Source of the DNA: Plebeiibacterium marinum
GTDB lineage: Bacteria; Bacteroidota; Bacteroidia; Bacteroidales; Marinilabiliaceae
Assembly (NCBI RefSeq): GCF_026013615.1
Contig: NZ_JAPDPI010000004.1
Location: 62,001-126,000, forward strand
Direction of reading: 5' to 3'
Length of the DNA: 64,000 bases
Of the stretch, positions 1 through 64,000 are shown piece after piece; the first letter of the stretch is position 1, and the number at the start of each line of letters is the position of its first letter. A program made the position numbers and the translations under genes. Under the pieces are notes generated by a model. The model did no database searches. It was not told where the DNA came from and was given only the letters and a program-made list of their open reading frames with translations.

Positions 1-1458
1 TGTAATATTATCATGCATCTGCATCTGAATTTCTTCCGGCGAGTTATCCATAATCTCCTGCAACACCTTCATGGCTATTTCATCAGTTCGGTCCAAATCT
101 GCAGGGTTCCCTGAAGTGCAAACCCAACGAAATGGTCCAAAACCATAGTCAAAACACATGGGGCCCAATATATCCTGAACATAAGATGGATACTTAAAAT
201 CTTTGCCATTAACAGCCATCACATCTGCACCCGCACGCGACGCCTCTAACAAAAAGGCATTTCCATAATCAAAAAAGTATGTTCCCTTAGCGGTATGTTT
301 ATTAATAGCCGCCGCATGGCGACGCAACGAAACCTGTACTTTTTCTTTGAACACATCTGGTTCTTCACGGATAAGCCGGTTTGCTTCCTCATAAGATACA
401 CCTACCGGATAATAACCTCCCGTCCATGGAATATGCAACGAGGTTTGATCTGACCCCACATGAACAAAAACGCCTTCCTTATCAAACTGTTCCCACACAT
501 CTACCACATTTCCAATAAATGCTATTGATACGATTTCATTTTTTTCTTGAGCAGCCTTTACTCTTGACAGCAGTGCTTCCATTGAATCGATCAATTCATC
601 AACCCATCCTTGAGAATGACGTTTTTTTGCTGCGGCAGGATTCACCTCTGCGCAAACAGTAATGCATCCCGCTATATTGCCTGCCTTAGGCTGTGCTCCA
701 CTCATACCTCCTAACCCGGCTGTTAAAAACACCTTTCCTTTAGGCTCTTCTCCTTTAGAAAGGATTTTTCGAAAGGCATTCATTACAGTAATAGTTGTGC
801 CATGAACAATACCCTGAGGACCAATATACATATACGAACCTGCTGTCATTTGCCCGTATTGCGAAACCCCCAATGCATTAAAACGCTCCCAATCATCTGG
901 TTTTGAATAATTGGGGATCACCATTCCATTGGTAACCACGACCCTTGGAGCATCCTTTGATGAGGGGAACAAGCCCATCGGGTGACCCGAATACATATGT
1001 AATGTCTGTTCATTTGTCATGGTTGATAAATACTGCATGGTCAGCAAGTACTGAGCCCAGTTTTGAAACACGGCGCCGTTGCCGCCATAGGTAATTAACT
1101 CTTCTGGGTGCTGGGCAACTGCAGGATCCAGGTTATTCTGAATCATCAACATAATAGCCGCAGCCTGCTGGCATTGGGCAGGATATTCTGAAATTGGGCG
1201 GGCATACATTTTATAATCCGGAATAAAACGATACATATATATGCGTCCAAATTCCTTCAACTCTTGCGCAAACTCTTTTGCCAGTTCCTTATGCCACTCT
1301 TTGGGGAAATACCGCAAGGCATTTTTTATAGCAAGTTGTTTTTCTTCTATGCTAAGAATATCTTTACGCTTGGGCGCATGGTTTGCTTCAATGTTATATG
1401 CTTTTTTTGCAGGCAGTTCATTAGGAATCCCTTGCAATATTTGTTCTTTAAAGGTCAT
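1..1458 (-). CDS. hutU: Urocanate hydratase (urocanase), C-terminus cut by window edge
   Basis: Second step of histidine degradation: NAD-dependent hydration of urocanate to imidazolone propionate in the cytoplasm. The frame is open from an ATG at 1458 to base 1, giving 486 residues with no stop, so the C-terminus lies outside the window. Visible family motifs are YGGNGAVFQNW near residue 120, YIGPQGIVHGT near 210, TAGLGGMSGAQPK near 250, and the FDYGFGPFRWVCTSG segment near the cut. The N-terminal sequence fits the long form of the family (about 670 residues, shared with animal UROC1 and Bacteroidota) rather than the roughly 550-residue Pseudomonas form. It lies downstream of hutH on the same strand across a 144-nt gap that contains a simple repeat, and is probably co-transcribed with it. 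Confidence 0.96.
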   Translation of the reverse strand, partial: MTFKEQILQGIPNELPAKKAYNIEANHAPKRKDILSIEEKQLAIKNALRYFPKEWHKELAKEFAQELKEFGRIYMYRFIPDYKMYARPISEYPAQCQQAAAIMLMIQNNLDPAVAQHPEELITYGGNGAVFQNWAQYLLTMQYLSTMTNEQTLHMYSGHPMGLFPSSKDAPRVVVTNGMVIPNYSKPDDWERFNALGVSQYGQMTAGSYMYIGPQGIVHGTTITVMNAFRKILSKGEEPKGKVFLTAGLGGMSGAQPKAGNIAGCITVCAEVNPAAAKKRHSQGWVDELIDSMEALLSRVKAAQEKNEIVSIAFIGNVVDVWEQFDKEGVFVHVGSDQTSLHIPWTGGYYPVGVSYEEANRLIREEPDVFKEKVQVSLRRHAAAINKHTAKGTYFFDYGNAFLLEASRAGADVMAVNGKDFKYPSYVQDILGPMCFDYGFGPFRWVCTSGNPADLDRTDEIAMKVLQEIMDNSPEEIQMQMHDNIT

Positions 1459-1550
1459 TTTTAAGTTTTTTAGTCATTTACAATTGGTTAAAGGTAAAGT
1501 CACCAGACACTTTTTTATATTAATTAAAATCCGGTATACTCCAAAGGTAT

Positions 1551-1602
1551 CTACTATAGGTCATCAGCTATAGGCTATTTACCATAAGCTACTAACCAAC
1601 AG
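1551..1602. repeat. Degenerate intergenic simple repeat (GCTA-rich)
   Basis: The hutH-hutU gap carries imperfect reiterations of a GCTATAGGCTAT / ATAAGCTAC / CAGCTACC type unit. No ORF or hairpin explains it. A related snippet (AATAGGCTATAAG) occurs at about 18632. It looks like one of the low-complexity intergenic repeats scattered through this window. Confidence 0.5.
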
Positions 1603-3093
1603 CTACCTTACAATAAAAGCCCTATACTCAACCAAGCTTACCATAGCTGCAATATCATCCTTAATCAACCTGTCATTTTCGAGCTTAGCTACTTTATTGC
1701 GGATAATGGCAAAATTTTGCTCTATCACGGGAGAAAACTTATTCGGTCTCCTGAACTCCATGGCCTGAGCTGCATACATCAATTCTATGGCAAAAATCTT
1801 TTCAAGGTTTGTTAAAATCCTGTTAAATTTTCGTCCGGAGATGCTACCCATTGAAACATGGTCTTCCTGCCCCAGGGAAGTTGGAACACTATCAGCTGAA
1901 GGCGGGAAACAAAGCGATTTGTTCTCAGTAACCAATGCCGCTGTAGTATATTGTGGAATCATAAAACCGGAATTTAAGCCACCATGTTCTGTCAGCAAAC
2001 GAGGCAAACCATATTTACCCTCCAACATCAAATAGCAACGCCGGTCTGAAATGTTACCTAGTTCTGAAGCTGCCAACGCCACATAATCAATGGCCATTGC
2101 CAACGGCTGTCCATGAAAATTACCTCCTGAAATTGCCAGCTCATCCGTTAAAACAATGGGATTATCCGTAACCGAGTTCATCTCAACTTCAGCCAATTCG
2201 TTTAAATGGTACCATGCATTACGGCTAGCTCCATGAACCTGTGGCATACATCTGATAGAATAAGGATCCTGTACCCTTTGGCAATGTTCGTGAACCTGTA
2301 CATTTTCAGAATCTTTTAACAAATACCTTATTCGCTCTGCCACCCTTAAATTCCCTTTAAAAGGCCGGATGGTATGAATCTCTTCCCTAAACGGCGAGGC
2401 GCTGCCCATAAAACCCTCCAGGCTCATGGTTCCGGCCACATCTGCCAAATCAAGCAAATACTCCATCCTGTAAAGTCCCATTATGGTGTGTGCCAAAATA
2501 AACTGAGTCCCGTTAATCAGGCCCAAACCCTCTTTTGCTGCCAGCTTAATTGGTTGCAAACCATGTTTATTGTAAAACGCCTTGGCAGAAACCACCTCAT
2601 CTCCTACCCAAAGCTCACCTTCGCCCAACAATGGCAAAAACAAATGCGACAAAGGAGCCAGATCTCCTGATGCACCCACCGATCCCTGTTCTGGCACCAC
2701 CGGCAAAACATCTTTCTCGATAAAATAAAGGATACGCTCTATAACCTCCAGTCTAACCCCCGAAAACCCCTGGCTTAAAGCATGAACTTTACATATCATC
2801 ATTAATTTGGACAGCTCTTTATCTATAGGGTTTCCTACCCCTACGGCATGAGTTATCAGCAGGTTTTCCTGCAACAAACTAGTTTCTTCAGGAGTAATCT
2901 GTGTATCGCAAAGTGGCCCAAAACCAGTGTTTATACCATATACAGGTTCTTTGCCCTGTGCCATCGCTTCTACTTTTCGGCGACAATCCTGAACCTTGGC
3001 TATTGCGTCAGGCGACAATCCGGCTTTTAACCTCCCTTTGGCTATTGCCATTGCCTTATCTACAGTTAAGTGGTCGATTCCGTATTTGAACAT
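1603..3093 (-). CDS. hutH: Histidine ammonia-lyase
   Basis: Deaminates L-histidine to urocanate, the first step of the hut pathway. At 496 residues it is the usual family length. The MIO prosthetic group forms from the Ala-Ser-Gly triad, seen at residues 141-143 within GSVGASGDLAPLSH. The YGINTGFG active-site motif is at 52-59, and the QVHEHCQRVQDPYSIRC and NGTQF segments are also present. The start is an ATG at 3093. It is the promoter-proximal gene of a hutH-hutU unit and is divergent from the LysR gene at 3262. A poor -7-like box lies at 3204-3211 on this strand. No hutI, hutG or ftcD is visible here; they may lie beyond base 1. Confidence 0.97.
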   Translation of the reverse strand: MFKYGIDHLTVDKAMAIAKGRLKAGLSPDAIAKVQDCRRKVEAMAQGKEPVYGINTGFGPLCDTQITPEETSLLQENLLITHAVGVGNPIDKELSKLMMICKVHALSQGFSGVRLEVIERILYFIEKDVLPVVPEQGSVGASGDLAPLSHLFLPLLGEGELWVGDEVVSAKAFYNKHGLQPIKLAAKEGLGLINGTQFILAHTIMGLYRMEYLLDLADVAGTMSLEGFMGSASPFREEIHTIRPFKGNLRVAERIRYLLKDSENVQVHEHCQRVQDPYSIRCMPQVHGASRNAWYHLNELAEVEMNSVTDNPIVLTDELAISGGNFHGQPLAMAIDYVALAASELGNISDRRCYLMLEGKYGLPRLLTEHGGLNSGFMIPQYTTAALVTENKSLCFPPSADSVPTSLGQEDHVSMGSISGRKFNRILTNLEKIFAIELMYAAQAMEFRRPNKFSPVIEQNFAIIRNKVAKLENDRLIKDDIAAMVSLVEYRAFIVR

Positions 3094-3203
3094 ATCTACA
3101 TTATTTTTTTTACCATAGTGATGATTTTAAATACTTAAAAATAAAAAGTACCATATTTCAAATCACCTAACATCTATTATCTTTAATATTGCTTTCTTTT
3201 CTA

Positions 3204-3211
3204 CAAATTTA
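3204..3211 (-). promoter_or_regulatory. Possible -7 box for hutH in the divergent hutH/LysR region
   Basis: Read on the minus strand this is TAAATTTG, matching the Bacteroidota -7 consensus TAnnTTTG, and it would give a leader of about 100 nt before hutH. I see no TTTG at the expected 19-20 nt upstream, so the call is weak. The 168-nt divergent region would be the natural binding site of the LysR protein. Confidence 0.25.
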
Positions 3212-3261
3212 CCACTAGTTTTGATACAGAATGAGACTATTTATAATCACAATTGATACCC

Positions 3262-4149
3262 ATGAGTAATCAAATAGAATTCAGGCATTACAAATATTTT
3301 CTGGCAGTAGCCGAGGATCTGCACTTCAGAAAGGCTGCAGAACGCCTTTTTATATCACAACCTGGATTAAGCAGGCAGATAAAACAGATGGAAGAAGAGC
3401 TTGGTGTAAAACTTTTCAAGCGTCACAACCGCAAGGTTGAACTTACCGAGGCAGGGAATTATCTTCAAAAAGAATTAAAAAGTAATTTTAAAAGACTGGA
3501 CGACTTACTTCAACACGCAAAGCTATTACAACAAGGCATTAACGGACATCTAAACCTGGGTTTTGTGGGATCGGCCATGCAAAAAGTAATTCCCGAACTG
3601 TTACTTAAGTTTAAAGCTTCGCATCCGAACGTTACCTTCAGTTTAAACGAAATGGATAACAACAAACAAACCCATGCATTACTAAACCAGGATATTGATG
3701 TGGGCTTTGTCAGAACAGAGCGAGTTCCAAAAGGATTAGAAATAAAGGCCATGCATGAAGACACCTTTTCATTGGTACTCCCTAAAAATCATCCTATTAA
3801 TGAAAAAAACTTTACAAATCTGTACCAGTTAAAAGAAGAACCTTTTATTTTATTTGATAGCTCGTATAGTGAATCTTATTACGAAAAAGTGATGCAAATA
3901 TTTGATGATGCCAGCTTTTCGCCTGTTGTTTCTCACTCTACAGTAAACGCAAATTCAATATTCAGATTAGTGGAGAACAACTTTGGAGTTTCAATAGTTC
4001 CAACTATCCTTCAATACGGATTCAACCTAAACATTAAGTTTATTGAACTAAAAAAAATAAGTCAGCGAACAACACTAAGAATGGTGTGGAATAATGAAAG
4101 TTCAAATCCCATTTTAAAAAGCTTTATTGATGTGGCAAACAATGTTTAA
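3262..4149 (+). CDS. LysR-family transcriptional regulator, divergent from hutH
   Basis: A DNA-binding regulator with an N-terminal winged helix-turn-helix (residues about 1-60, HYKYFLAVAEDLHFRKAAERL followed by the recognition helix SQPGLSRQIKQMEEELG) and a C-terminal periplasmic-binding-like effector domain from about residue 90. Its 295 residues are typical for the family. I chose the ATG at 3262; an in-frame TTG at 3253 would add only three residues. Divergent placement from hutH is the classic LysR arrangement and suggests it controls the hut genes, with histidine or urocanate as a possible effector. That role is inferred from position only; HutC- or HutP-type regulators are the better-known hut regulators. 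Confidence 0.9.
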   Translation: MSNQIEFRHYKYFLAVAEDLHFRKAAERLFISQPGLSRQIKQMEEELGVKLFKRHNRKVELTEAGNYLQKELKSNFKRLDDLLQHAKLLQQGINGHLNLGFVGSAMQKVIPELLLKFKASHPNVTFSLNEMDNNKQTHALLNQDIDVGFVRTERVPKGLEIKAMHEDTFSLVLPKNHPINEKNFTNLYQLKEEPFILFDSSYSESYYEKVMQIFDDASFSPVVSHSTVNANSIFRLVENNFGVSIVPTILQYGFNLNIKFIELKKISQRTTLRMVWNNESSNPILKSFIDVANNV

Positions 4150-4212
4150 TAAGAGACAACCTGCCATACAATTACTAATAATCATTATTTTCGCATTAAA
4201 AAAACAACTAAT

Positions 4213-4551
4213 ATGAACAATACATTAATACAAATAACCCAGGACAGTATGGGAAATGGCGACCAGGAATTGGGTCAATTACTAATTGCCAACTACTTAA
4301 AACTAATTAACGAAGAAAGTAAATTACCCCGCTTTATAGCCCTATACAACTCTGGCGTAAAATTAATTTGCAAAGGTTCTCCGGTAATTGAACAATTCAA
4401 AGTTCTGGAACTGGCAGGTGTGAAACTAATAGCCTGTAAAACATGCCTAAACCATTTCAACATTTTAGAAACCGTTGAAGTGGGAATACCGGGAACTATG
4501 ATTGATATTATCGAGCTCCAGAAAAAAGCAGAAAAGGTGATCAACCTATAA
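4213..4551 (+). CDS. DsrE/YedF C-terminal-domain-like protein
   Basis: A 112-residue cytoplasmic protein resembling the C-terminal DsrE-like half of YedF, a putative selenium or sulfur metabolism protein: LIANYLKLI, FIALYNSGVKL, then a CKTCLNHF motif near residue 78, where the family carries a CGTCLxFY-type pair, and a VGIPGTMIDI segment. Full YedF proteins carry an N-terminal TusA/SirA domain, which is absent here, so this is a stand-alone DsrE module. The two cysteines are candidates for carrying persulfide or a selenium species. It sits 61 nt after the LysR gene. No selD or selA is visible nearby, so a selenium role cannot be claimed. Confidence 0.75.
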   Translation: MNNTLIQITQDSMGNGDQELGQLLIANYLKLINEESKLPRFIALYNSGVKLICKGSPVIEQFKVLELAGVKLIACKTCLNHFNILETVEVGIPGTMIDIIELQKKAEKVINL

Positions 4552-4625
4552 TTACTTCAATAACAATATCACCACTTAACACCTTTGTTATTATTGCAAG
4601 GCAATCCTTTTAATATTCTACATCC

Positions 4626-5420
4626 ATGAACTATCTTGAAATCAACCAAAATCTTTGGAATAAAAAAACCGACATCCACTATAAATCTGACTTCTATGAT
4701 GTGCCTGCATTTATAAATGGGAAAAGCTCCTTAAACCCCATTGAACTTGAGTTATTGGGAGATTTAAGAGGTAAATCAGTCCTCCATCTTCAATGCCATT
4801 TTGGGATGGATACAATCTCATTATCCCGCTTAGGAGCTAAAGCAACAGGTATCGACCTATCTGATAAAGCCATTGAAAAAGCACGAGAATTAGCAAATCA
4901 AGCAGGAACTGACACCCAATTTATCCAAAGCGATGTGTATTCACTAAAGGAAGCACTGACGCAGAAATATGATATTGTTTACACTTCTTATGGTGTTATA
5001 GGCTGGCTTCCCGACATGAACAAATGGGCTGAGATTATTAACCATTTTCTTAAACCTGGAGGTAAATTTATCATGGTCGAATTTCACCCCGTTGTTTGGA
5101 TGTTTAGCTACGACTTTAAAAAGATAGAATACAACTACTTTGGAGGCTCTCCCATTATTGAGGAATTAGAAGGAACCTATACTGATTCAAGTAAAAAATC
5201 TGACATTAAAGAACAGTCTGTATCATGGAATCACAGTCTGGCAGAAGTTATAACCGCCCTTTTAAAAAAAGGTTTATCTGTTGATCACTTTAACGAATAC
5301 GATTATTCTCCATATAATTGTTTTGACAATACCATTGAAAATACAAAAGGTAAATACCAGATTAATGGGATTGGCAATAAAATACCCATGTTATATTCTA
5401 TTGTTTGCTCCAGGTCGTAA
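4626..5420 (+). CDS. Class I SAM-dependent methyltransferase
   Basis: A 264-residue protein with a Rossmann-type methyltransferase fold. Motif I is VLHLQCHFGMDTISLSRLGA (residues about 50-70), followed by the acidic strand end GIDLS, then SDVYSL and the motif IV region YDIVYTSYGVIGWLPD. The substrate is not identifiable. The HFGMD variant of motif I is typical of a small-molecule methyltransferase family common in Bacteroidota and Firmicutes. It is probably a single-gene unit or follows the YedF-like gene, 74 nt upstream. The next gene has its own strong promoter at 5512. Confidence 0.85.
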   Translation: MNYLEINQNLWNKKTDIHYKSDFYDVPAFINGKSSLNPIELELLGDLRGKSVLHLQCHFGMDTISLSRLGAKATGIDLSDKAIEKARELANQAGTDTQFIQSDVYSLKEALTQKYDIVYTSYGVIGWLPDMNKWAEIINHFLKPGGKFIMVEFHPVVWMFSYDFKKIEYNYFGGSPIIEELEGTYTDSSKKSDIKEQSVSWNHSLAEVITALLKKGLSVDHFNEYDYSPYNCFDNTIENTKGKYQINGIGNKIPMLYSIVCSRS

Positions 5421-5511
5421 ACACGCCTGCCCCCAACCGGAACGAGCCAAAACCAAACAGATAAATAGCTAGAACGAGTTGATAGATTGACAAAGAATTT
5501 TTTCGAATAAA

Positions 5512-5542
5512 TTTGGATTACAAAACATTTCTTCTACCTTTG
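5512..5542 (+). promoter_or_regulatory. Consensus Bacteroidota sigma-A promoter for the ABC/GntR operon
   Basis: TTTG at 5512-5515, an exact 19-nt spacer, then TACCTTTG at 5535-5542. This matches the Bacteroidota TTTG-N19-TAnnTTTG consensus perfectly. The predicted start of transcription is near 5549, inside the inverted repeat described next and about 37 nt before the ATPase start codon. Confidence 0.85.
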
Positions 5543-5543
5543 T

Positions 5544-5567
5544 AGTGTTCTAGTTTTCTAGTACACT
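5544..5567. promoter_or_regulatory. Inverted-repeat operator, probable target of the operon's YtrA-type GntR repressor
   Basis: AGTGTTCTAG, a TTTT spacer, then CTAGTACACT: a 10-bp inverted repeat with one mismatch. It begins two bases after the -7 box and overlaps the predicted transcription start. The outer half-sites AGTGT and ACACT match those I recall for the Bacillus subtilis YtrA operator (AGTGTA...TACACT). Position, symmetry and the GntR gene in the operon all point to autorepression. Confidence 0.8.
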
Positions 5568-5585
5568 AATATTAAAACATAACTT

Positions 5586-6413
5586 ATGATCCAAATTAAC
5601 AAGCTTAACTTTTCTTACAACAAGAAAAAAGAACTCTACAAAGATCTGTGCTTCAAAGCACAAGAGGGCAACATCATTGGCCTTCTAGGTAAAAACGGAG
5701 CAGGCAAATCAACCCTACTCAAGCTTATGGCTGGGTTATTAAAACCAAAATCCGGTGAGATTTCTGTTTTTGGGCACACTCCATTTAGCAGAAATCCAGA
5801 TTTCCTTGCTGATGTATTCTTTGTTCATGAAGAATTACACATTCCTCCTGTTACCATAAGGTGTTACACATCTGCACTTAGCAGCCTCTATCCTAAATTC
5901 AACACCGATAAATTATACCAACTTATTGAAAGTTTTGAACTGGATAAAAATGCGAACCTAAGTAAACTTTCATATGGACAGAAAAAGAAGTTCATAATAG
6001 CTTTTGCATTATCAACTAATTGCAAGCTATTATTGCTCGATGAACCCACAAATGGGTTAGATATACCATCAAAGGCACAATTCAGAAAGGTTTTGGCCGG
6101 TGCAATAACTGAGGAACAAAATGTAATTATTTCAACCCACCAGGTAAGGGATATTGAAAACTTGATTGACAGGGTGGTTGTAATTGATAACGGCAAAGAA
6201 ATTTTCAATCAAAACACATTTGAAATATCAAAGAACTTTAGCTTTATGTCCTCACCAGCAATTGACGACGATGTATTTTATTATGAAATTGCCCCAGGTG
6301 GTTACAATGTTTTAAAACCTAAAAACGGAGTTGAGACAGCTATTGATCTGGAACTTTTATTTAACGCATTAATTAACGGAACTAAACTTGAAACAAATGC
6401 AACAGTACTTTAA
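5586..6413 (+). CDS. ABC transporter ATP-binding protein (first gene of YtrA-like operon)
   Basis: A 275-residue nucleotide-binding subunit. The Walker A motif GLLGKNGAGKST is at about residues 32-43, the signature LSYGQKKK near 127, Walker B LLLLDEPTNGLD near 150, and the H-loop STHQ near 185. It pairs with the permease that overlaps its 3' end. Organisation (ATPase, permease, small GntR regulator) resembles Firmicutes ytr/bcr-type ABC systems that respond to cell-wall-active compounds, and also several Bacteroidota efflux or ABC-2-type exporters. The substrate is unknown. The operon is driven by the consensus promoter and palindromic operator immediately upstream. Confidence 0.92.
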   Translation: MIQINKLNFSYNKKKELYKDLCFKAQEGNIIGLLGKNGAGKSTLLKLMAGLLKPKSGEISVFGHTPFSRNPDFLADVFFVHEELHIPPVTIRCYTSALSSLYPKFNTDKLYQLIESFELDKNANLSKLSYGQKKKFIIAFALSTNCKLLLLDEPTNGLDIPSKAQFRKVLAGAITEEQNVIISTHQVRDIENLIDRVVVIDNGKEIFNQNTFEISKNFSFMSSPAIDDDVFYYEIAPGGYNVLKPKNGVETAIDLELLFNALINGTKLETNATVL

Positions 6414-7185
6414 TATTTCCCGGTTTTTAAAATATGCCAAATATAACTTTGTAATGAATCAAAAGACCTATTTACTATCTATATCAGGACTTTCTGCAGG
6501 TTTATTTTTGGTAACTTTAGTAATGTCCTATAATAAATCATTGGCATACAACAACAGCAACTGGCCCCCATTTTTCTTCATATGCATGGCCATTGTTTTA
6601 TTACCTGTTATTGGCCATTCATTTCCCTTCCTCAGAAAAAAAGAGCTCAGCCTGAAACACTATATGTTGCCGGCTTCTGTTTTCGAAAAATTTACCTTTG
6701 AGTTTATCCTTAAACTCATATTCATACCAACTCTATTTGTATTAATTTTTCCTTTGGTCAGCAATTTAGCCGTATCCGCAGCTGATTTTATCTACCATGT
6801 TAATCCGGACAACACCCCAAGGGATTTCATCAGCTTTTCATACGATGCAGTATATACTGTTATAGATAAAAACAATGGTTTTAACAAAGTAGTGGCACTC
6901 CTTATTACCACAAGCGCATTCCTGGCATTTACAGGCTCTTCGGTATTTAAAAAATATCCACTAATAAAAACTGTATTGTTCTTAGGCTGCTTAATTTTAA
7001 GCGTAATAGGATATTTTTACATCTTAATGCAAAAACTTAGACTTGAAAACGGCATTGCATACACCTTTAAAAGTCTATTTTCTTCCGATACAGAAGCTCT
7101 GAATGCCTTATATATTTTTTTAATATTCTCTGCCTTGTGCTCAATAAGCTATGCCTACTTTAAACTTAAAGAAAGGGAAGTGTGA
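6397..7185 (+). CDS. ABC transporter permease-like membrane protein
   Basis: A 262-residue integral membrane protein with about six hydrophobic segments (residues about 25-42, 58-78, 100-125, 160-180, 190-208 and 235-255). No named family motif is visible; it is assigned by its overlap with the ATPase gene. I chose the ATG at 6397, a 17-nt overlap with the upstream stop; an in-frame TTG at 6388 is also possible. It is presumably the membrane half of the exporter. The third gene of the operon begins 2 nt after its stop. Confidence 0.8.
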   Translation: MQQYFNISRFLKYAKYNFVMNQKTYLLSISGLSAGLFLVTLVMSYNKSLAYNNSNWPPFFFICMAIVLLPVIGHSFPFLRKKELSLKHYMLPASVFEKFTFEFILKLIFIPTLFVLIFPLVSNLAVSAADFIYHVNPDNTPRDFISFSYDAVYTVIDKNNGFNKVVALLITTSAFLAFTGSSVFKKYPLIKTVLFLGCLILSVIGYFYILMQKLRLENGIAYTFKSLFSSDTEALNALYIFLIFSALCSISYAYFKLKEREV

Positions 7186-7187
7186 CG

Positions 7188-7559
7188 ATGGAATTTAAAA
7201 GTTCGAAAGGGATTTTTCAGCAAATAGCTGATAATATATGCGATAAGATATTATCCGGTAAACTTGCTGTAGGCGACAAGATCCCATCCGTTAGGGAACA
7301 CGCAGCAGAACTGGGTGTAAACCACAATACTATTATGCGCACATACAGCGAACTGCAACGCGACAATATTATCAGCAACAAAAGAGGCGTTGGGTATTTT
7401 GTATCAGAAAACGCCCCTGAAAAAATAATTCAGGTACGAAAGCATGAGTTTTTCGAACTAACACTTCCTGAAATAATTAAACAAATAGATTTATTAAAAA
7501 TCAAAGCTTCTGATATGCAGGAGTTAATAACTAAACTAAATGAAAATGAAAACAAGTAA
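7188..7559 (+). CDS. GntR-family repressor, YtrA subfamily
   Basis: A 123-residue regulator: an N-terminal GntR winged helix (IFQQIADNICDKILSGKLAVGDKIPSVREHAAELGVNHNTIMRTYSELQR split across residues 8-60) and only a short C-terminal helical tail of about 50 residues. That length defines the YtrA subfamily, which lacks a large effector domain. The start is the ATG at 7188; a GTG at 7182 overlapping the permease stop is the alternative. Most likely it represses its own operon through the inverted repeat at 5544-5567. No ligand can be deduced. Confidence 0.93.
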   Translation: MEFKSSKGIFQQIADNICDKILSGKLAVGDKIPSVREHAAELGVNHNTIMRTYSELQRDNIISNKRGVGYFVSENAPEKIIQVRKHEFFELTLPEIIKQIDLLKIKASDMQELITKLNENENK

Positions 7560-8229
7560 AATTATATTTTCCTCCTACTTCTCTTTATTTGGCATAGTAC
7601 TAATCAGTTTAATGATATGTGGCTTTGCGTTCAATAGCAAACAACTGGCAGGTAGGTTTTCTAAAAACAATATAGAAGAAGAAAAGATAAACCTAAACAG
7701 TTTTAAACATATAAAATTGGAATCAGAATGTAATGTGACGATAATAAAAGATTCATTCAATTTTATTTCTTATAGCTTTTTTAAGGATTCTATAAAAATG
7801 AATCCTGAATTCAACTTTTCTGCAGATACTTTGATATTAAAATCGACTAAAAGCAATTTGCACAACAACATAAACCTGCATGTTGCTCAAGACATCTCTA
7901 TAAATGGAAACAGTTGTTCAATCGAACTTAGACAATTTGCTCAAAACAAACTAAATGCAGACCTGAAAAATTCAAGATTAACCCTAAGCAAAAACTCTTC
8001 CATTGAAAATTTCATGCTTACATTAGAAAACTCTTCGCGCTTTACCTATTGGGATGGCAAAATCAAAAACCTATATTTAAATATGGACAACTCCAGGTTT
8101 GATAATGGATATAGGTTAAATTTAGACAAGTTAAATGCCAAAATTTACAACAACTCCAATGCCTATTTACCTCCTGCACTGATATGTGATATAAAAAGAG
8201 ACAAAAGCAGCAAGGTTAAAATAAACTAA
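7540..8229 (+). CDS. Membrane-anchored or exported protein with GIN/DUF2807-like beta-helix region
   Basis: A 229-residue protein with an N-terminal hydrophobic segment (residues about 8-28, signal peptide or anchor) followed by a repetitive Asn/Ser/Leu-rich region with alternating short strands (ADLKNSRLTLSKNSS, LTLENSSRF, LNMDNSRF, LNAKIYNNSNAYL). This pattern resembles the head-GIN/DUF2807 beta-helix domain common in Bacteroidota and often found beside ABC or PspC genes. The opening FKHIKLESECNVTIIKD fits the start of that domain. It overlaps the GntR gene by 20 nt, so it belongs to the operon and may be an envelope component linked to the transporter. An ATG at 7546 is an alternative start. 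The function is unknown. Confidence 0.7.
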   Translation: MKMKTSKIIFSSYFSLFGIVLISLMICGFAFNSKQLAGRFSKNNIEEEKINLNSFKHIKLESECNVTIIKDSFNFISYSFFKDSIKMNPEFNFSADTLILKSTKSNLHNNINLHVAQDISINGNSCSIELRQFAQNKLNADLKNSRLTLSKNSSIENFMLTLENSSRFTYWDGKIKNLYLNMDNSRFDNGYRLNLDKLNAKIYNNSNAYLPPALICDIKRDKSSKVKIN

Positions 8230-8236
8230 GCCAACA

Positions 8237-8273
8237 TAAAAAAAGAGTTTCCATTTCCAGAAACTCTTTTTTT
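8237..8273 (+). terminator. Intrinsic terminator of the ABC/GntR operon
   Basis: AAAGAGTTTC (8242-8251), an 8-nt loop, GAAACTCTTT (8260-8269), then a T tract. It lies 12 nt after the last gene of the operon. Confidence 0.85.
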
Positions 8274-8274
8274 A

Positions 8275-8463
8275 TTAACCCTAAACTCTAATCTATGAAA
8301 AAAAATCTTATGCTTTATGCTTTGTTAAACGATATGGGATTAAAAATGTTTACAATAAAACCTTAAATAATGTTATTTGTTGGAAACATAAAGTTGGAGC
8401 GTTATTAAACGCTCCAAACAAAACTTAAACCCTAACCTAATTTATGAAAAAACACTTTGCTTT
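8275..8463 (+). repeat. Duplicated leader element: two similar CCCTAA...ATGAAAAAA segments
   Basis: Two segments of about 40 nt, at 8275-8315 and 8425-8463, share the wording TTAAnCCCTAAnC..CTAATnTATGAAAAAAnnC..TTnTGCTTT. Each follows a hairpin: the terminator at 8237, and a perfect 10-bp inverted repeat at 8394-8417. Each would start a mini-ORF beginning MKK (23 residues, 8295-8366; 40 residues, 8444-8566). Neither mini-ORF has a recognisable domain or good coding signs. The 5' wording resembles leaders seen before many Bacteroidota genes, so these may be remnants of small genes or a non-coding element. Confidence 0.55.
8394..8417. other. Perfect 10-bp inverted repeat (hairpin)
   Basis: TTGGAGCGTT, an ATTA spacer, then AACGCTCCAA. 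There is no T tract on either side, so it is not a canonical terminator. It stands between the two copies of the leader element in the 395-nt gap 8230-8624, which otherwise holds no recognisable gene. Confidence 0.7.
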
Positions 8464-8624
8464 CCACTCTGAACTAATATCAAAACCCGTGCCGATAATG
8501 ACACAATCTCTTCTATTGCGCCATACTTTAACATTTATTAATAATACATATTTATTGAACAGGTAAGGTATAGTATATTCTTACGCAATAATCCTTATTT
8601 TTGCGATCTTAAAATATAACCTCA

Positions 8625-9419
8625 ATGGAAGACAGGATTAAACTGGCACGCAAGAATTTTGATTCGTACTACTATTCTTTTTCAAATCTCTCTGAAAATC
8701 ATAAAAGAAACTTCAGGATAAAATACGACCACTCCATCCGGGTTTCTGAGATATGTGGCACAATTGCAGATAATCTTAAACTAAACACATCTGACAAAAC
8801 TTTGGCCATTACCATTGGGTTATTTCACGACATTGGCCGTTTTAAACAGCTGATTGATTATAACACTTTTAATGATGCAACTTCCATTGACCATGCTGCT
8901 TGTTCTGTTAAGGTGTTACAAGAGAATAACATGCTCCTGGATTTTAAAGATGCTGATACGATATATGCTGCCATCCAACATCATAACAAACTAAAAATAC
9001 CTGATCACTTAGCAGGCCGGGAACTTTTTTTTGCACAACTCATCCGGGATGCTGACAAGCTGGATATTTTAAAGGTTATTACCGATTATTATACTGCTCC
9101 TATGAAAAAAGCCAACCATACACTTACCTGGGAAATGCCGGCTGGCCAAACTGTTTCGCATATGATTACTGAACAAATCCTGGCAGGGGAACAGATTTCA
9201 AGGGCAAACATAAAAAACCAACTGGATATTAAAGTCATGCAGTTATCCTGGGTATTTGATTTAAATTTTAAACCCTCACTGGAAATACTTAAAGAGAAGG
9301 GATATATCAATATAATTGCAAATTGTTTACCCCAAAATAAAACTACGGATAAAATAACTGAGAAAGTATTTAGTTTTTTAAATCAAACCATAAAAGCAAC
9401 CGTTAATCCCGCAGACTAA
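8625..9419 (+). CDS. HD-domain phosphohydrolase family protein
   Basis: A 264-residue cytoplasmic protein of the HD superfamily of metal-dependent phosphohydrolases. The metal-binding set is visible: H in YDHSIRV near residue 36, the HD pair in GLFHDIGRF near 67-72, further histidines in DHAACSVKVL and QHHNKL, and a D in IRDADKLDIL near 138. This arrangement is typical of small HD proteins acting on nucleotides, but the substrate is unknown. A -7-like box (TATTTTTG at 8596-8603) precedes it without a convincing -33 box. It is convergent with the small PspC-domain gene. Confidence 0.85.
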   Translation: MEDRIKLARKNFDSYYYSFSNLSENHKRNFRIKYDHSIRVSEICGTIADNLKLNTSDKTLAITIGLFHDIGRFKQLIDYNTFNDATSIDHAACSVKVLQENNMLLDFKDADTIYAAIQHHNKLKIPDHLAGRELFFAQLIRDADKLDILKVITDYYTAPMKKANHTLTWEMPAGQTVSHMITEQILAGEQISRANIKNQLDIKVMQLSWVFDLNFKPSLEILKEKGYINIIANCLPQNKTTDKITEKVFSFLNQTIKATVNPAD

Positions 9420-9434
9420 TAATTCTGTCACACT

Positions 9435-9584
9435 CTATTTGGATAGCATTTTCACAATCCATAATATGATGTATAAACCCAAACCTGTTCCAAAAAACAG
9501 CACAGAAACTACAAATGCTATCCTGATCAATTTTACATCCCAACCTAGTTTTTCACTAAGCCATTCTGATACGCCTAAAATCAT
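9435..9584 (-). CDS. Small PspC-domain membrane protein (49 aa)
   Basis: A 49-residue ORF from an ATG at 9584 to a TAG at 9435, missed by usual length cutoffs. It reads MILGVSEWLSEKLGWDV, then KLIRIAFVVSVLFFGTGLGL and YIILWIVKMLSK. This matches the PspC domain: an amphipathic GV..wLaeklg.D..liRi segment, a Gly-containing transmembrane stretch, and a final LYxILW motif. PspC proteins sense or respond to membrane stress. Here the domain stands alone. It lies 25 nt downstream of the membrane protein at 9610 on the same strand and is likely co-transcribed with it. Confidence 0.8.
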   Translation of the reverse strand: MILGVSEWLSEKLGWDVKLIRIAFVVSVLFFGTGLGLYIILWIVKMLSK

Positions 9585-9609
9585 AATAATTTGTTTTAAG
9601 GTTAAAAAA

Positions 9610-10038
9610 CTATAAACACTTTAATGTTTTGCGATTATAAATATAACCTATTAAAAGGACACATAAACCAAGTAGAGCCAAAAATGTAGGAGGCTTTGCG
9701 GTTGAATGGGTTCTGAGTATTAAAGTGGCATAAATAGAAGTTAAATCTATTGTTACACCAGTTGCAAATATTATCCCGGGAATCCAGCTTATTTTTGTTA
9801 ACGAAAATTTAACCTGAAGCAGCGCAATAACTATTGCCACTGCAAGAAACCCACCTCCAACAGCCCGCATTAAAGCCAATATTAAAATCTGCACACTACT
9901 ATCCAAATCATTCCAGGTTGCATGTAAAGCCTCTCCATGGTATGACATAAAAGTATTATTAAAAAGATATAAACAGCCAAATATAAAAAGGATAACAGAC
10001 GCAAGATAGTTGGATATATTTCCTATTTTCTCATTCAT
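9610..10038 (-). CDS. Conserved four-helix membrane protein of unknown function
   Basis: A 142-residue protein with four predicted transmembrane segments (about residues 12-30, 50-75, 85-107 and 118-135). It contains MSYHGEAL, DLDSSVQILILALMRAVGGGFLA and a final short basic tail. I recall similar small integral membrane proteins with the LMRAxGGG motif in Bacteroidota, but no function is known to me. It probably forms a two-gene unit with the PspC-domain gene downstream. The ATG at 10038 is the only good start. Confidence 0.6.
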   Translation of the reverse strand: MNEKIGNISNYLASVILFIFGCLYLFNNTFMSYHGEALHATWNDLDSSVQILILALMRAVGGGFLAVAIVIALLQVKFSLTKISWIPGIIFATGVTIDLTSIYATLILRTHSTAKPPTFLALLGLCVLLIGYIYNRKTLKCL

Positions 10039-10167
10039 AGTTTTTTACATAAGTTATGTCGGTAATTCATCTTAGAGCATTCGAAACTATAAAAAAAAAT
10101 ATACATACAGCAATATAGTAGTTAAAATTTATCCATCAGCTACACACTTCAATGCAGACTTTAATCA

Positions 10168-10198
10168 TTGATTACCATCACTTGCTCATATATTTTTG
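10168..10198 (+). promoter_or_regulatory. Probable Bacteroidota promoter for the cysteine desulfidase-type gene
   Basis: TTG at 10168-10170 and TATTTTTG at 10191-10198, with the spacing expected for -33/-7 elements. Transcription would begin near 10205, leaving a leader of about 88 nt before the ATG at 10293. The -33 element is incomplete. Confidence 0.5.
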
Positions 10199-10292
10199 CA
10201 TACCAGGTCACCCATATTAAAAAAAAAGTTGTCTTAGTAATATACCAGGACCACAAATGGCACTGTGTATTTTCAAATTAAAATATAAACAA

Positions 10293-11573
10293 ATGGATAA
10301 ATCTGATAAATTATATTCTGCCTACCTGGACATTCTGCATGAAGAACTTATGCCAGCCATGGGGTGCACCGAACCCATTGCCATTGCTTATGCAGCAGCC
10401 ATGGCGCGAAAAGTACTTGAAGATATGCCCGATCGGGTTGAAGTGTATGCTAGCGACAACATTATTAAAAACGTAAAGAGTGTTGTTGTTCCCAACACAG
10501 GTAACTTAAGGGGAATTAAGGCTGCTACAGCTGCAGGTATTGTTGCCGGAAATGCAGATAAAGTTCTTGAAGTAATCTCGGAAGTAAGCAGGGAAAAACA
10601 AAAAGAAATCGCTCTCTTTCTTGACTCCACCGACATTAGCCTGCACAACTCCCCGAATGATATTATCTTTGACATCATTGTTAAGGTTTATGCAGGCAGT
10701 TCATGTGCCTCGGTACAAATTTCCCATTACCATACAAATATTGTTCACATAGGGAAAGATGACAAGGAGGTATTTCATACCCAGCCATGCGATGACATAA
10801 ACCAAACAACTGTTACCGACAGGTCAATAATGACGGTTGAAGGCATTATCGACTTTGCAGAATCTGTTGATATTGATAAGGTAAAAGATGCCTTGCAGAA
10901 GCAGGTAAAATATAACTCAGCTATAGCTGAAGAAGGAATTAAAAACAAATGGGGCGCAAATGTTGGTTCTGTATTATTAAATACTTGGGGAAATGACATT
11001 AAAACAAGGGCGAAAGCCTTTGCTGCTGCCGGATCGGACGCCAGAATGAGCGGATGTGAACTGCCTGTTGTAATTGTTTCCGGAAGTGGAAACCAGGGAT
11101 TGGCAGCCTCTGTGCCTGTTATTGAATATGCCAAAGAACTCCAGGTTGATCAGGATACTTTATATAGGGCCTTATTGATTTCAAACCTGGTTACCATCCA
11201 TCAAAAAACCGGAATCGGAAGGCTTTCTGCCTATTGTGGAGCCATATCTGCCGGCATCGGAGCTGGTGCAGGAATCACTTGGCTTTTGGGTGGTAAATAT
11301 GAAGAAGTTGCCCATACTATTGTGAATGCCCTGGCAATTGTATCCGGAATTATTTGTGATGGAGCCAAACCCTCTTGTGCCGGAAAAATTGCCTCTGCTG
11401 TTGAAGCAGGTATACTCGGTTATCATATGTATAAAAACGGACAACAATTTTATGCAGGAGAAGGCATTGTAACAAAAGGCGTTGAAAATACAATTAAAAA
11501 CATCGGCCGACTAGGTAGAGACGGTATGGCCCAAACGGATAAAGAAATTATAAAAATCATGCTTGGTGAGTAA
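10293..11573 (+). CDS. L-cysteine desulfidase / serine dehydratase-alpha-like protein (UPF0597, CyuA/YhaM family)
   Basis: Members of this family degrade L-cysteine to pyruvate, ammonia and sulfide using a 4Fe-4S cluster. The 426-residue length fits (about 430 in enterobacteria). Conserved cysteines are visible in MGCTEPIA (C25), MSGCELP, AYCGAISAGIGAG and ICDGAKPSCAGK; three of these are the likely cluster ligands. I chose the ATG at 10293 (MDKSDK...), which matches the family N-terminus; an in-frame ATG at 10257 would add 12 residues. It stands alone with a likely promoter at 10168 and a strong terminator at 11608. Confidence 0.88.
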   Translation: MDKSDKLYSAYLDILHEELMPAMGCTEPIAIAYAAAMARKVLEDMPDRVEVYASDNIIKNVKSVVVPNTGNLRGIKAATAAGIVAGNADKVLEVISEVSREKQKEIALFLDSTDISLHNSPNDIIFDIIVKVYAGSSCASVQISHYHTNIVHIGKDDKEVFHTQPCDDINQTTVTDRSIMTVEGIIDFAESVDIDKVKDALQKQVKYNSAIAEEGIKNKWGANVGSVLLNTWGNDIKTRAKAFAAAGSDARMSGCELPVVIVSGSGNQGLAASVPVIEYAKELQVDQDTLYRALLISNLVTIHQKTGIGRLSAYCGAISAGIGAGAGITWLLGGKYEEVAHTIVNALAIVSGIICDGAKPSCAGKIASAVEAGILGYHMYKNGQQFYAGEGIVTKGVENTIKNIGRLGRDGMAQTDKEIIKIMLGE

Positions 11574-11607
11574 GGTTTACAACCTTCTTAGTTGCTGACA
11601 ATAATAC

Positions 11608-11644
11608 AAAACACCGGGAACACTTATTCTCCCGGTGTTTTTTT
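11608..11644. terminator. Strong bidirectional intrinsic terminator
   Basis: AAAACACCGGGA (11608-11619) pairs perfectly with TCCCGGTGTTTT (11630-11641), with a T tract to 11644. The A tract on the left makes it functional for the convergent minus-strand gene ending at 11658 as well. Confidence 0.92.
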
Positions 11645-11657
11645 GATGTTTTTGAAC

Positions 11658-12518
11658 TTATTTCAAATAGCTTTTTGAAGGAACATAGCCCCTAACCAGC
11701 TTATCCCTATACCCTGCTTGTAAAAGGTAATTATAAACAAGTAACTGGATGATTTCATTCCCCTCTGCTAACAACTGTGAAGACAAAACCTTATCCAACT
11801 GTTTATTTATTAACCGTTCTGTCTTTACCAATTGTATAATATTATTTAAAGTAGTGACAGGTACATTTGATTGCAACATTTGAAATACACTTTCAGGATT
11901 CTTTTTATACAAATCTCTTACTTGCTCTAATGTCATTGACCCTTGTAATCCTAAGTTACCGGAATCCCAATTTCGAATAGTCGTTTCCCTAACAATATCT
12001 TTTATTTCTCCATTTACAATGTGCCATAAAACATAACAAGTTTTTACCGCACCCCGAACACAATCATACCCGGTACTTACAACCGTAGCGCCAGAAAAGG
12101 CATCTACATTATAATACGCTTCTTCTGACTCGTGAGGAGAGAGCTTATCTAACTTATAGAATCCAAGTTCTGAATTTTGATCATTGAGTAGCTCGTGCAA
12201 CCGAAGATAATCTCTATCATTAAATATTTCACTATCTATTTTGGCTAATCCGGTTTTATCCTTAAAACCTAACTTTAAAAAATTACCCCATGCATCCCAA
12301 TAAATGCGTACATTCATGGGATAACACTCTTTTATATCGGAGGGATACTCGTTAATGTCCATGTAATAATAAACCGGCAATCCCTTTTCATCATTAACCT
12401 GAAATAGCTGACATGCAGCCGACTTTTCATATACCAATTTAGGTTCAGCATTATTTTTTGCTTGTGCGTTCATGCTCATCCAAAGCAACGCTATCGCTAT
12501 ATAAATACAGTTTTTCAT
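11658..12518 (-). CDS. Secreted FMN_bind-like protein with a DxxSGAT flavinylation-type motif
   Basis: A 286-residue protein with a signal peptide (residues 1-20, ending NAQA). Its central part contains VDAFSGATVVSTGYDCVRGAV, split here as DAFSGAT (139-145) and the following helix. This matches the Dxx(S/T)GAT sequence at which ApbE/Ftp transferases attach FMN to threonine in NqrC, RnfG and FMN_bind proteins, making T145 the candidate. The rest is unlike classic FMN_bind proteins, and the C-terminal 100 residues look helical and novel. It is the last gene of the minus-strand redox locus, before a strong terminator. No apbE is in the window. The domain call is from one motif and its context, so is tentative. 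Confidence 0.6.
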   Translation of the reverse strand: MKNCIYIAIALLWMSMNAQAKNNAEPKLVYEKSAACQLFQVNDEKGLPVYYYMDINEYPSDIKECYPMNVRIYWDAWGNFLKLGFKDKTGLAKIDSEIFNDRDYLRLHELLNDQNSELGFYKLDKLSPHESEEAYYNVDAFSGATVVSTGYDCVRGAVKTCYVLWHIVNGEIKDIVRETTIRNWDSGNLGLQGSMTLEQVRDLYKKNPESVFQMLQSNVPVTTLNNIIQLVKTERLINKQLDKVLSSQLLAEGNEIIQLLVYNYLLQAGYRDKLVRGYVPSKSYLK

Positions 12519-12563
12519 AAAGTTTCAATTTTCAATTAACAGTTATCAGTCTTCTGTAATCGG

Positions 12564-12622
12564 CTTACCCTTTAACCTTTTTCCCTTTAACCTTTCCCCT
12601 TGTTCCTTTCTCCTTGTTCCCT
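12564..12622. repeat. Degenerate pyrimidine-rich intergenic repeat
   Basis: The 106-nt gap between the FMN_bind-like and DUF5777 genes contains CCCTTTAACCTTT twice and CCTTGTTCC twice in tandem, interleaved with CCCTT and CTTTC units. No coding or hairpin structure is apparent. Confidence 0.6.
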
Positions 12623-12624
12623 TC

Positions 12625-13467
12625 TTAATTTGTATGTGGTTTTACGTTGATGTTAAATCCAAAGCAAAATTGTTCAGGGTTGAATCCGATTTGGTTGTTC
12701 AGGTATTCTTTGGCGGGATTGATATGACTTCCATTGGATACAAACAGTTGAAAATTATGCGTTCGGGTTTTAAATATCATTCCCAGTGTTACCAAAGGTT
12801 TGGGTTGTTGTGGATTTTCTTCGGAGGCAGAAGCCAGTCCTAAAGGAAAATCAAAGGAGGCAAACACGGCTTTTTTTCTATTCAGTTTAAATGAAAGTGA
12901 TGGGTTAATAGCCAGAAAAGTAGAAAAGTTACCTTCCGGAACGATATTGAAATGTGCTATAGTTGCATTGGCCATCATTTCCCAACGATGATTAAAAATA
13001 TGTGTAAGAGAAAGTTGAGAAGTGTAGAAAAAGCGATTGATAAAGTAATAGTTTTCACCAAAATACTTTTCATCGCGGCCATCGATAGAAACACTAAAGC
13101 TGGCGGCCAGACCAACAGGATTATCTAACTCTTTATTTTGTTCTGATAAAAGATAACGGATTCCCAGTTCCTGCGTTTTATTTAGCTTTTCGGTTAAAAA
13201 GTAAGCTGAAAAAACATCGCTAAAACCATATTCTAAACCCATTTGAATATTGGCCGAACCATAAACTCCAAACATATCTTTAAAACCATTTTCGCCAATC
13301 GCATCAAAATAGTGAATCACAAAAATCTGGTTTTGCCCTTTGTAAGGCATATTGGTGGTGGGATGATTTACCAAACGTCCATCCCAAATATGATTGGCTG
13401 AATTGTGTTGAGCATGCAGCATACCTGAGAGTATGAGCATGATGAATATGATAACTTTCCTTTCCAT
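12625..13467 (-). CDS. DUF5777-family outer-membrane beta-barrel protein
   Basis: A 280-residue exported barrel: signal peptide (MERKVIIFIMLILSGMLHAQ), then alternating amphipathic strands and a C-terminal strand typical of outer-membrane proteins (FCFGFNINVKPHTN). The opening HIWDGRLVNHPTTNMPYKGQ and the FVIHYFDAIG...DMFGVYGSANIQMGLEYGF segment fit the DUF5777 barrel family, which in Bacteroidota often neighbours cytochrome c and YceI genes. I chose the ATG at 13467; a TTG at 13476 is the alternative. It begins 13 nt after the upstream cytochrome c lipoprotein gene and is therefore in the operon. Its function is not known. Confidence 0.75.
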   Translation of the reverse strand: MERKVIIFIMLILSGMLHAQHNSANHIWDGRLVNHPTTNMPYKGQNQIFVIHYFDAIGENGFKDMFGVYGSANIQMGLEYGFSDVFSAYFLTEKLNKTQELGIRYLLSEQNKELDNPVGLAASFSVSIDGRDEKYFGENYYFINRFFYTSQLSLTHIFNHRWEMMANATIAHFNIVPEGNFSTFLAINPSLSFKLNRKKAVFASFDFPLGLASASEENPQQPKPLVTLGMIFKTRTHNFQLFVSNGSHINPAKEYLNNQIGFNPEQFCFGFNINVKPHTN

Positions 13468-13480
13468 ATGCTTCAATCGT

Positions 13481-13981
13481 TTAATTGTCTTCGGCTCCCT
13501 GCTGAATCCAAAGCTGTATTTTCTTTAACTCATTATCGGTAATAGCGCCTTCAAAAGGATGACTGTCTTTTAGTTTTAGTACCAATTTGCTTGATGAAGC
13601 ATCGCCCTCTTCAATATAATTGCCTGTCCATAATGCCTGATAAGCTTCGTTTTGTAATAAACTAGGATACGATACTACACCATCATGGCAAGAAATACAG
13701 GAACTTTTAAAAATGGGAATGATGTCTTCGCTAAAACTGATAGCCTGTGTTTCTTCTATCTCTTTTTCAATGATTACATCGTAATAGCAACCATGAACAA
13801 TAAGAGTAAAGGCAAGAAAACTAAGTGCTTTTGTAAACCTTCTTATTAGTTGAGGAGACACAAGTATAAAGATGCAAGTATCAAGACACAAGACGCGAGA
13901 TACCTGATTAAATGGCAAGAGCTTTTTCTTTGAAAAACCAATGCTACTTTTAGATGTTTGGAACGTTCTTTTATTTTGCAT
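13481..13981 (-). CDS. Mono-heme cytochrome c lipoprotein, N-terminus disturbed by a repeat
   Basis: The heme site is CISCH within FKSSCISCHDG, and the C-terminus ends in IQLWIQQGAEDN, the LxxWIxxGA ending of planctomycete-type (PSCyt1-like) cytochrome domains. A lipobox (IVHGC) follows the hydrophobic stretch ALSFLAFTL, but in the ATG-started frame (13981) it sits at about residue 65, far too deep for a signal peptide. The bases at 13861-13905 coding for the stretch before it are an intergenic-type repeat. Start at the GTG at 13861 (MSPQLIRRFTKAL...) would give a normal lipoprotein signal. I give the outer ATG, 11 nt after the upstream stop; the true start is uncertain. It is probably anchored in the envelope as an electron carrier. 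Confidence 0.7.
   Translation of the reverse strand: MQNKRTFQTSKSSIGFSKKKLLPFNQVSRVLCLDTCIFILVSPQLIRRFTKALSFLAFTLIVHGCYYDVIIEKEIEETQAISFSEDIIPIFKSSCISCHDGVVSYPSLLQNEAYQALWTGNYIEEGDASSSKLVLKLKDSHPFEGAITDNELKKIQLWIQQGAEDN
13861..13905 (+). repeat. Degenerate repeat of the CAAGTATCAAGAC family, inside a gene 5' end
   Basis: Contains ATGCAAGTATCAAGACACAA and GACGCGAGATAC. The same wording occurs in reverse orientation at 17101-17170. The copy falls in the 5' part of the cytochrome c lipoprotein gene. Confidence 0.65.
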
Positions 13982-13991
13982 CTGATTCTGA

Positions 13992-14678
13992 TTAATTGTT
14001 TAAAGCACCTTGTTCTATCCAATCCATCACCAGCTGTCGGTCGGCTTCTGTAGCTGAACTACTGGCCGGATGGTTAAAGTCAATTTCCTTTTGCAGCACT
14101 TTTAGTAAATAACTATAGTCGGCACCATTCGGATAAACCAATACCATATTGGGTTGCATAAATGCAGCTACATTTACCAAATGCTCGTAGCTGTTGTCCG
14201 GCGTCAGATTTAAACCGGCAGCGATATCTCCGGCCGAACTACCATGACAAACTACACAGTTGTTAAAAACCTGTCGTTGCACTCTATCATAAGTAATCAA
14301 CTGAATATTTTCGATTGATTCGTTGATATTGTCGTACACATCATAGGTACCTAAATCCAAAACTTTTACTTTGTAAATGCCATTTTCTGTCAGATAGAGC
14401 TGCGCATTGTAACTACCTTCTGCAACCTCGTAAATACTGGCATTAACACTACTGTTTGCAGGTTGATTCAGGTTAATATGGGCAACCGGATTGCGGGTGT
14501 CATCGTCCTCAAATAAACCAATATGCAACAGTTGACCTTCGGGCCAGAATTCCGGATCGATAAAGGAAAGCGACATATTTACATTCCAGGTATTGCCCAC
14601 TTCTTCCTCGTAAGGATGTGTGCAACTACTGAAAAAAGTTATGCCACTTACTACTAAAATTCCTATCCACTTCATCAT
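13992..14678 (-). CDS. Cytochrome c-domain lipoprotein with an N-terminal beta-sandwich-like region
   Basis: A 228-residue lipoprotein: MMKWIGILVVSGITFFSSC gives a lipobox ending at C19. An all-beta region of about 100 residues follows, then a heme site CVVCH in NNCVVCHGSSAGDIAAG and the LVMDWIEQGALNN ending, which parallels the WIQQGAEDN ending of the next gene. The two cytochromes thus look like related PSCyt1-type domains. I chose the ATG at 14678: it gives the signal peptide directly and has AAAGG just upstream, whereas the upstream GTG/ATG options add cytoplasmic-looking residues that overlap the previous gene. It begins 10 nt after the porin stop, in an operon. Confidence 0.82.
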   Translation of the reverse strand: MMKWIGILVVSGITFFSSCTHPYEEEVGNTWNVNMSLSFIDPEFWPEGQLLHIGLFEDDDTRNPVAHINLNQPANSSVNASIYEVAEGSYNAQLYLTENGIYKVKVLDLGTYDVYDNINESIENIQLITYDRVQRQVFNNCVVCHGSSAGDIAAGLNLTPDNSYEHLVNVAAFMQPNMVLVYPNGADYSYLLKVLQKEIDFNHPASSSATEADRQLVMDWIEQGALNN

Positions 14679-14688
14679 ACCTTTAGGT

Positions 14689-15912
14689 TTAAAATGCAAA
14701 TTGCAGTTGAACACAAACGCTATGCTCACTCATCCCATTGTCATCATCATTGGCTTCGGCCACAGAGGCATGGCCTGCTTTACCCATAAACTGATACATG
14801 GTTTGAATTTTTAGATTATGTCCGGCCAAAAAGTAGTTAAAACCAACAGCAGGCATATATAAGTATCCGGCTTCATCAATGGAGTTTCTGTCCATCATAT
14901 CAAAACGGGTTGCCAACTGTACTTTAGGCGATAAAAAATACCCAGCCTGAGCGTATCCTCCCCAGAAAGTATATACCGGAGATGTTTGCTGACGCTCCAC
15001 AAAATCCATACTAAGCAGGTAGGCTTCAGCAGCCACATACCAGCGGTTATATAAAAGGGCAAACTCGCAACCTGCTCTCATATCGTTGCTGCTTTCGTAG
15101 TTGGCTTCCAGACTATAAGAACCAGATACACCCAATAGCATATATTTTTCATCTAAACGATCGGGGTGTCCCTGATATTTAGGCATCTCGCCTAAGGACA
15201 TGTACACCAATCTCCCAGAGTATAAAAGTGCAGGAAGTCCAGTGTCATCACTAATGGAATTAGTTGCGCTATTAACACCAATTCCGGTTCCATTAAAAAC
15301 GCCCAATTGATATCCAATTTTTTTATTGAGAACACCATGCATCTGAACACCAATATCAAAACCTGTAGCAATAGTGGGATTGACAGAGTTGATACTGAAT
15401 GGCACATTTACTCTGGCATTTAATGATGTGGGTAATAATGGAAATAAGGTTTGTCCGTTGCGGGATAAATAAGCCTGATTAAAAGGTGTTTTAAATTTAC
15501 CAATACGAAAACGAAGCGCATCACTTTGGTTAATATCGAACCAGGCCTGGTTTAAAATAGCAGCACCTGATGAGGCTGCATTTAAGGCTACGTTATAGGT
15601 AATTTTATTAAACGCTTTACCTGCAAAACCCACCAATGCAAAAGGAACTGCAAAACCAGAGTTCATTACGTTATCTTCTTCGGCCAGGCTTAGACCTTCA
15701 TCATCGTAGTAATTATAAATGCCACGAGTTTGAATTAAGGTATACGGTTTAAAAAGGAAATCACCTTTTTTAGTACTCCATGTCATTCCGTCTTTATCGG
15801 CAATAGAAATTAAACCGTTGTCGATATATTTATTTAAAGTGCTGTCGGTTTGCGCCTGAATAAACGAAACCGATAAGCAAAACAGGATTAATAGGTATAA
15901 ATTCTTCATCAT
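14689..15912 (-). CDS. Porin-like outer-membrane beta-barrel (OprP/OprO-type)
   Basis: A 407-residue barrel: signal peptide MMKNLYLLILFCLSVSFIQAQ, then an N-terminal GMTWSTKKGDFLFKPYTLIQTRGIY region typical of phosphate-selective porin O/P-like proteins (SxDGRxxFRPRG in Proteobacteria), IGKFKTPFNQ, and a C-terminal aromatic strand ending in QLQFAF. I chose the ATG at 15912 because GAGGAGG lies 7-13 nt upstream, one of the few strong Shine-Dalgarno sequences in the window. It starts 13 nt after the Rid-like gene stops. The solute is unknown; despite the family name, phosphate specificity cannot be inferred. Confidence 0.8.
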   Translation of the reverse strand: MMKNLYLLILFCLSVSFIQAQTDSTLNKYIDNGLISIADKDGMTWSTKKGDFLFKPYTLIQTRGIYNYYDDEGLSLAEEDNVMNSGFAVPFALVGFAGKAFNKITYNVALNAASSGAAILNQAWFDINQSDALRFRIGKFKTPFNQAYLSRNGQTLFPLLPTSLNARVNVPFSINSVNPTIATGFDIGVQMHGVLNKKIGYQLGVFNGTGIGVNSATNSISDDTGLPALLYSGRLVYMSLGEMPKYQGHPDRLDEKYMLLGVSGSYSLEANYESSNDMRAGCEFALLYNRWYVAAEAYLLSMDFVERQQTSPVYTFWGGYAQAGYFLSPKVQLATRFDMMDRNSIDEAGYLYMPAVGFNYFLAGHNLKIQTMYQFMGKAGHASVAEANDDDNGMSEHSVCVQLQFAF

Positions 15913-15925
15913 TATTTCCTCCTCA

Positions 15926-17086
15926 TTAAAAGCAGTTGTATGCTTTGTTATTGATTTCCTTAACTGCAATACATTCTATTTCAATTAACCATCCCGGACG
16001 ACAAACAGGAGCCAGAACAATTATGTATGGCAAGTGCGGATAATTCTTTTTCATGTACGCTTCGGTAACATTATAATCTGCTACATCGCGCAGGTAAACA
16101 ATCATGCTGCTGATATCATCCAGATTAGATTCTGCTTCGCTTAATAAAGCCTGAATATTTTCGAAGGTGCGGTTGATTTGCCCATGAATATCACCCACGT
16201 GTACAATCTCTCCTTTGTTATCGATACTTGCAGTTCCGGAAATGAATATCTGTCTGCGATCGCCATAATCAACAGCAGTTCCTCGTTCAAAAGCTACTCC
16301 GTATTCGTGTGTTGGATTCAGGTAATCACGAGCTTCTAAAAATTTAATTTGCTCGGGCTTGATTCCGCCAACAGCATACGTATCCAGTAAGACTAAAGCA
16401 GAAGGATCGGCAAAACGACCTTCGATTCCTGTGCTGGTAATAAAATGCGTATCCTTGGTCATTTGGTATTGATCAAAGATTTCGTTTCTGGCTTTAACCA
16501 TTCCGGCGTAGTTGTTATCAATATCGCGCACATAAAACCAGGTTCTAATACAATGCTCTTTCAATGTTAAATTATGACCATCAAGCATACGCAGATAATC
16601 ATCGAAAATATGATTGGTTTGATCATAAGAGCAATAATTATCTTTATCGCCAATCATTTGTGTGGTATACATATGCTGGTAACCATTGTGGTCAATCACC
16701 AGTTTGCAATCGTCCTTTTCTTTCCTGAAAATGGCATTCTCTTTTCCTTTATAGATGGTAGTCCACAAGGCCACTTTATTGCCGTTTAAAGGACTTTGTT
16801 GTACGATGGACAAAGCACAATCACAGTTAAATAAATCGGCATTGTATAAGTCTGCGGATTGATTGGTGAAATCGCTCACAAATAAACGTTGAAAGGCAAT
16901 GTCGTCAGAAGTACAGGCTTCTTTTTTAAAGAATAATTCCAAACCTAATCGTAAGGCATTTATTTGTTCATCAATGGAACCATTTATGGTTGGTTGCATG
17001 ATGATGTTGTATTCTTCAGAATTAGCTCCATCAAATTTGGAGTAATTTATATCTACCAGGTTTGTTTTAATTTTATCGAAATACAT
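15926..17086 (-). CDS. Chorismatase-like protein with tandem Rid (YjgF/UK114) folds
   Basis: A 386-residue cytosolic protein, with no signal peptide, built of two Rid-type halves. The C-terminal half shows IFISGTASIDNKGEIVHVGDI, then GQINRTFENIQALLSEA and VCRPGWLIEIECIA (R363, E369, E371). This wording matches the FkbO/Hyg5/XanB2 chorismatase branch of the Rid superfamily, where the EIE glutamate is catalytic. The central TWFYVRDIDNNY and TSTGIEGR segments also fit that branch. Chorismatases release pyruvate from chorismate to give hydroxybenzoates or dihydrobenzoates. I chose the ATG at 17086, since the upstream ATG at 17113 is read out of an intergenic repeat. Activity is inferred by family only; it could be a Rid-type imine deaminase. 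Confidence 0.68.
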   Translation of the reverse strand: MYFDKIKTNLVDINYSKFDGANSEEYNIIMQPTINGSIDEQINALRLGLELFFKKEACTSDDIAFQRLFVSDFTNQSADLYNADLFNCDCALSIVQQSPLNGNKVALWTTIYKGKENAIFRKEKDDCKLVIDHNGYQHMYTTQMIGDKDNYCSYDQTNHIFDDYLRMLDGHNLTLKEHCIRTWFYVRDIDNNYAGMVKARNEIFDQYQMTKDTHFITSTGIEGRFADPSALVLLDTYAVGGIKPEQIKFLEARDYLNPTHEYGVAFERGTAVDYGDRRQIFISGTASIDNKGEIVHVGDIHGQINRTFENIQALLSEAESNLDDISSMIVYLRDVADYNVTEAYMKKNYPHLPYIIVLAPVCRPGWLIEIECIAVKEINNKAYNCF

Positions 17087-17100
17087 AAGTTTGTTTTTTG

Positions 17101-17170
17101 TATCAAGTATCATTTACCTAAATACGACGTAAATCAGTCTTGCGTCTTGATACTTGTATCTTGTATCTTT
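17101..17170 (-). repeat. Degenerate intergenic repeat (AAGATACAAGTATCAAGACGCAAG family)
   Basis: On the minus strand it reads AAGATACAAGATACAAGTAT then CAAGACGCAAGACTG, ending in a second ATACTTGATAC. It fills nearly the whole gap between the DHOR gene and the Rid-like gene. The same unit lies at 13861-13905 in the other orientation. Confidence 0.7.
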
Positions 17171-17172
17171 AA

Positions 17173-18576
17173 TTATAGTGATCGCAAAAACATGATAAGT
17201 GTTTCACGTTCTTCTTGTGTCATTTTTGAGAATAGCTGTCTGGAAACATCTCCTTCTCCTCCGTGCCACATGATGGCTTCCGTAAAGTTTCGGGCTCTTC
17301 CATCGTGTAAAAAATGACTATGACCGTTGACTACTTCCTGCAGGCCTATTCCCCATAAAGGTGTGGTTCGCCACTCGTCGCCGGAAGCGTTGAACTGGGA
17401 ATAATCGTCACCTAATTCCGGACCCATATCGTGTAATAAATAATCGCTATATGGATGTATGGTTTGTCCCCCCAGCCATGGTAAGTTTGTACCATCCAAC
17501 AGTTTTACACCTTCTTTTTGAGTATGAAGCGTAGGCGTGTGACATAAATGACATTTGGCCTGATAAAAGAGATCTTCGCCTTTTTGTACTGTCTCGTTTT
17601 GAACGGCTCTTCGGGCAGGAACACCCAAGGCGTGCATATAAAAATCTACGGCTGCCATTTCTTTTGTTGTAATCTGTATACCATATTCCCCGGTTACCTG
17701 TGATTGTCCTTCAGATACTTCATGCGGATAGCGATCATTGGTTACGCCCATGTCAGATAAAAAACCAAGCTCTACCGTTAAGTCAGCATGTTGGGCTTTA
17801 TGACCCGATAAACCTATTTGTTTGGTATTACGTTCTGTAATCCAGTTAATTTCTCCTGAGATACCATATTCCGGGTATTGAATACTGGCTAATTCTTTAA
17901 TTTCATCTTTATCAACGGCAAGCATTAAACCCATGCCCACATGGCGCAAGGGGGTGCGCACCGACATTTCTAATTGCTCCACAGGAATAGAATCGGCATA
18001 CCAATCATAAATTTCGTAGTGAGGCGTAATTAAACTATAAGTTTCTCCATCGGGAAAAGAATAGTGCTCTTCTGTATAAGTTGCACGCACCTTACCCTCT
18101 GGCTCCGATCCGTAAACCGCCTGATCGTGTAATACGCGACCGTAATTTTTGTGATTCTGACCATTGGGGGTGCGGATAAAAGTCAGGAAAGAAGAGAACC
18201 CATATTGGCCTGTTCCCCCATCTGTAAATAAAGTAGATTTTGTTCTTCCGGCATCGTTGTGGCAACTGGCGCATGAGTAACCTGCATACACTGGTCCTAA
18301 GCCACCATTCACAGGATTACCATCTGATACTCTGGGGTTATCATAAAGTGCATCCCCTTCTAAAAAGAGTGCAGACAATTCCCCTGTCACCCATGAGGCG
18401 GGTGTGTCAAATGCTTTACTGGTAGAATTAAAAACGGTCGATTCTCCGGCAGATAACTCCTCTGGTAGCGCAACCCTGCCACCGGGTGTCAGGATATCCT
18501 CAGATTCGTTAATACTACATCCGGCTATCCAGGTTCCGATAATGACCATTACAATTAGAATTTTCCTTTTCAACAT
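17173..18576 (-). CDS. Di-heme oxidoreductase (DHOR/DUF1111, putative peroxidase) lipoprotein
   Basis: A 467-residue lipoprotein (MLKRKILIVMVIIGTWIAGC, lipid site C20). It has two c-type heme sites: CASCH at 102-106, inside GYSCASCHNDAGR, and CHLCH at 342-346, inside KCHLCHTPTL. The arrangement, with LRHVGMGLMLAVD between them and WRTTPLWGIGL...HLHDGRARNFTEAIMWHGGE near the end, is that of the DHOR family related to di-heme cytochrome c peroxidases (MauG/CCP). The ATG at 18576 gives the signal peptide directly. DHOR genes are commonly found beside imelysin genes, as here. It likely faces the periplasm or surface and exchanges electrons with the smaller cytochromes in the locus. Confidence 0.9.
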   Translation of the reverse strand: MLKRKILIVMVIIGTWIAGCSINESEDILTPGGRVALPEELSAGESTVFNSTSKAFDTPASWVTGELSALFLEGDALYDNPRVSDGNPVNGGLGPVYAGYSCASCHNDAGRTKSTLFTDGGTGQYGFSSFLTFIRTPNGQNHKNYGRVLHDQAVYGSEPEGKVRATYTEEHYSFPDGETYSLITPHYEIYDWYADSIPVEQLEMSVRTPLRHVGMGLMLAVDKDEIKELASIQYPEYGISGEINWITERNTKQIGLSGHKAQHADLTVELGFLSDMGVTNDRYPHEVSEGQSQVTGEYGIQITTKEMAAVDFYMHALGVPARRAVQNETVQKGEDLFYQAKCHLCHTPTLHTQKEGVKLLDGTNLPWLGGQTIHPYSDYLLHDMGPELGDDYSQFNASGDEWRTTPLWGIGLQEVVNGHSHFLHDGRARNFTEAIMWHGGEGDVSRQLFSKMTQEERETLIMFLRSL

Positions 18577-18727
18577 CGTAATTATTATCTGATTGTTCAC
18601 ATGCAATTGGTTTGAAGAACCTTTTGCACAATAGGCTATAAGTTGTTGTTAGTACTCGCAGAGCGAAAGGTCTTTGTAAATATGTTAGAGATTGTTTTTC
18701 CTTTTAATTTCTCACTAAAAACTTGAT

Positions 18728-18761
18728 AAAAGAACTATCCTTCGTTAAGGACAGTTCTTGT
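18728..18761 (-). terminator. Hairpin after the imelysin gene, probable (partial) terminator
   Basis: AAGAACT, a mismatch, TCCTT, a CGTT loop, AAGGA, a mismatch, AGTTCTT. Read on the minus strand the second arm runs into TTTTATC. It would separate the porin-imelysin pair from the genes downstream or reduce read-through to them. Confidence 0.55.
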
Positions 18762-18815
18762 GATATAGATAAGTATTGCGATTTTATCCAATACTCACCT
18801 TGAAAAGGAAAACAA

Positions 18816-19931
18816 TTAGTCAATAAATAATGGTCTTACTTCATCGTCGAAAACCGCGGCTACAGCATTAACTGCATCCATTGCTGCATTGACTTTTTCT
18901 TCATTATTTAAATTATTTCTGAACGGGTAAGGAATATCAGCGATCGCATTGATAGCATCTGAGATTAAACCCTTAACTTTTATATCTAATTCAGCATCTT
19001 TTTCTTTTACATAGTCAGAAAGGCAAGCACCTGAAGTTCCGCCATCATATCCTCCTAAATATGAGTTTTCAATACTTTTGATGTTGTTTTGGAAGTCAGT
19101 CAATGAGTTCCAGCTAAACCATGATTCAACCTCCAATACATCTCCGCTACTTACCGGATCAGCAATTTTAGCGTTAGCAACCTCATCGGCAATACCTGAA
19201 ATACCTAATAAAATTTCATCTACAGCATCCGTTTGAGACAGGTAAATACTTCCTGCATTTCCTGCATTTTTAAGGATCTCGGCATAAGGAGTTCCTAACT
19301 CAAGTTCTAACTCTTCAGCCAAAGCTGCCTCTGCTGTCCCTTCTTCAACACCAGCCCATAGCGCCCATAAATTCAAACAATCGTCTCTTAATACCTCTGT
19401 AACAGCTACTAAATACTCTTTTTCACGATCGCTAACATCAGTTGCAACTCGAGCTTGTCCATCGCGGAACAACAAGTATTCAATCGTGTGAAAACCTCTT
19501 AATACTGCACCTAAAGCATCTTTTACATAGGCTGCATCAATTGTTTGATTGCTGGCCAAAACCTGATCCAGCTGAGCCTGATCCAATGGCCATGAATCTA
19601 ATAGGGGATCTAAACTTTGGTTGGCAGCTGGTCCGAACAAAAAGGCCTCACTACATTCCCAGGGCTGACGGGTTTGTTTCCAATATTCGCAAGCCAAATT
19701 GATGTCGTCCTGAGATCCTGAGGCTAAAAAATCTTCTGTAGCACCCAACATTAACGCCGATTTATCTTTCATATCAGCATAAGTAGGCACTACTGTATAG
19801 TCAACATAATCAGCAATAATTGCTGAAAAGTCATAATCATTCCCATAAGTTTCGTCGCCTGGCGTATCGTCATCGGAACAAGCATTAAATAAAAGAGCTG
19901 CAATAGCACTAAATAGTATTAACTTCTTCAT
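18816..19931 (-). CDS. Imelysin-family (M75-like) lipoprotein
   Basis: A 371-residue lipoprotein with signal MKKLILFSAIAALLFNAC (lipid site C18). The imelysin GxHxxE motif is GFHTIE at residues 146-151, within VLRGFHTIEYLLF, followed by the helical repeat region with CLSDYVKEKDAEL near the end. Imelysins are helical-bundle proteins related to EfeO and IrpA and are linked to iron uptake; peptidase activity is doubtful. The gene follows the porin at 48 nt, and a hairpin at 18728 follows it. Its position before a DHOR gene repeats a known association of the two families, which supports a shared role in handling iron or another metal at the envelope. Confidence 0.88.
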   Translation of the reverse strand: MKKLILFSAIAALLFNACSDDDTPGDETYGNDYDFSAIIADYVDYTVVPTYADMKDKSALMLGATEDFLASGSQDDINLACEYWKQTRQPWECSEAFLFGPAANQSLDPLLDSWPLDQAQLDQVLASNQTIDAAYVKDALGAVLRGFHTIEYLLFRDGQARVATDVSDREKEYLVAVTEVLRDDCLNLWALWAGVEEGTAEAALAEELELELGTPYAEILKNAGNAGSIYLSQTDAVDEILLGISGIADEVANAKIADPVSSGDVLEVESWFSWNSLTDFQNNIKSIENSYLGGYDGGTSGACLSDYVKEKDAELDIKVKGLISDAINAIADIPYPFRNNLNNEEKVNAAMDAVNAVAAVFDDEVRPLFID

Positions 19932-19979
19932 ATTATTAGTTTTTAAAGTAAACATTGTTAAGTATTGAAATTGTGTTTG

Positions 19980-21236
19980 TTATTTCTGCATAAACCAGCC
20001 TGTGTAAACCAAGGCTAAACCAAAGGTGTTCTCGTGGTTATAATCACCTAACCCTATTCTTCGGTGGCTGTAATCTGCTTTCACGGCTACTGCCGGAGTC
20101 ATAAAATAATTAACCCCGAATGTTGCCACATCTCTTTTATATCGGGCATCGGCCAACATATCGGCTGCTGTGTTTTCCATAGAGTTGTAATATTCGTATC
20201 TGGCAAAAGGAATAATCCGGCTGCCTTTTTCTTTTAACTGAAAGGCATAACCACATTCCACTCCGTATGCCAGGGCATTTTGAGCAACCGGAGTACGCTG
20301 GTATTGAATGTTTTTAGAAATATTTTTGTTGATAGATGAGATCTCGTAAGAATCAGACAGGTTTCCCCATACTACATTTCCCCGGGCGATGATTTTACGA
20401 TTGTTAAACTCAAAATCTCCCGTAACAATACTTACCTGACCTTTAAGGTCTCCCATTTTTTCTGGCTTTTGAGTATTACCAGTGCTATTGCCAAAATATC
20501 CGGAAGAGCTTAATCGTAAATTTTTAATACTCGAATTTTCAATACGATAGGCAAAAGCCGGATCGGTCATTTTTACATTTTCAAATAATCCTTGTTTACC
20601 TGATCTAACCCAATAGGCTGATGAAAAACCATTGGCATCCAATCCGTTTATAATAAACAATTGAGCTCTCCATCTTTTATAATTAGCATTAAACGAGATT
20701 CCTGTTTCGTGCCAGGTTAATGGAATAATTGATGTTTCACTTTCAGGCCTAACTGTTCCGAAGTAGGTAACAGATTCGTGACGCGCATTGGTTTGTCCAA
20801 CGGGAACAATTAAATGACCGATAGATAAACTATAGTTGGCATTAAAGATTTTGGTAATATGCAATTGTTCCAATACTACTTCACCTCCATGCTCCACCTC
20901 CATTTCATATTCGCCGGCCTCTTCGTATTCCAATTCTAAAGCAGATCCGGTACCTCCATATTCAAATTCAATTTCGGAAGTTAAAACAAGGTCATCTCTG
21001 AATTTATAATCGAATGAAAAAACCACACGAGGTAAGGTGATAAATGCCCTGTTTTCTTTTTGAGCACCATCTGCATTACTGTATCTGTCGGCGCTATAAT
21101 CCATTCTTTGGTATAGGATTTCGCCATAACCACCAAAGCGGTATTTAGAAAAATCATTTTGCGCATTAGTACTTTTACAAACAATAACAAAGATAACCAC
21201 GCATACTATCCTCAAAAATATCTTTTCCATTTTCAT
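19980..21236 (-). CDS. Porin-like outer-membrane beta-barrel, first gene of the imelysin/DHOR locus
   Basis: A 418-residue barrel with a signal peptide (residues about 1-25, ending TNAQ), FGGYGEILYQRMDYS near the N-terminus, a series of amphipathic strands and a terminal strand FGLALVYTGWFMQK. An acidic loop is notable: ELEYEEAGEYEMEVEHGGEV, near residues 98-118, contains nine Glu and a His, and could bind cations. The DKFRDDLVLTSEIEFEYGGTG region and IGHLIVPVGQTNARHES resemble OprO/P-like or carbohydrate-type porins. It is promoter-proximal in the nine-gene minus-strand locus. The substrate is unknown. Confidence 0.78.
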   Translation of the reverse strand: MKMEKIFLRIVCVVIFVIVCKSTNAQNDFSKYRFGGYGEILYQRMDYSADRYSNADGAQKENRAFITLPRVVFSFDYKFRDDLVLTSEIEFEYGGTGSALELEYEEAGEYEMEVEHGGEVVLEQLHITKIFNANYSLSIGHLIVPVGQTNARHESVTYFGTVRPESETSIIPLTWHETGISFNANYKRWRAQLFIINGLDANGFSSAYWVRSGKQGLFENVKMTDPAFAYRIENSSIKNLRLSSSGYFGNSTGNTQKPEKMGDLKGQVSIVTGDFEFNNRKIIARGNVVWGNLSDSYEISSINKNISKNIQYQRTPVAQNALAYGVECGYAFQLKEKGSRIIPFARYEYYNSMENTAADMLADARYKRDVATFGVNYFMTPAVAVKADYSHRRIGLGDYNHENTFGLALVYTGWFMQK

Positions 21237-21595
21237 CAGTGTGACTTATTAATCAAATATGAACATCACAAAACAATGGATTATATTAAAGAGGGGCAAT
21301 ACCCAATGATTGGTAAAGATGTATATCACCATTTATAGTTAGAGGGGTACAAAAGAAATATCACCTATAAAATAATGACACCTCCTCCTAAAAAGTGAAG
21401 AAACAGACAATAAGAAGTTATATCTTCAAAATATTGTTGAAGACATTGCAAATCATAATTATATTTATAACATAAATACAACTACAACTTTTAGGTATTT
21501 TTGTTCAAAATATAGTTTAGGATTGAAGATATATAGTCAAAAACCTGTAACAAGAATTAGGGGTAAGAAAATCCCTGTTGATTCAAGAAATTGGT
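21237..21595. other. 359-nt non-coding region upstream of the envelope redox locus
   Basis: Lies between the divergent ends of the porin gene (start 21236, minus) and cinA (stop 21596, minus). I find no good TAnnTTTG promoter pair. It contains TCTTCAA (21423-21429) and TTGAAGA (21437-21443), a 7-bp inverted repeat with a 7-nt spacer, and a second TTGAAGA near 21523. These could be regulator half-sites for the locus, but the evidence is slight. Confidence 0.3.
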
Positions 21596-22837
21596 TTATT
21601 TATTTTCGATCATTTTTTTTAACATGACCAATGCCATTTCTGAGGCCCGGATAATATTTCTTTCACGAATGGTGCCAAACTGAAATTTTTCACTTATAGT
21701 TCTATCTGGTCCTGATACTGAAATCCATACTGTTCCTACTGGTTTTTCTTCCGTTCCTCCATCCGGCCCTGCAATTCCCGAAGTGGCCACAGCATAATCT
21801 GAATCCAATGCCTTTCTGGCACCCCGAGCCATTTGTTCCACTACTGGCTGGCTCACGGCTCCATAATTGGCTAAATCGTCATCACTCACACCAAGTATGT
21901 GTTGCTTTACCTGATTATGATAGGCAACCACACTGCCTTTAAAATAAGCGGAACTGCCAGGCAATGAGGTAATCATATGTGCAATATTGCCTCCCGTACA
22001 ACTTTCTGCAGAAGACAGGGTAAGCTCCTTATTCAAAAACAGTTCTGCAATTATTTTGGTAATACTAACATCTTCAAGGGCCAGAATATTATTGCCTATT
22101 ATGGGCTTTAGTTGCTCAACCAAGGTAGTAATCTCTGCCTCCAAGTCAGCTTTAGACTCTCCCCTCCCGGTAAACCTCAGGCGGATTTGTCCGGGAGCAG
22201 GCAAATAAGCAAGGCTTATATGCGAAGCGATACCTCCTTCAAAGTCCTCAAGCATTTCTGCCAGAACAGCTTCAGGGATTCCTTGCACTAAAACTGTTTT
22301 ATGAACAATGCTACCTATGTTAAACTTTTCAACCAGCTTTGGAATTATATTGAACTCCATGGCATATTTCATTTCAGAAGGGACTCCTGGCATAGAAACA
22401 AAAACAGTTCCTTCATGTTCAAACCACATTATTGGTGCCGTACCTACCGGATTACTAATAACAGTGCAATTGGCCGGAACCATGGCCTGACTACGATTGA
22501 GTTTATTAATATTAGAGACATATCGTTTAATTAACGACTTAACATTTTCAAAGACCTCCTGGTTAAAAACCAATTCTGTATTAAAATATTTACATAAAGT
22601 TTCCTTGGTAATATCATCTTTTGTAGGTCCCAAACCACCCGTTAACAAAACAACATCTGCCCTATCAGACGCTTCACTCAGGATATTTAAGATCTCCTCT
22701 TCTGTATCGCGTATGGAATTGATACGTGACACTTCAAATCCTGCTTCGTTCAGTTTTCTTCCCATCCAGGCAGAATTGGTATCCACAACCTGCCCTATTA
22801 AAAGTTCATCTCCTATTGTAACTATTTCCAGATTCAT
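21596..22837 (-). CDS. cinA: CinA-family protein: MoCF-like N-domain plus nicotinamide-nucleotide amidase (PncC) C-domain
   Basis: A 413-residue cytoplasmic protein. The N-terminal molybdopterin-binding-like domain shows EIVTIGDELLIGQVVDTNSAW and LLTGGLGPTKDDITKETL (ADP-ribose pyrophosphatase domain in CinA). The C-terminal CinA/PncC domain from about residue 250 shows the AESCTGGNIAHMIT motif and ATSGIAGPDGGTEEKPVGTVWI. The two-domain length matches CinA. It probably hydrolyses ADP-ribose and deamidates NMN in pyridine nucleotide recycling. A palindromic element at 22851 lies just before its start. Confidence 0.95.
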   Translation of the reverse strand: MNLEIVTIGDELLIGQVVDTNSAWMGRKLNEAGFEVSRINSIRDTEEEILNILSEASDRADVVLLTGGLGPTKDDITKETLCKYFNTELVFNQEVFENVKSLIKRYVSNINKLNRSQAMVPANCTVISNPVGTAPIMWFEHEGTVFVSMPGVPSEMKYAMEFNIIPKLVEKFNIGSIVHKTVLVQGIPEAVLAEMLEDFEGGIASHISLAYLPAPGQIRLRFTGRGESKADLEAEITTLVEQLKPIIGNNILALEDVSITKIIAELFLNKELTLSSAESCTGGNIAHMITSLPGSSAYFKGSVVAYHNQVKQHILGVSDDDLANYGAVSQPVVEQMARGARKALDSDYAVATSGIAGPDGGTEEKPVGTVWISVSGPDRTISEKFQFGTIRERNIIRASEMALVMLKKMIENK

Positions 22838-22850
22838 AAGTCTCTCCTAA

Positions 22851-22867
22851 CCTCCCCAAGGGGGAAT
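22851..22867. repeat. Short G/C palindrome (CCTCCCC-AA-GGGGGAA)
   Basis: The 53-nt gap before cinA contains CCTCCCC and GGGGGAA around a 2-nt centre, followed on the minus strand by GTTAGGAGAG and the cinA ATG. This wording resembles a short palindromic repeat common in intergenic DNA of many Bacteroidota, here placed so that the hairpin directly precedes the cinA ribosome-binding site. Confidence 0.45.
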
Positions 22868-22890
22868 TTGATTTTCAGTTTTAAAAACTA

Positions 22891-24129
22891 TTATTTTTTT
22901 ATACCCTTTAATGCCTTTATCCTTTGCAACAAGGGTGGATGCGAGTAATGGAAAAACACAAACCATGGGTGTGGGGTTAAATTACTCAATGCATTAACCG
23001 AAATGGTTTTCAAAGCTCTTATTAATGATTCAGGGGTATGATATTTAGCTGCAAATTCATCCGCTTCGTACTCGTTTTTACGGGATAAAACGGTACTAAA
23101 CAATCCCGTGATCCCTGAAATAGGGCTATACAATATACCAAAGGCTATCAGCCCAATATGAAAAACCGGCTCCTCCACTCCTAATGCCTGGGATAATAAT
23201 GGAGAATCAACAAATATTGAAAAAATGTACAGCATGATACCCGTTTGAATAATACCTGAAATCATTCCCCAGAGAGTATGCTTCTTCTTGTAATGTCCAA
23301 TTTCATGTGCCAAAACTCCCACTATTTCATCAACCTCAAGGTCATTTATCAAAGTATCATATAACACAATCCGTTTCTTAGCTCCAAGTCCGCTAAAAAA
23401 CGCATTTGCCTTAGTACTTCTTTTTGAACCATCCATTACATATACATTATCCAGCTTAAAACCCACCTTTTCACTGAACAACTGAATAGCTGTTTTTAAC
23501 TCTCCATCATCCAAAGGTGTTTGCTTATTAAATAGCGGCAACAAAACCGAAGTATAAAACATAGTAACAAAGAGCATAAACGCAGTTACTAATCCCCAGG
23601 CATATAACCAAAAATACTCCCCTGCAATGGTATAAAACCAAATTAACAAGGCCATAATTCCTCCACCCAGAATTGCTCCCAACAGTAACGATTTAACAAG
23701 GTCTAAAACAAATGTTTTAGGGGTGGTCTTATTAAATTCAAACTTTTCTTCGATAACAAAAGTACTATAAACAGAAAATGGGATATTTAAAACTGTTGAT
23801 GCCAGACCTATAATTCCAAAGAAAACCAAAGCCCTCACAATCGGGCTATCACTAACCCCCAAAGCCCATTGATCTGCAATAGCAAAACCTCCGGCAAAAA
23901 GCATAACCAACACCAATACCATATTGAAAACTCCTGTAAACCAGCCAAACCTATGATTCACTTGAGAATAGCGCTGTTGCTTTGCATATTTTTCCTCATC
24001 ATAGATCCCCTCTAGTTCTGCAGGTATTTTTTCAGACCACCTGGTTGTATTCAAGTATAATAAAAATCGATCCCAAATAAATTCAACTATAATAATTGAA
24101 ATAATAATATAAAATATTGTTGTGTACAT
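22891..24129 (-). CDS. M48 metallopeptidase, Ste24/CAAX-protease type
   Basis: A 412-residue integral membrane zinc protease. The HExxH motif is HEIGH in VGVLAHEIGHYKKKH near residue 280, and the third zinc ligand lies in NEYEADEFAA near 350. There are about seven hydrophobic segments, including the N-terminal one (FYIIISIIIVEFIW) and the SRKNEYEADEF region typical of Ste24p. Length and the KFEFNKTTPKTF motif match the CAAX prenyl protease 1 family. In bacteria such proteins act in membrane-protein quality control. It follows lgt across a 140-nt gap that holds a terminator, so it probably has its own promoter. Confidence 0.93.
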   Translation of the reverse strand: MYTTIFYIIISIIIVEFIWDRFLLYLNTTRWSEKIPAELEGIYDEEKYAKQQRYSQVNHRFGWFTGVFNMVLVLVMLFAGGFAIADQWALGVSDSPIVRALVFFGIIGLASTVLNIPFSVYSTFVIEEKFEFNKTTPKTFVLDLVKSLLLGAILGGGIMALLIWFYTIAGEYFWLYAWGLVTAFMLFVTMFYTSVLLPLFNKQTPLDDGELKTAIQLFSEKVGFKLDNVYVMDGSKRSTKANAFFSGLGAKKRIVLYDTLINDLEVDEIVGVLAHEIGHYKKKHTLWGMISGIIQTGIMLYIFSIFVDSPLLSQALGVEEPVFHIGLIAFGILYSPISGITGLFSTVLSRKNEYEADEFAAKYHTPESLIRALKTISVNALSNLTPHPWFVFFHYSHPPLLQRIKALKGIKK

Positions 24130-24205
24130 GATACTTGTTTAATTTTTCAATGTTAAATAATACTGAAACAATAACACACTAATAACCTATTAACTAATAC
24201 AAAGA

Positions 24206-24241
24206 AACCGTTCTATACAACATTTCTGTTTATGAACGGTT
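24206..24241 (-). terminator. Probable terminator of lgt
   Basis: AACCGTTC (24206-24213) and GAACGGTT (24234-24241) form an 8-bp stem with a 20-nt loop. On the minus strand the second arm continues as TCTTTGT. The T tract is short, so strength is uncertain. Confidence 0.5.
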
Positions 24242-24269
24242 CTAAAATATTGTAATGATATCCAATCTC

Positions 24270-25100
24270 TTACTCAGTCTCTATTTTCTGCTGCATTCCT
24301 TTATACACAAAGTAAATTCCTGCTAACACAAACGGAATACTTAACAATTGCCCCATATTAAATAACATTCCTGCCTCAAAAGCCTCCTGATCTAATTTCA
24401 CAAACTCAATAAAGAATCTTGACAAGAAAGTTCCAATCAAAAACACGCCAAATATCAAGCCTGTTTTGTCTTTAGCATTGGTTTTCCAATACATAAACAT
24501 AAGCAATCCGAATAAAATCAAATAGGTAAGCGCTTCATATATTTGAGTTGGGTGTGAAGCTACTGTATAAACAGGATCTGCACCTTCCATCCACATATGT
24601 ACATTATCAACAAACTTAAAAGCCCATGGCACATCTGTGGCATGCCCAAATATTTCATGGTTCATCAAATTACCCATCCTGATAAAGAATGCCGCCAATG
24701 CAGTTGGTATTACCAACCGATCCAGAGTCCATATAGGTGATTTTTTGGATACTTTTTTTGAGTAAATCAAAATAGCAATCACAATCCCGATAGCTCCCCC
24801 ATGACTGGCCAGACCACCATGCCATACTTTTATAATTTCGCCAAGGTTTTGCGAATAATAATCCCAGCCGTAAAAAAACACATGTCCCAAACGGGCTCCT
24901 ACCACCGTACCTATAATAACGTACATAAAAAGCTTTTCGAGCCATGGTAGTGGAATTTTTTCCCACTTAAACATTTTCTCCATGAGCTGATAACCCAACA
25001 AAAAACCCATGGCAAAAAACAATCCGTAATAACGAACTGAAAAAGGCCCCAGACTAAATATTTCAGGTTTTACCGTCCATGTAATAAAATTAAAGATCAT
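24270..25100 (-). CDS. lgt: Prolipoprotein diacylglyceryl transferase
   Basis: Transfers diacylglycerol from phosphatidylglycerol to the lipobox cysteine of prolipoproteins, the first step of lipoprotein maturation in the inner membrane. The 276-residue protein has about seven transmembrane segments. It shows the catalytic HGGLASHGGAIG motif near residue 90, RMGNLMNHEIFG near 140 (the Lgt signature region with the Arg and Asn), and SHPTQIYEAL near 185. Length matches the family. Several lipoproteins in this window (DHOR, imelysin, cytochromes, M48) are substrates in principle. It lies downstream of secA on the same strand, separated by a simple repeat. Confidence 0.96.
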   Translation of the reverse strand: MIFNFITWTVKPEIFSLGPFSVRYYGLFFAMGFLLGYQLMEKMFKWEKIPLPWLEKLFMYVIIGTVVGARLGHVFFYGWDYYSQNLGEIIKVWHGGLASHGGAIGIVIAILIYSKKVSKKSPIWTLDRLVIPTALAAFFIRMGNLMNHEIFGHATDVPWAFKFVDNVHMWMEGADPVYTVASHPTQIYEALTYLILFGLLMFMYWKTNAKDKTGLIFGVFLIGTFLSRFFIEFVKLDQEAFEAGMLFNMGQLLSIPFVLAGIYFVYKGMQQKIETE

Positions 25101-25108
25101 ATAAAATT

Positions 25109-25161
25109 AGATATAAGATAAGAGACAAAAGATAAGAGATGGCCCTTATCTTTATATCCCA
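25109..25161. repeat. Degenerate intergenic repeat (AAGATAAGAGACAAAAGATAAGAG type)
   Basis: GATATAAGATAAGAGACAAA followed by AGATAAGAGATGG and the near-reverse-complement CCCTTATCTTTATATCCC, so the block is also an imperfect inverted repeat. It lies between secA and lgt. Confidence 0.6.
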
Positions 25162-25204
25162 TTATAATTGTTTTATTTATATACTACTGATAATCCTATA
25201 AAAA

Positions 25205-28200
25205 TTAAACCTGTCCCTTACCGTGACATTGCTTAAACTTTTTACCACTACCACAAGGACAAGGTTCGTTTCTTCCTACCTTCTTTTCAACCCTTACCGG
25301 CTGGGCTTTCGGCTTCTCCTTTTTACCTTCCCCATCTCCAGCTCCGGGATATGCATCTTTACTAGCTGTAAGCTTGCTCAGATCTGTTTTTTTACGCTCT
25401 TCCTGCTCCCTGATCTCATCTGGATTTTGAACGGGAATGCTAGCCTTAACCAAGGATGAAACAACATCTTTATTAGTCTGTTCCATCATTGATTTGAACA
25501 ACTCAAACGATTCAAACTTATAGATCAACAAAGGATCTTTTTGCTCATAAGATGCATTCTGCACTGCGGTTCTCAAATCATCCAGTTCGCGCAGGTGTTC
25601 TTTCCATGCATTATCTATAGTCATTAAGATCATTGACTTCTCCAACGATTTAACCAATTCTGCGCCATCTGATTCATAAGCTTTCTTCAGGTTGGTGTTT
25701 ATCTGGAATACCCTCTGACCGTCGGTAAAAGGAACTACAATATTTTGGTATTGATGCCCCCTGTTTTCATAAACATCTTTAATCACCGGCATTGCCTGAG
25801 CCTTAACCGCAGCAACCTTGCGCTGATAAGAATCCCAAACATGGTTATATAGCTTATCGGTCAATTCTGCCGGGTTTCCCTTCAAAAAGTCATCATTGCC
25901 AAATGGCGAGGAAACTGAAAACACTTTTATCAGGTCCATTTTCAATCCTTCATGATCGGCATTTTGGTGATGCTCGGTTACCATGCTCTCACAGGTATCA
26001 TAGATCATATTCGACAGGTCAACCTGAATTCTTTCACCATAAAGGGCATGACGCCTCTTTGTATAAATAACCTCACGCTGTGAGTTCATTACATCATCAT
26101 ACTCAAGCAAACGCTTACGGATACCAAAGTTATTTTCCTCAACTTTTTTCTGGGCTCTTTCAATTGACTTGGTAATCATAGAGTGCTGGATTACTTCTCC
26201 ATCCTCAACACCAAGCCTATCCATATATTTTACAATCCTGTCCGAACCAAACAAACGCATCAGGTTATCTTCAAGCGACACAAAGAACTGTGAACTACCC
26301 ACATCTCCCTGGCGACCAGAACGTCCCCTCAACTGACGGTCGACACGACGTGATTCATGACGTTCGGTACCTACGATAGCCAAACCACCGGCAGCTTTAA
26401 CTTCATCAGTAAGCTTAATATCAGTACCACGACCAGCCATGTTTGTTGCAATAGTAACAACTCCCTTGCCACCTGCTTCAGCTACAATATCAGCCTCGCG
26501 CTGGTGTAATTTGGCGTTCAATACATTATGTTTTATCCCCCTGATTTTTAACATTCGGCTCAACAACTCCGAGATCTCTACAGAAGTTGTACCCACCAAT
26601 ACAGGACGTCCTTCATTAACCAACCCTACAATCTCCTCAATAACAGCATTATACTTTTCCCGATTGGTTTTATAAACTTTATCTTCCCTATCGTCACGGG
26701 AAATTGGTTTGTTGGTTGGGATAACCACTACATCCAATTCATAAATATCCCAAAGCTCACCTGCTTCCGTCTGAGCTGTACCCGTCATACCCGACAACTT
26801 ATTGTACATACGGAAATAGTTTTGAAGCGTGATGGTTGCATAAGTTTGGGTTGCTGCTTCCACCTTAACACGCTCTTTTGCTTCAATGGCTTGATGGAGT
26901 CCATCTGAATACCGACGACCTTCCATAATACGGCCGGTTTGCTCATCAACAATTTTCACCTTATTATCCATCACAACATACTCCGTATCTTTCTCAAACA
27001 AAGTATATGCTTTCAACAACTGGTTTACAGTATGAACCCGCTCCGATTTAATTCCATAACTTTGAAGCAACTCATCTTTCTTTGTCAGCTTCTCTTTTTC
27101 ATCTAACGATGATTTTTCCAATTCAGCTACTTCTGATCCAATATCGGGTAATACAAAAAAGTTCGGATCATCAGTATCTCCGGTTAACAAATCAATACCT
27201 TTTTCGGTAAGCTCAATTGAATTATGCTTTTCATCAATAACAAAGAACAAGGGATCAGTAACAATGTGCATATTCTTGTTATTCTCCTGCATGTAAAAGT
27301 TCTCAGTTTTTATCATACTGGCTTTTACTCCAGGCTCACTTAAAAACTTAATCAATGGTTTATTGCGCGGAAGTCCCTTAAATACACGAAGCAACAACAA
27401 TGCTCCCTCTTCGGCAACCTTCTTATCATCAGATTTCATTTTCTTTTTGGCTTCCACCAAAATTCCTGAAACCAACTGACGCTGTGCCTCAACTAGCTTT
27501 TCAACCTTTGGTTTATATTCTTCAAACAGCTGGTCGTCACCTTTGGGAACGGGACCAGAAATAATCAATGGAGTACGTGCATCATCAATCAGCACCGAGT
27601 CAACCTCATCGACAATAGCATAATTATGTTTACGCTGTACCAAATCTTCCGGCGAAACGGCCATGTTGTCGCGCAGGTAATCAAAACCAAACTCATTATT
27701 GGTACCAAAAGTAATATCACAATTATAGGCTTTTCTTCTTTCATTGGAATTTGGGCGGTGCTTATCGATACAATCCACACTCAATCCATGGAATTGATAC
27801 AAAGGCCCCATCCACTCGGAGTCACGTTTAGCCAAGTAATCATTCACCGTAACCACATGAACTCCACGCCCTGTTAAAGCATTCAGGAACACGGGTAACG
27901 TAGCCACCAATGTTTTACCCTCACCAGTTGCCATTTCTGCAATTTTCCCCTGATGAAGTGCCACTCCACCAAACAACTGAACATCATAATGAATCATTTC
28001 CCAGGTGATTGTATTACCACCTGCTTCCCATGAATTATACCAGATGGCCTTATCTCCCTCTATCTCAACAAAATCATTTGACGGAGCTAAATCCCTGTCA
28101 AACTCAGATGCAGTAACTTCTACTGTTTCATTCTGGGTAAATCTTCTGGCTGTATCTTTAAGAATTGCAAAAGCCTCTGGCAAAACTTCATTAAGGATGT

Positions 28201-28510
28201 TTTCAATCTTTTCATCGATATCCTTTTCCAGCTTATCAACTTCAGCGTATATTTTTTCTCTATCAGATATTGATACAGAGCTATCTTCTGTTTTTGACTT
28301 CAATTCAGCAATTTTATCCTGATCAGCCTTGATGTGGTTTCTGATCTTTTCCTTTAACGCCTCTGACCGCTGACGAAGTTCATCATTTGATAATCCCTCA
28401 AGGTTTGGTGATACTTTTTTTACTAAATCAACAATTGGATTTAATTCCTTTAAATCTCTATCGTATTTGCTACCAAATAATTTGGTAACAATATTATTAA
28501 TTAATGCCAT
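25205..28510 (-). CDS. secA: Preprotein translocase ATPase SecA
   Basis: The motor that drives preproteins through SecYEG. At 1101 residues it is the long Bacteroidota form. Visible motifs: Walker [15 protein letters not shown] near residue 195, the DEAD-like [15 protein letters not shown] near 300, [17 protein letters not shown] near 690, [12 protein letters not shown] near 730, and a C-terminal zinc-binding SEC-C tail, [14 protein letters not shown]. Extra length relative to E. coli lies in the 300-470 region ([27 protein letters not shown]...), an insertion usual in this phylum. It is likely monocistronic, with repeats and gaps on both sides. Confidence 0.98.
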
Positions 28511-28645
28511 TACATGTTATTGTTAAAGCCTGATTTTTAAATATTACAAATATTCAGACCCAAGTAATTATTATAATTTTAAGTTTAATTGAAACAATCC
28601 TTAAATGGAACAGTCAAGGATTAAGGATTTAATGAAAACCCTCTT

Positions 28646-29053
28646 TTATGAAAAAATGCAAGATGGACCTGCCCTGTTCAAAATATTCGCTCCGCAATAG
28701 CACCTCTTATAAACCTGGCGGTAAACTAATTCCGTTTTGTTTATCAGGGGGGTTATCAGGTGTGTAAAACTAAGATGAACAGCTATCGGAGAATAATCCA
28801 GGGTTAAACCTTTAAAAGCAAAATGCTTTCTTCCGCTTTCAACCAAACGTGTAAACCCAAACTTATTATTTCCTTGTGTTTTATTTTTTTTACTTCGTTG
28901 TATCGATTGAATATGGTCAATTGAGTTAACATCCAATTCAATACCATATGAGCGAAGTGTTTCTGCATTGATTTCGACTGCCCCGGCCACGCATGATGAC
29001 ATCGTCACCAGTAACGTAATACTTAAAACCTTAAATTTGGACAACTCTTTCAT
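28646..29053 (-). CDS. Hypothetical exported protein
   Basis: 135 residues with a possible lipoprotein or Sec signal (MKELSKFKVLSITLLVTMSSCVAGA). The rest (INAETLRSYGIELDVNSIDHIQSIQ, then a basic stretch and a hydrophobic patch LTLDYSPIAVHLSFTHLITPL) matches no family I recognise. C-terminal cysteines (RCYCGAN, PSCIFS) are a feature. Codon use looks ordinary. It may be lineage-specific, and there is some chance it is not expressed. Confidence 0.5.
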   Translation of the reverse strand: MKELSKFKVLSITLLVTMSSCVAGAVEINAETLRSYGIELDVNSIDHIQSIQRSKKNKTQGNNKFGFTRLVESGRKHFAFKGLTLDYSPIAVHLSFTHLITPLINKTELVYRQVYKRCYCGANILNRAGPSCIFS

Positions 29054-29151
29054 TATTATTTTTAATGCTTAATCTAAATCAATGTGCACAAATGTAGTAA
29101 AAGATTCAAGATAACACTATGCTTGACAGACATATTTTGTAGCAAAAACAC

Positions 29152-29202
29152 AAAACCCGACAAGCTTATTTGCATAATACAAAAACAAACTTGTCGGGTT
29201 TT
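29152..29202. terminator. Intrinsic terminator after the M48 lipoprotein gene
   Basis: AAAACCCGACAAG (29152-29164) pairs perfectly with CTTGTCGGGTTTT (29190-29202) around a 25-nt loop. It has flanking A and T tracts, lies 18 nt past the gene's stop, and reads mainly on the minus strand. Confidence 0.8.
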
Positions 29203-29219
29203 AAAATATTTAAGACCTA

Positions 29220-30029
29220 TTACTTTGCGTAGCTCTTTGCTTCTGCCATATTAGCCTCAATTTGCTTGATGCGACTTTCATCAGCAGGGTGTGTACTCAT
29301 AAATTCGGGCGGCTTTTGTCCGCCCATTTGCGACATGCGAGTCCAAAAATCAACCGCTTCTTCGGGGTTATAACCAGCCATCGACATAAAGATCAACCCC
29401 ATCTTATCTGCCTCATATTCATGTTTACGGGAGTATGGCAGCATCATCCCATATTGAGCCCCAAGTCCAAAGGCTGCCATATAAATTTGTTGAGTTTGCT
29501 GAGGTTTTTCCTGCAATGCCACTTGCAATCCAGCTGCTACAGCCTGCACTCCCATAGCATGACTCATCCGCTCATTACCATGCTTGGCTACAGCATGGGC
29601 TATCTCATGCCCCATTACCACAGCCAAACCATCCTCATTTTTAGTATATGGAAGGATACCGGTATAAAAAACCACTTTTCCGCCGGGCATACACCAGGCA
29701 TTAGGAGTATCGTCTTCCACTAAATTAAATTCCCAGTCAAAATTGGCCAACTGACTCTCATATCCGTGGTCCTTCATATATTTTTCCACTGCATTGGCAA
29801 TATTGGTTCCAACTCTTTTCACCATATCAGTTTGCTCTTTATTATCTGATAATTTGGCTTCTTTTAAAAAAGAGTTGTAATTGGTCAACCCCATCTCTGC
29901 CATCTGCGACGAGGGGAATAAACTCAACTGGCTTCTACCTGTAATAGGAACTGTTGAACAGGATATTAAACTTGCCGCAACAACGAAGAAAGCAACAACC
30001 TGTTTCCAATAACTTTTAATCATAATCAT
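29220..30029 (-). CDS. M48 metallopeptidase lipoprotein (BepA/LoiP-like)
   Basis: A 269-residue periplasmic zinc protease. The signal peptide carries a lipobox (FVVAASLISC). The catalytic HExxH is HEIAH in VVMGHEIAHAVAKHGNERM near residue 145, with the third ligand in RKHEYEADKMG near 205 and an STHPADESRIKQIE segment near the end. It resembles the LoiP/YggG and BepA proteases that act on misassembled outer-membrane proteins. Two ATGs (30029 and 30023) are possible starts, both giving the same signal. It is followed by a strong terminator. Confidence 0.93.
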   Translation of the reverse strand: MIMIKSYWKQVVAFFVVAASLISCSTVPITGRSQLSLFPSSQMAEMGLTNYNSFLKEAKLSDNKEQTDMVKRVGTNIANAVEKYMKDHGYESQLANFDWEFNLVEDDTPNAWCMPGGKVVFYTGILPYTKNEDGLAVVMGHEIAHAVAKHGNERMSHAMGVQAVAAGLQVALQEKPQQTQQIYMAAFGLGAQYGMMLPYSRKHEYEADKMGLIFMSMAGYNPEEAVDFWTRMSQMGGQKPPEFMSTHPADESRIKQIEANMAEAKSYAK

Positions 30030-30101
30030 TAAATTTTATCATGTTTAGTATCTAATCTCATTTATAAGTACAAAAATAACAGAAATCGAACAAAACAGAC
30101 A

Positions 30102-30767
30102 TCATGGTTCAACATCTGTTTTCATCCAATACGGAACTTCTCCATCTTCTGAATCACCTTCCCCCTCTTCATCTTCAAAATCAAAAGGAGATTTTGGGCG
30201 CTGCGGCCCTTCTCTCCGGTAAACTACAGCTAATATTAAACCTACCAGGCCTCCCCAAAAATGACCTTCCCAAGAATAAGGCAGGTTAAACTTTAATGGC
30301 AACGCCCCCCAAACCAAACTTCCATAAAAAAAAATCACAATAAACGATATGGCAATTAAACGCAAATGCCTTCTGATTATTCCGCTTAATGCTAAAAAAC
30401 CTGCTAATCCATATATAACACCACTTGCTCCTATATGCCATAAATCCCTTGCTGCCAACCACGTACCCAACCCACTCAATAAATAGATCAAAATAAAGAC
30501 CTTATAGGCTATTTTGTTATAGAAGTAAAACAGAGCCACCCCCAACACCAGCAACGACACAGAATTTGAATATAAATGCCCCCAGTCTCCATGTACCAAT
30601 GGCGAAGTAAATATTCCCAATACTCCTTCGGCACATAAAGGTTTTACGCCCAATTCTGTAAACCTAAGATGCTCCAACTCTTCTATCAACTTTATACAAA
30701 AGATAACAAACAGAAAAAACAACGGGAAAATAACGCTATGTATCAACCTTCTTTTTTCTAATGACAT
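30102..30767 (-). CDS. Rhomboid-family intramembrane serine protease
   Basis: A 221-residue membrane protein with about six transmembrane helices. The catalytic serine is S115 in GASGVIYGLAG (GxSG), the catalytic histidine H169 in GHFWGGLVG, and the HxxxN motif is HLYSN at residues 64-68. An acidic, proline-rich cytosolic tail (EGPQRPKSPFDFEDEEGEGDSEDGE) follows the last helix. The start is the ATG at 30767; a longer TTG start at 30788 is unlikely. Substrates are unknown. Confidence 0.93.
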   Translation of the reverse strand: MSLEKRRLIHSVIFPLFFLFVIFCIKLIEELEHLRFTELGVKPLCAEGVLGIFTSPLVHGDWGHLYSNSVSLLVLGVALFYFYNKIAYKVFILIYLLSGLGTWLAARDLWHIGASGVIYGLAGFLALSGIIRRHLRLIAISFIVIFFYGSLVWGALPLKFNLPYSWEGHFWGGLVGLILAVVYRREGPQRPKSPFDFEDEEGEGDSEDGEVPYWMKTDVEP

Positions 30768-30925
30768 ATGCGACCCTATACCTTTCAAAATTCAAAACAT
30801 TTATCTACTGGAATAAAACAAAACCTTTTGATACCTGTTCAAAAATAATATTTTAAGGATAATTAATATTACATGCACAAATCCTTTTACTTGTTTATCG
30901 TAATTTTGAAGGCTCAATCAGCAAT

Positions 30926-32233
30926 ATGAAAATACTTCACTCTTTAGATAGCTCAGAAAAAAGAGCATTTAAACTACATTTGTTTTATAGTAGCATTGAC
31001 GGGATAGCGAGAGGAGCTCTGATTCTAAACGAATTTATTTTTATCAAATCACTCAAGGGATCAAATGTACAACTGGCTTTTTTGTTTCAATTTAGTATGG
31101 TTGTGTTTTTATTTGCCATGTTGGCAAACGAAATTATGCGCAGGTATCCTAACCGAAAAATTCTCCTTAGAACCGTAGGAATTGTTACCCGTCTGCCATT
31201 AATTATTTTTTCCATATTCCCTGCCGTTTCACCTGAAACAGGTCTATCCCCAGGTTTTCATATGCTATTTTTAGGCGTATTTTTATTGTTTTACACTTCT
31301 CAAATCGCCGTTGTTCCATCTATAAACCAATATTTAAAAGGGAACTACAAACATGAGAATTTCGGGAAATTATTTGGGTATGCAACAACAATAAATAAAG
31401 TATTAACCATGCTTTCTACTTTTACCGTTGGATTATTGCTTGATTTTGATCCAAATTCATACAGAATATTTTACCCCATGGTTGGGATCCTGGGAGTTGT
31501 CTCTATTTTCCAGCTTACAAAAATTGAGTTTAAACAACATATAGAAACCAACATCAAACCCATTAGACAGGCATTAGGCAGTTCATTTAAGAGGATATTT
31601 GCTATTTTAAAAAGCAATACACCATTCCGACATTTGGAAATGGGCTTTATTTTATATGGTTTTGCATGGATGAGCACTCATGCTGTGATTACCATATTTT
31701 ACAAAGAAGCACTTGATTTGAATTATTCTTCAGTTTCCTTTTACAACAACGCTTACAACCTTGTTGCCATTGCTATTTTACCAATCTTCGGAAAGCTTAT
31801 TGGCAAAAGGGATCCCAGAAGGTTTGGCATTTTAACTTTTAGCACGTTAATGCTATTTATTACATTTACAGGGTTAACAGAATACCTGAACAGCTATACC
31901 GAAATATGGGGATTAAAACTATACCACATGCTATTGATAGCGGTTCTGTTTAATGGACTATTTATGGGAAGCATGCCTATTTTATGGGGTATTGGAAGCA
32001 GTTACTTTTGCAAACCGCACGAAGCTGCCGATTACCAGTCCGTCCACTTGTTTTTAACTGGCTTCAGAGCGTTATTCGCCCCTATAATAGGCATAAAACT
32101 ATACGAATGGTTTGGATTTAGCATCACCTATTCTGTTGGTATAATTTTCCTTATTTTTGCCATCCTGTTAATGTTATATTCTGAAAAGAAATTTCCCAAA
32201 AGTAACGAACCCCACAACCTCTCCACACCATGA
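30926..32233 (+). CDS. Major facilitator superfamily transporter
   Basis: A 435-residue protein with about 12 hydrophobic segments in two halves, separated by a loop near residues 195-225 (TKIEFKQHIETNIKPIRQALGSSFKRIF). It contains the MFS-like motifs RRYPNRKILLRTVGI after the second helix and GKLIGKRDPRRFGI after the eighth. The substrate is unknown. A -7-like box TAATTTTG at 30901-30908 precedes the ATG. It stands alone, divergent from the rhomboid gene and convergent with the Pycsar-effector-like gene. Confidence 0.85.
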   Translation: MKILHSLDSSEKRAFKLHLFYSSIDGIARGALILNEFIFIKSLKGSNVQLAFLFQFSMVVFLFAMLANEIMRRYPNRKILLRTVGIVTRLPLIIFSIFPAVSPETGLSPGFHMLFLGVFLLFYTSQIAVVPSINQYLKGNYKHENFGKLFGYATTINKVLTMLSTFTVGLLLDFDPNSYRIFYPMVGILGVVSIFQLTKIEFKQHIETNIKPIRQALGSSFKRIFAILKSNTPFRHLEMGFILYGFAWMSTHAVITIFYKEALDLNYSSVSFYNNAYNLVAIAILPIFGKLIGKRDPRRFGILTFSTLMLFITFTGLTEYLNSYTEIWGLKLYHMLLIAVLFNGLFMGSMPILWGIGSSYFCKPHEAADYQSVHLFLTGFRALFAPIIGIKLYEWFGFSITYSVGIIFLIFAILLMLYSEKKFPKSNEPHNLSTP

Positions 32234-32253
32234 AGCTCATACTGACCTAAAAC

Positions 32254-32898
32254 CTACCAAACCAACCCAACAATAAACAATACTATAACCAATCCAATTG
32301 TTACAATAAAAGCATTATACGAAAATTCCAACAGCCGGTATTGACGCATTAGGATTCTGTTAAAAAGATAACTGGCCCGTGTTTGATTGCCTATTTGTAA
32401 TTCCTGACTATTTACCACTTCATTCATGGCCTCTTCATATTCTTCCAACGAGGGACTATCAAAAGTCATTAAAACATTATACTTCAGCTCTGAATACTTT
32501 GGCATTATTTGTCCTTTTAACGTACGTTTTATTAAAAAACCGGGCGTTTTTGACGAGAGCATACTGGTTATTAACGATAAACCCATTCCTAATAATGCCA
32601 ATATTATTAATGATTTACCCAAGGGTACATGATCCATAATATAATGATTAAAGACAATCAATACAGAAATAAGGGCAGTATTGATTCTAACCAAAATCAT
32701 TGATTTACGATCTGTTAGTGCCATTGAATTAAACAACGCCCTATATTGGTTTCGCTGAAAATTAGTAAAGGCCTTTCGTGGCTCCTTTTTTGTATAATAC
32801 AACCCACGTTCCTTCTTTTCTATATTTTCAACTTCTCCCCTGTGGTTTAACCCTTTTCTATTATCAATAATTTCATCTATTTGCAATTCCTCCTTCAT
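32254..32898 (-). CDS. Pycsar effector-like (PycTM/DUF5706-like) membrane protein, without a cyclase
   Basis: A 214-residue protein with a charged N-terminal 70 residues, then TDRKSMILVRINTALISVLIVF (first membrane segment), a second one (SLIILALLGMGLSLITSML), a middle soluble part with SPSLEEYEEAMNEVVN...NQTRASYLFNRILMRQYRLLEFSYNAF, and a final membrane segment. The DrKs.iL..iNt helix, the sleeYe.aM motif and the rKYrlLe.sY.aF motif before the last helix match the PycTM/DUF5706 effector domain, in which cyclic UMP or CMP from a PycC cyclase triggers membrane disruption. No cyclase gene is nearby. It could be a house-keeping relative. Recognised from motif memory. Confidence 0.65.
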   Translation of the reverse strand: MKEELQIDEIIDNRKGLNHRGEVENIEKKERGLYYTKKEPRKAFTNFQRNQYRALFNSMALTDRKSMILVRINTALISVLIVFNHYIMDHVPLGKSLIILALLGMGLSLITSMLSSKTPGFLIKRTLKGQIMPKYSELKYNVLMTFDSPSLEEYEEAMNEVVNSQELQIGNQTRASYLFNRILMRQYRLLEFSYNAFIVTIGLVIVLFIVGLVW

Positions 32899-33062
32899 AC
32901 CTATATTTACTTATAAACCATTGACTAACAACCAAAGCACAAAGATAACTCATTATTCTTATTTACACATATATTTATGTAGATATTTACGTATAGAAAT
33001 TATATCTTGAACATTTTAACCAGTTTACGGTTTACTCTTTTATAATTTTCGTTAAGAATTTC

Positions 33063-35204
33063 ATGACCGATTACAAAAAACAGTCAGCCTGGCTACAAAA
33101 AATAAATAAAGATTTTTGGAGAAATCCCAACAGGATGTTGGCATTAAAGGTAGTAATTCCAGTTTTTGTTCAGTCAATTCCATTTTTGCTTTTCAATAAT
33201 ATAACCGCTGGCATTACCATGTCATTAGGAACAGTAGCGGCCGCTTTATCAGAATCAGATGACCATCCAAAAGGGAGACTCAAAGCCCTGACCATTACTA
33301 TAATAGGCTTTACAATTACAACAATTTCTGTTTCCCTATTAAAACCATTCCCTCTGATATTTGGAATTGGCTTTATACTCTCTACCATTATTTTCATACT
33401 CATCGGAGGTATTAGTGAACGATACAGAGCCATATCATATGGTGCTATTTTAATAGGAATATATGCAATGCTGGTTTACCACGAAAGTTCAAGTTGGTAT
33501 TTACAACCCCTATTACTTTGTTCTGGGGCTCTAATTTATGGAATCACTTCACTCCTGCTTTTATTTAGAAAACCCTGGAGGCTACTTGATGAACAACTTT
33601 CATCTGGTTTTAAGATGCTTTCAGAATACCTGGATGAAAAGGCAAGGTCTTTTGCCAACACTCAAAACCACTCAAAACCAAACAACAAACTCTCTATCTT
33701 AAACATTAAGGTTGTTGCAGCCCTTGAAAAGTGTAAAGAAGTTATTAATATTTATAACAAAGAAGTGGATAGCAATAAACTTTTGCCATACCTGCAGCGC
33801 TTTATGTTGTTACAAAGTTTGCACGAAAGAGCCGCCTCCAGCCATGAACAATACGAAACCCTTAAAGAAAAAATCGAATACAAAGAGCTACTAGAAGGTT
33901 TTTCTGAACTATTACACCAGCTATCTCACGCAACCAGATTACTGGCAGATAATTTACTGACCAACACAACTTATTCGCACCCGATATCTATTGATTGGAT
34001 TATCAGCTCTTTGCAATACGAGATTGACAAATTACCCCCGCACGACAAACAACTTCTTGAACTATTGTTGTACAATCTTATGCGATCACACCAATCTCTA
34101 AAAAAAATCTATAACATAAAAGAAAGCACCTCAATTCCCAAACTAGGTGTAGATAACAGAGGAACTTGGGAAAGAATAAAAGAACAATTGGACTTCACCC
34201 ACCCCAGACTAAGATATGCCATTAGGTTAAGCTCATGCTTTTTAATAGCCTACACGCTAACTATTTTATTTAATCTTGAAAATGGGGAATGGATCATACT
34301 TACCTCTCTTTTTGTTAGCCAACCAACCTACAGCGAAACCAGAAAGCGCCTTTTCCAAAGAATATACGGAACAATGACAGGAGTTATAGCAGGGATTCTA
34401 CTGACCCAACTTACATCATCATCCGGTCAACTCATACTTATTTTAGTGAGTATATATTTCTTTTTCTACTTTTTACGTACCCAATACTCATATGCTGTAA
34501 TTTTTATTACAATTTACGTATTGGCAAGCAACAGCTTTAATGGTGAAACAGAAGTACACATTCTTGCCCCCAGGCTAATTGATACAATTATAGGTGCATC
34601 ACTTTCATTTTTGGCAATTCGCTTTCTATGGCCCAATTGGCAATACAAACAAATTCCCAGACTTATATCTAATGCATTAACCACTAATGCAAAATACCTG
34701 AAAGAAATCAACACCCAATTACTTCACAACAATAGTGACGACTACAACTACAGATTAGCCAGGCGGCTGGCCCATAAAGCAGATAATGCATTAACACTTG
34801 CCTGGCAAAGTATGCAAATAGAACCACAAAAAAAACAACGACTAATTCAGAAAGCCTTTACCCTTACTTTCCTTAATCATGCATTATTATCACACCTTTC
34901 TGCATTAGGAGCTACAAACAAAAATTATAAAAACAAAGCAGATGACTATTTATTTATTATGAACCGAATAACTGATTCGTTATTTGAAGCAGCTAACACG
35001 ATAGAATTAAAGCAAAGCAAAACAACACAAAACTCATTAAGACCACTGCTTTTAGAGTTAAAAGAAAAAACAGATAAAGAATCAAATATTGAAAAAAAAC
35101 AACACTTAAGACTTTTGTACAACATTGCGGCCGTAACAAATAAATTACTAAAAGAATCTAACGGGATTCAATCTCCACCTAAACATGCTCACCCACAGAT
35201 CTGA
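33063..35204 (+). CDS. FUSC-family inner-membrane protein (YccS-like)
   Basis: A 713-residue protein built as two repeats of a multi-helix membrane bundle (residues about 25-160 and 385-530), each followed by a helical cytoplasmic region, as in YccS, YhfK and aromatic acid exporter-like FUSC proteins. The motif GEWIILTSLFVSQPTYSETRKRLFQRIYGTMTGVIAG (residues about 405-440) is the family's best conserved segment, and the first half has a degenerate equivalent. Family members are proposed exporters for aromatic or anionic compounds, but none is shown here. Its 3' end overlaps the convergent small gene by 16 nt. Confidence 0.85.
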   Translation: MTDYKKQSAWLQKINKDFWRNPNRMLALKVVIPVFVQSIPFLLFNNITAGITMSLGTVAAALSESDDHPKGRLKALTITIIGFTITTISVSLLKPFPLIFGIGFILSTIIFILIGGISERYRAISYGAILIGIYAMLVYHESSSWYLQPLLLCSGALIYGITSLLLLFRKPWRLLDEQLSSGFKMLSEYLDEKARSFANTQNHSKPNNKLSILNIKVVAALEKCKEVINIYNKEVDSNKLLPYLQRFMLLQSLHERAASSHEQYETLKEKIEYKELLEGFSELLHQLSHATRLLADNLLTNTTYSHPISIDWIISSLQYEIDKLPPHDKQLLELLLYNLMRSHQSLKKIYNIKESTSIPKLGVDNRGTWERIKEQLDFTHPRLRYAIRLSSCFLIAYTLTILFNLENGEWIILTSLFVSQPTYSETRKRLFQRIYGTMTGVIAGILLTQLTSSSGQLILILVSIYFFFYFLRTQYSYAVIFITIYVLASNSFNGETEVHILAPRLIDTIIGASLSFLAIRFLWPNWQYKQIPRLISNALTTNAKYLKEINTQLLHNNSDDYNYRLARRLAHKADNALTLAWQSMQIEPQKKQRLIQKAFTLTFLNHALLSHLSALGATNKNYKNKADDYLFIMNRITDSLFEAANTIELKQSKTTQNSLRPLLLELKEKTDKESNIEKKQHLRLLYNIAAVTNKLLKESNGIQSPPKHAHPQI

Positions 35205-35608
35205 TCTATCAGCTGGGAAACCTTGCCCATATCTGCTTGCCTGTTTAACGAAAACGTAGCCGATTCTATTTCAACAATATTATATAACTCCAATGCTTTT
35301 ACATAGCATCTTTTAGCCTTAGCCTCATCTCCTGACTTTATATGAATATCCCCACCTTTTACCAAAAAATTGGCAACCACTTCTAATCCTTCAAAACTCT
35401 CACCAAACTGATTCTCAAAAACAACCCTTAGCTGGCCTGCCTCTTTTTCAAGAATATCATCCTCTCCCAAATCAAAAATCCTAACCAAACCTTCATCATA
35501 CAACTTTTTTGCCTGCTGCACATTTTCATTTTTAAGCAATCCCAATATCGCAGCAATCATTTTGCCTATTTCCTCTATCATCCTCAATATGTAATCTTTT
35601 CGTATCAT
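35189..35608 (-). CDS. DUF6483-like helical (TPR-like) protein
   Basis: A 139-residue cytoplasmic helical protein. The N-terminus MIRKDYILRMIEEIGKMIA matches the DUF6483 family opening, found mostly in Firmicutes, followed by a central coiled region and a TPR-like pair (LVKGGDIHIKSGDEAKAKRCYVKALELYNIV). I chose the ATG at 35608, adjacent to another at 35611 and preceded by AGGA; a GTG at 35650 is much less likely. The 3' end overlaps the FUSC gene on the opposite strand by 16 nt. The function is unknown. Confidence 0.75.
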   Translation of the reverse strand: MIRKDYILRMIEEIGKMIAAILGLLKNENVQQAKKLYDEGLVRIFDLGEDDILEKEAGQLRVVFENQFGESFEGLEVVANFLVKGGDIHIKSGDEAKAKRCYVKALELYNIVEIESATFSLNRQADMGKVSQLIDQICG

Positions 35609-35711
35609 CATTCCTGAATTTAATAATTTAAAGCAAGATAATAATTCCACCTCAAAAGCAGGATAAAAAGGTGTATATTTGGGATCTTACTTATAACATA
35701 AAGATCAAAAA

Positions 35712-36161
35712 ATGATTATTGACAGCTTAGATAATGTAAAACATTACCGCAACTTAAACGCCAGGATCAACAAAGGTCTTGAATTTTTAGAAGAAGTAGA
35801 CTTTGAAAACATCGAACCAGGAAGATACAATATTGATGGCGACGAAGTTTTTGCTTTAGTACAGGAGTACAACACCAAAAATATTGAAGATGCAAAACCT
35901 GAAACTCACGAAAGATATATTGATATTCAATACGTAGAAAAAGGTTCTGAATATATGGGATATGCCCCTCTTGAAGATCAGGAGATTTCTGAAGCCTATG
36001 ATCCAGAGAAGGATCTATCTTTTTACAAAGCACAAACAAGCTTAATCAGAGTAGACGAAGGGATGTTTGCTATATTTTTTCCTACCGACATCCATGCCCC
36101 CGGCATTATGATCGAAGAATCAAAGCCAGTTAAAAAAGTTGTTATTAAAGTACTGGCATAA
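35712..36161 (+). CDS. YhcH/YjgK/YiaL-family protein
   Basis: A 149-residue cupin-like protein of the DUF386 family. The family marks are visible: a long N-terminal helix, GDEVFALVQEYNTK, HERYIDIQYVEKGSEYMGYAPL, and the metal-site-like FFPTDIHAPGIM near residue 130, with the H and D/E ligands. Relatives are linked to sialic acid and sugar metabolism and are thought to be sugar anomerases or lyase-like. No sugar genes are adjacent here, so the role is open. It shares a bidirectional terminator with the next convergent gene. Confidence 0.93.
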   Translation: MIIDSLDNVKHYRNLNARINKGLEFLEEVDFENIEPGRYNIDGDEVFALVQEYNTKNIEDAKPETHERYIDIQYVEKGSEYMGYAPLEDQEISEAYDPEKDLSFYKAQTSLIRVDEGMFAIFFPTDIHAPGIMIEESKPVKKVVIKVLA

Positions 36162-36183
36162 CCGTATTACTATTATCAAAAAT

Positions 36184-36232
36184 AAAGCCCTCATTGAATT
36201 TGCTTCATTGAGGGCTTTACATATTTTTTTAG
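36184..36232. terminator. Bidirectional intrinsic terminator
   Basis: AAAGCCCTCA (36184-36193) pairs with TGAGGGCTTT (36208-36217), extended by near-complementary bases inside, then a T-rich tract. It lies between the convergent YhcH-like gene and the gene ending at 36244. Confidence 0.85.
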
Positions 36233-36243
36233 TTATCCTTATT

Positions 36244-36714
36244 TTACTCTGGCCAAATAAAACTCTCGTTTTCTTCATCCCATAAAGGACCAAACTGTAT
36301 TTCAGAAACCTTGCCATTTTCCATCCAAAAATTCACACTGGAATCATAAAAGGATATCACTTCGTTATCTGGGCTTTCCGGCGATGAAATATCTTCTTTT
36401 TCATATTCCCCTAATTCCAATCCTTCAACTTTTGCAAGCAACTCCTTTTCAGAAACTCCTAAAAGCTTTTGTCCTTCAAGGGTAGCTTCAGGATCACTTA
36501 CAGCAATAGAACTCAGTTTCCATTCATCAACTTCATCAAACGAAACCGAAAGTTCAATTTCATCGTAATGATAAGCCTCTGTATTATCGTCTGCTTCTTC
36601 ACTTGATGCATACTGGTCAACCTCATCTGGTTCACCCAACACTTTCTTAATCTCAGAACGGGTCATTCCAAAACGAATATCCTCATAACCCTTACCAATT
36701 AGAATTTCCTTCAT
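36244..36714 (-). CDS. Conserved acidic protein with a SmpA-like N-terminal segment
   Basis: 156 residues, very acidic. The opening KGYEDIRFGMTRSEIKKVLGEPDEVDQY is the small beta/alpha motif (FGMTrsEv..lLGePd) seen in SmpA/OmlA-type and assorted bacterial proteins. The remainder, DEIELSVSFDEVDEWKLSSIAVSDPEATLEGQKLLG, continues a mixed alpha/beta fold. There is no signal peptide, so it is probably cytosolic. The function is unknown. It is followed by the MerR gene upstream on the same strand across a 100-nt gap. Confidence 0.65.
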   Translation of the reverse strand: MKEILIGKGYEDIRFGMTRSEIKKVLGEPDEVDQYASSEEADDNTEAYHYDEIELSVSFDEVDEWKLSSIAVSDPEATLEGQKLLGVSEKELLAKVEGLELGEYEKEDISSPESPDNEVISFYDSSVNFWMENGKVSEIQFGPLWDEENESFIWPE

Positions 36715-36814
36715 TGTTTACTTTATTAAAATAATATCAATTGCAAAATACCGGCACAATATAAGCTATTAATAATTGATATTCGCCAACTAAAAGTTAA
36801 TTTTAGTTTTTCTG

Positions 36815-37690
36815 TTACATTTTCCTCAATACTTCCACAAACACCTCAGCACTAGAAATATGCATAACATTATCGGGCAAATCACCCTCATACTCTTTCA
36901 CTTGCATTCCGTTAATAAATATTGGGGTATTTGGGAACTCCTCGCTATAAGCTTTCAAAATTTTATCAAGACTGTTTTCCGGTGGTGAAACAAAACAAGT
37001 GAAAAATGCATCTGCCTTTCTAACCTGATCAATACCCTTTATATCTTCAAATGGAACATTACTTCCAAGATAAATCACTTTATAACCTTCCTTTCGGGCA
37101 AGAAAACTATAAAAAAGCAAGCCTATTTCGTGCAACTCTCCTTCATCAAGAAAAAAGGTTATACGCTTATCTACCTTTTGGTTCTCCATCTGATTATCAA
37201 TAGCTACAATAAGCTTTTGACGGATAAGGTTACTCATAAAATGTTCCTGGGCCGGATTTACAGATCCTGCCTGCCACAATATGCCTACCCTATCAAGAAA
37301 TGGAAACAATACTTCTTCTACCGTTTTTTCAAAACCGCGTTTAATGATCGACTGGTTTAATACTGAATTAAACTTCACTTCATCTAATTCAAGCATAGCT
37401 ACCATCAAACTCTCAACCTGGATATCTACTTTTTTTGTATCCAAACACAAATAAGCAAGCCTCTTGCCTAAATCTTCATCACTCAAATATGCAATATGCG
37501 ATATTTTATATCCGTTATTATTAAGTATTGAAACATTCAACAAACGCTTCAAATCCCTATCCGAATATTTTCTGATATTTGTTTTTGTCCTGGCCGGCTC
37601 TACAATATTATACCTTCTTTCCCAAATTCTGATTGTATGTGCTTTTACCCCTGATATCCTTTCTAAATCTTTAATTGAATAAACTCCCAT
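36815..37690 (-). CDS. MerR-family B12-binding regulator, CarH/LitR-like putative photoreceptor
   Basis: A 291-residue regulator with three parts: MerR helix-turn-helix (residues 1-70, YSIKDLERISGVKAHTIRIWERRY), a helical cap domain (about 85-170), and a Rossmann B12-binding domain (about 175-291). The cap contains the Wx9EH motif: W139, then E149-H150 in QEHFMSN. The B12 domain contains ExHxxG as ELHEIG (E185, H187, G190), where the histidine is the lower cobalt ligand in CarH. These residues are what define adenosylcobalamin light-sensing regulators, as opposed to B12-independent CarA-type proteins. No carotenoid gene is adjacent; targets are unknown. An operator-like dyad lies in its own promoter at 37759. 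Confidence 0.9.
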   Translation of the reverse strand: MGVYSIKDLERISGVKAHTIRIWERRYNIVEPARTKTNIRKYSDRDLKRLLNVSILNNNGYKISHIAYLSDEDLGKRLAYLCLDTKKVDIQVESLMVAMLELDEVKFNSVLNQSIIKRGFEKTVEEVLFPFLDRVGILWQAGSVNPAQEHFMSNLIRQKLIVAIDNQMENQKVDKRITFFLDEGELHEIGLLFYSFLARKEGYKVIYLGSNVPFEDIKGIDQVRKADAFFTCFVSPPENSLDKILKAYSEEFPNTPIFINGMQVKEYEGDLPDNVMHISSAEVFVEVLRKM

Positions 37691-37747
37691 TTCTATAGAT
37701 TTTCTGCAGTTAACTATTATTCCTTTTTATACACAGCTCAATTTCGT

Positions 37748-37775
37748 CAAATATAAAAAGATATACGAAATATCT
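37748..37775 (-). promoter_or_regulatory. Promoter with MerR-type dyad for the CarH-like gene
   Basis: On the minus strand a TATATTTG (-7, at 37748-37755) lies about 58 nt before the start codon. Upstream of it AGATAT-ACGAA-ATATCT (37759-37775), a 6-bp dyad with a 5-nt spacer, fills the -33/-7 spacer. That is the standard MerR-family operator position. No convincing TTTG -33 box is present, which suits a promoter needing regulator control. Confidence 0.55.
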
Positions 37776-37999
37776 CGACATTCCGCACATCAAATTACTT
37801 AAATTCAGCACTTTTATTCAAAAAAAATCATTTTTATTAGTCAAAACCATTTAACCTTGATTTTGTTCAACTATTACTGCAATTACAGATACGAGCAACA
37901 ATAATTCATCACAATATGCTTAATCATCACAAAACATTTTATAAAGTATTATTTTTCTTACAAATCCTCACTTTTTATCTTCCTTATCTGTAAAAAGAT

Positions 38000-38007
38000 T
38001 AACTTTG
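38000..38007 (+). promoter_or_regulatory. -7 box for the yicC-gmk-nadD operon
   Basis: TAACTTTG, matching TAnnTTTG, with T-rich sequence (CTTTTTATCTTCC) at the -33 position. The inferred transcript has about a 20-nt leader. The rest of the 343-nt gap 37691-38033 holds only the MerR promoter and AT-rich sequence. Confidence 0.5.
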
Positions 38008-38033
38008 CACCTTAAAAAAGCAAAAAAGATATT

Positions 38034-38909
38034 ATGATAAAATCAATGACAGGCTTTGGCAAAGCCACTTGTGAACTTCCCGGAAAAAAAATAAGCATTG
38101 AAATCAAATCCCTAAACAGCAAGCAGTTGGATGTAAACATGCGCTTACCAAATATTTATAGAGAAAAAGATTTGATTTTGCGTAACGAAATAGCAAACAA
38201 ACTGGGACGTGGCAAAATTGATGTTGGTTTTTATGTAGATTTTTTGGGTACCGAAAAAAACACTTCAATAAACACGCAGGTCATTGAAAACTATTACAAT
38301 CAGTTATTGCCAATTTCGGATAAGCTTGGACTAACAGAAAAAACAGATATACTAAGGGCTATTATGCCTTTGCCTGATACGATTAAAACTGAGCAAGCAG
38401 AATTGAACGAAGAGGAATGGAAAATCATAGCAAGTACCTTCTCCAAGGCAATTGAATGCTTAAATGAATTCCGTAATCAAGAAGGCAAACATCTCAATAC
38501 TGATATTATTAACAGGATCGAAAACATAAGAAAGCTAGCCTCACAGACTGAATCTTTTGAAAATGAACGAATTGAAAGAATCAGAGAGAGGATTCTGGAT
38601 CAATTGAATGAATTAAAAGAAAAAATTAACGTTGACAAGAACCGGTTTGAGCAAGAAATGATTTTTTACCTGGAAAAACTTGATGTTACAGAAGAAAAGG
38701 TAAGACTAGCCAATCATTTAGATTATTTTTTAGAAACAATTAATAATGAAGAAATGGTTGGAAAGAAACTTGGGTTTATTACTCAGGAAATCGGTAGAGA
38801 AATTAACACTTTGGGTTCCAAAGCAAACCATGCCGAGATTCAAAAGCTCGTAATTCAAATGAAAGATGAACTTGAAAAAATTAAAGAGCAAAACCTGAAT
38901 ATTTTATAG
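38034..38909 (+). CDS. yicC: YicC/YloC-family endoribonuclease
   Basis: A 291-residue helical cytoplasmic protein. The family start MIKSMTGFGKAT is exact, and the C-terminal signature KKLGFITQEIGREINTLGSKANHAEIQKLVIQMKDELEKIKEQ matches DUF1732 with the conserved QE(I)xREiNTlgSKan core. YicC is an endoribonuclease affecting small RNAs in E. coli. It is followed at 88 nt by gmk, a linkage widely conserved in bacteria. Confidence 0.95.
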   Translation: MIKSMTGFGKATCELPGKKISIEIKSLNSKQLDVNMRLPNIYREKDLILRNEIANKLGRGKIDVGFYVDFLGTEKNTSINTQVIENYYNQLLPISDKLGLTEKTDILRAIMPLPDTIKTEQAELNEEEWKIIASTFSKAIECLNEFRNQEGKHLNTDIINRIENIRKLASQTESFENERIERIRERILDQLNELKEKINVDKNRFEQEMIFYLEKLDVTEEKVRLANHLDYFLETINNEEMVGKKLGFITQEIGREINTLGSKANHAEIQKLVIQMKDELEKIKEQNLNIL

Positions 38910-38997
38910 TTTTTTCATTATCCGCAAGTGTAAATACTTGATTAATCATTTTATTACAATTACGCGACAACATAATATAATATCACAAAATACTTAT

Positions 38998-39570
38998 ATG
39001 ACCAACAAAGGTAAACTAATCATATTTTCCGCTCCATCCGGGTCTGGAAAAACTACTATTGTAAAAAGCCTTTTAGATAAGGATTTCAACCTTGAGTTTT
39101 CAATTTCAGCAACTACCAGATCTCCCAGAGGAGAAGAAAAACACGGAAATGATTATTACTTTTTGTCGCCTGATGAATTCAGGCAAAAAATAAGCTTAGG
39201 AGAATTACTGGAGTGGGAAGAAGTGTACACTGATAAATATTATGGAACACTCAAAAGCGAAGTGGAAAGAATTACCAGCAAAGGCAACAACATCATCTTT
39301 GATGTAGATGTTGTTGGTGGTTTAAATATTAAAAAAATGTATGGAGACAGGGCTGTCTCAATTTTCATCCAGCCCCCTTCTATTGAAGAACTTGAAAAAC
39401 GATTAACCGGACGAGGAACCGATACCAAAGAAACCATAAAACAACGCCTCAACAAAGCTGAGGAGGAAATTTCATACGCAAAAGATTTTGACCAGATTGT
39501 GGTTAACGACAACCTGGAAAAGGCTATCAAAGAAACAGAAAACATCCTCAACAGTTTTTTAAATGCCTGA
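38998..39570 (+). CDS. gmk: Guanylate kinase
   Basis: Phosphorylates GMP to GDP in purine nucleotide supply. At 190 residues it is the usual length. The P-loop APSGSGKTT is at residues 12-20, with the GMP-binding TTRSPRGEEKHGNDYYFLS near 40-57 and a lid segment RLTGRGTDTKETIKQRL. The start is the ATG at 38998; a TTG at 38938 would add 20 non-family residues and can be discounted. The stop overlaps the nadD start by 8 nt, so the two are translationally coupled. Confidence 0.97.
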   Translation: MTNKGKLIIFSAPSGSGKTTIVKSLLDKDFNLEFSISATTRSPRGEEKHGNDYYFLSPDEFRQKISLGELLEWEEVYTDKYYGTLKSEVERITSKGNNIIFDVDVVGGLNIKKMYGDRAVSIFIQPPSIEELEKRLTGRGTDTKETIKQRLNKAEEEISYAKDFDQIVVNDNLEKAIKETENILNSFLNA

Positions 39571-40153
39571 TAGCAAAAAAAACACCGGATTATTTTTTGG
39601 CTCCTTCAACCCCGTTCATGTAGGACATTTAGCTCTTGCCAACTATATTATAGAAAATACAGAGTTGGAAGAAATATGGTTTGTTGTGAGTCCGCAAAAC
39701 CCATTTAAGCAATCACACGACTTAATAGCTGCCGAACACAGAATTAAAATGCTTGAATTAAGTATTGAAAATGATACCCGGTTTAAAATATGCGATATAG
39801 AACTCAACTTACCCATTCCATCATACTCATATAAAACTATTAGGGAACTATACAAACTCTACCCCGACCACTCCTTTTCAATTATTATGGGTTCCGATAA
39901 CCTGCTTTCTCTTAGCAGATGGAAAAACATTGAAGACATACTCCAACGCTGCCCTATAAAAGTTTATCCCAGACCCGAATACCCAATAGGGAAAATTGCC
40001 TTGAACGCTTCAATTGAAGTAATAGAAGCTCCCGTATTCAACATTGCATCCACTACACTTAGAAAAGGTATTAAACAAGGAAAAGATTACAGATACCTAT
40101 TACCCCAACAAGCATTTGAGTATATCAAACTAAACGGATTGTATTTGAAGTAG
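39563..40153 (+). CDS. nadD: Nicotinate-nucleotide adenylyltransferase
   Basis: Makes nicotinate adenine dinucleotide from nicotinate mononucleotide and ATP, in NAD biosynthesis. The nucleotidyltransferase signature GSFNPVHVGH is at residues 13-22 (HxGH, H19 and H22), the substrate-binding IMGSDNLLSLSRW near 108-120, and the C-terminal IASTTLRKGIKQG near 165-177. Its 196 residues fit. It overlaps gmk by 8 nt; yicC, gmk and nadD form one operon. Confidence 0.97.
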   Translation: MPDSKKNTGLFFGSFNPVHVGHLALANYIIENTELEEIWFVVSPQNPFKQSHDLIAAEHRIKMLELSIENDTRFKICDIELNLPIPSYSYKTIRELYKLYPDHSFSIIMGSDNLLSLSRWKNIEDILQRCPIKVYPRPEYPIGKIALNASIEVIEAPVFNIASTTLRKGIKQGKDYRYLLPQQAFEYIKLNGLYLK

Positions 40154-40199
40154 ACATTTTGCCTACTCCGTTGCAATCCTGAATAGAAAGCTAACTTTT

Positions 40200-40568
40200 T
40201 TAATGAGAACAATTATGATCCCCATTGGCATGTGCATTACATACTGAAAAATTCCCAAGATTTCCTCCTAACCATTTCTCCAATACATCTTTTACAGCTC
40301 CACTAAAACCAATAAACGATTCTATTCCACATTCCTTTAATTTGTTAATTGCTCCTTGCCCCATACCTCCGGCTAGCAATACACTTACACCCTGCTCTTT
40401 TAAATCATAAGCAAGATTACTTTTACACCCGCATGATTCCGGGCCACGGAATTCACTCGTTCCAATTATTTCATCTTTATCAGACAAAGTATAGATGGTA
40501 AATTTCTCACAATGTCCAAAATGGCTGTCAATCATATCTCCTTTAGTAGGAATAGCTACTTTCTTCAT
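40200..40568 (-). CDS. NifX/NafY-type (dinitrogenase iron-molybdenum cofactor family) protein
   Basis: A 122-residue cytoplasmic protein: VAIPTKGDMIDSHFGHCEKFTIYTL opens with the DSHFGHc motif that binds metal clusters, and GVSVLLAGGMGQGAINKLKECGIES is the family's glycine-rich core. It ends in a His/Cys-rich tail (CNAHANGDHNCSH) that could bind a metal. In organisms without nitrogenase these proteins have unclear Fe-S or metal carrier roles. It does not imply nitrogen fixation. It sits alone between nadD and a sensor kinase. Confidence 0.9.
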   Translation of the reverse strand: MKKVAIPTKGDMIDSHFGHCEKFTIYTLSDKDEIIGTSEFRGPESCGCKSNLAYDLKEQGVSVLLAGGMGQGAINKLKECGIESFIGFSGAVKDVLEKWLGGNLGNFSVCNAHANGDHNCSH

Positions 40569-40684
40569 TATAATGCAATTAATTTTTCTGTATTTAAGCG
40601 AGACAAAATTAAGAATATTCTCACTAACTAATACCTACATAACTATTTTTAACACTAATAAAGATGTCACTTCCTACAATCCAT

Positions 40685-42313
40685 TTATCGAGCGGGCTCA
40701 TATTGTTTGGGAATTTCAAAAATAAATCTGGTTCCTTTGTTTATTTCCGATTCAACTTTAATTCGCCCATTCATAAGGTTCAATAACTTTTTTACAATAG
40801 CCAGTCCCAAACCCGATCCTTGATTTGGGAACGGGGTAACCACACCTTCCCCCTGAACCTTGTAAAACCGGTGAAAAATCCTTCCTAACTGTTCATTATT
40901 AATCCCAATACCTGTATCCGCTACTTCAAACAACAAGCAATCTCCTGCCTCATATATTTTTAACGAAACTTTGCCCTCAATAGTAAATTTTAGGGCGTTG
41001 TGCATCAAATTTACTATAATCTGCTTCAACCTGCCCTGGTCGGCATACAAACCCACCCTTTCCGAAAGATCACTCACATCCAAATCTATAATCACCTTAT
41101 CTTTATTCAAACGTTCTTTTTCGGCAATGATCACAGGCAATACATCATTTTTTATAAAAGGCACCAACACAAATTTGGAAGGATTTAAATCAGTCTGTCC
41201 TGTTTCTATTTTACTTAAATCAATTACATTATTTATCAATCCAAGCAAATACTCTGAGTTATTATAGATCACCTTTTTGTAGGCATCTGCATCTTTCTCT
41301 GTATCATACATCTTACGAACGAGAATATTTGAGAAACCAATTATTGCATTTAAAGGGGTACGCAATTCATGACTGATGTTTTGCAAAAAAGCAGTTTTTA
41401 AACGATTACTTTCCTCTGCTTTTTTTATAGCTCGTTTTAGATCCGAAATATCTTTAACAAAACAGATATAATGGTCTATTTCAACATTTAAAATATCCAG
41501 CTTAACATGCTTCAGCTTATTATCCAAAGAAATAAGACTGCATTCATGCGACTCTGTATTTATACCAATATTTTTACACTTCTCTTTTAAACCATCCAGG
41601 CTTTCGTTGTCAATAAACAGATCAAATAAGTTACGCTTCAGCAATTCATCCCGTTTATACCCTGTTATCTGAAATATGGCAGGATTAACATCGATTATTT
41701 CAAACTTATAATTAAGAATAAACAACCCATCATTAGTGTTCAGGAAATAGTTTTTCAACCTAGCCTCACTATGCAACAAGGCCTGCTGCTTTTTTCTAGA
41801 ATTAGTTACATCATCTAAAATACCAAAAACAGCTTCAACCTTCCCCTGGGCATTAATTACGGGCGACTTACGACATTCAAACCAATAATGCTGACCATTA
41901 CTGCGTTTAACCGGGCCAATTACATTTTTAACGGAGGCTTTGTTTTGAATACATATCTTACTCATGTACTTAAACCGGTCGCGCTCCAGGTTGCCCCAAT
42001 TTAAATCGTCATCTGTTTTTCCTTCAATCTCACCAAAAGAATCAACTTCCACAATTTTCAGAAACTTGTTGTTGGCGTAAATAAAACAAGATTTTGTATC
42101 CTTTACATATACAGCTTCATCTATTTTATCAAGAATAAAACGTAATTCGTCCGTAATTAAATGTGATGAACACCTATTCTTAATATCACTTTCCAATTCA
42201 TCAACAAGATCTAATGCACGCGACAAGTCACCCTTTATATTTCTCTCCTTTAAAAGATTTAGCTCCTCTTTCAATTTACCTATCAACGATAGTTCCTCTG
42301 CTACTGTATCCAT
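40685..42313 (-). CDS. PAS-domain sensor histidine kinase (cytoplasmic, orphan)
   Basis: A 542-residue kinase without membrane segments. The N-terminal coiled region (residues 1-55) precedes two PAS domains (about 55-170, with a PAC-like IVNxQGxVEAVFGILDDVTNS, and about 180-290), then HisKA with H near 315 (LQNISHELRTPLNAIIGFSN) and a HATPase domain (NLMHNALKFT, DTGIGIN, GSGLGLAIVK). Start is the ATG at 42313. No response regulator is adjacent. The input ligand is unknown; a soluble PAS sensor could bind heme, flavin or a small metabolite. Confidence 0.93.
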   Translation of the reverse strand: MDTVAEELSLIGKLKEELNLLKERNIKGDLSRALDLVDELESDIKNRCSSHLITDELRFILDKIDEAVYVKDTKSCFIYANNKFLKIVEVDSFGEIEGKTDDDLNWGNLERDRFKYMSKICIQNKASVKNVIGPVKRSNGQHYWFECRKSPVINAQGKVEAVFGILDDVTNSRKKQQALLHSEARLKNYFLNTNDGLFILNYKFEIIDVNPAIFQITGYKRDELLKRNLFDLFIDNESLDGLKEKCKNIGINTESHECSLISLDNKLKHVKLDILNVEIDHYICFVKDISDLKRAIKKAEESNRLKTAFLQNISHELRTPLNAIIGFSNILVRKMYDTEKDADAYKKVIYNNSEYLLGLINNVIDLSKIETGQTDLNPSKFVLVPFIKNDVLPVIIAEKERLNKDKVIIDLDVSDLSERVGLYADQGRLKQIIVNLMHNALKFTIEGKVSLKIYEAGDCLLFEVADTGIGINNEQLGRIFHRFYKVQGEGVVTPFPNQGSGLGLAIVKKLLNLMNGRIKVESEINKGTRFIFEIPKQYEPAR

Positions 42314-42636
42314 ACTCAAACACTACACAATTGTTGGCTTAATATATTCATAAAATCAGATAATCCCAACTTATTATACTACACTCTCCAAATAAAATAA
42401 CTTTAACACGCATTCTTCTACCGACCTCCCCAAAAAAGAAATGATTTTATCAAATCAGGATGTAAGTTTTTCCTGATATATTTCTTAAATGCCTTTCCAT
42501 TTTAACATTCTTTATTCTTTTTCCGAACTTCAACTCCTAATTCAATAGCATAAAACAAAGTGATTTTATTAATTTTGCGGGCTGGATTAGGAAAACAATC
42601 TTAAACATTTCATTAGTAATACATAACATACAAAAT
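42314..42636. other. 323-nt divergent region between sensor kinase and SulP transporter
   Basis: AT-rich, no ORF worth reporting. TAATTTTG at 42570-42577 is a possible -7 box for the SulP gene, about 60 nt before its ATG, without a clear -33 box. Nothing else stands out. Confidence 0.3.
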
Positions 42637-44238
42637 ATGAAGTTTACTTTTTCATTTATCGACAAACGACAGGGGTCGGTTAAAGATGATATTTTATCTG
42701 GCCTTACCGTAGCCCTTGCCTTGGTACCGGAAGCGGTTGCCTTTGCCTTTGTTGCGGGTATTTCACCCATCATTGGTTTATATGGGGCTTTTATGATGGG
42801 CCTAGTCACTGCAGTATTGGGCGGAAGACCAGGAATGATATCCGGGGCAACTGGCGCACTTGCTGTAGTAATGGTTAACCTTGTTATTGAAGGGAATGCT
42901 ATGGGGCCAGATGGGAGTATGATGGGAATCCAATATTTATTTGCTACTATTATACTGGCCGGGTTAATTCAAATGTCAGCCGGCATGCTTAAACTCGGTA
43001 AATTTATCCGTATGGTTCCACAATCGGTAATGATGGGATTTGTAAATGGATTGGCTATTGTGATTTTCACATCGCAACTTGGCATGTTTAAAATAAACGG
43101 CGTATTTCTATCAGGATCAAAGCTATACATAATGCTTGGGCTCGTATTTTTAACCATGGCAATAATGTATTTTTTGCCAAAGTTTAGCAAAAAGATCCCG
43201 GCAGCCCTTGTAGGAATAATTGTGGTTTCGTTAATAGTTATACTTGGGGGTATTGAAACTGAAACAGTAAGATCCTTTGTTATTTCAGGAGGAGGCACAG
43301 GCATCAAGGCCGGATTGCCAACATTTAACATCCCCATGATTCCTTTAAACTTTGAAACACTCGGTTTTATTGCCCCTTATGCCTTTATCCTGGCAATGAT
43401 CGGATTGATCGAATCGTTAATGACCCTTACTTTGGTTGATGAATTAACAGAGACCAGAGGTAGTGGAAACAGGGAATGTGTTGCCCAGGGGATTGCAAAT
43501 ATCACAAACGGTTTTTTTGGAGGTATGGGTGGATGCGCCATGATTGGCCAAAGTATCATCAATATCAAATCAGGCGGCCGCGGCAGACTATCTGGAATTG
43601 TTGCAGCCATTGCTTTGCTAATGTTTATCCTATTTGGTTCTGCATATATTGAAATGATACCAATTGCAGCTCTTGTAGGGGTTATGTTTATGGTAGTTAT
43701 TGGAACTTTTGCGTGGAGTACGTTTAAAATCATCAATAAAATTCCAATAGCAGATGTTATCGTTATCGCCCTGGTTACTATCCTTACAGTGATTTTTGAC
43801 CTGGCAATTGCTGTTGCTGCAGGGGTTATTGTTTCAGCTCTCGTATTTGCCTGGGAAAACGCTGTAAAAATACGAATTTCAAGTACTATGGACGAAGAAC
43901 ATGGAGTTAAGCACTATATTGTTCATGGCCCGCTGTTTTTTGCTGCAACCGCAACTTTTTCAAATAGCTTTGATGTTAAAAACGACCCAAAAGAAGTGGT
44001 CATCAGTTTTGAAGACTCAAGAATTATGGATCAATCTGCTATTGAAGCCATCAATAAAGTAGCTGAAAAATACCAATTGGTAGGCACCAATGTACACCTG
44101 CGCTATTTAAGTCATGACTGTGTCAAATTAATCAATAGGGCTGAAAAAATATGTGACGTAAACATATTAAAAGACCCAGACTACCATGTTGCCATTAACG
44201 ATTATCGCAAAAAGGTTGAAGCGTTAAAAGCTAACTAA
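42637..44238 (+). CDS. SulP-family anion transporter with C-terminal STAS domain
   Basis: A 533-residue inner-membrane protein. The N-terminal domain with about 12-14 segments contains the SLC26/SulP motif LVPEAVAFAFVAGISPIIGLYGAFMM (residues about 28-53) and GFVNGLAIVIFTSQL near 130. A STAS domain follows from about residue 425 (HYIVHGPLFFAATATFSNSF, VISFEDSRIMDQSAIEAI). Substrates in the family include sulfate, bicarbonate and other anions; nothing here distinguishes them. Terminator at 44266. Confidence 0.93.
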   Translation: MKFTFSFIDKRQGSVKDDILSGLTVALALVPEAVAFAFVAGISPIIGLYGAFMMGLVTAVLGGRPGMISGATGALAVVMVNLVIEGNAMGPDGSMMGIQYLFATIILAGLIQMSAGMLKLGKFIRMVPQSVMMGFVNGLAIVIFTSQLGMFKINGVFLSGSKLYIMLGLVFLTMAIMYFLPKFSKKIPAALVGIIVVSLIVILGGIETETVRSFVISGGGTGIKAGLPTFNIPMIPLNFETLGFIAPYAFILAMIGLIESLMTLTLVDELTETRGSGNRECVAQGIANITNGFFGGMGGCAMIGQSIINIKSGGRGRLSGIVAAIALLMFILFGSAYIEMIPIAALVGVMFMVVIGTFAWSTFKIINKIPIADVIVIALVTILTVIFDLAIAVAAGVIVSALVFAWENAVKIRISSTMDEEHGVKHYIVHGPLFFAATATFSNSFDVKNDPKEVVISFEDSRIMDQSAIEAINKVAEKYQLVGTNVHLRYLSHDCVKLINRAEKICDVNILKDPDYHVAINDYRKKVEALKAN

Positions 44239-44265
44239 AGCAACAGCTTTCAAAATCAAAATATT

Positions 44266-44296
44266 CTAAAGCCATCAATTCCGATGGCTTTTTTTA
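44266..44296 (+). terminator. Intrinsic terminator of the SulP gene
   Basis: AAAGCCATC (44268-44276), loop AATTCC, GATGGCTTT (44283-44291), then Ts. Confidence 0.9.
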
Positions 44297-44520
44297 TTTA
44301 CATATAACACCTATATCTTTTATCAAGCCATATTTTCATCCTTACCAAAAACACAAAAAAGACACCGTTATAACTACAATTAACAACTGATAATAAACAT
44401 GTTGTACCAAATAAAATTTGGAAATATCAAATTATTATACAAACTTTAAGATAGTTAATATTTTTTTTATCACATATTTCATCATTAAGCCTTTATCTCA
44501 CTAACTCATAAACATTAAAT

Positions 44521-45846
44521 ATGCACCTACCTCTCATCTCCACCTTAGAACGATGGATCAGTATTAAAATCAGAAGAATAAACACGCAGGAAACATTTCA
44601 TTACATCCTGTTTTTCTGTATCGTAATCAGTATATTCTCAACTATTTCAAACCTAATCCTTGGTTTATCATATAAGCTGACCTTATTTACTGGAGCATCC
44701 TTACTATTAAATTGTTTACTATTATATCTATCTCATTTTAAAAACAAATACCATTTTGCAAAAAGGGCGTTTATTATATACATATTTGCTGCATTAAACT
44801 TTTTATGGCTTACCAATGGCGGCAGTAATGGTCCTACGTTATTTGTTTTACAAGCTTTCATTCCATTATTTTTATTCTTTATTGAAATAAAAAGAAAATC
44901 TCTACTTATCATCGCATTCTCAACCAATCTTTTGGCACTATTCACCTTAGAATATTATATGCCCCAAACCATCATTCCTTATAAAAGCACTTTTGATAGA
45001 TTTTTAGACCTCTACCTTGTATCAATGCTATTTTTCCTGATTGAAGTACCCTTATTGTACCTGATACAAAAGCAGTTTATAGCTCAAACCATGAACAAAA
45101 TAAACTCAGAACGTGTAAAATCAGGTTTCCTGGAAAATATGAGCCACGAAGTCCGCACTCCGATGAACGCCATTATTGGCTTTTCTGAGTTATTAAAAAA
45201 CTGTGAAGATGATGCTCAAACAAAGGAATTTTACTTTAAGATAATTAAGGAAAACGGAGACTCGCTCCTAAAACTTATGAACAACATTATTACCGCCACG
45301 CAACTTGAAGCCGGACTAATTGAACCAAACAAAAAAACAACACTCATAAAGCCTCTAATTGTCAGGCTTTTTAACTCTTTTTCCAACCAATTGCCTCCGA
45401 ATAAAAATATAGTTTTATCCTACGAAATCAACTGCAACGAGAACCTGGAAGTTTTTACTGACGAATTACTATTGCATCAGGCCCTTTCAAACCTTATTTC
45501 AAACGCCATAAAATACACACAACAAGGCGAAGTAAAGTTTGGGATTGCCCATTGTCATAAAAACAAAAACAATATAAAGATATTTGTACGCGATACAGGC
45601 CCGGGTATAACAAGCGAAAAACAGAAAATGATCTTTAAAAAATTCAACACCATAAGTTTTAAGCTCAACAACAAGAAGGATGGTGTTGGCCTAAGTCTTT
45701 CTATAAGTTACGACCTGATAAAAAAACTAAATGGCACCATAATTATAAATTCCGAAGTTGGTAAGGGAACTGAGTTTTTAGTTTCGATACCTAAAAAAAT
45801 CAAAGCAAAAAGCAAACCTTCAAAAAAAATATCCTGTCTAAACTAA
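44521..45846 (+). CDS. Membrane-bound sensor histidine kinase (orphan)
   Basis: A 441-residue kinase. The first about 190 residues are a bundle of about six hydrophobic segments without a periplasmic sensor domain, followed by HisKA with H near residue 209 (ENMSHEVRTPMNAIIGFSELL) and HATPase (NLISNAIKYTQQGEV, RDTGPGITSEKQ, KDGVGLSLSISYDLI). The usual GLGLsIs box reads GVGLSLS. A basic tail (KKIKAKSKPSKKISCLN) ends the protein. There is no response regulator beside it. The sensed signal is unknown and may lie within the membrane. Confidence 0.92.
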   Translation: MHLPLISTLERWISIKIRRINTQETFHYILFFCIVISIFSTISNLILGLSYKLTLFTGASLLLNCLLLYLSHFKNKYHFAKRAFIIYIFAALNFLWLTNGGSNGPTLFVLQAFIPLFLFFIEIKRKSLLIIAFSTNLLALFTLEYYMPQTIIPYKSTFDRFLDLYLVSMLFFLIEVPLLYLIQKQFIAQTMNKINSERVKSGFLENMSHEVRTPMNAIIGFSELLKNCEDDAQTKEFYFKIIKENGDSLLKLMNNIITATQLEAGLIEPNKKTTLIKPLIVRLFNSFSNQLPPNKNIVLSYEINCNENLEVFTDELLLHQALSNLISNAIKYTQQGEVKFGIAHCHKNKNNIKIFVRDTGPGITSEKQKMIFKKFNTISFKLNNKKDGVGLSLSISYDLIKKLNGTIIINSEVGKGTEFLVSIPKKIKAKSKPSKKISCLN

Positions 45847-45996
45847 CAGTCACTATACACTATATTACAATTACTTAAACAAAATAAAACCAACATATGT
45901 GAAATTTATTTACGGTTAACAAATGCAAATTTCACCATTAATAAAAACCTTTTTATAACTTTCTTGTTCTTTTCATAAACAAAAACAAATTAAATA

Positions 45997-46509
45997 ATGA
46001 ACAAGACAGATTTACAAATTACATTCGCAGGAAATCCTGTAACAATAGTAGGTAATAAAATAAACGTTGGTGATAAAGCACCTGACTTTACTGTTATAAA
46101 TGAAAAACTAGAACCTGTAAAACTTTCTGATTATGATGGAAAAGTAAAGGTTCTTGTTATATATCCATCAATTGACACTGGCGTATGTGCCGCTCAAAAC
46201 AGAAGGTTTAATGTAGAAGCCAACAACCTGAAAGATGTTGTGGTCCTATCTATTTCTGTTGACCTTCCTTTTGCACAAAGCCGCTTTTGTGGTGCAGAAG
46301 GGCTTGAAAACATCATAACTCTTTCCGATCATAAAGACCTTGATTTTGGCGAGAAATATGGTTTTGTTATTGATGAATTCAGGTTGTTAACACGCGGGAC
46401 TGTTATTATCGACAAAGATAATACAGTTAAATATGTTGAGTATGTTCCTGAAATTACTAATGATCCGGATTACGACGGAGCTTTAAATGCTGCAAAAGAA
46501 TTGATTTAA
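45997..46509 (+). CDS. tpx: Thiol peroxidase (Tpx-type peroxiredoxin)
   Basis: A 170-residue peroxiredoxin that reduces organic hydroperoxides. The peroxidatic cysteine is C64 in YPSIDTGVCAAQ and the resolving cysteine is C98 in SRFCGAEG, the spacing of the Tpx group. The C-terminal SxDH and EFRLLTRGTVIIDKDN regions also match. It is a single-gene unit with a strong terminator at 46526. Confidence 0.96.
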   Translation: MNKTDLQITFAGNPVTIVGNKINVGDKAPDFTVINEKLEPVKLSDYDGKVKVLVIYPSIDTGVCAAQNRRFNVEANNLKDVVVLSISVDLPFAQSRFCGAEGLENIITLSDHKDLDFGEKYGFVIDEFRLLTRGTVIIDKDNTVKYVEYVPEITNDPDYDGALNAAKELI

Positions 46510-46525
46510 ATAAAAATTGAAATAA

Positions 46526-46567
46526 AAAAAAGCTGCTTTGGAAACACAATCCTAAAGCAGCTTTTTT
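46526..46567. terminator. Intrinsic terminator of tpx, bidirectional
   Basis: AAAAAGCTGCTTT pairs with AAAGCAGCTTTTT around a 14-nt loop, with A and T tracts on both sides. It serves tpx and possibly the convergent symporter gene at 46652. Confidence 0.88.
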
Positions 46568-46651
46568 TATTTCCTTATCATTTCAATATCTGTGGGCAAT
46601 AAACTTGCAAAACTCAACTTTACAAAACCAACCAATTTACATTAAAACACC

Positions 46652-48031
46652 TTACTGGGCATACTTATCAATAATTGTTGCCACAGTTGCATCCCCTGTT
46701 ACATTTACAGTAGTTCTTACCATATCCAGGATTCTATCAACAGGCAGAATAATAGCGATCCAGGCTGGGTTTAATCCTACAGAGTTTAACACTACCATCA
46801 GCATAACTACTCCTGCACTGGGAATTGCAGCAGAACCTATACTGGCTAGCGTTGCTGTTAATACTACGGTAATTTGTTGCCATAATGAAAGATCAATCAT
46901 ATGCATCTGAGCAAGAAAAACGACTGCAACAGCCTGATAAAGGCTAGTTCCATCCATATTTACAGTAGCTCCTATTGGCAATACAAAACCAGCTGTTTTT
47001 TTATCCACACCTAAATTTTCCTCTACACACTCAAATGTAACAGGCAAAGTAGCTGCGCTGGAGCTGGTTGAAAAGGCCAATGCCTGTGCCGGACTTATCC
47101 CCCTTAAAAAGTCAAAAAACTTACGTTGAGGTACTAACATTTTTAAAACAGCAGGATAGATAACAAAAGCCATCAGTAACAAACCAACTACAACTGTAAC
47201 AGAATACCATCCCAATCCTTTAAATATCTCAACAATCATGGCTGGATTATCTCCGGCAATATCATTTATAACTCCAGCCATCAAGGCAAATACGAAAAAC
47301 GGAGATCCTTTCATAATTATATCTACCATCTTAATAAAAACCTCGGAGGCCCCATCAAAAAATTGAATTAAAACTATTGATTTTTCAGTAGGAACATACA
47401 GTATTGCAATCCCAAAGAAGATGGCAAAGAATATAATTTGGAGCATAGATCCATTACCACTAAGGGCATTGAAGATATTTACCGGAACCACATCAACAAG
47501 AGCCTGAAGTGGCCCATGATCCTTTGGAGACTGAAAAACCGGTGCTTTATCCATGGAAACATCTCGTTTCAGCTGTTCGCGCTTCTGTAATACAATCTCT
47601 TCTAATTCAGGCGAATCAATAAGCCGAACCTGATCTTTAATTTCTACCCCCTCTTGTTTTGCCCAAAGTTCATAGGTAATCCTACTTTCTGTACGTATCT
47701 CTTCCGACAGCGATTTTCCGGGGGCAATAGCATTCACTAACACCAAGCCTAAGGAAACCGCTAATACCGTAGTAATTAAATACAAACCCAAAGTCCTGAC
47801 CCCCAATTTACCAAGATCTTTGGGATTACCCAGGCTAACAATACCACTTATTATTGAGAATAAAATCAATGGAATTGCAATTAATTTTAACAGGTTAATA
47901 AATATTTTACCAAACGGGGCAATCCAGTCACGGGTAAATTCCTGCCAGCCCAGCCAACCTGATAAAATGGCCCATACAGCACCCAATATAATACCAAGAA
48001 TAATTTTTATGTAAAGAGGAGTATTTTTCAT
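46652..48031 (-). CDS. Dicarboxylate/amino acid:cation symporter (DAACS, GltP/DctA type)
   Basis: A 459-residue membrane protein with the family motifs: AFSTSSSAATLPVTFECVEEN (residues about 330-350, the serine-rich re-entrant loop), VLPIGATVNMDGTSLYQAVAVVFLAQ near 360, and GSAAIPSAGVVMLMVVL near 405. The last is the AGIPgag loop. A 60-residue soluble insertion (TESRITYELWAKQEGVEIKDQ...KAPVFQSPKDHGP) between helices 3 and 4 is longer than in GltP. It probably imports glutamate, aspartate or C4-dicarboxylates with sodium or protons. Start is an ATG at 48031. Confidence 0.95.
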   Translation of the reverse strand: MKNTPLYIKIILGIILGAVWAILSGWLGWQEFTRDWIAPFGKIFINLLKLIAIPLILFSIISGIVSLGNPKDLGKLGVRTLGLYLITTVLAVSLGLVLVNAIAPGKSLSEEIRTESRITYELWAKQEGVEIKDQVRLIDSPELEEIVLQKREQLKRDVSMDKAPVFQSPKDHGPLQALVDVVPVNIFNALSGNGSMLQIIFFAIFFGIAILYVPTEKSIVLIQFFDGASEVFIKMVDIIMKGSPFFVFALMAGVINDIAGDNPAMIVEIFKGLGWYSVTVVVGLLLMAFVIYPAVLKMLVPQRKFFDFLRGISPAQALAFSTSSSAATLPVTFECVEENLGVDKKTAGFVLPIGATVNMDGTSLYQAVAVVFLAQMHMIDLSLWQQITVVLTATLASIGSAAIPSAGVVMLMVVLNSVGLNPAWIAIILPVDRILDMVRTTVNVTGDATVATIIDKYAQ

Positions 48032-48064
48032 TAAACTACAATACTTTCGACTTTTAACTCAAAA

Positions 48065-49141
48065 CTAGCTATACATCTTATTCAAATATATCATATCAAC
48101 CATAACCATAGCTGCCATAGCCTCAACAATAGGTACTGCACGAGGCAGCACACATGGATCATGACGCCCTTTTACCGTAGTCTGCACCTCTTCGCCATGC
48201 TTATTAACGGTATTTTGCTCTTTTAAAATAGTTGCAATAGGTTTAAAAGCAATATTCATGTATATATCTTCTCCATTGGTAATTCCTCCTTGAACACCGC
48301 CTGACTTATTGGTCCGGGTCCTGACCTGTTCCCCTTCCATATAAAACTCATCATTGTGCTCAGTTCCTTTCATCTCACCTGCCTTAAAGCCCATACCATA
48401 TTCAAATCCCTTAACGGCATTAATACCCAACATTGCTTTTCCCATCTCAGCATGGAACTTATCAAACACCGGCTCTCCCAGTCCAACTGGAGAATTTTTA
48501 ACTACACAAGTAATCACTCCTCCAACCGAATCTTTTGCCTGACGAACCTGATCAATATATTCAATCATTTTTTCTGCCATTTCAGCATCGGGGCAACGAA
48601 CAATATTATCTTCAATCTTCGACAAATCCAGTTCGTTGTATGTCTTTTCCAGCTTAATATTGCCAACTTGAGAAGTATAGGCAGCAATATCAACTCCATA
48701 TTTTTTTAAAGTCAGTTTAGCAATTGCGCCGGCAACCACCCGTGCAATGGTTTCCCTTGCAGAGGAACGTCCCCCTCCCCTATGATCACGGATACCATAT
48801 TTGCTTTGATATGTATAATCGGCATGGGAAGGCCGGAATACATCCTTTATATTTCCATAATCCTTTGAGCGCTGATCGGCATTCCAAATTACAAAACCTA
48901 TAGGTGTACCTGTTGCTATACCATCCATAACACCGGATAAAATCTCCACTTTATCCTTTTCATCCCGTGGTGTAGTAATTGAACTCTGACCAGGACGGCG
49001 ACGGTTCAATTCACCTTGAATAAAATCCATATCTATTTCCAGTCCCGGCATAACGCCTTCTATTACACCACCAACTGCTTTACCATGTGACTCACCAAAA
49101 GATGTAAGTTTAAAAAATTTTCCAAAAGAATTACCTGCCAT
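48065..49141 (-). CDS. aroC: Chorismate synthase
   Basis: Last step of the shikimate pathway, forming chorismate from EPSP with reduced FMN. The 358-residue protein shows the signatures [18 protein letters not shown] (residues about 12-30), [23 protein letters not shown] (about 115-137) and RGTxxGKGRHDPC-like [20 protein letters not shown] (about 325-345). It is on the same strand as the symporter, 33 nt before it. Its product is the substrate expected for the chorismatase-like gene at 15926, but the two genes are far apart and no link is shown. Confidence 0.97.
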
Positions 49142-49159
49142 TGTTATTTAATGATTATT

Positions 49160-49199
49160 AGATTAGAGACTTGAGATAAGGGACTCTTGGCCTTAATTA
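49160..49199. repeat. Degenerate intergenic repeat (GATTAGAGACTTGAGATAAGGGA type)
   Basis: Resembles the GATAAGAGACAAAAGATAAG block at 25109. It lies in the 295-nt gap between aroC and slyD, which otherwise holds only the slyD terminator and AT-rich sequence. Confidence 0.5.
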
Positions 49200-49377
49200 A
49201 TTCAATATCTGTCTAATCTACAAGTTCAATATTGATAAAATGTTAGTTTCATAAGCATATCTTTCAAGAAGTCTAAATATCTCTTATTTAAAATCTAACA
49301 ATCTATATTACATGATTAATGTCACAAAAATAGAAAAGATATTGAATTATCCCTTTCACATATATTGTATAAAAATA

Positions 49378-49412
49378 AAAAAGCCCATTTTCACATAGAA
49401 AACAGGCTTTAT
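49378..49412 (-). terminator. Probable terminator of slyD
   Basis: AAAAAGCCCATTTTC and GAAAACAGGCTTT form a stem with two mismatches around ACATA. It lies 25 nt past the slyD stop and is followed on the minus strand by a T-rich tract. Confidence 0.7.
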
Positions 49413-49436
49413 ATTTTAAATTTTTATCGTGCTTTG

Positions 49437-50027
49437 TTATGAACAACCACAACCACCTGATCCGGATCCATCAGATCCACAAGATCCGCTATCACAACCT
49501 GTTTGTGCATCACCGCAGCCACAACCTGAACCACAGCCACCGCCACCAACTACAGCCATAATTTCCTCATCAGTAGCTTCTCTCACTTCTTTTACAGCAC
49601 CAGAAAAGAATAGATCATCGCCTGCCAACGGATGATTAAAGTCCATTTGCACATGTTCATCAGTAACATCTAAAACAATACCATTCAAACGGTTTCCCTG
49701 AGCATCCTGCATAGGAACCATATTTCCTACTTTAATCAACTCCTCATCCATTTTACCATCATTTACTTCAAAAATATTCTTAGGAATATTTACCTTAGCC
49801 TCTTCATTTATCTGGCCATAAGCATCATCTGCCTTTAGCTCAAACTTAAATTCTTCTCCGGCCTTTAATCCCTCAAGCTTATTCTCGAACATTTGCAACA
49901 TTCTTCCTGTTCCAAAAATAAACTCCAATGGTTTTTCTTCACTGGTTTCTTCAACAATCTCCCCCTCAAATCCGTTCAATCGCAACACATAGGATAGTGT
50001 TACCATTTTGTTTCTTGAAATTTCCAT
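49437..50027 (-). CDS. slyD: FKBP-type peptidyl-prolyl isomerase SlyD with metal-binding tail
   Basis: A 196-residue cytoplasmic protein: FKBP domain with an inserted flap (IF) domain (residues 1-150) showing VLRLNGFEGEIVEET, FIFGTGRMLQMFENKLEGLKAGEEF, and NHPLAGDDLFFSGAVKEVREAT. The C-terminal 35 residues are a Cys/Gly-rich tail (GGGGCGSGCGCGDAQ...), with eight cysteines, that matches SlyD nickel- or zinc-binding tails but has no histidines. SlyD acts in protein folding and metallocentre assembly, such as hydrogenase nickel insertion. No nickel enzyme is visible here. The tail extends to the stop at 49437. Confidence 0.94.
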   Translation of the reverse strand: MEISRNKMVTLSYVLRLNGFEGEIVEETSEEKPLEFIFGTGRMLQMFENKLEGLKAGEEFKFELKADDAYGQINEEAKVNIPKNIFEVNDGKMDEELIKVGNMVPMQDAQGNRLNGIVLDVTDEHVQMDFNHPLAGDDLFFSGAVKEVREATDEEIMAVVGGGGCGSGCGCGDAQTGCDSGSCGSDGSGSGGCGCS

Positions 50028-50191
50028 ATATTTTATCTTTTAATGATTTCTATATCAAATTATTTATGCAAAGAAAGCGAGTTTTTTATTATAAACAAAA
50101 AGCCAATTGCAAAAAAAAGACTTAAATATCTTAAATAGATAAGTAAATCGACCTAATACGCATTATTAAATATTTGTTTTAAACCCGGTTA

Positions 50192-52138
50192 CTAATCAAA
50201 GGCGTTTAAGCAACCAAACTTTTTTGAATATCCTATCATCTGTTGAGCATAATCTGTCTGGTAAGATATACAAACATCTATAATTTCTTCACCTTTTTTC
50301 TGCAATTCCATTTCAGGGTTTAAAAATCCGGTAAACGGAGGAAGCTTCAATTTTTCATACCGCTCCAAAACTTCCCTGTGCAAATCCTTTTCAATAGTAA
50401 CACCATAGGTTTCAACAATCAATTTTGCAGCTTCATAATCTCCCTCTGATTTTATTCTTTGTATCTCCCGAAGCAATTCACCAAACAAGGTGTGTAGCTT
50501 TTCAAAATCATGAATTACAAAATAAGTTTTGCCCTTTTCTATTACCTTCTTTATTACTTCGTCCTGCCCTTTTTCGTAAACCCATTTACATATGAGTTGT
50601 CGGTTTCGCATATGAGCCTGTTCAATATGGTCACCCAATTTAATCCTTGTTATTTGGGTTAGCAATCCGTTTCTGATGTACGAATTATAATGAGCTTTTG
50701 CAGCATCCAAATGTGGAATTAACCCCAATTCTAGTGTTTTGGGATGATACATAAAATACAAGCCATACAAATCGGCTCGGGCTTCTTCAATTACAGAGCC
50801 AAAAGATTTCAAATCTTCGGAACTCACACCAGCCATCAACTTCCCGGAACCATGTCCCACACATTCATGCAAGTGCGTATGCAAATTATCCGCTATTGCC
50901 CCATATTTTTTTTCAAGCTCAACATCTTCTCCTGAGCACGTAAATTCTTCTGCGAATCCTGTGCTTAACGAAGCTTTATGGTGTGCATTTGAAATATTGG
51001 TCAACGTAACCGATTTAGATCCAAACTCTTCCCTTATCCATTCGGCATTAGGCAGGTTGATACCCAATGGACTAGCCGGATAACAATCCCCTCCTAACAT
51101 TACTGCATTTATAGCTTTCAAAGAAATACCAACAATCTCATCCTTTTTAAACTTTTTGTCTACCGGAGAGTTTGCTTCAAACCAATTTGCATTTTCTGCA
51201 ATCACCTGGGCTTTTCTGGTTTCATCTTCATCCTTTATTTGCACCAATCCTTCCCAGGTTGCCTTCATGCCCATTGGATCGCCATATGTTTCTATAAACC
51301 CATTTATAAAATCCACATCGCCACAAAGAGCCTTTACCCAACTGATATTAAAATCATCAAAAGTTTCCAAATCACCAGTCTGGTAAAACCTCACCAACAA
51401 ATCAATAATGGCAATCTGCTCTTCTGACTCTGCGTAGTTTTTAGCCTGCTTCAGGTTATGAACAATTTCATCAATGGCATTTCCATACAGTCCTGAGGAT
51501 TTATATACCTCTTCAGTTATTTTTCCATTATTTTTGACAAGTCGTGAATTTAAACCAAAAGAAAGCTTTTTGTTTTCTGATTCATCTTTCAACTTTTGGT
51601 AATAGGATTCTACTTCTGTTTGATTTACTCCGTGGTAAAAATTATTTGCAGAAGAGGTGATCAGGTCGAAATCCGGATTTGTATTTACCCTTTTTGCACT
51701 TACTTCAGGATTAAATATCAGCTCCTTTAATTTTTCTAAATTTTGTGCATTCAGATGGTCATCTGTAATCTTGCCAGCACCTACATTTAACTTACTAACC
51801 CACAACGAAAAAGTCTCAGCAGAAAATCCAGGGATAAATTTATCCGTACTGTAATGGTGATGAACCCCTGACGAAAACCAAACCTTTTTTAAATAGGTAA
51901 CAAAAGCTTCCCACTCCGCATGCTGATCTTCGTTAACCTGTACATAAACAGCTTCGAGGATATCACGTAAGTAAAGGTTATACTTTCCGTGCTGATCCCA
52001 TAAAATATCTCGCCCGGCCAATGTTGCCTGGCTTAAATAATAAACATATAGCTTTTGCTTTAATGTCAGCTTTTGAAAACCGGGAACATCAAACCTAAAT
52101 ATTTTTATATCATCAAACTTTTCTGCAAAAACACCCAT
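50192..52138 (-). CDS. Dipeptidyl peptidase III family (M49) metallopeptidase
   Basis: A 648-residue zinc exopeptidase removing dipeptides from N-termini. The zinc-binding motif is HECVGH (HExxGH) in LHECVGHGSGKLMAG near residue 425, and the downstream glutamate ligand motif is EEARAD in VIEEARADLYGLYFM near 450. Length and motifs fit the short bacterial DPP III form known from Bacteroides. No signal peptide is seen, so it is presumably cytosolic and completes peptide breakdown, as with the PepD at the right edge. Confidence 0.94.
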   Translation of the reverse strand: MGVFAEKFDDIKIFRFDVPGFQKLTLKQKLYVYYLSQATLAGRDILWDQHGKYNLYLRDILEAVYVQVNEDQHAEWEAFVTYLKKVWFSSGVHHHYSTDKFIPGFSAETFSLWVSKLNVGAGKITDDHLNAQNLEKLKELIFNPEVSAKRVNTNPDFDLITSSANNFYHGVNQTEVESYYQKLKDESENKKLSFGLNSRLVKNNGKITEEVYKSSGLYGNAIDEIVHNLKQAKNYAESEEQIAIIDLLVRFYQTGDLETFDDFNISWVKALCGDVDFINGFIETYGDPMGMKATWEGLVQIKDEDETRKAQVIAENANWFEANSPVDKKFKKDEIVGISLKAINAVMLGGDCYPASPLGINLPNAEWIREEFGSKSVTLTNISNAHHKASLSTGFAEEFTCSGEDVELEKKYGAIADNLHTHLHECVGHGSGKLMAGVSSEDLKSFGSVIEEARADLYGLYFMYHPKTLELGLIPHLDAAKAHYNSYIRNGLLTQITRIKLGDHIEQAHMRNRQLICKWVYEKGQDEVIKKVIEKGKTYFVIHDFEKLHTLFGELLREIQRIKSEGDYEAAKLIVETYGVTIEKDLHREVLERYEKLKLPPFTGFLNPEMELQKKGEEIIDVCISYQTDYAQQMIGYSKKFGCLNAFD

Positions 52139-52209
52139 AAATAATTGAATAGAATTTTAAAACTATGATTGAGGGTAACAAAATGAACAATTGTTAACGC
52201 CCTCTCTCT

Positions 52210-53454
52210 TTATTCCAAAGCAGCATTCCTCAAGTCCACATCTTTATATAGCACCCATTTGCCCTTTTCAAACTCGTAACTATCATACGAAAAATCTGGC
52301 CCATAGAGTCTAAAATTACCTTTAAACAACGGACTTGATGGTGATAAATGATCAAAAACAAAACGTTTGTTATGCTTGTCGTATTTTAGCATCATATTAT
52401 TGTTTGCCCCATATTCAAATACCAACCTTTTATCAACCACCCTTTCCCGTTGGAATACTGAGTGACCAAATTTGGGAGTAGTGTTACTGATTACAATAAG
52501 AGGTTCTACTACTTTCTTCTTTGTCATTTCATTATTGGGTTTGTAGCCCAGCAACATATAATATGTTCCATAATTTCTATCTTTAACCGGAACAATATCA
52601 TAATATACTGCTCCATACCATTTTCGTGGAGATAATACAGCCTTTTCCGGAGAACGCATTTTATCCGATGCATCGTTTAAAACAAAGTATTTTACATCCC
52701 CCTTATCGTCTTTTATAATTACCGCACCAAAAAACTTATTTGATGAGTTCTCCATAGGAATATTCCAGGTACAAACTTTTACTCTTTTGTCTTCCGATAT
52801 TAAAGTTGACATCCGGCCTAAACCTTTAAACCCTGATCCAAAATACTCTTTATTTCCCCACAGAATTTCCATCCTGCTCAAGATGGAGTCGTTTAATGAC
52901 ATTCTCTCTTTATCTGTTTTTCGTAAAAGCAATTGCTCAAACATGCAAACAGACGCCAAATCCCGGTATTCTCTATAAATTTTGCCATCAGCCTTAAAAG
53001 AAAATGTTAATGGATATAAATCATGGGTTCCTTCTGTTAACTTTGACAGATGCAACCTAAACGCCCCATTTCCCCTTTTATCTTTATGCGAAAAGGTTTT
53101 ATCATGAAAATGCAGAACCTGTTTTTTATAAATACTGCCATAAACCACAAACCAGTCGAGCCTATATACAACACCATCTTTATAAGTATTGTAATAAAAT
53201 ACCTGATATTTTGAATCACTTGATCTGGTTACTTGAATGTGCGCCGTGTCAGGGAGGGTGGTATTATCGTTATATGTTTTTAAAAAAGTTTTAAAAACCT
53301 TTGTAAACTCTGCCAGTTGATATTCTTTTTCATAGGCATCTGTTAATCTTGAGATCTCTCTTGCCTGCTCTTCAAGGTCTTCAATCTTCAACTGAGCCTG
53401 AAGCGCCAAACCATTCATAAATACCAACAGAAAAAACAGTCTGATTATTTGCAT
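52210..53454 (-). CDS. Conserved secreted protein of unknown function
   Basis: 414 residues with a clean signal peptide (MQIIRLFFLLVFMNGLALQAQ). It starts at the ATG at 53454, with an upstream start at 53517 adding only a non-signal tail. The body begins with a helical KIEDLEEQAREISRLTDAYEKEYQLAEFTKVFKTFLKTYNDN, followed by a beta-rich region with RLDWFVVYGSIYKKQVLHFHD and KFGHSVFQRERVVDKRLVFEYGANNNMMLKYDKHNKRFVFDHLSPSSPLFKG, typical of a Bacteroidota-specific periplasmic or surface protein. I recognise no named family. It follows tdh upstream with 80 nt between. Confidence 0.7.
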   Translation of the reverse strand: MQIIRLFFLLVFMNGLALQAQLKIEDLEEQAREISRLTDAYEKEYQLAEFTKVFKTFLKTYNDNTTLPDTAHIQVTRSSDSKYQVFYYNTYKDGVVYRLDWFVVYGSIYKKQVLHFHDKTFSHKDKRGNGAFRLHLSKLTEGTHDLYPLTFSFKADGKIYREYRDLASVCMFEQLLLRKTDKERMSLNDSILSRMEILWGNKEYFGSGFKGLGRMSTLISEDKRVKVCTWNIPMENSSNKFFGAVIIKDDKGDVKYFVLNDASDKMRSPEKAVLSPRKWYGAVYYDIVPVKDRNYGTYYMLLGYKPNNEMTKKKVVEPLIVISNTTPKFGHSVFQRERVVDKRLVFEYGANNNMMLKYDKHNKRFVFDHLSPSSPLFKGNFRLYGPDFSYDSYEFEKGKWVLYKDVDLRNAALE

Positions 53455-53534
53455 CACTAAATATTTTTTTCTGTTCGAAATTATGAAGATTTGGCCAAAA
53501 TTAAAAATTGGGATCAATAATCAATTCTTAACCA

Positions 53535-54566
53535 CTATTCCCAATTCAATATTACTTTACCACTATTGCCCGTTTCCATTACATCAAAACCCTTTTGAAA
53601 ATCGTTTACATGGAACCGGTGTGTAATCATTGGTGTCAGGTCAATGCCCGACAATAACATTTGCTCCATATGATACCAGGTTTCAAACATCTCCCTTCCA
53701 TATATCCCTTTTAATGTAAGCCCTTTAAAAATCACGTTACTCCAATCAATCTGGGTACTTGAGGGCTGTATTCCTAACAATGAAATCTTGCCTGAGTTAT
53801 ACATCACTTCCAACATGGAATTAAATGCTGCAGAATTTCCAGAACACTCAAGACCAATATCGAAACCTTTCATATTTAAATCCTTCACCACATCTTTTAA
53901 ATCTTCCTTTATGGGATTCACCACTCGCGTTGCGCCCATTTTCCTGGCCAACTCAGCCCTGAACGAATTTGTTTCTGTAGCTACTACATATCTGGCACCA
54001 GCAAATTTTGCAATTGCCACACACATGCTTCCAATCAGGCCGGAGCCCGTAACCACAACATCCTCTCCAATAATAGGAAAACTCAGGGTTGTATGTGTTG
54101 CATTTCCAAAAGGATCCATTATTGAGGCAATTTCATCCGAAATATTTGGATGTACTTTCATAACGTTGGTGGCCGGCACCTTTACATATTCTGCAAAAGC
54201 CCCATCAATATTAACACCAATACCAACTGTGTTTTCGCATATATGCTGTCGCCCCCGCCTGCAATTCCTACAGTGCCCGCATGCGATATGACCTTCACCA
54301 GTAACCCTGTCTCCTTCCTTAAATTCAATAACCTCAGACCCTACCTTAGCTACATAGCCCACATATTCGTGCCCTATAGTCATTGGGGTGTTAATGGTTC
54401 TTTGCGCCCATTCATCCCATAAATAAATATGTAAATCTGTTCCACAAATTGCAGACTTCACCACTTTTATAAGCACATCGTTAACTCCGATTTCCGGTAA
54501 ATCAATTTCTTCCATCCAGATACCACGCTCTGGTTTGGATTTTACCAATGCTTTCATTTTTGCCAT
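53535..54566 (-). CDS. tdh: L-threonine 3-dehydrogenase
   Basis: Oxidises L-threonine with NAD to 2-amino-3-ketobutyrate. A 343-residue zinc medium-chain dehydrogenase. It shows catalytic zinc ligands in [11 protein letters not shown] and [12 protein letters not shown] (C about 40, H about 65), the structural zinc cysteines [15 protein letters not shown] (about 97-111), and the Rossmann-type [17 protein letters not shown] (about 170). The signature [10 protein letters not shown] and the C-terminal [27 protein letters not shown] fit TDH rather than a generic alcohol dehydrogenase. The partner kbl is not visible nearby. Confidence 0.94.
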
Positions 54567-54670
54567 AGCTTATGCTTTATAAATGTAAACATGTTTAAAT
54601 TATGGGTAAAGTTGAGGATAAGTAACGCGTTGTTCAATGATATATCTCAATATAAATATCTTAATAGATC

Positions 54671-54700
54671 GTCAGACGCAAGACTAAAGATAAAAGACCA
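54671..54700. repeat. Degenerate intergenic repeat (GACGCAAGACTAAAGATAAAAGAC)
   Basis: Same wording family as the repeats at 13861 and 17101 (GACGCAAGAC). It lies in the 282-nt gap between tdh and ppk1, which otherwise holds only the ppk1 terminator. Confidence 0.55.
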
Positions 54701-54810
54701 ATTTACAAGGTGCTTAAATTCTACTCTTTAACCACGCTCATCTTTTCAATAGTCATAATATCAAGTTATTTAAAAAGTTTAACGAAGTATTGTTTCTAAA
54801 ATGCCATATA

Positions 54811-54837
54811 AAAAAAGCCTGTGAAACTCACAGACTC
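54811..54837 (-). terminator. Intrinsic terminator of ppk1
   Basis: On the minus strand AGTCTGTGA, a short GTT loop, TCACAGGCT and then a run of Ts, 11 nt past the ppk1 stop. Confidence 0.8.
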
Positions 54838-54848
54838 TATTCCTAACA

Positions 54849-56903
54849 TTACTTTGCCTTTTTTCTGTCGCGCAACCACTTATAAAATTCAATCTGAGCC
54901 CTATATTCAGGCTCTCCATCTTTCGGGGTTTTTATAGTATTATCCAGGTCATTATTCAAATATCTGGCCGAACAATTGTCTTTTCTTTGCATTTCCAGTT
55001 GCTTAAGAATTTCTCCTTTGAGCTCTTTATCATATATTGGACAAGCCACTTCTATCCTTCTGTCTAAGTTCCGGGTCATAAAATCAGCTGAAGAGATGTA
55101 CACTTTTTCATCACCCCCATTACAAAAAACAAAAACCCGGGAATGTTCCAGAAATCTATCAATTAATCCAAACGATTCTATAGCATTTTCAGGTGTATCA
55201 AACTCTGACAACAGAGAGAACATACCTCTCACATTTAGGATTACCTCTACTCCGGCTTTTTTAGCCTTATACAACAATTGAATCAGATCATAATCAACAA
55301 GATTATTAATCTTAATATAAATATATGATTTTTCTCCATGACGGGCATTTACCATTTCCCTTTCAATATAATACTCAATAGTATTTCGCATATAAAAAGG
55401 AGAAACCAACAAATGGTTAAAAACCGGGATGTTATAATTTCTTTTAAAGAAGTCAAAAACTGAAGAAACTTCATTTGCAATTCCTTCATGTTTTGTCATA
55501 AGCAGATGATCGGCAAATACATTGGCTGAATCTTCATTAAAATTACCAGTTCCAACACAGGCATAATTAACCAATTTGCTTTTTTCTTTACGAACCACTA
55601 AGCATAGTTTTGAATGCACTTTAAGTCCTGGAACCCCAAATATTATTTTTACCCCTGCATTTTTTAGTTTCTGCGTATGCACAATATTGGCCTTCTCATC
55701 AAAACGGGCTTGCAACTCCATTACGGCTGTAACATTTTTACCATTTCTGGCAGCATTTCGCAAGGCTTTCATAACGGCTGAATTGCGGGCAACCCTATAA
55801 ATAGTAATTTTTATTTCTTTTACCGTGGGATCAATTGAGGCTTCACGCAAATAATCAACAAAGTTAAAAAACGAATGATAGGGATAATGCAATAGAATAT
55901 CCTTATTTGTAATTAACTGAAAATATGAAGTATTGGGTATAATATCCTTATGAGGTATTGGTGCCAGAGAACTATACGTCATATTTTTGGCACCAAACTT
56001 TGGAAACCCAATAAAGTCTTTAAAATTATGATACCTGCCCCCCCTAATCACGGCATCTTCTTTGGTATACTTCAACTTTCTAAGCAAAAGTGACAACAAC
56101 TCCTCCGGCATTTTTTTGTCGTGTACAAACCTTACCGGACTGGCTTCCTTCCTCCTCTGCAGACCTTTAGAAATCTTTTTGACATAACTTTCTGAGATAT
56201 CATCATTTATATCCAATTCTGCATCCCGGGTCAATTTAAATGTATGTGCCTCAATATGATCAAATTTAAACATATAAAAAATATCCTTCAGCTCATACCT
56301 AATCACATCGTCCAATAACATTACATATTTTTTCCCATCGTTTGATGGGAGCAGCACAAATCGGTCTAGTACAGAGGGGATCTCTATCAGGGCATAATTG
56401 TCCCTATCCCGGTCATTCCCCTGTAGGTATACACCTAAATAAATACTGTCATCCGAAAGGTCGGGCAATTCTCTTTTTTTGGAAATAATAATCGGCATCA
56501 AAAAGCCTCTTACTTTCTTTTGAAAATAACGTTTAACAAACTTCCCCTGTTCTTCAGTCAGTGCCTTTTCATTTATCAGGTGTATTCCTTCCTTCTCTAA
56601 CTGAACAATAATATCATCATAAATGCGGGCAAACTTTATAGACTGCCTTATCACCTCATTATGAATCTCTTTAAGAATATCCTTTGGAGCGCCCCCTTCA
56701 AATACAGTACTCTTATCTAATTGAACTATTCTTTTTAACACAGCAACCCGAACCCTGAAAAATTCATCCATATTGTTAGAATAAATTCCAAGAAACTTTA
56801 TTCGCTCAACTAGCGGAACACATTCACGCGAGGCCTCTTGCAAAACCCTATCATTAAATGAAAGCCAGCTAATCTCCTTACTCCTAAAGTTTTCCAAGTC
56901 CAT
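54849..56903 (-). CDS. ppk1: Polyphosphate kinase 1
   Basis: Makes polyphosphate from ATP. The 684-residue length is typical. It shows the N-terminal RVLQEASRECVPLVERIKFLGIYSNNMDEFFRVR motif (residues about 18-51), the phosphohistidine region VPGLKVHSKLCLV with H near 430, VGTGNFNEDSANVFADHLLM, and the second phospholipase D-like part with KAGVEVILNVRGMFSLL and TRNLDRRIEVACPI. The start is the ATG at 56903. It is a single-gene unit ended by a terminator at 54811. Polyphosphate serves stress survival and phosphate storage. Confidence 0.97.
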   Translation of the reverse strand: MDLENFRSKEISWLSFNDRVLQEASRECVPLVERIKFLGIYSNNMDEFFRVRVAVLKRIVQLDKSTVFEGGAPKDILKEIHNEVIRQSIKFARIYDDIIVQLEKEGIHLINEKALTEEQGKFVKRYFQKKVRGFLMPIIISKKRELPDLSDDSIYLGVYLQGNDRDRDNYALIEIPSVLDRFVLLPSNDGKKYVMLLDDVIRYELKDIFYMFKFDHIEAHTFKLTRDAELDINDDISESYVKKISKGLQRRKEASPVRFVHDKKMPEELLSLLLRKLKYTKEDAVIRGGRYHNFKDFIGFPKFGAKNMTYSSLAPIPHKDIIPNTSYFQLITNKDILLHYPYHSFFNFVDYLREASIDPTVKEIKITIYRVARNSAVMKALRNAARNGKNVTAVMELQARFDEKANIVHTQKLKNAGVKIIFGVPGLKVHSKLCLVVRKEKSKLVNYACVGTGNFNEDSANVFADHLLMTKHEGIANEVSSVFDFFKRNYNIPVFNHLLVSPFYMRNTIEYYIEREMVNARHGEKSYIYIKINNLVDYDLIQLLYKAKKAGVEVILNVRGMFSLLSEFDTPENAIESFGLIDRFLEHSRVFVFCNGGDEKVYISSADFMTRNLDRRIEVACPIYDKELKGEILKQLEMQRKDNCSARYLNNDLDNTIKTPKDGEPEYRAQIEFYKWLRDRKKAK

Positions 56904-57074
56904 AGTTTGAATAATTATTTTAGTTTTTTGTTAAAATTATTAGTCAATAAAAATATGAATAATCTTGTCAATAGAAAACAGATAGAACTTAATAATTTAA
57001 GATGAACAATTTGCAAAAAGGATGGTTTTCATTGACAAGGCATTAAGATTCAAATCATAAATAAAAAATTTCAA

Positions 57075-57734
57075 ATGAAACGAAACAGGATAAACTATCA
57101 TGAAATACTTGAGATCCGACACTTAACCGAATCAACCTTTATCATCCGCTTTGAAAAGAACGGCCTGAAATTTAAAGCCGGACAACATATCTGCGTAGGC
57201 CCACCTGATGGAGTTCATTCAAGGGAATACTCTATTTACAGTGCAGAAAACGACCCATATATTGAAATACTTGTTAAAGAAGTTCAGAATGGCCTGGTAA
57301 CACCCGTTTTAAAAAAATTAAAGGTTGGGCAATCGGTTGTGGTAGAAGAACCTGTTGGCTATTTTACCGTTAAGGAAGAGAAAGTTCAATCCAATAATTT
57401 TCTGTTCATCGCAACAGGTACCGGTATTTCGCCCTTCCATTCTATAGTAAAAAGTAATCCACAAATAAAATATCAGATACTACATGGCGTACGAAACGCT
57501 GTAGAATCTTATGAAAAAAATGAATACCCTGAAAACAATTACATTTTATGTTCTTCAAGGGACAAAAGCGGAGATTATACGGGCAGGATTACAAATTATT
57601 TACAAGATGTTACAATAGATAAAGATTCTGAAGTATATTTGTGCGGAAATTGCAATATGATTCATGACGTTTATGATATCCTTGAAGCTCAAGGAATACC
57701 CAACAGTCAGATTCATGCTGAAGTATATTTCTAA
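57075..57734 (+). CDS. Ferredoxin-NADP reductase-like flavoprotein
   Basis: A 219-residue FNR-superfamily protein: an FAD-binding beta-barrel domain (HSREYSIYSAENDPYIEILVKEV, the RxYS motif near residue 56) and an NAD(P) domain starting at FIATGTGISPFHSI (about 115) with CGNCNMIHDVYDILEAQGI and C-terminal aromatic EVYF. It is short, with no N-terminal ferredoxin domain, and resembles the flavodoxin/ferredoxin reductase branch. The redox partner is unknown. It stands alone, 82 nt before miaB. Confidence 0.85.
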   Translation: MKRNRINYHEILEIRHLTESTFIIRFEKNGLKFKAGQHICVGPPDGVHSREYSIYSAENDPYIEILVKEVQNGLVTPVLKKLKVGQSVVVEEPVGYFTVKEEKVQSNNFLFIATGTGISPFHSIVKSNPQIKYQILHGVRNAVESYEKNEYPENNYILCSSRDKSGDYTGRITNYLQDVTIDKDSEVYLCGNCNMIHDVYDILEAQGIPNSQIHAEVYF

Positions 57735-57815
57735 GAATAAAACATTGAGACGGCAGTTTATATCAATCCCTCTCAATAAACAATTTAAGTTGCGTAACAA
57801 AATAAAATTATAATT

Positions 57816-59156
57816 GTGAAGTACTATTTACTGACATTGGGTTGTCAAATGAATTTGAGTGATTCGGAGCGTGTGGCGTCAGTATTAAATGCAGCAGGAT
57901 ACACTAAAGCTGATAACGAGGAAGATGCCAACCTTATTGGGATACTGGCATGTTCTGTCCGCCAGAAAGCTATTGACAAGGTATACAATAAAATTTTCAC
58001 CTGGAATAAATGGAAGAATAAAAAAAACCTGATAACATTTATATCCGGTTGTGTATTACCTGCTGATAAAGAGCGGTTCTTAAAGCTTTTTGATATAGTA
58101 TTTGCCATGCCTGAGCTACCTCAGTTCCCAAAGATGCTAACTGAATACGGTATCACTTCGCCTATGGCAATTGTTCCGGAACCCAACAACCCAATAGATG
58201 AAATCCAACTTTTTTGGGATGTAAAGCCTAAATACGATTCCAGCTTTGAAGCTTTTGTTCCGATACAAAACGGTTGCAATAAATTTTGTACCTATTGTGC
58301 TGTTCCTTACACAAGGGGACGCGAAGTTTCGCGTCCATCCGATGAAATTCTGACCGAAGTGAAATCATTAGCCGAAAAAGGGTACAAATCCATTACCCTG
58401 CTCGGACAAAATGTAAATTCCTATGGGTTAGACAAGCATGGAGAAGAAATTACATTTGCCGAATTACTTGAAAAAATAGGGGAAATAGGCGAAGCTATAA
58501 ATAATGAGTTCTGGGTTTATTTTACATCTCCACACCCAATGGATATGACGGATGATATTTTTCATATCATAGCTAAATATAAGTGTTTGGGAAAACAAAT
58601 ACATTTTCCTTTACAAAGTGGCGATGAAAAAGTCCTTATCAAGATGAACCGCAAGCACTCTGTTGAAAAATACAGGGAAACCATGCAATCTCTGAGAAGG
58701 ATACTTCCCCAGGCTACAGTATTTACCGATATTATTGTTGGTTTTACTGATGAAACTGAAGAACAGTTTGAAAACACACGCAAAGCCATGGCCGAGTTTA
58801 AATATAACATGGCCTATATTGCGATGTATTCTCCTCGTCCGGGAGCAACCTCTTACAAATGGGAAGATAACATTACCCTCGACGAGAAGAAAAGAAGGTA
58901 TGCTGTTTTAAGTGAAGAACTTCAGAAACATACCTACGAATACAATAAGTCGTTAATTGGGAAAACTTTAAAAGTACTAGTTAGGGAACAAGACAGAAAA
59001 CCAGGCTACCTGTCTGGCCATACTGATGGAAAAATTGTAGTACGTTTGGCATCGGACAACAAGGAGTTAATCGGACAAATTGTTGAACTAAAAATTACCA
59101 GCGCAGCCAGATTCTCGATTGAAGGTGAATTGGTTGAAAAAACAGTAAGCTGTTAG
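57816..59156 (+). CDS. miaB: tRNA-2-methylthio-N6-dimethylallyladenosine synthase (MiaB)
   Basis: Adds the methylthio group to isopentenyladenosine-37 of tRNAs. The 446-residue radical SAM protein has the N-terminal cluster cysteines C10, C46 and C79, the radical SAM motif CNKFCTYC (C154, C158, C161) in QNGCNKFCTYCAVPYTRGREVSRP, and a TRAM domain from about residue 370. It starts with GTG at 57816. The wording of the N-terminal domain (LGCQMNLSDSERVASVL and LACSVRQKAIDKVYNKI) resembles the MiaB branch of candidate-phylum and other distant bacteria more than the CQMNVADSE / NTCSIR type I expect in Bacteroidota, so transfer or a second copy is possible. Confidence 0.88.
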   Translation: MKYYLLTLGCQMNLSDSERVASVLNAAGYTKADNEEDANLIGILACSVRQKAIDKVYNKIFTWNKWKNKKNLITFISGCVLPADKERFLKLFDIVFAMPELPQFPKMLTEYGITSPMAIVPEPNNPIDEIQLFWDVKPKYDSSFEAFVPIQNGCNKFCTYCAVPYTRGREVSRPSDEILTEVKSLAEKGYKSITLLGQNVNSYGLDKHGEEITFAELLEKIGEIGEAINNEFWVYFTSPHPMDMTDDIFHIIAKYKCLGKQIHFPLQSGDEKVLIKMNRKHSVEKYRETMQSLRRILPQATVFTDIIVGFTDETEEQFENTRKAMAEFKYNMAYIAMYSPRPGATSYKWEDNITLDEKKRRYAVLSEELQKHTYEYNKSLIGKTLKVLVREQDRKPGYLSGHTDGKIVVRLASDNKELIGQIVELKITSAARFSIEGELVEKTVSC

Positions 59157-59168
59157 GTATCCAGATCA

Positions 59169-59200
59169 TCAGAGAAAAGACACAAGATAAAAGAAATAAA
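59169..59200. repeat. Degenerate intergenic repeat (AGAAAAGACACAAGATAAAAG)
   Basis: Purine-rich repeat in the gap after miaB, of the same kind as those at 25109 and 54671. Confidence 0.5.
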
Positions 59201-59268
59201 AACCATTCTGTGCCAACAATAAAATTATTTATATGGCACTCAATATCATTATTGCATTACAAAAACTC

Positions 59269-59303
59269 AAAGCCTGTTTTCTTTTGAAAGCAGGCTTTTT
59301 TTT
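59269..59303. terminator. Bidirectional terminator between miaB and the TonB-dependent receptor
   Basis: AAAGCCTG (59269-59276) and CAGGCTTT (59291-59298), with complementary bases inside the loop and a run of Ts to 59303. The receptor's stop codon (59302) overlaps its tail. Confidence 0.88.
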
Positions 59304-61329
59304 ACAATGATATTTTTATTCCCCCATAAATATTTAAAGGCAGACCCGGATAATAGTACCGCGGTTTACTGCCTCCAAAAGATGGTGCATTTATCAATAC
59401 CATTGATGCATAAGATATATCAAACAAATTATCCACACCCATATATAATATTGTTTTTACACCCGGCCAACCTAGCGAAAAAGTCACCTTTCCACTCAAT
59501 TTATCAAAACCGCTATATTTTAAACTGTTCTCATCATCAAGATATTGGCTTCCCACCCTTTTATAATCCAGTAATAAGCTAAAAGCTTTCAACTGGCCAT
59601 TAAAACCCAACGAAAGATTATAATTGGGTATTCCGGGCAAGTTATTACCCTTAAAATCAACACCATCATCCACAAAACGCTCAAACCGATTACCTGAGGC
59701 AAAATAAGAAAGCGAAACAGTAGCTGACTTCTGATTACATAAAGAAACCAGATCGTAATTAACACTTGCCTCCACTCCTGCATGTTTTGTTTCCCCGGCA
59801 TTGATTCCATAAAAGATTTCTTCACTTTCTCTTTTGGTAACCAACAAATTATTCATCTTCATATAATAAATAGTCAATTCCATTAACAACCTATCGTTCC
59901 ATCCTTTATGGCGATAACCTACATCGCAGGTAACGCCTTGTTCTGGTTTAATGTTGGAATTAAATGAACCATCAGGCATTTGGGATTCCAATAACGATGG
60001 AGCTGAAAATCCATGCCCTAAAGATGCTAACAAACTTGATGATTCTGAAAAGCTGTAACTTACCCCTATTCCAGGAGAGACAATTATATCATAACTATAA
60101 CGATCTCCCAAACCTTCTCCAGGTGTTATTTTATAGTTGGTTTTATTCAGGTTTACCGATGCCTGAAAAGAAAATGCATTCTTTTTCAGTTCTAATAATC
60201 CAAACAAATTAAAATATGATCTGTTGTATTTATTTCTGGATAACAACAAACCTTTTGCTTCTCCATCAACTTCATACAAAGAGACTGTATTAAGCTCATT
60301 CATTGCCTCAACACCACCCTCCACCTTATAATTTTCGCCAACAAATGAATACTTGTCCCTCACTCCAAATGAAAACATATCCTCTCCCAATTCATTAAAG
60401 GGCCTCACTTCTTTAAGCTGATTACCTGTTCCAAAAACAGTAAGGGAATTGAATTTGTTGTTTTCTAAAGGAAACTGAATTCCTATGCCTAACAGATGGC
60501 GATTACTTTCCTCAAAACCTTTGATTATCCCCCAGGTTCCCCCTGCAGCCTTGGGGTTATCTCGAAAATCCTCTTCATTCAAAGAACTGGGTATCTGTCC
60601 GTTCAAATATCGAAAATTGTACAAGAACCTCAGATAATTATTCCCCAGCCGAACCTCTCCTTTTACTGATGCATTATACCTGTTGTAATTACTATTTTCC
60701 CTGTACCCACTTGATTTTAAAGAGCTCAAACCTATGGAAAGTCCACCCCCTTTAATATCCAGATTTAAGTCCATTAAACCAGAGACAGTTCCAAAACTAC
60801 CCGCTTCACTAGTAACACTAACTTTATTTTGGGGACCATCCACAAATGGATTAATAAAAAGAACACCTCCTAAGCCGGCGCCATACAAAGAAGAGGAAGG
60901 GCCTTTCAAAATTCTTAAAGAAGCAATATCATTGAACCCTATATCCTCAACTGCTGTAACCCCATCCCCTGTTGTCAGGGGAATATCTCCCCAATAGGCC
61001 TTTATCCTGTTGGTTTCATATGGCGTTCTCGACCCTATTCCCCGGATAGTAATCCTATTAGTACTCAGGGTTCCTTGCTGCATTTGTACGCCGGGGATTT
61101 TATTGAGTTGTTCCGACAGCATATAGGAATTTCCCGAATGCAATTGCAGGGAATCCATCACAGAATAATCACCCGACCAATAATCCGGCAAAGTAAACTT
61201 GACTTTCGCCCTAACATCAACCACATCAATATGCCTTGATGTTCTATCTAAAATAATAGAATCGGGTGACACCTGCCCCAAACAAACAACTTTAATCTGA
61301 AGTAAAACAATTATAGCAATGTAACGCAT
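59302..61329 (-). CDS. TonB-dependent outer-membrane receptor, in operon with a PQQ dehydrogenase
   Basis: A 675-residue receptor. The plug domain shows EQLNKIPGVQMQQGTLSTNRITIRGIG then YWGDIPLTTGDGVTAVEDIGF and the characteristic ILKGPSSSLYGAGLGGVLFINP; it starts with a signal peptide (MRYIAIIVLLQIKVVCLGQ) and a possible TonB box (HIDVVDV). The C-terminal barrel ends YYYPGLPLNIYGGIKISL. No CarboxypepD_reg domain or SusD partner is present, so it is not a Sus-type system. The ATG at 61329 begins 4 nt after the PQQ dehydrogenase stop. PQQ dehydrogenases need extracellular PQQ in organisms lacking pqq genes, and E. coli PqqU is a TonB-dependent PQQ receptor, so PQQ (or the sugar substrate) is the likely ligand. 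Confidence 0.85.
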   Translation of the reverse strand: MRYIAIIVLLQIKVVCLGQVSPDSIILDRTSRHIDVVDVRAKVKFTLPDYWSGDYSVMDSLQLHSGNSYMLSEQLNKIPGVQMQQGTLSTNRITIRGIGSRTPYETNRIKAYWGDIPLTTGDGVTAVEDIGFNDIASLRILKGPSSSLYGAGLGGVLFINPFVDGPQNKVSVTSEAGSFGTVSGLMDLNLDIKGGGLSIGLSSLKSSGYRENSNYNRYNASVKGEVRLGNNYLRFLYNFRYLNGQIPSSLNEEDFRDNPKAAGGTWGIIKGFEESNRHLLGIGIQFPLENNKFNSLTVFGTGNQLKEVRPFNELGEDMFSFGVRDKYSFVGENYKVEGGVEAMNELNTVSLYEVDGEAKGLLLSRNKYNRSYFNLFGLLELKKNAFSFQASVNLNKTNYKITPGEGLGDRYSYDIIVSPGIGVSYSFSESSSLLASLGHGFSAPSLLESQMPDGSFNSNIKPEQGVTCDVGYRHKGWNDRLLMELTIYYMKMNNLLVTKRESEEIFYGINAGETKHAGVEASVNYDLVSLCNQKSATVSLSYFASGNRFERFVDDGVDFKGNNLPGIPNYNLSLGFNGQLKAFSLLLDYKRVGSQYLDDENSLKYSGFDKLSGKVTFSLGWPGVKTILYMGVDNLFDISYASMVLINAPSFGGSKPRYYYPGLPLNIYGGIKISL

Positions 61330-61333
61330 ATAA

Positions 61334-62746
61334 TTAATCAACAGGAGTTAACTTTAATATCTTGCCAGGCTTTTCAATGGCAACATATATAAAACCATCC
61401 GGACTCATCTCTACATTTCTGACCCTCCCTACATTCTGAAGAAGCTTTTCTTCATGAACAACTTTATTATCCTTTAAAACACAACGATGTAAATATTCAA
61501 ACCTCAGAGATCCGGTAAGAATATTGTTTTTCCAATCCGGATACCTATCCCCGGTTACAAAAGTCATCCCACACGGAGCTATTGAAGGGACCCAATAATG
61601 CAAAGGCTGTTCCATTCCAGCCTTTGCTGTATCTGTTGTAAAAACGGTACCATTATAATTTATACCGAATGAAATAACCGGCCAACCATAATTTTTACCT
61701 GCCTCTATTACATTTATTTCATCCCCTCCTTTAGGTCCATGCTCATCAGTCCAGATCAATCCTGTTTCAGGGTGCATACATACCCCCTGAGGATTACGAT
61801 GTCCATAAGAATAAATACCAGGCCTCGCTCCATCTGTTTGAACAAAAGGATTATCAACAGGAATGCTCCCATCATCATGTATACGATGAATTTTGCCACA
61901 GTCATTATCCAGATACTGAGGATGCCTGTCCCTGTTTCCCCTGTCACCTACTGAAAAATACAAATATCCTTCCTTATCAAATTCAAGTTTACACCCATAA
62001 TGATGCCTTTTTTCTGTTTCTGGGAAAGCTTTAAAGACAAGCTCTTTATCAACCAGTTCATTTCCTTTAAGACGGGCCCGCATAATTGCTGTATTGGCTA
62101 AATTATCATCATCTCGATTGGGTGAAGAAAAAGCAAAATATAACCATCCATTATTTTCATAATCCGGATGCAATTCCAGGTCAAGCAAACCTCCCTGTCC
62201 TGATGCTTTAATAGCAGGAAGCCCTTTTATCATACTTAATACACCACTTGTTGTAAAACGCAGCAGCTCACCTTTCCTTTCCGAAATTAACAAATCTCCA
62301 TTGGGTAAAAATTCCAGCCCCCAGGGAACATCCAGCCCGGAAACCACAGTATCAACTTTAAACTTCAAGACTTCGCTATGTTCTATACCATCAGCTCCTG
62401 CTAAATGCCCTTTCTCCGATAAAGGAACCATTTTTTGTAGTCCCAGAATATAATCAGCCATCCCTTCAATAACCTTATCACTAAGCCCATCATTAAAAGA
62501 AGGCATCCCATGAGCAACCCTGCCGTTTTTTATACTCTTGATCACATCTTCCCGGGAATTGCCAAACAGCCATATTCTATTTACAAAAGATGACTTTTTA
62601 TCATTATGGCATCCCAGACAATAATTGTTATAGGCCTTTGAAATCGAATTTTGAGGTACTGGCTTATCAAATAGTTTTTCGCCATGTTTTATTGAGAGGA
62701 AAACTCCCAAAACAATTGTTACGGTAATAATGACTAGTTTTTGCAT
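61334..62746 (-). CDS. Cytochrome c - PQQ-dependent aldose/sorbosone dehydrogenase fusion
   Basis: A 470-residue exported protein. After a signal/anchor segment (MQKLVIITVTIVLGVFLSI) comes a cytochrome c domain with heme site CLGCH (C43, C46, H47) and a methionine ligand candidate M82 in AHGMPSF. The rest is a six-bladed propeller of the soluble aldose sugar dehydrogenase type: GLDVPWGLEFLPNGDLLISERKGEL near 130-155, AFSSPNRDDDNLANTAIMRARL, HHYGCKLEFDKEGYLYFSVGDRG and the NPQGVCMHPETGLIWTDEHGPKGGDEIN core near 315-340. The fusion lets sugar oxidation feed electrons straight into heme. Cytochrome first then dehydrogenase is less common than the reverse. Confidence 0.9.
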   Translation of the reverse strand: MQKLVIITVTIVLGVFLSIKHGEKLFDKPVPQNSISKAYNNYCLGCHNDKKSSFVNRIWLFGNSREDVIKSIKNGRVAHGMPSFNDGLSDKVIEGMADYILGLQKMVPLSEKGHLAGADGIEHSEVLKFKVDTVVSGLDVPWGLEFLPNGDLLISERKGELLRFTTSGVLSMIKGLPAIKASGQGGLLDLELHPDYENNGWLYFAFSSPNRDDDNLANTAIMRARLKGNELVDKELVFKAFPETEKRHHYGCKLEFDKEGYLYFSVGDRGNRDRHPQYLDNDCGKIHRIHDDGSIPVDNPFVQTDGARPGIYSYGHRNPQGVCMHPETGLIWTDEHGPKGGDEINVIEAGKNYGWPVISFGINYNGTVFTTDTAKAGMEQPLHYWVPSIAPCGMTFVTGDRYPDWKNNILTGSLRFEYLHRCVLKDNKVVHEEKLLQNVGRVRNVEMSPDGFIYVAIEKPGKILKLTPVD

Positions 62747-62790
62747 AATCCTATCTTGTTTTTAAACACTAAAACAACTATATAAGAACC

Positions 62791-62850
62791 GTCACCCCGC
62801 ACTGTGCGAAGAATTCTGTGACTGCTGCCAGATTAGGTGGGAGCAATTAG
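62791..62850. repeat. Nested palindromic element (REP-like)
   Basis: An outer inverted repeat GTCAC (62791-62795) / GTGAC (62818-62822) encloses an inner CGCAC-T-GTGCG (62798-62808), followed by a CTGCCAGATTAGGTGGGAGC tail. It is G/C-rich in an AT-rich gap and does not resemble the purine repeats nearby. The wording is like degenerate REP elements (GTCA..GCG..GCG..ATTC) known in various Bacteroidota. Confidence 0.5.
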
Positions 62851-62892
62851 AGTATTGATTATTTTAGGAATTTTCACGATAACATTAAATAA

Positions 62893-62930
62893 ATCTCTCA
62901 TCTACTGCCTCCTACCTCTTATCTAAAACC
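62893..62930. repeat. Degenerate intergenic pyrimidine repeat
   Basis: CTCTCATCTACTGCCTCCTACCTCTTATC in the gap between the PepD gene and the PQQ dehydrogenase gene, similar to the pyrimidine-rich repeat at 12564. The 222-nt gap has nothing else besides the REP-like element. Confidence 0.4.
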
Positions 62931-62968
62931 AAACGAACCATTACCTATCAATCAACAACCCTAAAACA

Positions 62969-64000
62969 TTACCCATTAGCCACTCTTTTGAGCACATCCA
63001 GCAAATGAAGCCAGAATTTATCCACGGTGCTTATTTCAATCCTTTCATCAGGAGAATGTGCCCCCCTGATTGTTGGACCAAATGAAATCATATCCAAGCC
63101 GGGATATTTTTCTAAAAACAAACCACATTCTAATCCGGCATGAATAGCTCTTACCACAGGTTTTTCTCCAAACAACTCCTCATACGAATCCCGGGTAATC
63201 TTTAAAATTTCAGAATCTGTATTTGGAGCCCATCCTGGATAACCATCTCCTTGTTTTACCTTGCCACCTGCCAGCTCAAACACGCTCTTCACCATAGCTG
63301 AAATATCATATTTAGCCGTTTCAATGCTACTACGCTGACTCGTAGAAACCACAATCTGCCCTTCCTCCAATTTGACAGATGCCAGGTTGGTAGAAGTTTC
63401 CACCATCCCCTCTATTTTACGACTCATTTCCATTACCCCATGCGGACAGGCATATATGGCATTCAAAAATCTTTCCTGAAAGCCCGGATCCCATATGTAT
63501 TCAGGGGCATCACACGATTCCAGGTGCATTTTTAAACCAGGCTCTGTTACCTCCAGCTCTGAACAAACCTCATCATAAAATATATTAAAAGCAACTCTTA
63601 CAGGTTCCTTTTCTCCAGAAGGAACCATGGCAATAGCCGAAGCTTCCCTGGCAATAGCATTCCTTAAATTTCCTCCGGTAAAACTATGAACCCTTAAGCT
63701 ATGCTCTTTAGTTGCATGCCACAGAAATCGATTCATAATTTTTACTGCGTTACCTAGTCCCTTATGGATATCATCACCAGAATGCCCACCTTTCAAACCG
63801 GATATGCTTATTTTTATTGGAAAATAACTCTCTGGTGGAGTTTCCTTTTCCAACTCAAAACGGGCAACTGTATCAATCCCTCCGGCGCATCCAATAAACA
63901 ATTCGCCATCATCTTCCGAATCCAGGTTCAATAAAATCTTACTTCTGAAAAAACCATCTTTTAGGTTAAATGCTCCGGTCAAACCGGTTTCTTCATCAAC
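62969..64000 (-). CDS. pepD: Aminoacyl-histidine dipeptidase (PepD, M20C), N-terminus cut by window edge
   Basis: A zinc dipeptidase that splits Xaa-His and other dipeptides. The frame runs off base 64000 without a start (an internal TTG at 63982 is not the real start), so about the first 140 residues are missing. Visible are DEETGLTGAF at the cut (metal site), GGHSGDDIHKGLGNAVKIM (H near the metal, dimer lid), EPGLKMHLESC, HAGLECGLF (metal H and catalytic E region), and SFGPTIRGAHSPDERIEI, which carries another ligand. This matches cytosol non-specific dipeptidase/PepD. Together with DPP III it points to active intracellular peptide turnover. Confidence 0.95.
   Translation of the reverse strand, partial: VDEETGLTGAFNLKDGFFRSKILLNLDSEDDGELFIGCAGGIDTVARFELEKETPPESYFPIKISISGLKGGHSGDDIHKGLGNAVKIMNRFLWHATKEHSLRVHSFTGGNLRNAIAREASAIAMVPSGEKEPVRVAFNIFYDEVCSELEVTEPGLKMHLESCDAPEYIWDPGFQERFLNAIYACPHGVMEMSRKIEGMVETSTNLASVKLEEGQIVVSTSQRSSIETAKYDISAMVKSVFELAGGKVKQGDGYPGWAPNTDSEILKITRDSYEELFGEKPVVRAIHAGLECGLFLEKYPGLDMISFGPTIRGAHSPDERIEISTVDKFWLHLLDVLKRVANG

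Follow-up and report, generated by a model that had tools for sequence, protein, structure and literature searches.

A conserved core and its extension

The nine genes that lie consecutively on the minus strand between positions 11658 and 21236 of the window (the whole 64,000-nucleotide stretch of Plebeiibacterium marinum DNA that was analysed) have as their core a conserved but uncharacterised Bacteroidales operon. All nine ORFs were recovered where an earlier note on this DNA had placed them, and the features of the region are the following:

21298..21317, minus strand: operator-like palindrome TTTACC-N8-GGTATT, 81 nt upstream of P9, with 2 mismatches to AATACC-N8-GGTATT
19980..21236, minus strand: P9, porin-like outer-membrane barrel, the operon's first gene (PF07396, 25.5 bits; 51/51 well-flanked loci)
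18816..19955, minus strand: I, imelysin (IrpA type) lipoprotein (PF09375, 211.1 bits; 51/51 well-flanked loci)
18730..18759, minus strand: 13-pair hairpin between the imelysin and DHOR genes (-16.7 kcal/mol, z -5.19)
17173..18606, minus strand: D, DHOR di-heme lipoprotein (PF06537, 228.4 bits; two CxxCH)
15926..17113, minus strand: R, cytosolic two-domain Rid/chorismatase-like enzyme (PF01042, 69.9 bits; fold; conserved residues)
14689..15969, minus strand: P5, Porin_O_P barrel (PF07396, 111.2 bits; 51/51 well-flanked loci)
13992..14729, minus strand: c4, monoheme c-type lipoprotein (CxxCH; PF13442 below cut-off)
13481..13981, minus strand: c3, second monoheme lipoprotein, extension, start uncertain (CxxCH)
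12625..13476, minus strand: B, DUF5777 outer-membrane barrel, extension (PF19089, 142.6 bits)
11658..12518, minus strand: F, secreted protein with the flavinylation-type motif DAFSGAT, extension (motif in 6/6 near members)
11608..11641, minus strand: terminator-like stem of 13 pairs beyond the last gene

A profile search of the nine translations put six proteins over their own Pfam cut-offs and bore out the families that had been named, namely PF09375, PF06537, PF19089 and, for the Rid-type protein, PF01042, along with the two porin-like barrels (PF07396 in both). With gaps taken from the listed ORF ends (4, 10, 24, 59, 106, and 209 nt, beside two overlaps of 41 and 44 nt), the spacing of "mostly 4–90 nt" claimed earlier holds with two exceptions: 106 nt between the DUF5777 and flavin-motif genes and 209 nt between the imelysin and DHOR genes. 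The listed starts of the DHOR, c4, and c3 ORFs are probably too far upstream. No known RNA family reached its gathering threshold in positions 9000–23000 of the window.

For comparison, 80 Bacteroidota loci were retrieved through the similarity of their DHOR proteins; 51 of them had enough flanking sequence. In 50 of these 51, six families (the first porin, imelysin, DHOR, Porin_O_P, the monoheme cytochrome, and the Rid/chorismatase-like protein) occur together; this core spans several Bacteroidales families, and its flanks are not conserved across the compared loci. An accidental cluster without shared function, which the earlier note would have accepted had the homologues been scattered, is thus ruled out for the core and is scarcely credible for the whole, where only the lineage-specific presence of the DUF5777 barrel, c3, and F speaks for it. 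These three genes are a lineage extension found in few loci and do not belong to the core. No further family recurs beside the core in more than 5/80 loci (blastp E 1e-12, ORFs of at least 100 aa), a count limited by the many loci truncated at a contig boundary and by genes lost to the ORF filter. CcsBA, a cytochrome c assembly protein, lies inside 25/51 well-flanked loci. Distance matrices of five core families over 60 loci correlate at 0.53 to 0.92, in a comparison without an unlinked control gene that was given no weight as evidence.

Co-occurrence extends beyond the loci themselves. Across 247 genomes of the order, R is present in 10 of the 12 with a strong DHOR match versus 12 of the 235 others (Fisher 2e-10; 1.9e-9 without the window's own genome); when the count takes in every DHOR row at E 1e-30, R accompanies 10 of 18 (1e-7), and it is absent from the six order genomes whose DHOR match is weaker (E 1e-57 to 1e-31).

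As for the extension, the c3 gene is divergent from P9 in three loci (L065, L084, and L109). The covalent flavin proposed for F is partly supported. Its motif DAFSGAT (residues 139–145) follows the pattern Dxx[ST][GS]AT, which is kept in 6/6 near members, F itself included, and in 6/8 distant ones, where L142 has DAKAGAT and L143 none; moreover, ApbE adjoins two of the distant relatives. Against this, F scores 14.8 bits with FMN_bind (PF04205), below the 22-bit cut-off, and the fold test is weak: a low-confidence model (pLDDT 63.6) matches RnfG with Z 6.3 and 5.7 at ranks 3 and 11, and fold comparison of the helical half gave only unspecific helical matches (best Z 7.1). F shares with the ApbE-flavinylated FMN_bind proteins such as RnfG, as treated in the relevant passages of PMC8238504, a DxxSGAT-type motif and secretion, but differs in its profile score, in the helical C-terminal half of its low-confidence model, and in having no ApbE among the nine genes, the three ApbE genes over cut-off in the genome lying elsewhere.

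The chorismatase-like enzyme

The suggestion of a chorismatase-like Rid protein was borne out by its predicted fold and its active-site residues, and this protein proved to be a member of the core. The predicted model of R, which is that of a two-domain chorismatase over most of the chain, matches 5a3k (Z 31.7, rmsd 2.8, 298 residues aligned), FkbO (4bps, Z 31.6), and 5ag3 (Z 31.5), while its best single-domain Rid match reaches only Z 18.1. The catalytic Glu, E378, is kept in 86/88 rows (2 gaps), as are G229 in 87/88 (1 Ala), G293 in 88/88, and C371 in 87/88 (1 gap), in a set that includes near-duplicates and with residues counted by hand on the alignment; these last three correspond to the CH-II residues (Gly, Gly, Cys) that the pertinent part of PMC7170507 names for 3-hydroxybenzoate synthases. 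R shares with the FkbO/Hyg5/XanB2 chorismatases the two-domain Rid fold, the catalytic Glu, and the CH-II residues, but scores only 53 bits with the FkbO/Hyg5 subfamily profile TIGR04444, whose cut-off is 325, and sits in a cytochrome operon rather than in a polyketide or pigment cluster.

Another possibility is that R has a housekeeping role in detoxification and no functional tie to the operon around it. RidA has the same Arg and Glu as the C-terminal domain of R, and among 18 genomes of the family with a strong R match, five have R with the core and one has it near a different DHOR-imelysin-porin set; in the other 12, neither DHOR nor imelysin lies within the fetched stretches. However, this explanation is very improbable in view of the presence of R in 50/51 well-flanked loci at two different positions in the operon, of the chorismatase fold predicted over its whole length, and of the DAHP synthase found inside three of the 51 loci. 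DAHP synthase catalyses the first step of the pathway to chorismate.

Five annotated proteins from the unlinked R neighbourhoods (three in L039, one each in L036 and L040) revealed no shared partner; the neighbours in L038, L040, and L048, which belong to one genus, are of similar sizes. Remote R paralogues (about 25% identity) were rejected as a guide to function: their 10 neighbours in three loci are SusD, signalling, transport, and other proteins, with nothing aryl-polyene-like among them.

Putative surface redox proteins and iron

The imelysin, a single-copy gene in this genome, scores far above the 23.5-bit cut-off of its family. Its GFHTIE corresponds to GxHxxE, described as the functional-site motif of imelysins in the passages of PMC3143127 concerned, and aligns with GFHTAE of 4ecg ("Putative iron-regulated protein A"), which at E 3.1e-55 is the closest match among solved structures. 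In DHOR relatives, two CxxCH motifs are present in 82/82 matched fragments. The small cytochromes fall below the PF13442 cut-off (17.5 and 16.8 bits), each with one CxxCH, and a c4-type cytochrome is found in 51/51 well-flanked loci. The translations thus contain the four heme motifs that had been counted, two in DHOR and one each in c4 and c3. In the imelysin (whose lipobox is followed by CSDDD), DHOR, and cytochrome lipoproteins, acidic residues stand behind the lipobox cysteine and resemble the surface export signal for lipoproteins described in part of PMC5080379, which suggests that these proteins are on the cell surface. These data fit the proposed outer-membrane pathway for electrons or metal, with its four hemes; the division into core and extension and the likely surface placement revise that proposal, and the function is still a matter of inference.

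The recurrence of the imelysin–DHOR pair in iron-linked loci, asserted beforehand, agrees with PMC3143127, which, in the sections bearing on it, links imelysin and DUF1111 to iron and calls the biochemical role of imelysin poorly understood. The Pseudomonas operon PA4370–PA4373 described there has the same GxHxxE imelysin lipoprotein beside a di-heme DUF1111/DHOR protein and likewise lacks EfeU; the core of the present operon further contains two porins, one monoheme cytochrome lipoprotein, and the chorismatase-like enzyme, often with CcsBA or hemerythrin/LuxR nearby. It therefore extends a known theme. EfeUOB has in common with it an imelysin-domain protein and a heme protein for iron, but the EfeU permease, the cupredoxin domain, and the DyP-type EfeB are absent among the nine proteins (EfeO profile NF041757, 20.2 bits against a cut-off of 270). 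A table of a Fur study in a different Bacteroidota species (PMC5609570) lists an imelysin lipoprotein, and imelysin is not mentioned in the passages found of two B. thetaiotaomicron papers (PMC12000045 and PMC13370916). No description of this operon was found in the open-licence papers searched; an earlier account elsewhere, including Figure 8 (genomic contexts) of PMC3143127, is possible.

Our tentative explanation, to which we give a little under an even chance (about 0.45), is that the operon serves the outer-membrane redox handling of iron, coupled to the synthesis of a chorismate-derived aromatic acid; the role of iron, the product of R, and the direction of the electrons are what we infer. 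The imelysin, DHOR, and cytochrome lipoproteins would face outward, next to both porins. R would convert chorismate to pyruvate and 3-hydroxybenzoate (or a mixture of 3- and 4-hydroxybenzoate), and the aromatic acid would be exported to bind iron or to act as a redox partner. DHOR would alter the redox state of imelysin-held iron, trading electrons with the monoheme lipoprotein, and a porin would let the iron in; the second cytochrome, the DUF5777 barrel, and a flavin carrier would extend the chain in the window's lineage. Counted for this explanation were the six-family core, the DHOR/R co-occurrence, the fold and residues of R, DAHP synthase, CcsBA, the acidic residues, the palindrome, and the imelysin–iron papers. 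Counted against it were the lack of a known iron permease or Fur gene in the set, the occurrence of R away from the core, the genomes with a weaker DHOR and no R, and the distance of R from TIGR04444. According to the part of PMC7064749 in question, iron reduction was favoured by adjacent hydroxyl or amino groups; since 3-hydroxybenzoate has no such adjacent groups, this also counts against the explanation.

Two other explanations concern the same proteins. In the first, which is unlikely, the operon serves oxidant defence or peroxide respiration: DHOR is a surface peroxidase that uses H2O2 and draws its electrons from the monoheme lipoproteins, and the hemerythrin/LuxR pair senses oxygen or NO. 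Pfam does describe DHOR as a putative peroxidase, and within 10 kb hemerythrin is found in 29/51 and LuxR in 28/51 well-flanked loci; however, imelysin and the chorismatase, present in nearly every locus, would be left unexplained, and since one phmmer search returned no DHOR relative among solved structures at E 0.1, its activity is not readable from one, either way. In the second, which we hold to be quite unlikely, the aromatic product, perhaps further oxidised by DHOR, is a shuttle for mediator-based extracellular electron transfer, and iron is merely the acceptor. Two porins alongside cytochrome lipoproteins, the extension's flavin-type carrier, and a weak likeness of P5 to the porin ExtI (27 bits, cut-off 150) are consistent with this, but the carriers in the set number just one or two, each with a single heme, and a multiheme conduit is missing, and the published link of imelysin families to iron uptake, as far as the parts of the literature cited above go, argues against it.

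Candidate regulation and significance

The operon appears to be preceded by a shared regulatory site, with AATACC-N8-GGTATT standing before the first gene in 31/54 hold-out loci compared to a mean of 1.1 and a maximum of 6 in permuted controls. It also precedes 12/39 hemerythrin genes and lies 69 nt before the c3 gene in L084 and L109; in L065, a second perfect palindrome lies on the far side of the c3 gene. L107, L128, and L129 each have a single ORF in which a hemerythrin domain is joined to a LuxR-type one (read by eye), and the hemerythrin/LuxR pair is likely to be the operon's regulator, to judge from these sequence associations. The window's own genome carries this pair on a different contig, preceded at 268 nt by nothing better than a site with 2 mismatches; that location, the two mismatches of the window's palindrome, and a genome-wide frequency barely above the backward control were counted against the regulatory part. 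A wider palindrome regulon in this genome is unsupported (39 versus 30 backward-control sites per strand at no more than 1 mismatch). The imelysin–DHOR hairpin is possibly an attenuator or processing site: among 13 loci examined, seven fold to -15 kcal/mol or below within a gap no longer than 120 nt, a count made without a shuffle control.

To our knowledge, the use of c-type cytochromes by Bacteroidales and their mobilisation of iron outside heme and siderophore uptake are poorly understood. A broader and more doubtful proposal is that gut and marine Bacteroidales possess a dedicated surface machine: an aromatic acid that they make themselves from chorismate would diffuse and serve an outward-facing complex of imelysin, di-heme protein, and cytochrome as ligand or redox partner, and the complex would mobilise iron anaerobically under a hemerythrin–LuxR iron/oxygen sensor binding AATACC-N8-GGTATT. 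Such a route would be a third one, besides those of siderophores and Feo. The operon is present in the cultured gut species Parabacteroides distasonis, P. goldsteinii, P. gordonii, and Phocaeicola plebeius, so the idea is testable by gene deletion. The operon gives the imelysin family constant partners, one of which, a metabolite-producing enzyme, allows the chemistry to be predicted, and it points to an unstudied cell-surface process that handles iron or electrons.

Layout and conservation of the locus

The earlier note had described nine open reading frames as one locus, and their coordinates (11658-21236) and common minus strand were confirmed in the window. Six of the nine proteins exceed the Pfam cut-off, while the matches of the flavin-motif protein and of the two small cytochromes are below it; the heme total of the locus is four. 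The unit and its bounding elements are as follows.

81 nt upstream of the first gene, which encodes the porin-like barrel P9: palindrome TTTACC-N8-GGTATT, with two mismatches to AATACC-N8-GGTATT, 5' bound of the unit
3' of the last gene: terminator-like stem of 13 pairs, 3' bound of the unit
Imelysin-DHOR gap: hairpin of 13 pairs, -16.7 kcal/mol, z -5.19
15926-17113, minus strand: R, a cytosolic two-domain Rid/chorismatase-like protein
17138-17160, minus strand: copy of a short repeat (GATACAAGTATCAAGAC...), in the DHOR-R gap
13871-13893, plus strand: second, inverted copy of this repeat, within the cytochrome-3 ORF, in its 5' portion

On folding energy alone, the imelysin-DHOR gap reaches -15 kcal/mol or lower in 7 of 13 other loci (L057, L065, L084, L104, L105, L109, and L110); in L055 and L056, also among the 13, the gap is too small for a hairpin, and the remaining gaps have weak folds or are atypically long. 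The short repeat has six genome sites at no more than one mismatch (backward control, 0), and its presence inside the cytochrome-3 ORF makes the true start of that gene uncertain.

To assess conservation, the genome collection was scanned once with a five-protein DHOR alignment (A1), the best 80 of at least 513 confirmed DHOR relatives were taken as loci, and profiles for nine families and four recurring neighbours were searched in all six frames. Fifty-one loci were well flanked, with DHOR preceded by 4 kb or more and followed by 6 kb or more. On the same strand and within 9 kb, P9, imelysin, the Porin_O_P barrel P5, and a monoheme cytochrome were each found in 51/51 and R in 50/51, so that all six core families, DHOR included, occur together in 50, the sole locus without R being L123. 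By the same count, the cytochrome c assembly protein CcsBA was found in 25, the flavin-motif protein in 5, DUF5777 in 4, and DAHP synthase in 3. When both strands were counted, up to a distance of 10 kb, hemerythrin was found in 29 and LuxR in 28. Since the loci were picked by likeness to the window DHOR, these counts describe this DHOR clade rather than all DHOR proteins. The loci come from Marinilabiliaceae, Marinifilaceae, Tannerellaceae, Bacteroidaceae, Rikenellaceae, Dysgonomonadaceae, Muribaculaceae, and others, the gene order being DHOR-R-porin-cytochrome in the marine group and mostly DHOR-porin-cytochrome-R in the gut group. Apart from the core genes and the accessories listed above, any one protein family is shared by 5 of the 80 loci at most, which provides an internal control against plain synteny. 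In a same-genus relative, a second DHOR gene (L032, 3598-4977), 35% identical to the window DHOR, lies immediately upstream of the core, with a perfect palindrome of its own (L052, site at 5587).

R within and outside the operon

A model of R built from 40 sequences (mean pLDDT 92.6) matches the chorismatase entries 5a3k, 4bps, and 5ag3 with Z scores of 31.7, 31.6, and 31.5 over about 300 residues, against 18.1 for the top single-domain Rid protein. According to PMC7170507, Glu334 is the catalytic residue of Hyg5, and the 3-hydroxybenzoate-forming class is marked by Gly, Gly, and Cys; counted along the profile alignment, these map to E378, G229, G293, and C371 of the window protein, each conserved in 86 to 88 of the 88 family sequences. 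Because R shares the Arg and Glu of its last motif with RidA, the argument rests on the fold and the other residues. R is below the TIGR04444 cut-off and is therefore not assigned to that subfamily. A DAHP synthase gene, for the first step towards chorismate, lies inside the operon in L057 and L065 (identified by Pfam) and L084 (by profile), that is, in three genera, two families, and two positions; this is consistent with a drain on chorismate.

Across the order (247 genomes, counting that of the window), R was found in 22 genomes and DHOR in 18 (E 1e-30). Strong DHOR matches (E below 1e-100) occur in 12, of which 10 have R, versus 12 of the 235 others (Fisher 2e-10; 1.9e-9 without the window's genome). 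None of the six genomes with weaker DHOR (E 1e-57 to 1e-31) has R; when these are counted too, the comparison is 10/18 versus 12/229 (1e-7). R and strong DHOR are at most 5 kb apart in 8 of the 10 genomes having both, about 48 kb apart in G289, and on different contigs in G305. As for the two genomes with strong DHOR and without R, the match in G242 is 1 kb from the contig start, on R's expected side, and G306 has a completeness of 65%.

In the family, a strong R match was found in 18 of 71 genomes. R accompanies the core in five (in G055 the contig stops after DHOR) and lies 3 kb from a different DHOR-imelysin-porin set in G063; in the other 12, the stretches analysed, of which some were short, showed neither DHOR nor imelysin. 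In G062, a P9-like porin lies about 8 kb from R, and in L043 the ORF filter dropped even the R gene itself. In a quick tree with some long branches, the unlinked R proteins branch within the linked ones (4 label changes versus 14.1 in shuffles). From the co-occurrence, the family search, and the tree, therefore, the operon nearly always has R, whereas R can exist without the operon.

Other arrangements were observed. In L105 and L112, from Parabacteroides gordonii and P. goldsteinii, R is present twice, and each copy has a separate hemerythrin-LuxR pair after it. L039 (2697-8825), from another same-genus genome, has a divergent R (39%) followed by PSD1/PSCyt2, DUF1501, and WD40 proteins. A set comprising a divergent DHOR (25%), an imelysin, and a porin lies about 3 kb away from R in a further genus of the family (L046, 13435-17624) and is perhaps a second type of this system.

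The palindrome and a candidate regulator

The palindrome AATACC-N8-GGTATT, first seen in a few loci, occurs at no more than two mismatches in 39 of 68 upstream regions (block shuffles, 2.2%). With the deriving loci and near-duplicates removed, 31 of 54 regions had it, whereas 59 permuted palindromes averaged 1.1 and reached 6 at most; 26 of these 31 sites lie 71 to 110 nt before the gene start. Of 39 hemerythrin genes, 12 also have it upstream; before R (2/71), P5 (1/77), and CcsBA (0/33), it is near the shuffle rate. In L084 and L109, cytochrome-3 and DUF5777 diverge from P9, and a perfect palindrome of their own, 69 nt before the cytochrome-3 start, places them in the same regulatory unit as the core. 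In L065, a second perfect palindrome (1389-1408), identical to that of P9, lies beyond the divergent cytochrome-3 gene.

Judged by NarL-type sites, the spacing would suit a regulator of the GerE type, for which the LuxR protein encoded nearby is a candidate. By eye, hemerythrin and GerE/LuxR-type DNA-binding parts appear fused in single ORFs (L107, 13624-14583; L128, 13776-14774; L129, 2169-3443), which supports the pair working as one regulator. In the window's genome, the pair is unlinked to the operon, the local palindrome is imperfect, and the 39 sites per strand are barely above the 30 of the control.

Envelope proteins and possible function

The flavin motif Dxx[ST][GS]AT is present in all six near members of the flavin-motif protein, matches to which were found in 9 of 395 genomes of the phylum, the window's own included. 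It is kept in six of eight distant members (eight of nine other match places, in seven genomes, the weakest, G412, being excluded); L142 has DAKAGAT and L143 none. In neighbourhoods partly covered by Pfam, ApbE adjoins the gene in L142, which also has a FAD_oxidored protein, and in L145; three ApbE genes lie elsewhere in the window's genome. For the N-terminal half, in a poor model (pLDDT 63.6), two RnfG chains are the sole matches among the 50 listed (Z 6.3 and 5.7). The protein likely carries a covalent flavin.

Among solved structures, the best relative of the imelysin is 4ecg ('Putative iron-regulated protein A'), and GxHxxE is kept. In a regular-expression survey, a lipobox-like site was found in 68/73 imelysin, 78/82 DHOR, and 57/69 cytochrome fragments, followed by at least two acidic residues in 57, 63, and 49, counts that are rough because the expression missed the window imelysin (FNAC) and caught heme sites in some of the fragments. 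The pattern is similar to the signals for surface export, SDDDD and SDDFE, described in PMC5080379.

PMC3143127 ties imelysin and DUF1111 proteins to iron uptake and leaves the chemistry open. According to PMC7064749, the compounds that reduce iron are chiefly those whose hydroxyl or amino groups are adjacent, so that 3-hydroxybenzoate itself would need modification or a ligand role; this result counts against the simplest form of iron mobilisation by an aromatic acid. Oxidant defence and shuttle-based electron export are rivals of the proposal that these bacteria would mobilise iron at their surface using an aromatic acid of their own making.
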